The position numbers and the translations under genes were made by a program. Source: a virus. Taken from it: DNA of 24,655 bases. The DNA lies in the IMG/VR virus record IMGVR_UViG_3300008055_000366, positions 1-24,655 of that record, one strand, 5' to 3'. Of this stretch, positions 1-24,655 are shown piece by piece. The notes under the pieces are model-generated. The model was not told the DNA's origin, did no database searches, and was given only the letters and a program-made list of their open reading frames with translations. Within the stretch, counting starts at the first letter, position 1, and the number at the start of each line of letters is the position of its first letter.

Positions 1-1
1 G

Positions 2-2461
2 ACTGAAAACGCTCCGGCTGGTGCGCCTGCACCCGTGGATGCCGCTCTCAATGTAGCTGACAAAGCTGCCTCTGGGTCGCCTTCCGAAGAACGTCCTGCT
101 GCCCCGAGCAGTGGTCTTCTCGGTAAGATTGCTAAGGTTGAAGGTACTGCTAAAAACCCGAAGTCTTCGGCTGTTGGTAAGTATCAGATCATCGACAGCA
201 CCTTCGTCAACTATTTCCGCAAGCTTCACCCTGAGGAAGCGCGTGGCATGTCTAAGAGTGAGATCCTTTCCCTGCGCAAGTCGCCAAGGGCGTCGTCGCT
301 TTACGAGGAAATGGGTCCTGCCATTACCGCAGACAACAAGTCTACGCTGCGTAACATGAAGCTTCCGGTAAACGATGCGAACGTCTACGCTATGCACTTC
401 CTTGGTCCGGTGTACGGTCCCAAGGTCATCACGGCAGATGCGGGTACTCCTGTTGAGCGCATTGTTCCGGCCAACTTTATTAGCAGCAATCCGAGCGTCC
501 TGAAGGGCAAAACTGCCGGTCAGGTTCGCAATTGGCTTGATCGCAAGATGCTCGCCACTGGCGGTGTTGCGGCTGAAGGCTATGAGCGTGGCGGTTACGC
601 AACGGGCGGTGGCGAAGGTCTACTTCTTGGCGATGTTCGCGCTATGGAAGATGCTGAAAGGGATGAGCAGGATCAAGACAAGGTCGAAGGCATTGTCGAT
701 AAGGCTACTCAAGTCGCAGACAAGGCTGTTGGCGAACCTGTAAACTTGCTTCCGCCTAACCTTTACAAAACTGAAACGCCAAGTGCACCTCAAGCTGCTC
801 CGGCTGCTCCCGCTGTTGAACCGGCGAAAGGTGTCGCACCTTCAGAAAAGAAGGAAAGCATTGTTCAGCGCGTTCTCCATCCAAAGGGGCGCACTGACTA
901 TCTTTTACCGCTTCTAACTGGCGTTGCGGGTATGATTGGTGCACCGACGCGCAGTCCGTTCCAAGCTCTTGCTTATGGCGTGGGTGCAGGCGCTATGGGC
1001 CTCCAGAAGCAGCGTGAGTTTGATCTCCAGCGGCAGATGGTCGGTGTCCGTAGCGGTGAAGCTGCTGCCAAGCTCATGGGCAACGCTCTCCAACTTTATC
1101 GCCCGAACCCTGATCCAGCGACCCGTGTTCAGTACCCTTGGGTCGATACTTCTAATCGCCTGATCACTGATGCTCAGCGCAATAGTGCTATTATGGGCGT
1201 TGTAGGCACGATGGGTGCGGTGAACCCGCAGTTCTCTAATGAAGCCTTCAAGCGTATCTTGACGCCAGAAGGCGGTTATGAGGGTGCTGCTGAGACTACG
1301 CCTACTGGTCTTGCTGCTCCGGGCGCTCCACCTGCGGCACCTGCTGCTCCAACAGCAACCCGTACTCCGGCTGCTCCTAAGAATATTCCAGCGGGCGTGG
1401 GTGCTCGTGTTGCAGCAGGCGTTTATCGCATTGCGCAACCCACTACACCATTGGATTATACCGGTCTTTCAGACATGGATAATCCAAACAAGTTGCGTGC
1501 TTTCTACCAAGAAAATGCAGGTAGCTCTGATCCGCGCATTGCTGAACGCGCCAAGGGCTATCTGGATCGCGCTAACAAGATTGATACGGGTGAAATCCCC
1601 GTCACATTTGCTGTCACCAATCCTGATGGGACCACGTCAATGCAGGCGTGGAACGGTTGGCAGCAACGCAAATCAGACATTCAAAATTATCAAACTCGAC
1701 GCGAGTCCGCCCTCGCTGCGGCAAGCAAAACGAATGAGTGGTCTGAAACCTTCTCGCAGAACCGCGACAGGGTGCTTAACGTCTTTCGAAAGCTGGCTGC
1801 GGCCAGTGCGGACGCCAATCTCAACCGTGGTGCTAACTACAAAGCCAACTTCATTGGTTATGTGGAAAGCATCCCGGGGCTTAACGAAATTGTTCCTGAA
1901 AGCTTCCGTCGCTTCCAAGCTGCTGCTGATGAAGGCGATAAGTATGCCGCTGCGCAGCAGGTCATCGTTGATATTGAGAGCAAGCTGACACGCGCTCCTG
2001 CCGCTGGCCTTCAGATGGCTCAGCGCATGGCTCCAGGCATCACGACGGCTCCGTCTGCGCGCTATAGCTACATTGTTGATAACGTGGCTAAGATCCTTCA
2101 GGATAACGACTTCAATACGTTCTGGAATAACAACAAGAGCAACATTGAAGACGTTTCCCGTGCCCGTCAGGACTGGTATAACCAGAACCCGCTGTCGAAG
2201 TACATGCGTCGCGCTATCGATCAGACCCCGTTCTCACAGGGTATGCCGCAAGCCGACCGCCTCAGGCTCATCTCTAAGAAGCGCCAACAAGCTCCGATCT
2301 ATCAGAACGGACAGCTTCAAACGAAAAATGGTAAGCCTGTAACTGGCGATGTGATCGTGTACTATCCGACGGAGTCGCAAAAAGCTTCGCTTCCGAACGG
2401 CACGTACTACGTCTCCAACGGTAAGCTGGTCATCAAGGGTGCAAGGAAGGCTGCTCAGTAA
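2..2461 (+). CDS. Internal virion protein with N-terminal transglycosylase-like domain (5' partial)
   Basis: The reading frame is open from base 2, so the true start lies upstream of the window; a GTG at 35 is the first possible start codon, but the Ala/Pro-rich residues before it continue the same composition. Residues about 28-150 (counting from base 35) look like a lysozyme or lytic transglycosylase fold: AKVEGT with a candidate catalytic Glu near 36, then a SSAVGKYQIIDSTF block typical of SLT/lysozyme-like domains. Such a domain in a long virion protein suggests peptidoglycan opening during DNA ejection, as in podovirus internal proteins. The rest is Ala/Pro-rich linkers and helical stretches of unknown role. 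A short LATGGVAA...GGYATGGG motif lies near 549-620. The TAA stop overlaps the next ATG (TAATG), so the two virion genes are coupled. The exact virion role is inferred. Confidence 0.75.
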   Translation, partial: TENAPAGAPAPVDAALNVADKAASGSPSEERPAAPSSGLLGKIAKVEGTAKNPKSSAVGKYQIIDSTFVNYFRKLHPEEARGMSKSEILSLRKSPRASSLYEEMGPAITADNKSTLRNMKLPVNDANVYAMHFLGPVYGPKVITADAGTPVERIVPANFISSNPSVLKGKTAGQVRNWLDRKMLATGGVAAEGYERGGYATGGGEGLLLGDVRAMEDAERDEQDQDKVEGIVDKATQVADKAVGEPVNLLPPNLYKTETPSAPQAAPAAPAVEPAKGVAPSEKKESIVQRVLHPKGRTDYLLPLLTGVAGMIGAPTRSPFQALAYGVGAGAMGLQKQREFDLQRQMVGVRSGEAAAKLMGNALQLYRPNPDPATRVQYPWVDTSNRLITDAQRNSAIMGVVGTMGAVNPQFSNEAFKRILTPEGGYEGAAETTPTGLAAPGAPPAAPAAPTATRTPAAPKNIPAGVGARVAAGVYRIAQPTTPLDYTGLSDMDNPNKLRAFYQENAGSSDPRIAERAKGYLDRANKIDTGEIPVTFAVTNPDGTTSMQAWNGWQQRKSDIQNYQTRRESALAAASKTNEWSETFSQNRDRVLNVFRKLAAASADANLNRGANYKANFIGYVESIPGLNEIVPESFRRFQAAADEGDKYAAAQQVIVDIESKLTRAPAAGLQMAQRMAPGITTAPSARYSYIVDNVAKILQDNDFNTFWNNNKSNIEDVSRARQDWYNQNPLSKYMRRAIDQTPFSQGMPQADRLRLISKKRQQAPIYQNGQLQTKNGKPVTGDVIVYYPTESQKASLPNGTYYVSNGKLVIKGARKAAQ

Positions 2462-5037
2462 TGGCAAATCCCCCTCAGCAAAAAGGTCTTGCTCCCAAAC
2501 CTAAGGCTCCGGCCCCAGCGACGCGTCTTGAGTATCCCAAGACCGACTGGGCAAATATGGGTTGGGGCGAGGTTGGTTCGCGAGCCCTTAAAAACATGCC
2601 TTCCAGCGCTTGGACGGCTATTAAAGGTCTCAATCCGGTAAATATTCTTACCGGCACTGGAGGATTGATAGTTGGCGCTTTGCGTAAAGCCGGAATGCGC
2701 GATGATCCAAACCGCGATCCAGCGGTCATTGCTGCGCGCAAGGGCGGAGATGCTTGGAGCAAATATTACCAGTCATTTGGTCCTAAGACTATGTCTGCTG
2801 ATAAATATCGCCAGCAAGTTCTTACTCAGGTTCAAAATCGAATTCGCGCCGGTCAAGAGTCTGAAAAGATGTTTGTGGACATGTATAACATGTACGGTAA
2901 GCGGTATGGTAGCATGGCTGGCTTCAAGGAAGCTCTTGCCACTGATCCTATTTCCGTAATCATGGACTTTAATACCGCTACACGGGCTGGTGGAGCAGGG
3001 TTGCGTTTGGGTGCCAAAGGCTCTGGAATGGGCGCTAAAGTCGCAGCCGGGGCTGAGAAATATGTAACTGCCCCGTTATCCAAAGCGACTGATCCTTTTA
3101 ACATTGCAATTACCGGGACCAAGGCTGCTGCAAAGCTGGCCGGTAAGGGTGTTGGTCTCGTTAAAAAGGTTCCCGAAAGCAGGATTTTTGCTAACGGGCA
3201 GTTCACGCCTGCTGCTCAAGCAGCGCTTAAAGGCGCGTTCCCCAATCTAACCAAGGCTGACTTGAGCAATCCGACTTTGCAGCGCGCTATGATTGAGACC
3301 ATGTCATCGCGTGGCATCACTCCGGCTGCTGCTCGTCAGGCGCTTGCTACGCATCATAACATCACGATCCCAACCAGTCGTTTGACCGGTAAGGCCCCAC
3401 GTCGTGCGCCTACTGCTCAGCAGACAAAGCAAGTTACGAAGGAAGCGCAAACTGGCATTCAAGGTGCTGTGGCGCAGAACTTCCCACACAAGAACGAAGA
3501 CATTGGTATTCGTCTTAAGGAAGCCGAAACTAACGCCCGTGATGTTGTCGATCAGCAATATACGGCTGCGCGTCAAATCGCTGGCGAGTTTGATCCTGGT
3601 GCTGCCAAGATCATTGAGGACAACATCAACGCTGCAATTCAGCAAGCTTATCCTCAGTATAAAAGCGCTAATTTGCCAGCAAACACCTTCCCGCAGGGCA
3701 TGGAAGTCATCGATGACTTCCGCACCAATCTGCCCAAGGAAGCTGGTGAGCATGGTCTTACCATGGGGCTATTGGACGATAAGCGTCACGGTATCCTTAA
3801 GCGCTATCGCGGTGACGGTGCTGCGGCGGGTCGTGACCGGCACCTGCTTGGCGTCATTCAAGACGGCTTCGATAAGGGCATTGAAGCGGCCATTCAGCAG
3901 GGCATGTTTAAGGGCGATAGCGCCGATCTTTTGAAGACTTGGGGTCAGGCTCGTGCAAGCAATGCGGCTTACCGCAATAACTTCAGCGGCACGGATCGCT
4001 TTGGCAACCCGGATCTTGTTAGCCAAGCACTCGCTATGGCCGATAAGGGTAATTTTGATAAGGCTGGGAACTTCCTGATCAATGGGATGTTTGATCCCCA
4101 GACTGGCGCGATGATCCCTGATGCCCCTCGCGTTTGGGAGCAGATCCACGCGGTCGATCCAACCCTTGGCGCAACTGTCGATAGCGGTGTGCGCCGGATG
4201 GTTGCCGATCAGGTGGCGACCGGTAAAATTGACGTGCCTACAGCCAATACGACCATGTCGGCCTTTTCAGCCAACGGCAAGTCGGCCTTTACGCCTGAGC
4301 AACAGGCGACAGTTCGCCAAGTTGGTGAGCTTAAGGGAACTCTGGACACCACTCCTTCGGGCAAGGAAAGCCCGACGTTGGATACTGCTAAACGCATGGC
4401 GGGTTCGGCTGGGACAGGTGCGATAGTTGGTTACGGTCTAAGCGGCGCCACTGGTCTACCTCCGCAAGTAACTGCACCTACTGTAGGCGCGATACAGGCT
4501 GTGGGCCGTGAAGCTTATGACATCGCTCGCGGTCCTAGCGTTGAACTGAGCGGTGTTGTTCCGGCCCAGCGTGCTCGCCCATATGAAGCAGCTATTCCAG
4601 CTAAGACGCCTCTTGGTGTCGAAGTTCCTGCGCAGGTCGGTGTACGCGAGGAACAGTCTCAGGAAGAGGCCAAGCGTCAATCTGTTGCTGCTCAGAATGT
4701 AGGTCCCACGACGCAGATTGCGCCTCCAGGGCAGCCTACAGGAGACGTGGAAGAAACCATGTCTTTTGAGCAACCTGTGGCCGCCCAGCCTGCTGGAATT
4801 GATGAGAATGATCTTGTCATCGGTGACATTGGTAAGCCGCAACGCGCCACTGGCGGTCGTGTTGCTTACGCTACTGGCGGTAAAATTAAGAAGGCTGGGC
4901 ATGACCACCTTGTTCAACGTCTTATGAACAAAGCCAAACATGCAAAAAGACAGACTGATAGTACCACAAAGCCGCTGCTAAATGTTGATGATGCTGCTAT
5001 TGTCCGGGCCTTGTCAGTTGCCCAACGTGGGGTTTGA
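2461..5037 (+). CDS. Large phage structural protein, probably internal virion protein
   Basis: This 858-residue protein starts at an ATG overlapping the upstream TAA by one base. I see no catalytic motif. The N-terminal third is basic and mixed helical, the middle is long and Gln/Ala-rich, and positions about 640-770 are Gly/Pro/Ala-rich and probably flexible. The last 64 residues (795-858) form a distinct module: RATGGRVAYATGGK, then a Lys/His-rich helix (HDHLVQRLMNKAKHAK), then TKPLLNVDDAAIVRAL. I recall similar tails at the ends of virion proteins in phages and prophages of alphaproteobacteria, but have not checked this. Size, position between a transglycosylase-bearing virion protein and tail-fibre genes, and lack of a signal peptide fit an ejection or tail-associated structural protein. 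The function is inferred from context only. Confidence 0.65.
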   Translation: MANPPQQKGLAPKPKAPAPATRLEYPKTDWANMGWGEVGSRALKNMPSSAWTAIKGLNPVNILTGTGGLIVGALRKAGMRDDPNRDPAVIAARKGGDAWSKYYQSFGPKTMSADKYRQQVLTQVQNRIRAGQESEKMFVDMYNMYGKRYGSMAGFKEALATDPISVIMDFNTATRAGGAGLRLGAKGSGMGAKVAAGAEKYVTAPLSKATDPFNIAITGTKAAAKLAGKGVGLVKKVPESRIFANGQFTPAAQAALKGAFPNLTKADLSNPTLQRAMIETMSSRGITPAAARQALATHHNITIPTSRLTGKAPRRAPTAQQTKQVTKEAQTGIQGAVAQNFPHKNEDIGIRLKEAETNARDVVDQQYTAARQIAGEFDPGAAKIIEDNINAAIQQAYPQYKSANLPANTFPQGMEVIDDFRTNLPKEAGEHGLTMGLLDDKRHGILKRYRGDGAAAGRDRHLLGVIQDGFDKGIEAAIQQGMFKGDSADLLKTWGQARASNAAYRNNFSGTDRFGNPDLVSQALAMADKGNFDKAGNFLINGMFDPQTGAMIPDAPRVWEQIHAVDPTLGATVDSGVRRMVADQVATGKIDVPTANTTMSAFSANGKSAFTPEQQATVRQVGELKGTLDTTPSGKESPTLDTAKRMAGSAGTGAIVGYGLSGATGLPPQVTAPTVGAIQAVGREAYDIARGPSVELSGVVPAQRARPYEAAIPAKTPLGVEVPAQVGVREEQSQEEAKRQSVAAQNVGPTTQIAPPGQPTGDVEETMSFEQPVAAQPAGIDENDLVIGDIGKPQRATGGRVAYATGGKIKKAGHDHLVQRLMNKAKHAKRQTDSTTKPLLNVDDAAIVRALSVAQRGV

Positions 5038-5047
5038 GGAGGTTTGA

Positions 5048-5917
5048 ATGACCAGTTCGTATACGACTAATAAGAACCTCGAAAAGCCCGCAAACGGCGA
5101 TTACGTTAATACGTGGTCGAGCCCGGTTAATAACGACTGGGACGCGATTGACGCTGCCTTTGGCGGCACAACGGCAATCAATGCTGTTGGCGCGTCAGGC
5201 ACGGTTGTGCTCACATCTACCCAGTATCGTCCTCCAAACCTGAGCATTACGGGGGCACTCACAGCCAACGTCAATTATCAGATCCCCGCAGGTGTAGGTG
5301 GTATCTGGTCCGTCTATAACGGCACTAGCGGCTCGTTTACGATCACCATTTCGTCGGGCGGCGCTGGTACTAGCCAGCTTGTGACACAAGGTACGCGCTT
5401 GATGGTCGTCAGCGATGGCACCAATATCTCTATCGCAGACACCACTTTGAATGCTGCAAATGCTAACACGTTCACTGGCAAGCAAACCTTTGCAGGCACG
5501 ACTACTAACTTGGCTGAGGTCCTTACCAACGCTGCTGAAGTCATCACCACTTCAGCAACGGCGGCCACAGGGACTGTCAATTACGACATCACCACCCAGT
5601 CGGTGCTCTATTACACGAATAACGCTTCAGGTAACTGGACGGTCAATCTCAGAGCCAACGGGTCGAATACCCTCGCCAGCGTTCTCAGCACTGGCCAGTG
5701 CCTAACTGTCGCTTTTCTAGCCAAGCAGGGTTCCCCTGCATATTATAACAGCGCTGTTCAGGTAGATGGGACTACGACAGGTGTTACAACGCTATGGCAA
5801 GGCGGTGTGGCTCCCGTTTCTGGCAATATTAACGGTGTTGACGTGTACACTTACACCGTCATTAAAACGGGTAGCTCGACTTACACCGTGTTAGCCACAA
5901 GAAACCAGTTTGCCTAA
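5048..5917 (+). CDS. Tail-fibre-like structural protein
   Basis: A 289-residue protein preceded by a perfect ribosome-binding site (AGGAGG at 5037-5042, five bases before ATG). The N-terminus (SSYTTNKNLEKPANGDYVNTW followed by NNDWDAIDAAFGG) is typical of phage tail or baseplate-fibre proteins. The body is Thr/Gly/Asn/Ser-rich with alternating hydrophobic residues, which suggests beta-structure, and the C-terminus repeats a YTYTVIKTGSSTYTVLA pattern seen in fibre tips. There is no signal peptide or membrane segment. It sits 10 bases after the large virion protein and 10 before another fibre-like gene, so it is probably part of the host-recognition apparatus. The N-terminal part is the likely virion attachment region. 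Whether it is a fibre, a spike or an adaptor cannot be told from the sequence. Confidence 0.7.
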   Translation: MTSSYTTNKNLEKPANGDYVNTWSSPVNNDWDAIDAAFGGTTAINAVGASGTVVLTSTQYRPPNLSITGALTANVNYQIPAGVGGIWSVYNGTSGSFTITISSGGAGTSQLVTQGTRLMVVSDGTNISIADTTLNAANANTFTGKQTFAGTTTNLAEVLTNAAEVITTSATAATGTVNYDITTQSVLYYTNNASGNWTVNLRANGSNTLASVLSTGQCLTVAFLAKQGSPAYYNSAVQVDGTTTGVTTLWQGGVAPVSGNINGVDVYTYTVIKTGSSTYTVLATRNQFA

Positions 5918-5927
5918 GGGTTAGACG

Positions 5928-6620
5928 ATGCCGTCTCTTATCACGCTAGGAGCCGTTAGCGGGCGCGGATTTGGGATTACAAACCCAGTCCTTCCGCCTG
6001 TTTTGACGACGACAACGTTTACGTCGAGCGGTAACTGGGTCGCGCCTTTGTCTGTCGCAAATGTCGCAAGCATTTATGGATATGGGCAGAACGGAAGTCC
6101 CGCCCCTACTTCGCTCAATACACAATATTGGACTTTTGACTGGCCCGCAGCACGATCTAATCCTCCATACGCTCAATGGGGTGATCTTTACGGCGCAGCT
6201 ACTTCGGCTCGAGCCGCAATAGCGGCTACTATTGGCGGTTCGGGTCCATCCAGTGTCCTCACTTCATTACGTTATTACATTGGCACGGGAAGCACTTGGG
6301 ATCCAGCCGATGAAAATTATTCAGATCTTTCTGGATACACTGTAACTGGAGTTGATGCGGTTGGGGTGGGCAATGGATCACCTCAGACAAGCGGTAACAT
6401 TATATATCCACCCGGATATAATTCTTGGGTTTTTACGATTTATTTAACCGCTCCCGGCTTCCTCGGTGCGTCTTCTACTGCCCTTGGAAAGACTTTCCCC
6501 GGTGGCAACGGGGGCCCACCCTCTACAACGACGTTTAGCAATGTCGCGGTTACTCCGGGCGTAAGTTATCCGATCTCGGTTGCCCCTGGGGGCTCAGTAA
6601 CTTTGCAATACTACGTGTGA
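5928..6620 (+). CDS. Putative tail-fibre or receptor-binding protein
   Basis: A 230-residue protein starting at ATG 5928 after a weak AAGGG site. The N-terminus (MPSLITLGAVSGRGFG) and the following TTTFTSSGNWVAP block resemble the short, aromatic and glycine-rich tail-tip proteins common after fibre genes in phages of Gram-negative bacteria. In those, the SSGNWVAP segment opens a Gly-rich domain. Here the C-terminal half is Gly/Pro/Ser/Thr-rich and ends in VTPGVSYPISVAPGGSVTLQYYV, a pattern found in such fibre domains. It follows the preceding fibre-like gene by 10 bases and is probably co-translated with it. No enzyme motif is visible. Receptor binding is an inference from composition and place in the gene order. 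Confidence 0.6.
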   Translation: MPSLITLGAVSGRGFGITNPVLPPVLTTTTFTSSGNWVAPLSVANVASIYGYGQNGSPAPTSLNTQYWTFDWPAARSNPPYAQWGDLYGAATSARAAIAATIGGSGPSSVLTSLRYYIGTGSTWDPADENYSDLSGYTVTGVDAVGVGNGSPQTSGNIIYPPGYNSWVFTIYLTAPGFLGASSTALGKTFPGGNGGPPSTTTFSNVAVTPGVSYPISVAPGGSVTLQYYV

Positions 6621-6628
6621 GGCAACGC

Positions 6629-6787
6629 ATGGCCACTGCAAAAGAAATTGACGCCCGTTTGAACACCCATGAAGCGGTCTGTGCTGAGCGTTGGAAAGAG
6701 ACGATCATCCGCATTAAGCGACTGGAAGCGATCCTCATAGCTTGCGCTGGTGGCGTAATTGCTATGCTTGTCAACCATTTGGCCTAG
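6629..6787 (+). CDS. Small C-terminal-anchored membrane protein, XhlA-like
   Basis: A 52-residue gene read directly from the sequence. ATG at 6629 lies eight bases after the previous stop, and TAG is at 6785-6787. The protein begins MATAKEIDARLNTHEAVCAERW, an amphipathic helix, followed by a basic stretch (IIRIKRLEA) and one hydrophobic segment at about residues 34-51. This helix-plus-one-membrane-segment plan, and the EARLNTHE.VCAERW-like start, resemble the small haemolysin XhlA-type or holin-accessory proteins of many phages. It sits between the fibre genes and the secreted-protein pair, some way before the endolysin, so a lysis role is plausible but not shown. Another possibility is a virion-associated membrane peptide. 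Confidence 0.6.
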   Translation: MATAKEIDARLNTHEAVCAERWKETIIRIKRLEAILIACAGGVIAMLVNHLA

Positions 6788-6791
6788 CACC

Positions 6792-7886
6792 ATGGTCAAT
6801 AAGCGCTACCTCGCCCTTGTCGCGGTAGGTTGGTCTAGTATCGTGCTCGCCCAGAGCACGAACTACGTCTACGACACGACGACCACCAGCACTGCGACGA
6901 ACACGAACGTCAACACCAATACGTCCACCAGCACGGCGACATCGACAAACACGAACAACAACGTGAACACGTCCACCAGCGTGAACACGAACAACAACAT
7001 TCAGTCTGGCACCGCGACGAACATCAACCAGAACACGATTACGTCAACCAACACCAACAACAATGTGAACTCATCGACCAGCACCGCAACCAGCAGCAAT
7101 ACGAACTATAACGTGCAGTCTGGTACGGCCACCAACATCAATCAGAACACGTCCACGAACACAAACATCAACACGGACGTTTCGACCAGCACGGTCAATC
7201 AGACGGTGAACAGCACGTCGGCCAGCACGATCAACAGCACGAACTTGAACACCAACCGGAACGTGAACGACAGCACGTCTACATCAACGAACATCAACAC
7301 GAACCGGAACTTCAACGACAGCGTGGCGACCAGCACTTCAACGAACCTGAACACGAACGTATCGACCAGCGATAGCACCTCGACGAATATCAACACTAAC
7401 GTCAACCAAAGCACATCCACTGCGGTCAATACCAACGTCAATCAGAATACGTCTGAAAGCACAAGCACGAGCACCAACGTAAACCAGAACACGAACGTCT
7501 CTGACAGCAAGTCGGTGAGCGTGTCGGACAGCACCCAGAGCGTGACGCAGAAAATCACCTCTCCGCCGCCTTCAGCCATCGCACCAAGCATGATGAGCTA
7601 TAGCCAAGACCTCTGCACCACAGGCGTCTCTGGCGCTGTGCAGACGCAGATCCTTGGCATCTCTGGGGGCAAGACTATCCGCGACAAGAACTGCGAAGCC
7701 CTGAAGTTATCCAAGACGCTTTACGATATGGGTATGCGGGTGGCTGCGGTGTCGTTGCTCTGTCAGGACAGCCGCGTATTCGACGCCATGCGGATGGCAG
7801 GGACGCCGTGTCCGTTTGAGGGTAAGATCGGCAAGGAGGCTTCAGCGGCATGGGAAGAAAAGTCCAAGTCCTCCTCGCGGCGCTGA
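6792..7886 (+). CDS. Secreted Asn/Thr/Ser-repeat protein with a four-cysteine C-terminal domain
   Basis: The start at 6792 is chosen because it gives a clean signal peptide (MVNKRYLALVAVGWSSIVLA, cleavage near residue 20); the frame is open further upstream but adds only unlikely residues. Residues about 29-250 are almost entirely Asn, Thr and Ser with Val/Ile every few positions, often alternating (TNTNVNTNTSTS). Two longer near-repeats, about 51-84 and 85-122, each end in QSGTATNINQNT. Alternating polar residues of this kind suggest a beta-rich fibre or amyloid-like solenoid. Residues about 256-345 form a compact domain with Cys at 275, 301, 324 and 340, and GISGGKT and LCQDSRVFDAM motifs; I recall this domain in phages of alphaproteobacteria without a known role. 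It overlaps the next gene by 37 bases. Its function is unknown; surface display or adhesion is only a guess. Confidence 0.65.
   Translation: MVNKRYLALVAVGWSSIVLAQSTNYVYDTTTTSTATNTNVNTNTSTSTATSTNTNNNVNTSTSVNTNNNIQSGTATNINQNTITSTNTNNNVNSSTSTATSSNTNYNVQSGTATNINQNTSTNTNINTDVSTSTVNQTVNSTSASTINSTNLNTNRNVNDSTSTSTNINTNRNFNDSVATSTSTNLNTNVSTSDSTSTNINTNVNQSTSTAVNTNVNQNTSESTSTSTNVNQNTNVSDSKSVSVSDSTQSVTQKITSPPPSAIAPSMMSYSQDLCTTGVSGAVQTQILGISGGKTIRDKNCEALKLSKTLYDMGMRVAAVSLLCQDSRVFDAMRMAGTPCPFEGKIGKEASAAWEEKSKSSSRR
6876..7550 (+). repeat. Degenerate tandem repeat encoding Asn/Thr/Ser-rich tract
   Basis: This stretch is built from short AAC/ACG/AGC-type codon units. Its clearest long-period copies encode QSGTATNINQNT, near 7002-7037 and 7116-7151. 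The copies differ at third positions (for example GCGACG against GCCACC) while the protein sequence is kept, so the repeat is maintained at the protein level rather than being a recent DNA expansion. Confidence 0.7.
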
Positions 7887-9469
7887 TCGCGTGGCCTGCT
7901 GCGGCGCAGGAGTATAACCCGACGCTGATCCCGGCTGAGCTTCTTGGCTCTCCTCAGACGATGACGCCTCTCAATGGTGGCGATGACAGCACGCGGCTCG
8001 TGCAGTTTTCCTTTCCGTTCAGCTATTACGGGCAGACCTTCACATCGGCATGGGTGTCATCGAATGGGTTCGTGTCATTCCAGAGTGCGGCGCATCTGTG
8101 TTGCGATGGAGAACCGATGGCACAGGCGCAGCGCAATACGATTTACGGCTACTGGACCGATCTCGTTAGTAACCCAAATCCCTATTACCGCATGACAGAC
8201 ACATCTGCGCTTTTTGGATGGTACGGCTCTAAGGAATATGGGACGAACAACTCCATCACCTTTGAGATCAACTTGTCGGCCACTGGCAGCATCCAGTTTA
8301 ACTATGGCGCACTGGGAAACAGTTATCATACGGTATCGGCTGGCCTTACTGGCCCAACATCGACTGATAATATCCAGCTTTTCTATGGCACCAACGTGCA
8401 AAACCTGTCGTTTCAATCTGGTCTGCTAACACCAAGCACACCAGAGCCGGAACCTGTTCCTGTGGTGCCTGTACCTGATGCGGTTAACCCTGCACCAGAC
8501 GTAACACCAGATCCTACAGAAGTTTTGCAAAACGAACCTGAGCAGGAAGCCGTGGTCGAGCAGGTTGTGGCAGAAGAAGAGATTGCAGTTGAAGAGGCTG
8601 TGTCAGAAGAGGACATAGTTTCCGACGACACAGTTGCGCAAGAAGAGGTTGACGAAACGCAGGCTGAAGACGCGAACGACCCGCCTTTAGACCCAGCGGA
8701 ACTGGCAGCATTGGCCGCCGGAGATACGCAAACAGAAGACACAAACGATGAGCCTATCGCCTTGGCAGAGGCTCTAGCGACTGAGGAAACGTCGAACGCA
8801 CCGACTGAGGCAGAGGTTGCCAACGCAGTGGACGCGGTGGCCGTTGAGGCCGAGACGGCAGAAGCTGCCAGAATTGAGCAGCAGGCCAAGCCGGACCAAG
8901 CGGCAACTGTATCTGGGGAGGCTCAACGCGACCGCAACGCGGACTTCTTCCAGAAAGAGGCTATTGAAGACGCCGACACGTTTTCACGCGAAACCGTGAT
9001 GCAAGCGTCGCTTCAGAACGTAGCCTTCTTGGCTCAGGCTGACGCACAATACGCACAGCAATTTGGCGAGCAGTCCACGACGGACACCGTCGCTGAGACC
9101 TACTCCATCCAACCGGCAGAGGGGCCGACCTTCGCTCCTGCACCGACGACGGGCATGGGGGATATGACCACACCTGTGGGCCAAGCGCAGCAAATGGAAC
9201 TGCTCGGAATGCAAGGCGACTTGTCGGCTGGTCCAGTTGTCGATGTGGGAGACGTAAATGATGGTGACAAGGAAACAATGTCCCAGCTTGCGGCCATTCC
9301 GGCTGGCTACAGCGCATATACGCAAGCCCGCATCCCTGATGCGCCGTTCTACCAGCCGCGTGATATATACAAGGGCCGTCGCATTCCTGACGCGAATATG
9401 GCATTATATCGCATGATGAGTGGACAGGACGCACGCTGGCAAGAGATGGTGGACGCGCAATATGAGTGA
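7850..9469 (+). CDS. Secreted protein with nidogen-like beta domain and acidic linker
   Basis: A 539-residue protein whose ATG lies inside the 3' end of the previous gene, with AAGGAGG at 7833-7839 ten bases upstream. Residues 1-19 (MGRKVQVLLAALIAWPAAA) are a signal peptide. Residues about 21-185 look like an extracellular beta-sandwich of nidogen (NIDO-like) type: FPFSYYGQTFTSAWVSSNGFVSF, then TIYGYWTDL, SITFEINLS and a final AGLTGPTSTDNIQLFYG strand. A double cysteine (LCCDGE) is present. From about 197 to 375 the chain is Pro/Glu then Glu/Ala/Val-rich, strongly acidic and probably unstructured. The C-terminus ends in IPDAPFYQPRDIYKGRRIPD and a short helix; I recall this ending in marine and alphaproteobacterial phages. 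It is coupled to the upstream repeat protein, which suggests a joint extracytoplasmic role that is unknown. Confidence 0.6.
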   Translation: MGRKVQVLLAALIAWPAAAQEYNPTLIPAELLGSPQTMTPLNGGDDSTRLVQFSFPFSYYGQTFTSAWVSSNGFVSFQSAAHLCCDGEPMAQAQRNTIYGYWTDLVSNPNPYYRMTDTSALFGWYGSKEYGTNNSITFEINLSATGSIQFNYGALGNSYHTVSAGLTGPTSTDNIQLFYGTNVQNLSFQSGLLTPSTPEPEPVPVVPVPDAVNPAPDVTPDPTEVLQNEPEQEAVVEQVVAEEEIAVEEAVSEEDIVSDDTVAQEEVDETQAEDANDPPLDPAELAALAAGDTQTEDTNDEPIALAEALATEETSNAPTEAEVANAVDAVAVEAETAEAARIEQQAKPDQAATVSGEAQRDRNADFFQKEAIEDADTFSRETVMQASLQNVAFLAQADAQYAQQFGEQSTTDTVAETYSIQPAEGPTFAPAPTTGMGDMTTPVGQAQQMELLGMQGDLSAGPVVDVGDVNDGDKETMSQLAAIPAGYSAYTQARIPDAPFYQPRDIYKGRRIPDANMALYRMMSGQDARWQEMVDAQYE

Positions 9470-9980
9470 CGAAGATGAAAAATCTGAAGGAACCGCTATC
9501 GAAATTGGCGGGATTAAGTTTGCTGGCGGTAAGCTATTTGCTGTTCTCGCTGCTCTTTCTAGTGCTGGCGGTGCCCTTTGGGGCGGCTTTGAGGTTTACC
9601 AGCAATTCCTGACGATGAAGGAAGTGACGGAAACCTTTGCTTCTATGGGTGATGAGTTCACTCAGATGAAGGAGCAGCAGGCCAGTAACGAGCGCATGAT
9701 CAAGATGAACTTGGAGACGACGAAGTACCTGTCGGACAACCTTGCATCACTCTCCAGCAGTGTTGGTAGCAGCGTCATGAGCGCCCGTCAGAGCGTCGAT
9801 GCGGTCACTGCACGGACCCAGGTGTCTGAGAGGGAGACATTGCAATCTCAGCGTGCTATTATACAAGAGCTACGTGCGCAGGACGTTGAACAGCAGCGCC
9901 GTGTGAAAGAACTTGAGAAGCAGCTTGATGACAAGATCACCAAGACGCTTGAGAACCCGCTAAGCAAGAGGGATAACTGA
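9462..9980 (+). CDS. Membrane-anchored coiled-coil protein
   Basis: The start at 9462 (MSDEDEKSEG) overlaps the previous stop by eight bases and has a GGTGGA site about nine bases upstream; a longer GTG start at 9420 is less likely. The 172-residue product has a short acidic cytoplasmic-type N-terminus, one hydrophobic segment at about 25-47 (LFAVLAALSSAGGALWGGF), then a long charged helical region. Residues about 120-165 (QSQRAIIQELRAQDVEQQ, then RRVKELEKQL) have strong coiled-coil heptads. The IKFAGGKLFAVLAAL entry to the membrane segment is common in phage membrane proteins next to lysis genes. It could be a spanin-like or holin-associated factor, but there is no lipobox or clear Rz/Rz1 arrangement. 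It is coupled to the next gene by TGATG. Confidence 0.6.
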   Translation: MSDEDEKSEGTAIEIGGIKFAGGKLFAVLAALSSAGGALWGGFEVYQQFLTMKEVTETFASMGDEFTQMKEQQASNERMIKMNLETTKYLSDNLASLSSSVGSSVMSARQSVDAVTARTQVSERETLQSQRAIIQELRAQDVEQQRRVKELEKQLDDKITKTLENPLSKRDN

Positions 9981-10495
9981 TGAGTTTCTGGGATAAGTTC
10001 GAAAGCAAGCAGGACGGCATCGAGGACACGATTGAGTTTACGATCCGTATGGCTGTCGTCACGCTGGCGATGGTCATCCTCGTTGTGGTGGCTGCAATGG
10101 TCGCCGGGATGTTCGTTCCAAACGACGTTGTGGACAGCGACAAGGTGTTCGAGATCATTGGCCCCGCCTTCAACACCATCGTCGGCGCGTTTGTCGGTCT
10201 GCTTGGCGGCCTCTCGCTAAACGCCAACGCTCGCGACACTAAGCCCGAGGAACCGGCTCCAGTCGAGCCTGAGCCCGCTCCTGAGCCGGAACCCGCTCCA
10301 GAGCCTATGGCTCCGCCGCCTGCCCCTATGGTAGCGCCCGAGCCGGAACTCGAACTGACCGAGCCTGTCGAAGACGATGATGACGATGACATGGCCCCGT
10401 GGGAAAAGTACCGCAACGACCTACGCTATGACGCCAATGGCGATGGCGTGGTTGATGAAGCGGACTTCCCTGACTGGAGGAACCCAAACAAATGA
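9980..10495 (+). CDS. Holin-like membrane protein with Pro/Glu linker and EF-hand-like tail
   Basis: A 171-residue protein with two hydrophobic segments, about 25-46 (AVVTLAMVILVVVAAMVAG) and 57-80 (the VGAFVGLLGG region), the hairpin plan of class II holins. After residue 85 comes a Pro/Glu-rich linker (EPEPAPEPEPAPEPM), then an acidic run DDDDDD. The last 21 residues begin DANGDGVVDEAD, which fits the 12-residue EF-hand or dockerin calcium loop with Asp at positions 1, 5 and 12 and Gly at 6. ATG overlaps the preceding TGA, and its own stop overlaps the endolysin ATG (ATGA), so it is translated with the endolysin. The holin role is inferred from position and topology. The calcium-site tail is unusual for a holin. 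Confidence 0.6.
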   Translation: MSFWDKFESKQDGIEDTIEFTIRMAVVTLAMVILVVVAAMVAGMFVPNDVVDSDKVFEIIGPAFNTIVGAFVGLLGGLSLNANARDTKPEEPAPVEPEPAPEPEPAPEPMAPPPAPMVAPEPELELTEPVEDDDDDDMAPWEKYRNDLRYDANGDGVVDEADFPDWRNPNK

Positions 10496-11103
10496 GCCTC
10501 GTAAACCTACAGAAAAAGATCGGAGTAACGGCTGATGGTGCGTTTGGTCCAGGCACGCTTAAGGCGGCTGCCGCTTACTATAAGCTATCACCTAATCGCG
10601 CTGCGCATTTCTTTGCTCAAACTGCGCATGAAAGTGGCAACTTCAAAGCGTTCAGCGAAAACCTGAACTACGGATGGAAGGGTCTGCGCGGCATCTTTGG
10701 CAAGTACTTTCCGACTGAAGGCATGGCTAAGAACTATGAGCGCCAGCCGCAGCGCATCGCCAACCGCGTCTATGCCAATCGCATGGGCAATGGCGACGAA
10801 GCGTCAGGTGATGGCTGGCTGTACAGAGGCCGAGGCAGCCTCCAATTGACGGGCAAATTTAATTTCAAAGCGTTCTCGGACTACATCAATCGCCCGGACG
10901 TGATGACGAACCCGGATCTGGTAGCTACTGAACTGGCGTTTGAAAGCGCCCTGTGGTTCTTCGACAAGAACAAACTCTGGGGCATTTGCGATCAGGGCAT
11001 CAACGATGCTGCCATTCTTGCGCTCACAAAGCGTATCAATGGCGGCACGCACGGTCTCGATGACCGTAAAGCAAAGACCAAGAAATACGCTTCTTGGCTC
11101 TAA
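10492..11103 (+). CDS. Endolysin, glycoside hydrolase family 19 (chitinase/lysozyme-like)
   Basis: A 203-residue peptidoglycan hydrolase. The first 25 residues (LQKKIGVTADGAFGPGTLKAA) look like the end of a peptidoglycan-binding repeat, which leads straight into the GH19 catalytic domain. That domain shows FAQTAHESGNF with catalytic Glu 47, a LNYGWKGLRGIFGKYFP segment, YRGRGSLQLTGKFNF near 110-125, and a C-terminal ALTKRINGGTHGLDDR block. The family cleaves beta-1,4 glycosidic bonds; phage members degrade the host murein at lysis. There is no signal peptide or membrane segment, so it needs a holin, and its start overlaps the holin-like gene by four bases. The length is normal for single-domain phage GH19 endolysins. 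Confidence 0.92.
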   Translation: MSLVNLQKKIGVTADGAFGPGTLKAAAAYYKLSPNRAAHFFAQTAHESGNFKAFSENLNYGWKGLRGIFGKYFPTEGMAKNYERQPQRIANRVYANRMGNGDEASGDGWLYRGRGSLQLTGKFNFKAFSDYINRPDVMTNPDLVATELAFESALWFFDKNKLWGICDQGINDAAILALTKRINGGTHGLDDRKAKTKKYASWL

Positions 11104-11113
11104 GGAGATCAAC

Positions 11114-11278
11114 ATGAAGATCAAAAAACTTATCGGCGGCATTGCCGCCAAGGGCGTCATTGGCAAAACCTTAAAGTCAGGCTTGCCGCTGTCCGAAGCG
11201 AAGCCTGGCAGAGGCAAGATCGCAATTATTGTTGCCGCTATTGCAGCGGCTCTTGGGGTTGTTGCGAATTATCTTTGA
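11114..11278 (+). CDS. Small single-pass membrane protein downstream of endolysin
   Basis: A 54-residue gene with an excellent ribosome-binding site (TAAGGAG at 11101-11107, about seven bases before ATG 11114). The N-terminal half is basic and amphipathic (MKIKKLIGGIAAKGVIGK), followed by a Pro/Lys turn and one hydrophobic segment at about 35-53 (GKIAIIVAAIAAALGVVANY). Such proteins directly after an endolysin are often called holins or antiholins. With another holin candidate upstream, it could be an accessory or inhibitor. Its last 41 bases overlap the tail of the convergent DUF6378 gene on the other strand. Confidence 0.65.
   Translation: MKIKKLIGGIAAKGVIGKTLKSGLPLSEAKPGRGKIAIIVAAIAAALGVVANYL
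11234..11250. terminator. Possible weak hairpin between converging transcription units
   Basis: GCCGCT at 11234-11239 and AGCGGC at 11245-11250 form a perfect six-base stem with a five-base loop, inside the overlap of the two converging genes and covering the minus-strand stop codon. Neither side has a clear U-tract, so a true intrinsic terminator is doubtful. Confidence 0.25.
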
Positions 11279-11528
11279 GCCGATCAACGACTAACATGGC
11301 GTACCCGGCTATATCGATCCAATTGTCGGCATAGTCCGGGTCGCCATTTAATATGCGGGCAATCTTAACCGCAATCGTCTCCAAAGCCTCTTTCTGGTCG
11401 CAGGCTAGACGGTTCCAACCTTCTGATGCCATGGCGTGTTTGATCGACTGCGTAATTGCAGAGCGATCCATGAAGTTGCCATATCGATCACTTCGTTCTT
11501 GCAGAACCTCGCCAAGCTGGTCTGTCAT
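11238..11528 (-). CDS. DUF6378-like phage protein
   Basis: A 96-residue protein with the pattern I associate with DUF6378: LQERSDRYGNFMDRSAITQ near the start, GWNRLACDQKEALETIAVKIARILNGDPDYADNW in the middle, and WIDIAGYAMLVVDRL at the end. The family is widespread in phages; its biochemical role is not known to me. It is the last gene of the long leftward operon. Its start overlaps the stop of the preceding gene by four bases (ATGA), and an AAGG-type site lies upstream. Its 3' end overlaps the late-gene unit by 41 bases. Confidence 0.75.
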   Translation of the reverse strand: MTDQLGEVLQERSDRYGNFMDRSAITQSIKHAMASEGWNRLACDQKEALETIAVKIARILNGDPDYADNWIDIAGYAMLVVDRLKDNSQQPQEPLQ

Positions 11529-11770
11529 TGCTGTAGAACCTTGATCTTGCCTATGAAGAGCGGGTTGATAGCGATCTTGCCAACGCTGTAGAGATTGCCC
11601 ATGCCGCGAGCAGCGTCATTGTCTTTGTAAATCTCATCGACAATGATGAAGTCGGAGTTGGAAAGCTCATTAACCAACTCTTCAAGCGTATGGGCTGGAT
11701 GCTCACCAATGATCTGATGAACCGAATTGCCACTTCGCGAAGGCATATTCATAGTTAACTGAAATCGCAT
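11525..11770 (-). CDS. Hypothetical protein, 81 residues
   Basis: I do not recognise this protein. It starts MRFQLTMNMPSRSGNSVHQI and contains HTLEELVNELSNSDFIIVDEIYK followed by a Gly-rich turn and a hydrophobic C-terminus, which suggests a small alpha/beta domain without membrane segments or cysteines. The FIIVDE pattern is not followed by other ATPase motifs, so I give no function. Its start lies about 55 bases downstream of the previous gene, after an inverted repeat and a possible promoter. Its stop overlaps the DUF6378 start, so the pair is probably translated together. Confidence 0.65.
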   Translation of the reverse strand: MRFQLTMNMPSRSGNSVHQIIGEHPAHTLEELVNELSNSDFIIVDEIYKDNDAARGMGNLYSVGKIAINPLFIGKIKVLQQ

Positions 11771-11787
11771 AGGTAAGTCCTTAAAGA

Positions 11788-11824
11788 TTGACCGGCATAT
11801 ACTAACCGGTCAAGCTTTTGTCCA
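11788..11824 (-). promoter_or_regulatory. Candidate leftward promoter overlapping an inverted repeat (operator-like)
   Basis: On the minus strand TGGACA (11824-11819), a 17-base spacer and TATATG (11801-11796) match a sigma70-type promoter at five of six and four of six positions. A perfect inverted repeat TTGACCGG/CCGGTCAA (11788-11795 and 11806-11813, ten-base gap) overlaps the spacer and the bases just after the -10 box, where a repressor would block transcription of the 81-residue and DUF6378 genes. The alternative is a stem-loop. Prediction only. Confidence 0.35.
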
Positions 11825-12031
11825 TTATCCCTTGCGTTCACGCGCAGCCATCATTTTGTCAGCCACCTCATAGGCGTAGAGACAGATGTTTGATGGGCTC
11901 ATGTGATAGCTATCAATGTCTGCAACGATCAACGATTGCATAGCCTTACTAGCAAACCAGTCGCGCAGTTCCATACCAGGGGCATTATTGCCCGTGGAAG
12001 TGATATGTGGGAACGCATAATTATCCTTCAT
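11825..12031 (-). CDS. Hypothetical phage protein, 68 residues
   Basis: The product begins MKDNYAFPHITSTGNNAPGMELRDWFASKAM and ends in a helix with YEVADKMMAARERKG. The pattern 'YAFP...GMELRDWFAxxAM...AYxxADxMMxAR' is one I know from many phage and prophage hypothetical proteins of about this length, so the gene call is firm although the function is unknown. A good AGGAG site lies about seven bases upstream of the ATG. No membrane segment or catalytic motif is visible. Confidence 0.8.
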   Translation of the reverse strand: MKDNYAFPHITSTGNNAPGMELRDWFASKAMQSLIVADIDSYHMSPSNICLYAYEVADKMMAARERKG

Positions 12032-12043
12032 AACAATCTCCTA

Positions 12044-12229
12044 TTAAAATAAATGCTTGCCGACGACACTGCCGCCATCCCATTGGCCACCAAGAATGCC
12101 TCGTTCTACAGTATATCCGTACTGTTTCCCTGAAGCAGCTTTCTCATCGATGGCGGCCTGTCGTGCTGCCACAACTCTGCTCTCACGCTCTTCAGGGGAG
12201 AGCGTTTTTAGTTTTTCCCACGGGTCCAT
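12044..12229 (-). CDS. Hypothetical protein, 61 residues
   Basis: A small protein with a charged helical N-terminal half (DPWEKLKTLSPEERESRVVAARQAAIDEK) and a Gly-rich C-terminal half (GKQYGYTVERGILGGQWDGGSVVGKHLF). I do not recognise a family. It starts seven bases after the HTH gene with an AGGT-type site and is followed 12 bases later by the 68-residue gene, so it is part of the same leftward transcript. The reading frame, overlap-free spacing and upstream site support a real gene. Confidence 0.55.
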   Translation of the reverse strand: MDPWEKLKTLSPEERESRVVAARQAAIDEKAASGKQYGYTVERGILGGQWDGGSVVGKHLF

Positions 12230-12236
12230 AATTTAC

Positions 12237-12434
12237 CTATTCGTTTGGTTTGTATCCCGACAGCATCGCCTCGAGGACGATAGCCGCAGACCTGGGAATA
12301 CGGGAGTCTCCCAATTCCCAACGGCGAATTGATCTATCAGGGTACTTCCCTAATTGCAGAAGCTCACCAAACTCATATTGAGTATAGCCCAAACGCTCTC
12401 TGGCAAGCCTAAACTCATCAGGTGTCGTAATCAT
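12237..12434 (-). CDS. XRE/Cro-type helix-turn-helix regulator
   Basis: A 65-residue single-domain DNA-binding protein. TPDEFRLARERLGYTQYEFGELLQLGKYPDRSIRRWELGDSRIP shows the usual XRE plan: a first helix ending in LGYTQ, a turn, then a recognition helix (DRSIRRWELG) and a final helix AAIVLEAML. It has no dimerisation or cleavage domain, so it is Cro-like in size. Its start codon overlaps the stop of the upstream coiled-coil gene by four bases (ATGA). The inverted repeat at 11788-11813, about 400 bases downstream in the operon, is a possible binding site, but nothing ties the two directly. Confidence 0.8.
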   Translation of the reverse strand: MITTPDEFRLARERLGYTQYEFGELLQLGKYPDRSIRRWELGDSRIPRSAAIVLEAMLSGYKPNE

Positions 12435-12583
12435 TTATGTTCTCTCTTTAACAAAGCGATCTTTACCTTCGCTGCAATCAGCTTGATCCTAAGGTCAGCA
12501 GCTTGCTCGGAAAGTTTCCGATTAAGATCTTCCAACTCTTGGATGCGCTTCTTGCAGCAAAAGAAAGACGGGAGCTTAGCCAT
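12431..12583 (-). CDS. Small coiled-coil protein, 50 residues
   Basis: Read directly from the minus strand: ATG at 12583, TGA at 12433-12431. The protein begins MAKLPSFFCCKKR and continues as one long helix (IQELEDLNRKLSEQAADL, then RIKLIAAKVKIALLKREHK) with leucine or isoleucine at heptad-like positions, so a short dimeric coiled coil is likely. Two adjacent cysteines near the start follow a hydrophobic PSFF, a possible lipid or metal contact. It overlaps the upstream gene by eight bases and the HTH gene by four, which is strong evidence that it is translated. Function unknown. Confidence 0.6.
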   Translation of the reverse strand: MAKLPSFFCCKKRIQELEDLNRKLSEQAADLRIKLIAAKVKIALLKREHK

Positions 12584-12779
12584 ATTTCCGACGACCGAGC
12601 CGCGCTTCTACTGCTAGGCGCAGCATCTCAGGACGATATCCCCAGATGCGCATAGCTTTCGAATATTCGGTGCAGAGCGAACGCACTTCATCCTCAACAA
12701 GCCGCATCTCACGCTTGGCTTTATCGAGACGAGTAAATGCGTCATCTGCACGTTCCAGAATGTCGAACTCAATATCCAT
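12576..12779 (-). CDS. Hypothetical helical protein, 67 residues
   Basis: A highly charged helical protein: MDIEFDILERADDAFTRLDK, then AKREMRLVEDEVRSLCTEYSKAM, then a Trp/Tyr turn (RIWGYRPEMLRLAVEARLGRRK). It has a good AAGGA site before the ATG and is the first gene after the SNF2-type helicase. About 70 bases of non-coding sequence separate it from that gene and hold a candidate promoter. The C-terminal RPEMLRLAVEARLGRRKYG is basic and could bind nucleic acid, but this is only composition. I do not recognise the family. Confidence 0.6.
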   Translation of the reverse strand: MDIEFDILERADDAFTRLDKAKREMRLVEDEVRSLCTEYSKAMRIWGYRPEMLRLAVEARLGRRKYG

Positions 12780-12821
12780 AATATATCCTTTATAAAATAA
12801 AGCCGCGTTCGAGCGACACTC

Positions 12822-12852
12822 GATATAGAGGACAAATCGACCTGCTTGTCAA
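12822..12852 (-). promoter_or_regulatory. Candidate leftward promoter after the SNF2-type helicase gene
   Basis: A perfect TTGACA (12852-12847, minus strand) lies at the end of the helicase gene. The best -10 candidate is TATATC (12827-12822) at a long 19-base spacing. CGCTTGACA is identical to the minus-strand -35 candidate at 21747-21739. A small inverted repeat (TCGAG/CTCGA, 12809-12823) sits at the expected start of transcription. Prediction only. Confidence 0.35.
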
Positions 12853-14198
12853 GCGTGCTTTTTTGGCTTCAAAGCATTTAAAAGCCTAGACTGCTGCGCG
12901 TCCTTGTCGGCAAGCACGTCCATCACGCGTTGGTCGATGCAGCCTTCCGCGATGATGTGAATAATGCGCACAGGCTTCTCTTGCCCTTGGCGGTGCAGAC
13001 GGGCGTTAAACTGCTGGTAAAGCTCCAGTGACCAGTTGAGGCCGAACCACACGATCATAGAACCCCCACGCTGGAGGTTGAGGCCGTGACCGGCTGATGC
13101 CGGGTGGGCGAACAGCAGCGGGATCTCGCCGTTGTTCCAGTCGAGCACGGTCTGCGGGTTCTTGTCCAGTGCACGTCCGTGCGGAAACGCCTTGAGCAAC
13201 CGCTCCAAGTCCGTCTTGTAGTTATAGGCCACAAGGATATTCTCACCCTCGTTCTGCTCGATCAGGTCTGCCAGCGCTTCGATCTTGACCTTATGCAGTT
13301 CAGCCCAATTGCCCTTGTCGTCCGTGTACATCGCCCCGTTGCACCACTGAAGCAGCTTGTTGGCGAGCACGGCTGCGCTGACAGCCTCGATCTCCTCACC
13401 TTCTGGCAGTTCGGCCAGCAGGTGCTTTTCAAACTCGCGGTATTCACGTAGCGTCGCAGCAGGGAGTTCGACCTTCTCAACCAGGTCAATGCGATCTGGC
13501 AGTTCGAGATAGTCCTCGGCCTTCATCGACATGGCAATGGGTTGCAGCAGCGCGTGGATTTTCTCAGCAGATCCTTCGCGAGGCACAAACTTATAACCCA
13601 TGTAATCGCTATCAAAGAAGCGCTGCTTGTAAGCCGTCATGGTGCGCCCTAGCCGCTCACCAAAGTCGATCAGATAAATCTGCGACCAGATGTCGAGAAG
13701 GCCGTTGGGGCTCGGTGTCCCTGTCAGCAGGATCATATACTCAGTATAAGGCAGAACCTTCTTAAGCGCCTTGAAGCGTTGGCTCGATGAGCTTTTGAAG
13801 CTGGAGGCTTCGTCGATTACAACGCAGTCAAAGGGCCATTTGTTCCCGTAGTTCTGAACTAACCATGCAACATTCTCACGATTGATGACGTAGATGTCGG
13901 CCTCGCGGGACAAAGCCGCGATGCGATTGCGCTCAGTGCCCGTGCAAATCGATACTTCGAGATGCGTCAGATGGTCCCAAATGCGCGTCTCTTGCAGCCA
14001 CACGCTGTTGGCAACGCGCAGAGGTGCGATCACCAGCGTCTTTTCGACAGCGAAGCCGTCACGCAGGTCGCTGATCGCGGTGAGCGTGGTGGTCGTCTTG
14101 CCGAGACCCATGGATAGGAACAGGGCGCAGCGCTTGCTCTTCAGGATGAAGTCAATGCCCTTGCGCTGGTATTCGTGGAGATCAGACCTGTAACGCAT
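12849..14198 (-). CDS. SNF2-type (DEAD/DEAH-like) superfamily 2 helicase
   Basis: The 449-residue product has the full set of SNF2 motifs: HEYQRKGIDF (Q-like), MGLGKTTTTL (motif I), VVIDEASSFK (II), LLTGTPSPNGLLDIWSQIYL (III), FAHPASAGHGLNLQ (V) and QFNARLHRQGQ (VI). Proteins of this size in phage replication modules use ATP to move along DNA; the exact role is not settled. The start at 14198 is preferred over 14207 because AGAGG sits directly against the first ATG but nine bases before the second. It overlaps the VRR-NUC gene by 17 bases. The neighbouring nuclease, polymerase and SSB place it in DNA replication or recombination. It is much shorter than cellular SNF2 remodellers, as usual for phage members. 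Confidence 0.93.
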   Translation of the reverse strand: MRYRSDLHEYQRKGIDFILKSKRCALFLSMGLGKTTTTLTAISDLRDGFAVEKTLVIAPLRVANSVWLQETRIWDHLTHLEVSICTGTERNRIAALSREADIYVINRENVAWLVQNYGNKWPFDCVVIDEASSFKSSSSQRFKALKKVLPYTEYMILLTGTPSPNGLLDIWSQIYLIDFGERLGRTMTAYKQRFFDSDYMGYKFVPREGSAEKIHALLQPIAMSMKAEDYLELPDRIDLVEKVELPAATLREYREFEKHLLAELPEGEEIEAVSAAVLANKLLQWCNGAMYTDDKGNWAELHKVKIEALADLIEQNEGENILVAYNYKTDLERLLKAFPHGRALDKNPQTVLDWNNGEIPLLFAHPASAGHGLNLQRGGSMIVWFGLNWSLELYQQFNARLHRQGQEKPVRIIHIIAEGCIDQRVMDVLADKDAQQSRLLNALKPKKHA

Positions 14199-14451
14199 TT
14201 CGCGCATCCTCTACGTTATCGCATACATATACTTCGACGCCCGCGTTGCGGATCTTGCCGATAATTCGCTCTTGCAGTTTCGTAGGCTTCTTTCCGGGTG
14301 CCTTGAACTCGATGAAGACGACGCGCCCGTCCTTGATAAAGATGCGGTCCGGCACCCCGCTGTTGGATGGCGAGACGAACTTGAAGACGAGCCAACCAGC
14401 CTCTTTGGCAGTACGGCATACGAAGCCTTCAATCGCGCTTTCCCTAAGCAT
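14182..14451 (-). CDS. VRR-NUC domain nuclease
   Basis: An 89-residue single-domain PD-(D/E)XK nuclease. The motif runs ESAIEGFVCRTAKEAGW, then SGVPDRIFI with the first catalytic Asp, then VVFIEFKAPGKKPTKLQ with the Glu-X-Lys pair, then a final helix and strand (NAGVEVYVCDNVEDA). VRR-NUC proteins are structure-specific nucleases, and stand-alone phage forms of about this length usually sit next to an SNF2-type helicase, as here. The start overlaps the polymerase stop by eight bases (ATGCTTAG) and the end overlaps the helicase gene, so the three genes are coupled. It probably processes branched replication or recombination intermediates. Confidence 0.92.
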   Translation of the reverse strand: MLRESAIEGFVCRTAKEAGWLVFKFVSPSNSGVPDRIFIKDGRVVFIEFKAPGKKPTKLQERIIGKIRNAGVEVYVCDNVEDARNALQV

Positions 14452-16204
14452 AGCCCACCTCCCACAGCAGTTTCTTGGCGCTCTCCTCGTAGACAGCGTA
14501 ATTCACGTCATCGGGGAAGCTGTCGGGTAGCGTCATGAGCGGCTTGGTGCCTTGGCTCTTGGGGACCTTATTGCCGTTCTTGACGTAATTGATCGTGGTC
14601 CCCGGATCGACAGCGTTGGAGTAATAGAAGCGCACGGCCTTCCCCAGATACTCGCCCTGCCACTCACCGCCCCCTTGGACGCGTCGCACAGTCACGAACT
14701 TCAGGATGTCGCGGCACTCGCGGATCGTCTTGCTGATCGGTGTCCCCTTGGCGATCCTGGCGGCAACTGCGTCATAGACGATCTGGCCGTCTGGGTTCTT
14801 CGCAAGACTGGACGGGGCAAAGATGCCTTTCCCCTTAACCGAGCCCTTGGGCTTAACGGCCACATAATTGTTCACGTCCCGGCTCGCGAGCGAGATATAG
14901 TCCGTGCGCTCCAGTTCGTAGCTGGTGCGCAGCATCCAATCCCACGCGATCTCCTCCATCGTCTGCTCTTGGCTCTTATCGCACAACAGGACAATTCCGT
15001 CGGTGTTGGCGCTCATGCAGCGGATGCCTGCGTCGGACATCATCTCGATCAGCATCAGCAACGCCAACTGGCCGGTGATCGTCGTCTGGATTAGAAGCTG
15101 TGGCGCGTAGAGGAAGCTGTAGCGTGAGCCCAGCTTGCCGAAGGTGCCGTTGACCGTAATCTTGAGCACGTCAGCCGTGACCTTATCGCCTGAGCGCTTG
15201 GCATCGATGCGTCGGTCCACGATCCTCTGATACACGTCTAGGAAGGCGTCACCCATCGAGGGCGGAGAGAGCCGCTGCTGGAGAATGATGTTGGGGTAGA
15301 AGCTGGCCACGTCCCAGTCAGACAGGACCATGCCAGCCGTTGTCTCGACATATTGCCGCTTCTCGCATGAGTGCAGACCACCAATCCCCATCTGGTACTT
15401 CACACCTCCAACCTCGACAGTGTCGCTCTCAAGCCATGAGGGCATCATTACAGCGCCTTTATCGCTCAGGCGGAACTCATGGGCCAGAATGCGCTCAAAC
15501 AGCTTCTGGAGGCTCTCAGAGCGGAACTCGATGATCTTGGGGTCTTTATACTTGAACCGCAGGTGCGGATTGAACTTGGGCTTGCCCAGCGTGTCGCCTG
15601 TCAGCGTCTCATACTCAGCCCGTAGGATCGCCTCTGCGATCTGCGCATCGCTCTTGGACCGCATGTCTACGCCATACTGATCTGACAGGCTGATGCGCAG
15701 GTCGATCTGCGGCTTCAACGTGTTGTAGAGCAGCGCTGTCGTCTCCAGGTCATTGACGCAGTAACGACGCAGCACCTCTCTTTGTTCCGGCGCGATCTCC
15801 GCATCCGGGTCAAAGGGCAAGTCTTGCAGCTTGGGCGCGCCTAAGCGTCCGCCATAAATCTTAAGGCTGGACTTCCCAATGGCCAGTTCGATCAGATCGA
15901 TGTGGTCCCAATTGGGCGGCAAGTTATAACCAAGCTGCCATGCGGGCTTGTCGTTGACGATGATGTCGTCGGCAAGTGCCTTGAGTTCCTCAGTGGTCGA
16001 GCCACTGGCAGCCGACACAAGAATGGGAATGTCGAAGTTGCGGCTGTTAAACCCAATACTTAAATTGGTGCGCAAGACGTTACGGAAGCTGTCATCAAGG
16101 GGATGTCCCTCGTACATCTCATAGTGCTTCACCCGGCCAGACGGCAGGTGCAGGGCAGACAGCAAAAAATAATTGCGATACACCTCGCAATCGATAACAA
16201 TCAT
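14444..16204 (-). CDS. Family B DNA polymerase with 3'-5' exonuclease domain
   Basis: A 586-residue replicative polymerase. The exonuclease domain shows Exo I (IDCEVY, Asp5/Glu7), Exo II (GFNSRNFD, Asn53/Asp58) and Exo III (YCVND, Tyr148/Asp152). The polymerase domain has motif A (DVASFYPNI, Asp298), motif B (KITVNGTFG, Lys348-Gly356) and motif C (SANTDGI), where the first of the usual two aspartates is Asn400 and only Asp402 remains. The start at 16204 (MIVIDCEVY) is preferred, since the open frame upstream runs into a strong stem-loop and adds residues before the conserved exonuclease strand. It is short for a family B enzyme and lacks an obvious terminal-protein domain. SSB and the nuclease genes are adjacent. 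Confidence 0.9.
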   Translation of the reverse strand: MIVIDCEVYRNYFLLSALHLPSGRVKHYEMYEGHPLDDSFRNVLRTNLSIGFNSRNFDIPILVSAASGSTTEELKALADDIIVNDKPAWQLGYNLPPNWDHIDLIELAIGKSSLKIYGGRLGAPKLQDLPFDPDAEIAPEQREVLRRYCVNDLETTALLYNTLKPQIDLRISLSDQYGVDMRSKSDAQIAEAILRAEYETLTGDTLGKPKFNPHLRFKYKDPKIIEFRSESLQKLFERILAHEFRLSDKGAVMMPSWLESDTVEVGGVKYQMGIGGLHSCEKRQYVETTAGMVLSDWDVASFYPNIILQQRLSPPSMGDAFLDVYQRIVDRRIDAKRSGDKVTADVLKITVNGTFGKLGSRYSFLYAPQLLIQTTITGQLALLMLIEMMSDAGIRCMSANTDGIVLLCDKSQEQTMEEIAWDWMLRTSYELERTDYISLASRDVNNYVAVKPKGSVKGKGIFAPSSLAKNPDGQIVYDAVAARIAKGTPISKTIRECRDILKFVTVRRVQGGGEWQGEYLGKAVRFYYSNAVDPGTTINYVKNGNKVPKSQGTKPLMTLPDSFPDDVNYAVYEESAKKLLWEVGYA

Positions 16205-16230
16205 GTAGCTAAGCCTAGAGCGAGGGGGGA

Positions 16231-16256
16231 TGGCTGGGAGCAAAAACTCCCAGCCA
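16231..16256 (-). other. Perfect 10-bp stem-loop between SSB and polymerase genes
   Basis: TGGCTGGGAG and CTCCCAGCCA pair without mismatch around a six-base loop. On the leftward transcript it follows the SSB stop codon by seven bases and is 26 bases before the polymerase ATG. No U-tract follows (the next bases are TCCCCCCTCG), so it is not a standard intrinsic terminator; mRNA stabilisation, processing or partial attenuation are possible. Confidence 0.7.
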
Positions 16257-16263
16257 CTTTACG

Positions 16264-16794
16264 TCAAAACGGGAAGTCTTCCCCGTCGTCATCACCAATG
16301 TCATCAAAGTCATCGACGCTGACCTTAGCCCCGCCGTCACCGAATGATTCACCATCCTTGACGAACTGGACGCCCAGCAGGTTCGCGTTGATACGCTTAC
16401 CATAGCCGTTGTTCTGAGCCCAGAGTTCGACAAATGCGTTCACATAGCAACCAGCATATAGGACGTTATCGTCTTCGGTGAGAGGAGACTTGTCCTTGTT
16501 GATTACCAGCGGGCGCTTGCCGTTGCTGGCCTTGATCGACATCTTGCCTTCGTAGCCATCATAATCGATGTTGTCGCCATCCTTCAGACAGATCTTATCG
16601 GGCCCAAGCTTGGCACCCTTGAGGTCGTCCTTAATCTTGGCGGCAATGCCTTCTTGAAGCTGCTTGATGATGCCAGCGTGTTCTTCCTTGTCCAGCAGGA
16701 AGGTGGCTTCGTACTTCGTCTCAGCCCCTTCAAACTTGGCCTTGTGGAACAGGCTGGGGAACGAGAGACGGACATTCTTCAGTTGATACTTCAT
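16264..16794 (-). CDS. DUF2815-type single-stranded DNA-binding protein
   Basis: A 176-residue protein with the DUF2815 pattern: KNVRLSFPSLFHKAKFEG at the start, YEATFLLDKEEH, a lysine-rich middle with DNIDYDGYEGKMSIKASN, then LYAGCYVNAFVELWAQNN. The tail is acidic and ends DDDGEDFPF, as in SSB proteins, where the last residues recruit partner enzymes. The family has an OB-like fold and coats single-stranded DNA at the phage fork. An AAGGA site lies about nine bases before ATG. It follows the DUF2800 nuclease by 91 bases containing one stem-loop and is followed by another before the polymerase, so its message may be separately controlled. Confidence 0.92.
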   Translation of the reverse strand: MKYQLKNVRLSFPSLFHKAKFEGAETKYEATFLLDKEEHAGIIKQLQEGIAAKIKDDLKGAKLGPDKICLKDGDNIDYDGYEGKMSIKASNGKRPLVINKDKSPLTEDDNVLYAGCYVNAFVELWAQNNGYGKRINANLLGVQFVKDGESFGDGGAKVSVDDFDDIGDDDGEDFPF

Positions 16795-16834
16795 ACTTCA
16801 ATCCTTCTAAGTTTTGCATTGTGCGTTTAGGTTT

Positions 16835-16853
16835 TATGCGCTCAGAGCGCATA
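16835..16853 (-). other. Perfect 8-bp inverted repeat upstream of the SSB gene
   Basis: TATGCGCT (16835-16842) and AGCGCATA (16846-16853) are exact inverted copies with a three-base gap, in the 91-base space between the DUF2800 and SSB genes. The leftward strand continues with AAAACC, so it is not a U-tract terminator. It could be an operator or a processing hairpin. I see no clear promoter in the rest of the gap. Confidence 0.55.
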
Positions 16854-16885
16854 GCTTTGATAACCCGATCTCTGAGACACGCAAG

Positions 16886-17998
16886 TCAGAAATCGTCCGC
16901 AGTGATGTTCACTGCGGGTCGGCCATCGGACACGGGGGCAAGCACCGGCTTGCCTTCAGGCTTGACGATCAAGTTCTCGATCATCGTTGCCTTCTGCTTC
17001 CCGAGCGTCTTCTCCGCTTGGGCTGGGCTCACCAGCTTGCGCGTGAAGGCGTTATCACCAAGCAACTCGAACAGAGCCTGCTCGGCAATCTCTTCGTTGC
17101 CCCACTGACGTAGGGAACGTCCTGCCACCAGCTTGTATCCAGCAAATCCCTTGCCGGACCACAGGCGTTCAGTGGCATATTCTTCAATGGCGTCGAACCA
17201 GCCGATAATCATCTTGCGCTGGTCGAGGACGCGAGACATCTCTTCCTCAGTCAGACGGCTGATCGGCTTCATCTCGTCGATGTTGTCGAAGGCCGACAGG
17301 ATCACGCTTTCGGTGTGCTTCATCAGCGCACGACAGGTCGGCTTGGCCTTGCACCACAGGCATTGCTTCTCGCCAGGGTTGAACTCGGCATTGTCCTCAA
17401 GGCACAGAGTAGCGCGCTGGTTAACCCACTCGCCCCACTTCAGCAGATCGCCAATGTCGATGGTCCACTCGCTGATGTGGTCAAGGCGCGGCTGGACGAT
17501 GTTGATGATGACTGTCTTGATCTCAGAGACGAAGCTATAGTCGTGATAGGCTCCAAGGGCGTAGAGCATCCCTTGGCTGTTATTCTCAGCGTCAACCTTC
17601 ACGCCCTTGCCGAACTTGAGGTCGATCACGCGCATGGTGTCGTCTTCAATGATAAGCGCGTCGCAGGTGCCAAAGCCTTCGGGAACCCAGTCGGAGAAGT
17701 CTACGCGGGTCTCGTAAGTCGCCCAACCCTTGTGGCTGCGCACGAAGTCCACATAAATCTGCGTGTCGTTCGCCATCTCAGCGGTGACGACAACCTTGCT
17801 CTCAGGCAGTTCCTGGCCGACATACTCGTCGCAGTTCTTAGCTTCTTTGAGGGACATCTCGGCAAGCTCGTGGGCGGCTGTGCCCTCAAGGGCAAACTCA
17901 CTACCCTTGTCCTCAATGCCTTCCTCAGCGGCAACAGATGCCGGACAGGCCAACCAGCGATGCGAGCCGCTGGCACTTAGTTTAGCGTGTAACGTCAT
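16886..17998 (-). CDS. DUF2800 nuclease (RecB/Cas4-like PD-(D/E)XK with cysteine cluster)
   Basis: A 370-residue protein of the DUF2800 family. The start LSASGSHRWLACPAS carries Cys18, then GTAAHELAE (His43) gives the RecB-like first motif. GTCDALII (Asp113) and MRVIDLKFGKG (Asp126/Lys128) form the catalytic D...DxK core, and NIVQPRL has the family Gln169. CLWCKAKPTC adds Cys213, 216 and 222, so with Cys18 there are four cysteines placed as in Cas4/AddB-type iron-sulphur nucleases. An exonuclease role in recombination or replication is known for the fold but inferred for this protein. An AAAGGA site lies within the last codons of the upstream glycosyltransferase gene. Confidence 0.92.
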   Translation of the reverse strand: MTLHAKLSASGSHRWLACPASVAAEEGIEDKGSEFALEGTAAHELAEMSLKEAKNCDEYVGQELPESKVVVTAEMANDTQIYVDFVRSHKGWATYETRVDFSDWVPEGFGTCDALIIEDDTMRVIDLKFGKGVKVDAENNSQGMLYALGAYHDYSFVSEIKTVIINIVQPRLDHISEWTIDIGDLLKWGEWVNQRATLCLEDNAEFNPGEKQCLWCKAKPTCRALMKHTESVILSAFDNIDEMKPISRLTEEEMSRVLDQRKMIIGWFDAIEEYATERLWSGKGFAGYKLVAGRSLRQWGNEEIAEQALFELLGDNAFTRKLVSPAQAEKTLGKQKATMIENLIVKPEGKPVLAPVSDGRPAVNITADDF

Positions 17999-18002
17999 GC
18001 TT

Positions 18003-19100
18003 TTATCCTTTCGTTTCAGTTTTTAATTTTTCAGCGTAGGCTTTAGGATAAATTGTCTTGTTCTGAAAGTCAATCCCGCTGAGTTCTGCAAAATCACGCA
18101 GGGTGCGCACCTTGCCAAGGCCGTAAGAACCAAGGTCTTTGCCGTGAAACAACAGGTCCTCGAGGCGCTTTTCCGCCTGTTTGTGCCTCTTGGTCCATTT
18201 CACATTACGCTCTTTTTCGTGCTCGCTGTTCCAGTGGAGGCTATCGCTGCTGGTCTCGGAAGACTTATAAAGATGATAGAGCGGCATATACTTGTCGGAT
18301 GGGTGCAGGATCGTCCAGCCATGCGTGAAAGCCCGCACCGCTAAGTTCTGCTCTTCACCCTCGAAATATAGCTGAGGGTCATAAGGCACCTCATCGACGA
18401 ACGCGCCAGACGTAAAGATGAAGCCGCCTGCGATATGAAAGCCTTCTTTGAACGAAGGGCCAGTTTCGTAATAAACTTTGACCCCGTAGTTGATGCCCTT
18501 CGTTTCAAAGCTCGCTGTCGGCAATAGCGCCATCATGTAGACAGAGCCATTGCGATTGGTTGACCATACTGGCTTACCATCCTTGATCTTAAAGGGGATC
18601 GGGTAAGTCGTGATGATCGGCTTATCTACCTTCTTGCTCACCAGCGCATATGCGTCGAGCAGGGTGCGGTCCCATGCCGGGTCAAAGATCGTGTGGCTGT
18701 CGATCTGGAAATAGAAGTCTTCGCCCTCGTATAGAGAGCTTGCTAGGTTCCTTGCCCAAGCGGCTCCACGCGACTGGCGATGATCGGCATTGAGATAGCG
18801 GATCTTATCCCAATAAGGCTTCTTACGCAGCCAGCCGAGGTTATTATGGTCGCTCTGGTCAAAGAGGCCCACGCGCAAGTTCTGCGGCAGCATGGCGTTT
18901 GCGAACAGGCTGTCGAGCGTTAGCTCTAGGTGCGGCTCACAATAGGCAGCAACGTTGACGAAGATCGTCTTGTCGAGAGGCGGCAGTTTGATTTTGCCGC
19001 TCAGAATAGCGTTCATTGCCTGATCGGCACCGTCTTTACGGGCCTTTGCCAGGGCTTCCTCTAGCGTGGTGCGGATGGTGGCTAATGAATTGTTCGACAT
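18003..19100 (-). CDS. GlcNAc-transferase-like glycosyltransferase
   Basis: A 365-residue protein with the pattern of the 'Glycosyltransferase (GlcNAc)' family related to Skp1 GlcNAc-transferase. It has TIFVNVAAYCEPHLELTLDSLF, NLRVGLFDQSDH, SRGAAWARNLASSLYEGEDFYFQIDSH (metal-binding Asp134-Ser-His136 in place of DxD), a FHIAGGFIFTSGAFVDEVPYDPQLYFEGEEQNLAVRAFTHGW acceptor region, and MPLYHLYK near the end. No membrane segment or signal is seen, so it acts in the cytoplasm. It sits directly upstream of the DUF2800 nuclease, inside the early replication operon, unlike most phage glycosyltransferases, which are near tail genes. Its acceptor could be a modified DNA base, a protein or a sugar; this is open. 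The ribosome site is weak. Confidence 0.85.
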   Translation of the reverse strand: MSNNSLATIRTTLEEALAKARKDGADQAMNAILSGKIKLPPLDKTIFVNVAAYCEPHLELTLDSLFANAMLPQNLRVGLFDQSDHNNLGWLRKKPYWDKIRYLNADHRQSRGAAWARNLASSLYEGEDFYFQIDSHTIFDPAWDRTLLDAYALVSKKVDKPIITTYPIPFKIKDGKPVWSTNRNGSVYMMALLPTASFETKGINYGVKVYYETGPSFKEGFHIAGGFIFTSGAFVDEVPYDPQLYFEGEEQNLAVRAFTHGWTILHPSDKYMPLYHLYKSSETSSDSLHWNSEHEKERNVKWTKRHKQAEKRLEDLLFHGKDLGSYGLGKVRTLRDFAELSGIDFQNKTIYPKAYAEKLKTETKG

Positions 19101-19116
19101 AAAATATGTAACCTAA

Positions 19117-19281
19117 TTACCAACCGCCAGAGGATTGTCTATCGGCTTTCTTCGTCTCGCCCATGCCGCTTAGGAACAGCCTGAGTTCATAAGGCAGATC
19201 GTCGTTCTCGGTCTTGGGCATGAACTTAGCTAAGTAGCTGTCTGGTATCTTGTTGCCACCATACCATGCGGGTTTACTCAT
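19117..19281 (-). CDS. Hypothetical protein, 54 residues
   Basis: ATG at 19281 is chosen because it overlaps the stop of the upstream small gene (ATGAGTAA, eight bases); the longer frame upstream is the shadow of that gene. The protein reads MSKPAWYGGNKIPDSYLAKF followed by a charged helix (DDLPYELRLFLSGMGETKKA) and a Gly/Ser/Trp end. I recognise no family. The gene ends 16 bases before the glycosyltransferase ATG, so it belongs to the same transcript. Confidence 0.55.
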   Translation of the reverse strand: MSKPAWYGGNKIPDSYLAKFMPKTENDDLPYELRLFLSGMGETKKADRQSSGGW

Positions 19282-19411
19282 CCTCTTCCTCGTCTTCCTC
19301 GTCCTCTGCGTCTTCCTTTGCGCAGACTGGGCAGTCGTCGCCTGCTTCACAGAACCACCCGTCATCGGTGTAATAAGGGCGGTGTTCCGGCTCACTAAAG
19401 TAATAGGTCAT
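19274..19411 (-). CDS. Small cysteine-containing acidic protein, 45 residues
   Basis: Read directly from the minus strand: ATG at 19411, TAA at 19276-19274. The sequence starts MTYYFSEPEHRPYYTDDGW, then FCEAGDDCPVC with cysteines at 21, 27 and 30, and ends with EDAEDEEDEEEDE. Three cysteines plus nearby His could bind a metal in a knuckle, and the acidic tail is extreme for its length. It overlaps the genes on both sides by four and eight bases, which argues that it is translated. I do not know the family. Acidic tails of this kind occur in DNA-mimic anti-restriction proteins, but the match is only in charge. Confidence 0.6.
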   Translation of the reverse strand: MTYYFSEPEHRPYYTDDGWFCEAGDDCPVCAKEDAEDEEDEEEDE

Positions 19412-19599
19412 TTCTCTAAGGTCTCTCTTGCTAGTTGCATGGGCTTAGGCCAGCCGCCCGCGATGCGCTTGAGGGCGTCTTGCAGCCGTTCGATCTCTAC
19501 CTCTTGGGCTTCGATGCGGTCTGCGGCCAATTTCAATTCTGGGTGGTCCATCCAGCATTTGCGAAGGATGAAGACTAATTCCTTATCTTTATGCGTCAT
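19408..19599 (-). CDS. Hypothetical coiled-coil protein, 63 residues
   Basis: The start at 19599 (MTHKDKELVFILRKCW) is preferred to an upstream in-frame start because GGAG lies eight bases before it and the ATG sits within the end of the upstream gene. The product has a helical core LAADRIEAQEVEIERLQDALKRI, a typical short coiled coil, then GGWPKPMQLARETLEK. The 'aADRIEelexelerl' core is widespread in small phage early proteins, and the neighbouring gene has a similar EEAADRIEELTKAL segment, which hints at duplication or a shared partner. Overlaps of 11 bases upstream and four downstream suggest coupling. Function unknown. Confidence 0.65.
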   Translation of the reverse strand: MTHKDKELVFILRKCWMDHPELKLAADRIEAQEVEIERLQDALKRIAGGWPKPMQLARETLEK

Positions 19600-19825
19600 C
19601 GTCTTCTCCGCAGTAAATCTTTTGGTCGGGACCAAAATAAATCTTAGTCGCTGCGTCGATCATGCCCGGTACAGTAAGCGGGTTACCACCAACCTGCACA
19701 GTGAAGCGCACGTCATTGACAAACCAGCCAAGTGCCTTGGTTAACTCTTCGATGCGGTCTGCGGCTTCTTCCATCGGCCACACAGGCATGTCGCGTAGAG
19801 CTTCCAAAAGTTCTTCGTCAGTCAT
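19589..19825 (-). CDS. Hypothetical protein, 78 residues
   Basis: The start at 19825 (MTDEELLEALRDMP) forms an ATGA overlap with the stop of the upstream gene; the frame continues upstream, but the overlap start is more likely. The N-terminal half is a helix with EEAADRIEELTKALGWF, like the coiled-coil core of the next gene. The second half is a small beta-like region (VRFTVQVGGNPLTVPGMIDAATK) and the end is acidic (CGEDDDA). Such ADRIEEL proteins are frequent in phage early regions with no assigned role. Confidence 0.65.
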   Translation of the reverse strand: MTDEELLEALRDMPVWPMEEAADRIEELTKALGWFVNDVRFTVQVGGNPLTVPGMIDAATKIYFGPDQKIYCGEDDDA

Positions 19826-20229
19826 TCTGGCTCTTCCCCATTTGCGTTGCGGAACATCCACGCTTTGGCATATGCACGGGCATCGTCAGGCTTCTGCCCC
19901 ATCGCCCGTTGATTATGGAATATCCAAATCTCTAGCGATTGTTTCAAATCCTCAATCTCTGCCGCTTGGGCTTCGATGAGGTCGGTAAACAAACCGCAAA
20001 CCGATGCAGCTATGGCCGTCAAGTTAATCTCTCCGCCTGTCCCTGCCCAGTCATCGACTGCGGGGTCGGGATGGATTGGCTGCGCGTTCATCTGCTTGCC
20101 AAATTCCGCCTTGATGGTCAGCGCCACGGCTTCGATCAGGTCGTCAGTCATCTTATCCCCCTCGCAGTCGCACCATGCGCGTAGGTCGCCCATCCGGACC
20201 ACAGCGCAGCCCGGATGGTGCGCGCCCAT
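19822..20229 (-). CDS. Hypothetical protein with possible internal second start
   Basis: The 135-residue frame starts at ATG 20229, overlapping the upstream TAA (TAATG). Its first 26 residues (MGAHHPGCAVVRMGDLRAWC, then DCEGDK) contain His4, His5, Cys8, Cys20 and Cys22, a possible small metal site. Then comes MTDDLIEAVALTIKAEFG at residue 27, preceded at DNA level by a strong AGGGGG site, so a 109-residue product starting at 20151 is equally plausible. The remaining part has helices, a LFTDLIEAQAAEIEDLKQSL coiled coil and an ARAYAKAWMFRNANGEEPE end. It may be two ancestral small genes joined in frame, or one gene with two starts. Function unknown. Confidence 0.6.
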   Translation of the reverse strand: MGAHHPGCAVVRMGDLRAWCDCEGDKMTDDLIEAVALTIKAEFGKQMNAQPIHPDPAVDDWAGTGGEINLTAIAASVCGLFTDLIEAQAAEIEDLKQSLEIWIFHNQRAMGQKPDDARAYAKAWMFRNANGEEPE

Positions 20230-20408
20230 TAGCCTTGGATGCTCAAGGGGCAAATGTTGGCCCCTACGTTCAGGACAGTGCCGTTCTGATAGCGGCAGAA
20301 ATGCTGGCCGCGATCATACCATTGGCTCACGAGGAAATACGTCATGCCTTGTGCCAGGGCGGGGGTCGCCATTGTGGCCAACACGATTGCGATAATTACT
20401 TTCTTCAT
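20229..20408 (-). CDS. Small secreted protein, 59 residues
   Basis: Read directly from the minus strand. MKKVIIAIVLATMATPALA is a clear Sec signal peptide with cleavage after residue 19. The mature 40-residue part (QGMTYFLVSQWYDRGQHF, then CRYQNGTVLNVGANICPLSI) has two cysteines that could form a disulphide. I recall similar 'VSQWYxxGxxFCRYxNGTVLNVGxxxCPLSI' small proteins in many phages, where they have no assigned role. It overlaps the previous gene by four bases (ATGA) and the next by one (TAATG). An early phage gene exporting a small periplasmic protein could alter the envelope or exclude other phages, but that is inference. Confidence 0.75.
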   Translation of the reverse strand: MKKVIIAIVLATMATPALAQGMTYFLVSQWYDRGQHFCRYQNGTVLNVGANICPLSIQG

Positions 20409-20653
20409 ATCGTTTTACCTTTCTTGATTTTCACCTTTACCGCGCCTCTGGCGTAGGTCTCGAACTCATCAAGTTCTTCCTGCGTCATCGGGCGATAGAC
20501 TTTCTTGGTTAAGTATATGGCAGCCGCCAGCTTCATCGAGCCTTCGATAAGGTTTTCAAATTCTGTGCTCTGCCTTGGATACAGCCGTGCTGCATCCTTG
20601 GCCAAAAGCTTCGACGGCTTGTCGTATTTGCGTGCTGATGCACCTCTTATCAT
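20405..20653 (-). CDS. Hypothetical basic protein, 82 residues
   Basis: The protein begins MIRGASARKYDKPSKLLAKD, contains a helix EFENLIEGSMKLAAAIYLTKKV and ends in a charged stretch with KVKIKKGKTI. It is strongly basic at both ends and has no cysteines or membrane segment. I know no family. It begins ten bases after the HhH-membrane gene, without a strong ribosome site, and its stop overlaps the start of the secreted protein gene by four bases. Nucleic-acid binding would fit the charge but is not shown by any motif. Confidence 0.55.
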   Translation of the reverse strand: MIRGASARKYDKPSKLLAKDAARLYPRQSTEFENLIEGSMKLAAAIYLTKKVYRPMTQEELDEFETYARGAVKVKIKKGKTI

Positions 20654-20663
20654 ATCAAATCAT

Positions 20664-21017
20664 TCACACTAGCAGTTGGCTGATAATGTAGACCATAAGG
20701 GCTATCACTGCGAATATGCAGATAGTTGTGATGAAGTCACTGGCCCTAAATGATGGGCGATGGTCGGGCTCGACAATTCGCCACTCAGGTTCTCTTATCA
20801 AGTTCAGTCTCAGAGCATCAAAGACCTTCTGGCGGATGGCGATGGCGCGCTTGAGGCCAATGCCCTTAACGTCCGCCACCAAGTCATCAGGTTCAGCGTC
20901 CAGCACATCGCCAGCGCAGTGATAGCCAGCGCGATGCAGATCATCGAGAAGGCGGCTCTTCGGCATGATCTCAGTCAACAGGACGTAGCGCCATGCGTGA
21001 GATAAGTTATCAGTCAT
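20664..21017 (-). CDS. Helix-hairpin-helix protein with a C-terminal membrane anchor
   Basis: A 117-residue protein in two parts. Residues about 20-70 (SRLLDDLHRAGYHCAGDVLD, then DDLVADVKGIGLKRAIAI) resemble the DNA-binding helix-hairpin-helix pair found in RNA polymerase alpha C-terminal domains and repair proteins, with the second hairpin as VKGIGLKRA. After a polar linker (PEWRIVEPDHRPSFRASD), residues 95-117 form one strongly hydrophobic segment (FITTICIFAVIALMVYIISQ) that ends the protein. A DNA-binding domain tethered to the membrane is unusual. It overlaps the upstream 55-residue gene by eight bases. The HhH call rests on pattern only and could be a protein-binding variant. Confidence 0.6.
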   Translation of the reverse strand: MTDNLSHAWRYVLLTEIMPKSRLLDDLHRAGYHCAGDVLDAEPDDLVADVKGIGLKRAIAIRQKVFDALRLNLIREPEWRIVEPDHRPSFRASDFITTICIFAVIALMVYIISQLLV

Positions 21018-21177
21018 CGGTATGTTCCTTAATTAATTTGCGGACCTTCACTAGCGCGTTGAGCAATTCAGGGTCGTCGCCCTCGTCATGTCCCCAAAGA
21101 AGTTGAAGTTCGATGAGGGCGTTCTCGATGGCTTTCTCAATGTCTCTCAGCGCATTTGCAGTATCGGTATGGTCCAT
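21010..21177 (-). CDS. Small acidic helical protein, 55 residues
   Basis: Read directly from the minus strand: ATG at 21177, TGA at 21012-21010. The sequence is MDHTDTANALRDIEKAIENA, then LIELQLLWGHDEGDDPELLN, then a helix ALVKVRKLIKEHTDD. It is helical with an acidic turn, without cysteines. It overlaps the HhH-membrane gene by eight bases and lies 13 bases after the 41-residue membrane protein gene. The overlap and clean helical pattern support translation. I recognise no family. Confidence 0.55.
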   Translation of the reverse strand: MDHTDTANALRDIEKAIENALIELQLLWGHDEGDDPELLNALVKVRKLIKEHTDD

Positions 21178-21190
21178 AATAAATCTTCTT

Positions 21191-21316
21191 TCATCGCTTT
21201 AAGAAGCGGCCCTTCTTGTCGCGCTTCTGGTAGGGACGATGGATAGCGCGAATACAGTAACCAGCGACGCCAGCACCAACCATCATTATCAGTTGAAGTA
21301 TAATCTCACTCACCAT
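21191..21316 (-). CDS. Very small membrane protein, 41 residues
   Basis: Read directly from the minus strand. ATG 21316 is preceded by AGGAG at a seven-to-eight-base spacing, the best ribosome site in this part of the operon. Residues 4-23 (EIILQLIMMVGAGVAGYCIR) form one membrane segment, and the end is very basic (RPYQKRDKKGRFLKR), so the tail should face the cytoplasm. Small membrane proteins expressed early in phages can act in superinfection exclusion or inhibit host envelope processes; which applies here is unknown. It is 27 bases after the 112-residue gene. Confidence 0.55.
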   Translation of the reverse strand: MVSEIILQLIMMVGAGVAGYCIRAIHRPYQKRDKKGRFLKR

Positions 21317-21343
21317 CGTCTTCTCCTCTCACCAATATGGGCC

Positions 21344-21682
21344 TTAGCCCTCAAGATCGGCCAACTTGGCCGACAACTCATCCAGCTTGCTCTCCGGCAC
21401 ACCCTTGATGGTCTTGCTGCCGTAGCTCTCAAGCAGGTCTAAAATGGCTGTGCGCATCGCCTTGGGGTCCTTGCGCGCTAGTGCGCGGCACCGGTTCTCC
21501 ATGTCTGCGATCTTGTCAGCAGCAGTCGCTGCCTTAGTCTCTGGCGCTTGTGTCGGCTCCGGTGCCGCCTTGGGCTTTGCCGGTGCCTTCGTCTGCTCAG
21601 GTGCAGGAACAGGTTGTTCGCCCATGACCGCAGTCAGTCGGTCAATGGCTGCAATCAGTTCGTCGATCTTATTTTCAATCAC
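21344..21682 (-). CDS. Phage early protein with Pro/Ala/Lys-rich linker, first gene of leftward operon
   Basis: A 112-residue protein beginning at GTG 21682, eight bases after an AAAGG site. The N-terminal helix (MIENKIDELIAAIDRLTAVM) is followed by a flexible linker (PVPAPEQTKAPAKPKAAPEP) and a helical C-terminal domain ending DLLESYGSKTIKGVPESKLDELSAKLADL. I know this layout (short coiled coil, Ala/Pro/Lys linker, small 'LLxxYGxxKxxxxPExxLxxF' domain) from proteins located near recombination and SSB genes in many phages; its role there is not established. It is the first gene after the divergent promoter region, so it is the earliest product of the operon. Confidence 0.7.
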   Translation of the reverse strand: MIENKIDELIAAIDRLTAVMGEQPVPAPEQTKAPAKPKAAPEPTQAPETKAATAADKIADMENRCRALARKDPKAMRTAILDLLESYGSKTIKGVPESKLDELSAKLADLEG

Positions 21683-21709
21683 GTTTTAACCTTTCTTTGT
21701 TTGGTGTGG

Positions 21710-21739
21710 TTGACAACGTAACCGCAATCTCGGTAGGGT
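21710..21739 (+). promoter_or_regulatory. Candidate rightward promoter for HTH and primase-helicase genes
   Basis: TTGACA (21710-21715) matches the sigma70 -35 consensus exactly; TAGGGT (21734-21739) at an 18-base spacing keeps the most conserved first, second and last -10 bases. It would start transcription about 35 bases before the HTH ATG. The whole 97-base gap holds only this region and the opposing promoter. Prediction only. Confidence 0.4.
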
Positions 21740-21744
21740 GTCAA
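21715..21744 (-). promoter_or_regulatory. Candidate leftward promoter for the early/replication operon
   Basis: On the minus strand TTGACA (21744-21739) is again a perfect -35 box, and TACGTT (21720-21715) at 18 bases is a weak -10 box with the three key bases. It overlaps the rightward candidate almost completely, so use of one would exclude the other. ACCG/CGGT (21721-21724 and 21731-21734) adds an inner inverted repeat. Prediction only. Confidence 0.4.
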
Positions 21745-21779
21745 GCGATCACCGGAAATATTTTAGGACATCTCTTGAA

Positions 21780-21950
21780 ATGATGACATTAGACGAGATT
21801 ATCGAAGCCCTTGCAGACCGCAAGCCTGGTGTCGTGGCTGAAGCCACGGGCCTTAGCTATGACACTGTATGGCGGGTGGCATCGGGGAAGACTAAGCGTG
21901 TCAGCTATGAGACCGCTAAGATTTTGTCGGATTATCTGTCCGCCAAGTAA
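21780..21950 (+). CDS. Small helix-turn-helix protein (Cro-like), 56 residues
   Basis: The ATG at 21780 has an AGGA site 11 bases upstream; a longer GTG start at 21738 would lie inside the promoter region and is unlikely. The protein MMTLDEIIEALADRKPGVVA, then EATGLSYDTVWRVASGKTKR, shows a helix-turn-helix: ALADRKPGVVAEATGLSYDTVWRVASG, with recognition helix SYDTVWRVASG, then a closing helix VSYETAKILSDYL. It resembles the short phage regulators of type 'aLaDRrptVVAEATGLsydTlwrI'. It is the first rightward gene, 35 bases before the primase-helicase, and next to the divergent promoters it probably controls. It has no partner domain. Confidence 0.8.
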   Translation: MMTLDEIIEALADRKPGVVAEATGLSYDTVWRVASGKTKRVSYETAKILSDYLSAK

Positions 21951-21985
21951 TCCCCACGCAGCAATTCTATCGAGGCATATCTGTT

Positions 21986-24574
21986 ATGAAATATAAGATC
22001 GCGCTTGGCGTGGACATGGGGACAGTCGAGAACCGCGAACTCGACTGGGACAAGATCACTGAGCGTTTATCGCGTCATAGTGTCGCTGTGACCAAGGGCG
22101 GGCGTTACCTTGTTGGTGGGCAGTTTGCCGATCATCGTCGCCAAGAAACGTCTCTTGTCTGTCGGTCGATGCTGACCATCGACATCGACAAGCTTCCTGA
22201 GGGCGTCGATATTGTCGATCTGGAAAGCGATCTGGTGCTGTCCGTCCCTTATGCCTTTGTTGCCTATTCCACGTTCTCGCACACGCCTGACACGCCACGC
22301 ATCCGTCTGATCGTGCCGCTGTCGCGGGATGTCTCGCCCGGTGAGTATCGCGAGGTCTCGCGTGATTTCGTCGGCACATTGTCTGAGGTTGTCCAAGAGG
22401 CAATTGATAAGTGTTCGTTCGTCCCTAACCAGTTCATGTATATGCCCATCTGCCCTGACATGGGCTCGGCATGGGCCTATGTGCAGGATGGCGATGCCTA
22501 TCCTGTGCCCGATCAGGTGCTGGGCGATTATGCCAAGGCAGAGAAGAAGCGCGCTAAGCCCTCTGGCGTTGCGCCCCTGTTGGACTTGGATGCCGTTGAG
22601 GCTGTTGAGGCTGTCGTCGCTGACACTGTTGTTGCTGAGGATGAGGCCGACATTGACGATCTGGCCGATGCTGTCGCCAATGAGCCGCTCGATCTGTCTG
22701 ATGACGAGGTGGACGCATATTTGCGCGTCTATCGCGCTGAGGGCTTGGAATATGACCAATGGCTGATGGTGGGGGCTGCTCTTAACCATCAGTATCGACG
22801 CAGTGAGACGGGCTATCAGCGTTGGCTTGCTTGGTCTAAACTGTCGTCCAAGCACGACGAGACGCAAATGCGCGTCAAATGGCGCTCGTTCGGCAAGGGA
22901 ACCACGTTCTCGCTGGTCACCTTCAAGTCGGTTATCTTCCTCGCCAAAGAGATGGGCGATGTGGCTCTGCGCGAGGATCGCGCTGCTGCCCGTGAGGGTG
23001 AGGGTGGTGTCGCCTCTCTGCCAGCCAAGGCTATGGTGGAGTTGGAAGCCTTCGAGGCGCTTGCTGAGGCTGCCAGTGAGGTCGATAGCGTCGAGACATA
23101 CGATGCGTTCAAGGCTCGGCTCCAGCGCATCTCGCTTCATATCTTGCCCGTAGATAAGCGTTCGATGCTTGCCCAAGAGGTTTACGATGGATGGGGCAAG
23201 GGCAAGGGCTTGACTAAGAGCGACATCAAGGCCGCTATCCAGCCTCCTAAGGCGGGTAAGGGCGCGCTTGCTGAGGCGCGGGATGCTGCCAAGCGTGATC
23301 TGCCTGAGTGGCTCGACGGGTGGGTCTACATCGGTGTCCCTGCTGAGTTCTATAATATGCGCGATCACTACGCCCTCAAGCGTGAGGCGTTTGATGCGTT
23401 CTTTGGCCGCGAGATCGAGGTTGTCGCGGCTGAGGTGCCAGCGTCTAAGCTTGCCCTCAATGATTACTGCATCGACACCCTCGTCGATCTGATGTTCTGG
23501 CCAGGCGCTGGCATCACGTTTGATTACGAGGGCAAGCGTATGCTCAACACCTATCGCGAGACGGGCATCGGCCCTTGCGTTGAGATGGATGCGGATGGGC
23601 AGTCTGTCGTCGATCTGTTCTTGCGTCATGTTCGTTTCCTGCTCGCTGATGACAGTGAGCAGCGGATGCTGATCGATTTCATGGCTTGGGTTGTCCAAAA
23701 TCCTGGGCAGAAAGTGAATTGGTCGCTGGTCATCCAAGGCGCACAGGGGGTTGGTAAGTCGTATTTCGGCCATGTCATGATGATGGTGCTGGGCGATATG
23801 GCGCGTAACGTTGAGCCGTCATCTCTTGCTGGGCGTTTCACAGGCTGGGCGCATGGCGCAACGCTTGTGGTGATCGAGGAAATCCGTGTCACGGGTGAGA
23901 ACCGATACGAGATCATTGACCGCCTGAAGCCGTTTATCTCCAATGCCACCATCCAGATCGAAGAGAAGGGCCGCGACCATCGCACTGTGCCTAACTTCAC
24001 GTCCTATCTGATGTTCACCAATCACAAGGACGCTCTGCCCCTTGGTGCTGGCGACAGGCGTTACGCCCCTGTGTTCTCTCGCGTCCAGTCTGAGGCGATG
24101 CTCTTTGAAGAGCTTGGCGGTGAGGCCGAAGCGGGTGAGTATTTTAATCGCCTGTTCTCTGAGAGCCAGCGTAGGGCCGATGCGCTGTCCTTGTTCCTGC
24201 GCCAATGGAAGGTGTCAGGGGAGTTCAACGCCAAGGGACGCGCTCCACACACCAAGGCGCGTGATCTGATGATGGGTCTGGCAGTGTCGCCTGAGCGTAG
24301 GGCTGTTGAGGATGCTCTTGTTAAGCACGAATGCGCGATCATTGGAGACAAGCTAGTCGATGTGACTTGGCTTGCCATGCTTTGCGATATTGAAGGCGGG
24401 GAAGGCTTGCCACGGACGCGCACCCTGTCGGCTGTGATGCTTGATATGGGATATGAACAGATCGATGGGGGCCGGGTGTGGATCGGTAAGAACAAGCGGT
24501 TCCACTATGTCTGGCAGAGGGGCTTTGGTGGGGATGCTAAGGAAGCCGTGAAGGCTTACCATGACGGCGATTGA
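21986..24574 (+). CDS. Primase-helicase (AEP-type primase, PriCT, superfamily 3 helicase)
   Basis: An 862-residue replication initiator or fork protein. The N-terminal part has the pattern of the archaeo-eukaryotic primase core of D5-like phage proteins: LTIDIDKLPEG followed by FVAYSTFSHTPDTPRIRLIVPLSRD and CSFVPNQFMYMP. Residues about 236-310 (VDAYLRVYRAEGLEYDQWLM, then GYQRWLAWSKLSSKHDETQM) look like a PriCT-2 linker domain. The C-terminal helicase has Walker A GAQGVGKS (585-592), Walker B TLVVIEEI (Glu631/632), a LKPFISNATIQIEEKGRD sensor region and a YLMFTNHKDALPLGAGDRRY arginine-finger segment, as in DUF5906/VirE-type helicases. It can both prime and unwind. GAGG lies ten bases before ATG. 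A long open frame on the opposite strand is a coding shadow. Confidence 0.92.
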   Translation: MKYKIALGVDMGTVENRELDWDKITERLSRHSVAVTKGGRYLVGGQFADHRRQETSLVCRSMLTIDIDKLPEGVDIVDLESDLVLSVPYAFVAYSTFSHTPDTPRIRLIVPLSRDVSPGEYREVSRDFVGTLSEVVQEAIDKCSFVPNQFMYMPICPDMGSAWAYVQDGDAYPVPDQVLGDYAKAEKKRAKPSGVAPLLDLDAVEAVEAVVADTVVAEDEADIDDLADAVANEPLDLSDDEVDAYLRVYRAEGLEYDQWLMVGAALNHQYRRSETGYQRWLAWSKLSSKHDETQMRVKWRSFGKGTTFSLVTFKSVIFLAKEMGDVALREDRAAAREGEGGVASLPAKAMVELEAFEALAEAASEVDSVETYDAFKARLQRISLHILPVDKRSMLAQEVYDGWGKGKGLTKSDIKAAIQPPKAGKGALAEARDAAKRDLPEWLDGWVYIGVPAEFYNMRDHYALKREAFDAFFGREIEVVAAEVPASKLALNDYCIDTLVDLMFWPGAGITFDYEGKRMLNTYRETGIGPCVEMDADGQSVVDLFLRHVRFLLADDSEQRMLIDFMAWVVQNPGQKVNWSLVIQGAQGVGKSYFGHVMMMVLGDMARNVEPSSLAGRFTGWAHGATLVVIEEIRVTGENRYEIIDRLKPFISNATIQIEEKGRDHRTVPNFTSYLMFTNHKDALPLGAGDRRYAPVFSRVQSEAMLFEELGGEAEAGEYFNRLFSESQRRADALSLFLRQWKVSGEFNAKGRAPHTKARDLMMGLAVSPERRAVEDALVKHECAIIGDKLVDVTWLAMLCDIEGGEGLPRTRTLSAVMLDMGYEQIDGGRVWIGKNKRFHYVWQRGFGGDAKEAVKAYHDGD

Positions 24575-24655
24575 TAGGGGTGGCGGGGCGGTTGCGGAGC
24601 GGTCGATTTGTCCTGCCATTTGGGCGCTTTGGGGCCTTTTTAGGGGCTTTTGAGA
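24575..24655 (+). other. Non-coding end of window after the primase-helicase
   Basis: No gene is visible in these 81 bases. It is G- and T-rich and ends with the repeated unit GGGGC(C/T)TTTT (near 24633-24651). A weak GCC/GGC stem before TTTT could be a poor terminator, but pairing is too short to be convincing. The 14-mer GGTCGATTTGTCCT at 24600-24613 also occurs on the minus strand at 12843-12830. Confidence 0.4.

Follow-up and report, generated by a model that had tools for sequence, protein, structure and literature searches.

A candidate envelope module of two exported-type proteins and a predicted membrane-anchored coiled-coil protein, coupled to lysis genes and carried mostly by marine phages

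Main finding

The analysis of a 24,655-base virus fragment (referred to below as the window) revealed three overlapping genes, P1, P2 and P3, followed directly by a holin-like gene and an endolysin gene. We tentatively interpret the three products as a lysis-linked exported envelope complex that would take the part of spanins while having no lipoprotein, a reading that we favour while holding it at somewhat below an even chance. An earlier note on this DNA had described only P1 and P2; the present analysis adds P3, the operon with the holin-like and endolysin genes, a two-residue phase in the P1 repeat and a domain swap in P2. The trio has so far been uncharacterised: the records of cultured phages list its members as hypothetical proteins or under weak-domain names, one partner is misnamed lysozyme, and no description of the trio was found in the literature on pelagiphage lysis and export.

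Gene organization in the window

P1 (6792–7886, plus strand) begins with an ATG at 6792, ends with the stop at 7886 and encodes 364 amino acids, while P2 (7850–9469, plus strand; ATG at 7850, stop at 9469) encodes 539. The two genes share 37 bases (7850–7886), and the ribosome site of P2, AAGGAGG (7833–7839, plus strand), is situated inside P1, 10 nt 5′ of the P2 start; the earlier note had given the same gene coordinates, overlap and ribosome site. P3 (9462–9980, plus strand) encodes a protein with an N-terminal membrane helix and a coiled coil that ends in ...NPLSKRDN, and its ATG sits in the 3′ end of P2 (ATGAGTGA, 9462–9469). Base 9980 is common to the end of P3 and the start of P4 (9980–10495, plus strand), which encodes two membrane helices and an EF-hand-like DANGDGVVDEAD, and the end of P4 overlaps at 10492–10495 with the start of a GH19-type endolysin gene (10492–11103, plus strand; phrog_181, E 2e-60; Pfam PF00182 above cut-off). 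The five genes of the window are thus joined by consecutive overlaps of 37, 8, 1 and 4 nt, and the same five-gene order recurs among the close relatives found.

P4 appears holin-like only by its layout, its PHROG holin match having an E value of 0.12. Like CRP-207 gp72 (locus L094, 3870–4226), it is a small membrane protein of two helices that bears an EF-hand-like motif (DANGDGVVDEAD in P4, DEDGDGIITDDE in gp72), which is unusual for a holin-like protein. Directly upstream of P1, a 52-aa protein (6629–6787, plus strand) composed of a coil and a C-terminal membrane helix had no match in Pfam and resembles XhlA in layout only.

Signal peptide, repeat and four-cysteine domain of P1

P1 is composed of a putative signal peptide (about residues 1–21), a repeat (about 25–250), an SPPPSAIAPS linker and a four-cysteine domain (about 270–355). 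Its N terminus reads MVNKRYLALVAVGWSSIVLAQ/STN..., and both P1 and P2 carry the n-region, hydrophobic core and small-x-small cleavage site expected of Sec-exported proteins. The signal peptides noticed earlier on both proteins recur in relatives, signal-peptide-like starts being identified in 104 of 111 P1 homologues, fragments included, and in 68 of 75 P2 proteins by a simple hydropathy/AxA rule, not SignalP.

The repeat spans 226 residues (6864–7541, plus strand). Asn, Thr and Ser account for 72% of residues 25–250, the remainder being mostly V, Q, I, A and D, so that the richness described in the earlier note stands and its wording "almost only" was slightly strong. Along the repeat, [Asn/Ser] and [Thr/Val/Ile] alternate strictly and stay in register, with 79% Asn/Ser at one parity and 72% Thr/Val/Ile at the other, and the phase is held over all 226 residues. 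Self-identity at lag 2 is 0.41 versus 0.19 in shuffles (z 8.9), identity at odd lags is reduced (z about −5 to −6; lag 1, z −5.9), and phase slips occur at 0.95 per 100 residues versus 4.2 in shuffles. The lag-2 z score exceeds 3 in 36 of 39 distinct P1 homologues, and the repeat length, taken as the span from a fixed N-terminal motif to the PPPSA linker, varies from 127 to 271 residues and is odd in 33 of 34 proteins. Such a phase is what a two-faced beta structure would require, and these lag and phase statistics point to the sidedness of beta structure and not to random low complexity. In the main repeat families of the window, the distance between the starts of DNA copies is a multiple of six bases, and slippage in hexanucleotide units, as an alternative to selection, could also yield the even-length rule or help to keep the phase.

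The four-cysteine domain with its linker (7554–7883, plus strand) is hyperconserved and constitutes the hallmark of the family. The four cysteines noted earlier after the repeat (C275, C301, C324 and C340) are invariant across 68 aligned relatives, in which 40 of about 114 columns of the domain are invariant despite widely differing phages. The window P1 matches phrog_20531 (E 6e-16), as does the P1 of HTVC033P; this is a sequence cluster without recorded function or partner, unlike P1 with the partners described here. PDB sequence searches with P1 and with the repeat returned no match. In the AlphaFold2 model of the full protein, the repeat has a pLDDT of about 35 and the four-cysteine domain is helical with about 66–76 at best, and is therefore too weak for a fold search.

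In short P1 proteins the repeat is absent, and a C-terminal membrane helix is present in 21 of 33 versus 2 of 77 long P1 proteins; the repeat and the helix may therefore be alternative ways of placing the four-cysteine domain. Loci with short P1 genes contain two or three extra small proteins between P2 and P3 (L107, 10303–11760; L106; L105; L075), with signal-peptide-like starts and lengths of about 170, 128 and 145 aa.

Exchangeable head of P2

P2 consists of a predicted signal peptide, a beta-sandwich (about residues 20–200), a long acidic low-complexity part and a conserved basic/aromatic C-terminal tail (IPDAPFYQPRDIYKGRRIPDANMALYRMM..DARWQEMVDAQYE). The beta domain and acidic part attributed to this protein in the earlier note find support in a confident AlphaFold2 beta-sandwich over about residues 20–200 (pLDDT mostly 80–97) and in a D+E content of 16% versus 4% K+R. 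The label "nidogen" is weakly supported: it reflects a sub-threshold resemblance, since the window P2 has no Pfam match and its best relative reaches 19.1 bits against PF06119 (NIDO), for which the gathering cut-off is 25 bits. The P2 of one relative resembles PF02018 (CBM_4_9) at 15.7 bits, also sub-threshold, and the P2 proteins of cultured relatives carry the annotation "carbohydrate binding"; weak similarity to either domain occurs in the heads of some relatives, and the window P2 matches neither. Pfam and PHROGs gave no family above cut-off for P2 or P3, and a PDB sequence search with the P2 head returned no match. The head was modelled confidently, but its matches to PDB structures in the Foldseek/VIA comparison were weak, with no fold match at E ≤ 0.001 and a best Z of 5.3; nidogen was absent among the matches listed, although the head may still have that fold.

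The heads of closely related P2 proteins are exchanged wholesale. Those of the window P2 and of the P2 at locus L006 are unrelated, while the middle and tail share 63–76% identity and the P1 proteins 85–92%. The exchange covers the stretch from the signal peptide to the acidic part, and the rest of P2 is kept. One NIDO-like head type is found in the window and at loci L002, L003 and L007, and another beta-type head with an NGGFxxGxxxW motif at L006, L008, L009 and L011; more distant P2 proteins combine other heads with tandem CxxDPLYDxxCPGYxxAYxxQQ repeats. This pattern would be typical of ligand-binding domains under diversifying pressure.

Topology and annotation of P3

By the positive-inside rule, P3 is predicted to be N-in/C-out in 52 of 58 distinct proteins. 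Its coiled coil was recognised from sequence, and the P3 at locus L058 also has coiled-coil-type Pfam matches. P3 therewith appears to have the plan of an i-spanin, with an N-in membrane helix and a predicted periplasmic coiled coil. The P3 profile matched T7 18.5 weakly (E 0.021) and lambda Rz not at all. Two deposited "lysozymes", CRP-207 gp73 (L094, 3292–3873) and CRP-810 gp51 (L092, 9165–9587), are P3 homologues, composed of a membrane helix and a coiled coil ending in NPL/NPLGR, with no lysozyme motif visible. In pelagiphages (L117–L119, L128) the coiled coil of P3 includes runs rich in His, such as HSHDMPKHSHEVGEHQHDEHGHT, possibly for metal binding.

Distribution and co-occurrence

At least 600 viral contigs carry the four-cysteine domain of P1 (found in 599 of the 600 pattern-matched stretches among the matches listed), as do 13 records of cultured or environmental phages, including pelagiphages, roseophages and the Achromobacter N4-like phage JWAlpha; further carriers are Achromobacter phage JWDelta and Agrobacterium phage JP1. 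The carriers comprise a Kyanoviridae member, T7-like phages, an N4-like phage and roseophages, and the trio occurs mostly in marine phages, including those of SAR11 and roseobacters; the roseophages CRP-207 and CRP-810 carry it in full. Across species genomes of bacteria and archaea, about 85,000 in number, the domain was detected at only 13 loci, all in MAGs/bins or draft genomes and read here as phage contigs, so that it appears to be a viral domain at this level of similarity. One Rhodobacteraceae bin, Water_Bin34, contained four different P1 contigs (L101, L103, L106, L107) and is therefore probably mixed with phage contigs.

Among the 75 distinct P1 loci whose downstream flank is 1.5 kb or longer, a secreted-type partner is located 3′ of P1 in 74, the sole exception being JWAlpha; a P2 profile match lies beside P1 in 65, and a secreted, mostly acidic protein in nine of the other ten. 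The homologues thus occur together almost throughout, as expected from the coupling of P1 and P2 proposed in the earlier note. P3 was present within 5 kb after P1 in 53 of the 56 loci with a downstream flank of 5 kb or more; the term "pair" used in that note accordingly holds for the coupling and is too narrow as a limit of two genes, because P3 is a third partner. A protein of 153–158 aa with a C-terminal membrane helix, belonging to phrog_32327 (no recorded function), recurs beside P2/P3 (L058, 11069–11533; L053; L052; L067; L049), and gp46 of the pelagiphage HTVC115P (L091, 13249–13698), annotated as a toxin-activating lysine-acyltransferase, is situated 4–5 kb downstream of the trio.

Lysis-gene neighbourhood

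An endolysin, holin-like or lipase gene was located within 6 kb in 53 of the 71 P1 loci that have 5 kb or more of downstream sequence, a count that includes a lipase and holins named by layout only and for which the P3 homologues CRP-207 gp73 and CRP-810 gp51 were left out of the queries. Of these 53 loci, 37 are of the GH19/P4 type of the window; outside this type, a lysis-type gene was found in 16 of 34 loci with enough flank, using a limited seed set. In Mosig, the gene directly before P1 encodes a PF11351 protein (GTA_holin_3TM, above cut-off), and the trio of the T7-like phage S28-C10 has tail-fibre/holin-like genes on one side and the terminase on the other. No lysis gene was recognised within 6 kb in HTVC202P and Baldr, and in JWAlpha P1 stands alone, in a region that its annotation compares with the N4 early region. 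The single T4-type late promoter candidate before the Mosig P1 (TATAAATA at 1061) is at chance level.

Thirteen loci have a class 3 lipase (PF01764) after P3, often followed in turn by a holin-like gene and a lysozyme (L107, 12708–13412; L066, 6505–7254; L077, L079, L065, L082, L047, L084, L105, L106, L075 and L072, among others). The two members scanned matched PF01764 at E 3.5e-23 and 5.6e-26 (82–92 bits), no signal peptide was seen, and the protein is possibly a phage lipase of the lysis cluster.

The large virion-type proteins encoded upstream in the window (35–5034) had no counterpart at E 1e-3 in relatives sharing the trio and the lysis genes, a comparison in which the stored flank is short for some relatives; the module therefore appears to travel without structural genes. 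The role in virion release suggested in the earlier note fits the fused lysis operon of the window, and the lysis context in the window group could also be a case of hitch-hiking.

Proposed function and alternatives

We propose that P1, P2 and P3 would assemble into a complex dedicated to the envelope, whose synthesis in the window group probably falls late, alongside that of the lysis proteins. P1 and P2 would be exported by Sec, and P3, anchored by the N-terminal helix, would sit in the inner membrane and extend its coiled coil into the periplasm. P1 would form a beta-structured rod with two chemically different faces, whose conserved disulphide-type domain would dock to a conserved partner, while the P2 head would bind an envelope ligand, most likely a glycan, and the P2 tail would join the complex. 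The assembly would most likely span or load the periplasm during infection and help to open or detach the outer envelope once the holin and endolysin act.

The exchange of P2 heads also lends itself to another reading, namely an exported surface fibre or adhesin for superinfection exclusion or host-surface masking, in which P1 would be a stalk and the exchangeable P2 head would occupy a glycan receptor to which further phages could then not attach. The "carbohydrate binding" annotations and the sub-threshold PF02018 resemblance point the same way, as does the JWAlpha P1 outside a lysis setting. The cell-surface layer and the blocking of other phages considered in the earlier note draw indirect support from the swappable binding-type head. 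However, the usual coupling to holin-like and endolysin genes would bring exclusion proteins in late, neither an anchor in the outer membrane nor a route of export across it was seen, and P2 head type did not correlate with the type of the neighbouring fibre-like genes (5048–6617). On balance we regard this role as unlikely.

Alternating beta-type repeats are typical of fibre shafts, and tail-fibre-like genes adjoin P1 in the window (5048–6620) and in S28-C10, so P1 could be conceived as a tail or head fibre of the virion with a beta-repeat shaft and P2 as its adhesin, the N-terminal helices then not being signal peptides. In a viral library, the P2-like head fold weakly matched one annotated tail fibre protein (rank 6, E 0.03). 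This reading is nevertheless improbable: signal-type N termini are kept in nearly all P1 and P2 proteins, the module is conserved where the upstream large proteins have no detectable counterpart, the modules of Mosig and HTVC202P are away from structural genes or beside packaging genes only, and the module is common to phages as different as a Kyanoviridae member, T7-like and N4-like phages and roseophages. Virion-fibre and superinfection-exclusion roles thus rank below the lysis-linked complex as less supported. Least probable is a lysis-timing sensor, in which a disulphide-bonded P1/P2 would sense the envelope state or a superinfecting phage and signal via P3 to the holin, in line with the holin-like gene coupling, the predicted periplasmic location, the ligand-type head and the cysteine domain, but with no similarity to T4 RI found and with a 230-residue rod that would be superfluous.

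Spanins and the opening of the outer envelope

About 13% of surveyed genomes, many of them marine, were reported to be without a spanin, and how such phages open the outer membrane was posed as a question (PMC6139136). Spanins use a lipoprotein partner (PMC6139136). A lipobox scan that found both positive controls, T7 18.7 and lambda Rz1, detected, with all frames covered, no ORF with a lipobox in the window or the complete HTVC202P, and none in the Mosig stretch; HTVC023P (50 of 61 kb) had one antisense candidate and S28-C10 three, all antisense. The pelagiphages HTVC010P and HTVC011P, which are without P1, contained no lipobox ORF either, and spanin absence therefore does not track with the module, so that the argument from spanin absence is permissive and not decisive for the trio. 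Baldr has an unannotated 54-aa ORF with a good lipobox (L125, 37246, minus strand; IPFLFLGC), possibly a small lipoprotein.

P1 and P2 themselves have no lipobox and no evident outer-membrane anchor, and the trio does not present the arrangement that identifies an o-spanin, a lipobox gene next to or inside the i-spanin gene; by definition, therefore, the trio does not count as a spanin. Inner-membrane proteins of type I have been regarded as possible non-classical spanins (PMC6139136), and the short P1 proteins with a C-terminal helix have this type I layout. They do not match a unimolecular spanin, which combines an N-terminal lipobox with a C-terminal membrane helix: the C-terminal helix is present, but the N termini end in signal-peptidase-I-type sites.

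The lysis-linked reading can be extended to the proposal that the trio represents a third type of machinery by which phages open the outer envelope, lipoprotein-free and widespread in spanin-less marine phages, in which an exported beta-rod and a swappable envelope-binding head would be tied to an inner-membrane coiled coil; this wider proposal we consider doubtful. An envelope-opening role would address the question raised for spanin-less phages in PMC6139136, and a masking fibre would mean that superinfection control of this form is abundant in the ocean. In both cases, the analysis provides a defined set of genes, a boundary for the domain swap and a rule for the repeat.

Comparison with known systems

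The P1 repeat shares alternating Thr-x-Thr with Asn/Ser and even-length repeats with TxT-type beta-solenoids (ice-nucleation and antifreeze proteins) and curli-like amyloids, but it is unrelated to them in sequence and was modelled by AlphaFold2 without confident structure. Under the lysis-timing reading, P1/P2 would signal in the manner of T4 RI, which unlike them is a single small protein. Like the Mu gp25 releasin and DUF2730 proteins (PMC9239132), P3 has a small N-terminal helix and a coiled coil near the endolysin, and the S28-C10 P3 is annotated as DUF2730. In contrast to the N-out/C-in topology of DUF2730 (PMC9239132), P3 is predicted to be N-in; among the P3 proteins scanned no PF10805 match was obtained at E ≤ 1, and a releasin was rejected.

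The closest comparison is with two-component spanins such as lambda Rz/Rz1 and T7 18.5/18.7 (PMC6139136), with which the trio shares the lysis-gene neighbourhood, overlapping genes and cysteines in the periplasmic part. Unlike them, the trio has no lipoprotein and comprises instead two large secreted-type proteins, a swappable ligand head and a long beta-type repeat. To our knowledge, a swappable binding head is a trait of no known spanin. P3 nonetheless appears to follow the i-spanin plan, and in the T7-like genome of S28-C10 the trio occupies the same slot before the terminase as 18.5/18.7 in T7.

Follow-up and report, generated by a model that had tools for sequence, protein, structure and literature searches.

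A GT60-type glycosyltransferase gene carried as cargo at the head of a phage replication operon, and its possible action on proteins

Organization of the locus

The DNA considered here, referred to below as the window, is an entire IMG/VR record, a linear fragment of 24,655 bases that represents part of a genome. A leftward operon of replication genes is headed by an inserted stretch that includes a glycosyltransferase gene, and an early region is transcribed divergently from it. The features of this region are as follows.

12849 to 14207, minus strand: SNF2-type helicase (Pfam)
14182 to 14451, minus strand: VRR-NUC nuclease (Pfam)
14444 to 16243, minus strand: DNA polymerase, phrog_1252 (E 5.9e-188)
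16264 to 16794, minus strand: Enc34/Gp2.5-type ssDNA-binding protein (E 3.8e-35; Pfam, PHROG)
16886 to 17998, minus strand: DUF2800 / PD-(D/E)XK nuclease (E 2.8e-108; Pfam, PHROG)
17999 to 21343, minus strand: inserted cargo stretch of 3,345 bp, from the coil gene to DUF2800, with seven ORFs
18003 to 19100, minus strand: PF11397 (GT60-like) GT-A glycosyltransferase, 365 aa (ORF list, Pfam, PHROG, alignment, model)
18975 to 19100, minus strand: N-terminal extension of that enzyme, residues 1-42, a predicted helical hairpin (helices 3-23 and 25-34; alignment A1, model)
19117-19395, 19408-19635, 19589-19861, 19822-20253, 20405-20653 and 20664-21017, minus strand: six small ORFs of the inserted stretch
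21344 to 21682, minus strand: conserved coiled-coil-type gene, a marker of the operon head
21738 to 21950, plus strand: Cro/CI-type regulator of the divergent early region
21986 to 24574, plus strand: primase-helicase (PriCT-2, DUF5906, VapE-like), divergent to the operon (Pfam)

The glycosyltransferase ORF starts with ATG and its frame is open. A 92-aa ORF precedes it by 16 bp, and 4 bp separate it from the DUF2800 gene downstream. Genes for the ssDNA-binding protein, the DNA polymerase, VRR-NUC and the SNF2 helicase follow on the same strand, overlapping slightly or standing no more than 91 bp apart. An earlier note on this DNA had placed the gene inside the replication operon, immediately ahead of those for the DUF2800 nuclease and the ssDNA-binding protein, and this placement is borne out. 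Because of its place at the start of the leftward operon, the gene is probably expressed early along with the replication proteins, as judged from position alone; a promoter scan gave results at about chance level, and a terminator scan was slightly above chance.

How usual is this arrangement? Gene order was compared across 86 DUF2800 loci, namely the best 80 of at least 538 confirmed (from 599 candidate stretches) and six more. A profile of the enzyme found a PF11397-type gene in none of the 86, its sole match being the window's own ORF, and the six small ORFs likewise have no counterpart in any of them. Whole-record searches of 14 relatives of the module also found no PF11397 match, while all four positive controls were matched. 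Homologs of the coiled-coil-type gene occur in 13 of the 86 loci, where the gap to DUF2800 is 8 bp or less in ten and 220-223 bp in three, as against 3,345 bp in the window; in Vibrio phage LP.1 and contig L009, the coil gene sits at the place equivalent to 21344-21682 and adjoins DUF2800. Of the 79 loci in which a primase was found, 77 have 265-1,497 bp between primase and DUF2800; the window has 3,987 bp. Since relatives mostly have DUF2800 directly beside the coil gene, and the enzyme is missing from all 86 loci, the glycosyltransferase is an accessory (cargo) gene, placed where a divergently transcribed operon begins, next to a Cro/CI-type regulator.

The two outliers in the primase-DUF2800 interval measure 4,388 bp, in BPP-1, and 5,831 bp, in locus L147. 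The BPP-1 slot (L019:6647-7576) holds bbp36 with its annotated variable region VR2, and L147:614-5187 is a second expanded slot between primase and DUF2800, occupied by ORFs with repeated units.

The enzyme and its predicted fold

The product of the 18003-19100 ORF matches PF11397, 'Glycosyltransferase (GlcNAc)', with E 6.8e-47 and 161.1 bits against a cut-off of 21 (Pfam), well above chance, and it also matches phrog_24687, 'glycosyltransferase' (E 3.8e-40). The earlier note's reading of a GlcNAc-transferase-like gene was therefore right, and its coordinates were exact. The catalytic domain spans residues 42 to 354 approximately and carries the motifs QxDSH (132-136) and GEE (248-250) as well as H276. 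In an alignment of 30 diverse homologs, this protein among them, 19 columns are invariant, including Q132, D134, S135, H136, W143, D144, G248, E250, R256, T259, G261 and H276, and every invariant family residue is present in the window enzyme. Its GC3 and codon fit are slightly lower than those of the DUF2800, polymerase and helicase genes. Taken together, the ORF encodes an intact, soluble-looking glycosyltransferase of the GT-A type belonging to PF11397, a family that we take to be CAZy GT60.

The N-terminal extension is missing in the five phage homologs of alignment A1. Its blocks were modeled with pLDDT 63-71, giving modest confidence in the predicted hairpin, and an internal Met29 provides a possible alternative start.

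The AlphaFold model of the whole product has a pLDDT of 84.8 and a pTM of 0.84. When it was compared with the PDB by Foldseek, the best 30 rows were all polypeptide GalNAc-transferases, and in VIA-align the 29 best entries were again polypeptide GalNAc-transferases (Z 19.3-22.0, 255-296 residues aligned, rmsd 3.1-4.0). Among the matches listed, the next group comprises LARGE1, K4 chondroitin polymerase, B4GALNT1, SpsA and TarP, all with Z of 16.9 or lower, so that the polypeptide GalNAc-transferases stand at least 2.4 Z above every other entry listed. DNA glycosyltransferases are absent among the 50 VIA-align entries listed. Sequence searches of the PDB found no convincing related chain, and the best BFVD rows were 'Glycosyltransferase, GlcNAc' proteins of uncultured phages.

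The polypeptide GalNAc-transferases of family GT27 bind Mn2+ through a DSH motif and a distal His, both of which are found in the window enzyme too. This family, of which human GalNAc-T2 and T. gondii GalNAc-T3 are examples, gives the model its best structural match, reaching Z 22.0 over 267 residues, and the window enzyme looks as if it works in the GT27 manner. Identity across the structural alignment is only 13-17%, however, and the alignment to GalNAc-T2 stops at residue 354 of 365; Pfam finds no ricin-type lectin domain in the window enzyme, which for this reason is not filed in GT27. A fold that the model appears to share with polypeptide GalNAc-transferases is also no proof of the acceptor, as enzymes of surface glycans have the GT-A core at Z 15-17.

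Relatives and their genomic settings

A profile scan of viral contigs for the PF11397 enzyme returned at least 559 confirmed loci from 599 candidate stretches, of which the best 80 were kept. Among 50,697 phage records in INPHARED, by contrast, only three have a relative, at 26-28% identity: XacN1 ORF334 (AP018399), RAS14 and CM1. These are jumbo phages whose homologs differ from the window enzyme in being longer, with a C-terminal addition, and the XacN1 copy adjoins a carbamoyltransferase gene. A genome scan yielded three loci, the best at 41% identity in Thiomicrospira microaerophila. This stand-alone PF11397 gene (L101:6995-7975) is the nearest known relative among the matches listed.

In a tree of 30 rows, the window enzyme groups with the Thiomicrospira gene and nine phage rows, and this clade of 11 is supported (98/96). 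The clade contains six distinct phage contexts, and four of these, the window counted, are settings of replication or nucleotide metabolism: the DUF2800 and ssb genes in the window, an adjoining DNA polymerase B gene in L021, an adjoining ribonucleotide reductase gene in L024, and a nearby DNA polymerase A gene with a weakly DUF2800-like nuclease in L025/L030 (Pfam was run on L027; L025 is a near copy). In the other two contexts, the neighbors are a 2OG oxygenase amid head-type genes (L022) or a 536-538 aa ORF, read as a terminase in three of the loci L023, L035, L037 and L038, with an SU10-type portal (tested in L035). The weak DUF2800 relative in L027 is the nuclease-like ORF at 9972-10688.

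The earlier note had also set the window gene apart from glycosyltransferase genes that alter host surface sugars and often lie near tail genes. That generalization suits the long-form relatives, which have Ser/Thr-rich, structural-looking neighbors and other glycosyltransferases nearby, but not the window enzyme's own clade, in which the setting is usually one of replication, nucleotide metabolism or head genes. What stands out most in the earlier remark is that replication settings recur within the clade, and this recurrence would also fit a DNA-related role.

A protein as the probable acceptor

Members of GT60 include Gnt1, which acts on hydroxyproline of Skp1, and the polypeptide GlcNAc-transferase of T. 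cruzi, according to the account in PMC6939170. The window enzyme resembles these eukaryotic proteins in that it matches the profile along most of the domain, and in the QxDSH, GEE and HxY motifs; it differs in its N-terminal helical extension, in its place in a phage operon, and in that no prolyl hydroxylase was seen among the window ORFs scanned. Considering that the predicted fold is closest, by a clear margin, to polypeptide GalNAc-transferases and that the characterized GT60 members glycosylate proteins, a protein acceptor is favored over DNA. The earlier note had left the choice between modified DNA bases and a host protein, and of these two branches it is the protein branch that gains from the fold and from GT60 activities.

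We therefore lean, with some reserve, toward an accessory, probably early enzyme that resembles protein O-HexNAc-transferases. Acquired with the small ORFs where the leftward operon begins, the gene would probably be expressed beside the replication proteins. By analogy with the family, the donor would most likely be UDP-GlcNAc or another UDP-HexNAc, Mn2+ would most likely be held by the DxH motif, and the sugar would most likely be placed, with retention, on a protein hydroxyl (Ser, Thr or hydroxyproline). A host or phage protein, rather than DNA, would then be the acceptor.

Which protein might this be? Phages do carry glycoproteins. Mycobacteriophages Che8 and Rita have glycan-carrying phage (capsid) proteins and glycosyltransferase genes in their genomes, as described in PMC11256854, but they are different phages. 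For XacN1, the proteomics in PMC5852040 shows no fewer than two glycoproteins in the virion, which, in the view of the authors, the phage's two glycosyltransferases may make.

Ser/Thr-rich genes, defined by an 80-residue stretch with at least 50% S+T, were counted around the enzyme in 84 loci forming 43 clusters (L102 and L103 left out). Near the enzyme of long-form relatives, they make up 8 of 78 adjacent genes, compared with 5 of the 422 that lie at least three places off (Fisher 1.7e-4, which is not a true probability because the loci are related and not independent), and all five such neighbors that were scanned match phrog_15511. The adjacency is a trait of the long-form clade, not of the window enzyme's own clade. 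A separate count, with a Ser/Thr-rich frame in 19 of 86 enzyme loci versus 2 of 86 DUF2800 loci, is confounded by genome region and was not relied on. The enzyme in L002 lies near a collagen-like tail-fiber gene.

The window itself has one Ser/Thr-rich candidate, 10 kb from the enzyme and on the opposite strand.

6759 to 7886, plus strand: Ser/Thr/Asn-rich, exported-looking protein, a speculative candidate acceptor

This protein has a signal-peptide-like start and about 239 residues of Ser/Thr/Asn repeats with 46% S+T. Its C-terminal domain is 61-66% identical to proteins of pelagiphages (HTVC023P, HTVC202P, Mosig and others), and in the three of these that were examined the repeats are absent or cover a short stretch. 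PF11397 was found in none of six phages that carry this C-terminal domain (six of ten records tested). As a sure acceptor the protein was therefore rejected, and it is kept as a guess.

The 539-aa product of the ORF at 7850-9469 (plus strand) includes a long acidic region and, judged by eye, probably a signal peptide; it has no match in PHROGs or NCBIfam. For the structural protein at 2461-5037, no relative was found in the phage collection.

A different lead comes from oxygenase genes in relatives. An ORF resembling 2OG-Fe(II) oxygenases overlaps the start of the enzyme ORF in L022 (1246-1740) and L039 (6501-6995), the L022 match being below the Pfam cut-off and the L039 ORF appearing the same by eye, and in L025 a similar ORF (1866-2504) lies about 0.7 kb upstream of the enzyme. 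The pairing of such an oxygenase with a GT60-type enzyme recalls, by analogy, the prolyl 4-hydroxylase and Gnt1 of the Skp1 pathway. As a general rule the partnership was rejected, since PF13640 is above the cut-off in only 9 of 50 records (49 of the best 80 enzyme loci plus L002), all within L024-L034; it is kept as a lead. Pfam scans of ten window ORFs gave no match to a 2OG-Fe(II) oxygenase.

Perhaps these phages possess a counterpart of the eukaryotic cytosolic O-GlcNAc pathway that acts on hydroxyproline or Thr. The early enzyme might O-glycosylate a specific host replication, transcription or defense protein during takeover, or else the phage's own mucin-like 6759-7886 protein, and some relatives might create the acceptor site with a prolyl-hydroxylase-like oxygenase that they encode themselves. 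This extended proposal is speculative, and we regard it as doubtful.

Other possible roles

According to a common view of phage glycosyltransferases (PMC7824862), the enzyme would instead change host surface sugars (LPS, capsule), early or in lysogeny, and so block adsorption of rival phages, a form of superinfection exclusion. An accessory, operon-borne gene suits such a function. The L025/L027/L030 block of the same clade contains an FkbM methyltransferase (Pfam match in L027) and an ORF that by eye resembles a second glycosyltransferase, though Pfam finds no match for it, the XacN1 relative lies near genes for a carbamoyltransferase, HtrL_YibB and a family-9 glycosyltransferase, and TarP, TarS and KfiA have the same fold, albeit with lower scores. 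Set against this, the best-scoring fold group is protein-modifying, and the enzyme gene stands alone: no flippase, GtrB-like or sugar-biosynthesis gene was recognized among the ORFs of the inserted stretch. Serotype-conversion gtr clusters differ in having an adjacent gtrA flippase and gtrB, whereas the neighbors here are small ORFs and DUF2800. Action on surface sugars is thus a possibility to be kept in mind, although we think it rather unlikely.

Could the substrate be modified bases (hydroxymethyl-pyrimidines) of the phage DNA? Like the phage DNA glycosyltransferases (T4 alpha/beta-GT, TAGT), the gene lies among DNA enzymes, as its relatives do in most contexts of the clade, and a hydroxymethylase could be encoded in the part of the genome beyond the fragment. 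The 141-kb record of L024, in which the PF11397 enzyme sits in the ribonucleotide reductase block, also encodes a TAGT-family enzyme 117 kb away. PF11397 and TAGT (PF20691) are separate families, however, and the window protein has no TAGT match. A search of the whole window record with PF20691 was empty, while the control and the L024 record were matched, and hmmscan gave no TAGT match either. The earlier note saw no base-modifying enzyme in the window; Pfam and PHROG results for the ORFs scanned are in accord with this, and no base-hydroxylating partner was seen in the fragment. PF12851 (Tet_JBP) matched in 0 of 21 records, the window record included in these empty searches, in which no control was matched either. 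PF00303 was found in 3 of 50 records, namely XacN1, L082 and the enzyme-less module relative L012, and hence in 2 of 45 enzyme-carrying records (a hand-picked 43 of the best 80 loci plus L002 and L005, with the window record left out). The T4 DNA glucosyltransferases have a GT-B fold, unlike the window enzyme. In the work described in PMC5852040, BssHII, NaeI and SpeI served to map the DNA of XacN1, a phage that has a PF11397 relative. Glycosylation of DNA bases by the window enzyme is accordingly disfavored and, in our judgment, improbable.

That the gene is a passenger, currently useless to the phage and caught before decay, might be suggested by its sporadic occurrence (0 of 86 and 0 of 14 relatives) and its slightly low codon fit and GC3, but with invariant residues intact, an open frame and tight operon spacing, we find this highly improbable.

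Implications and a further observation

Phage glycosyltransferases are usually labeled as DNA- or LPS-modifying without test. PF11397 enzymes are common in uncultivated phages and rare in deposited phage records, as the counts above indicate, and within the literature searched, the accession was found in work on a brown alga alone. If members of the family do glycosylate proteins in the bacterial cell, they would constitute a phage route of protein O-glycosylation resembling the one that modifies Skp1 in protists, and a two-gene system open to direct testing would be at hand in the oxygenase-transferase pairs.

In L007, ORFs at 9590-10333 and 10652-11191 that resemble GIY-YIG and HNH homing endonucleases (by eye) lie among the polymerase, VRR-NUC and helicase genes.
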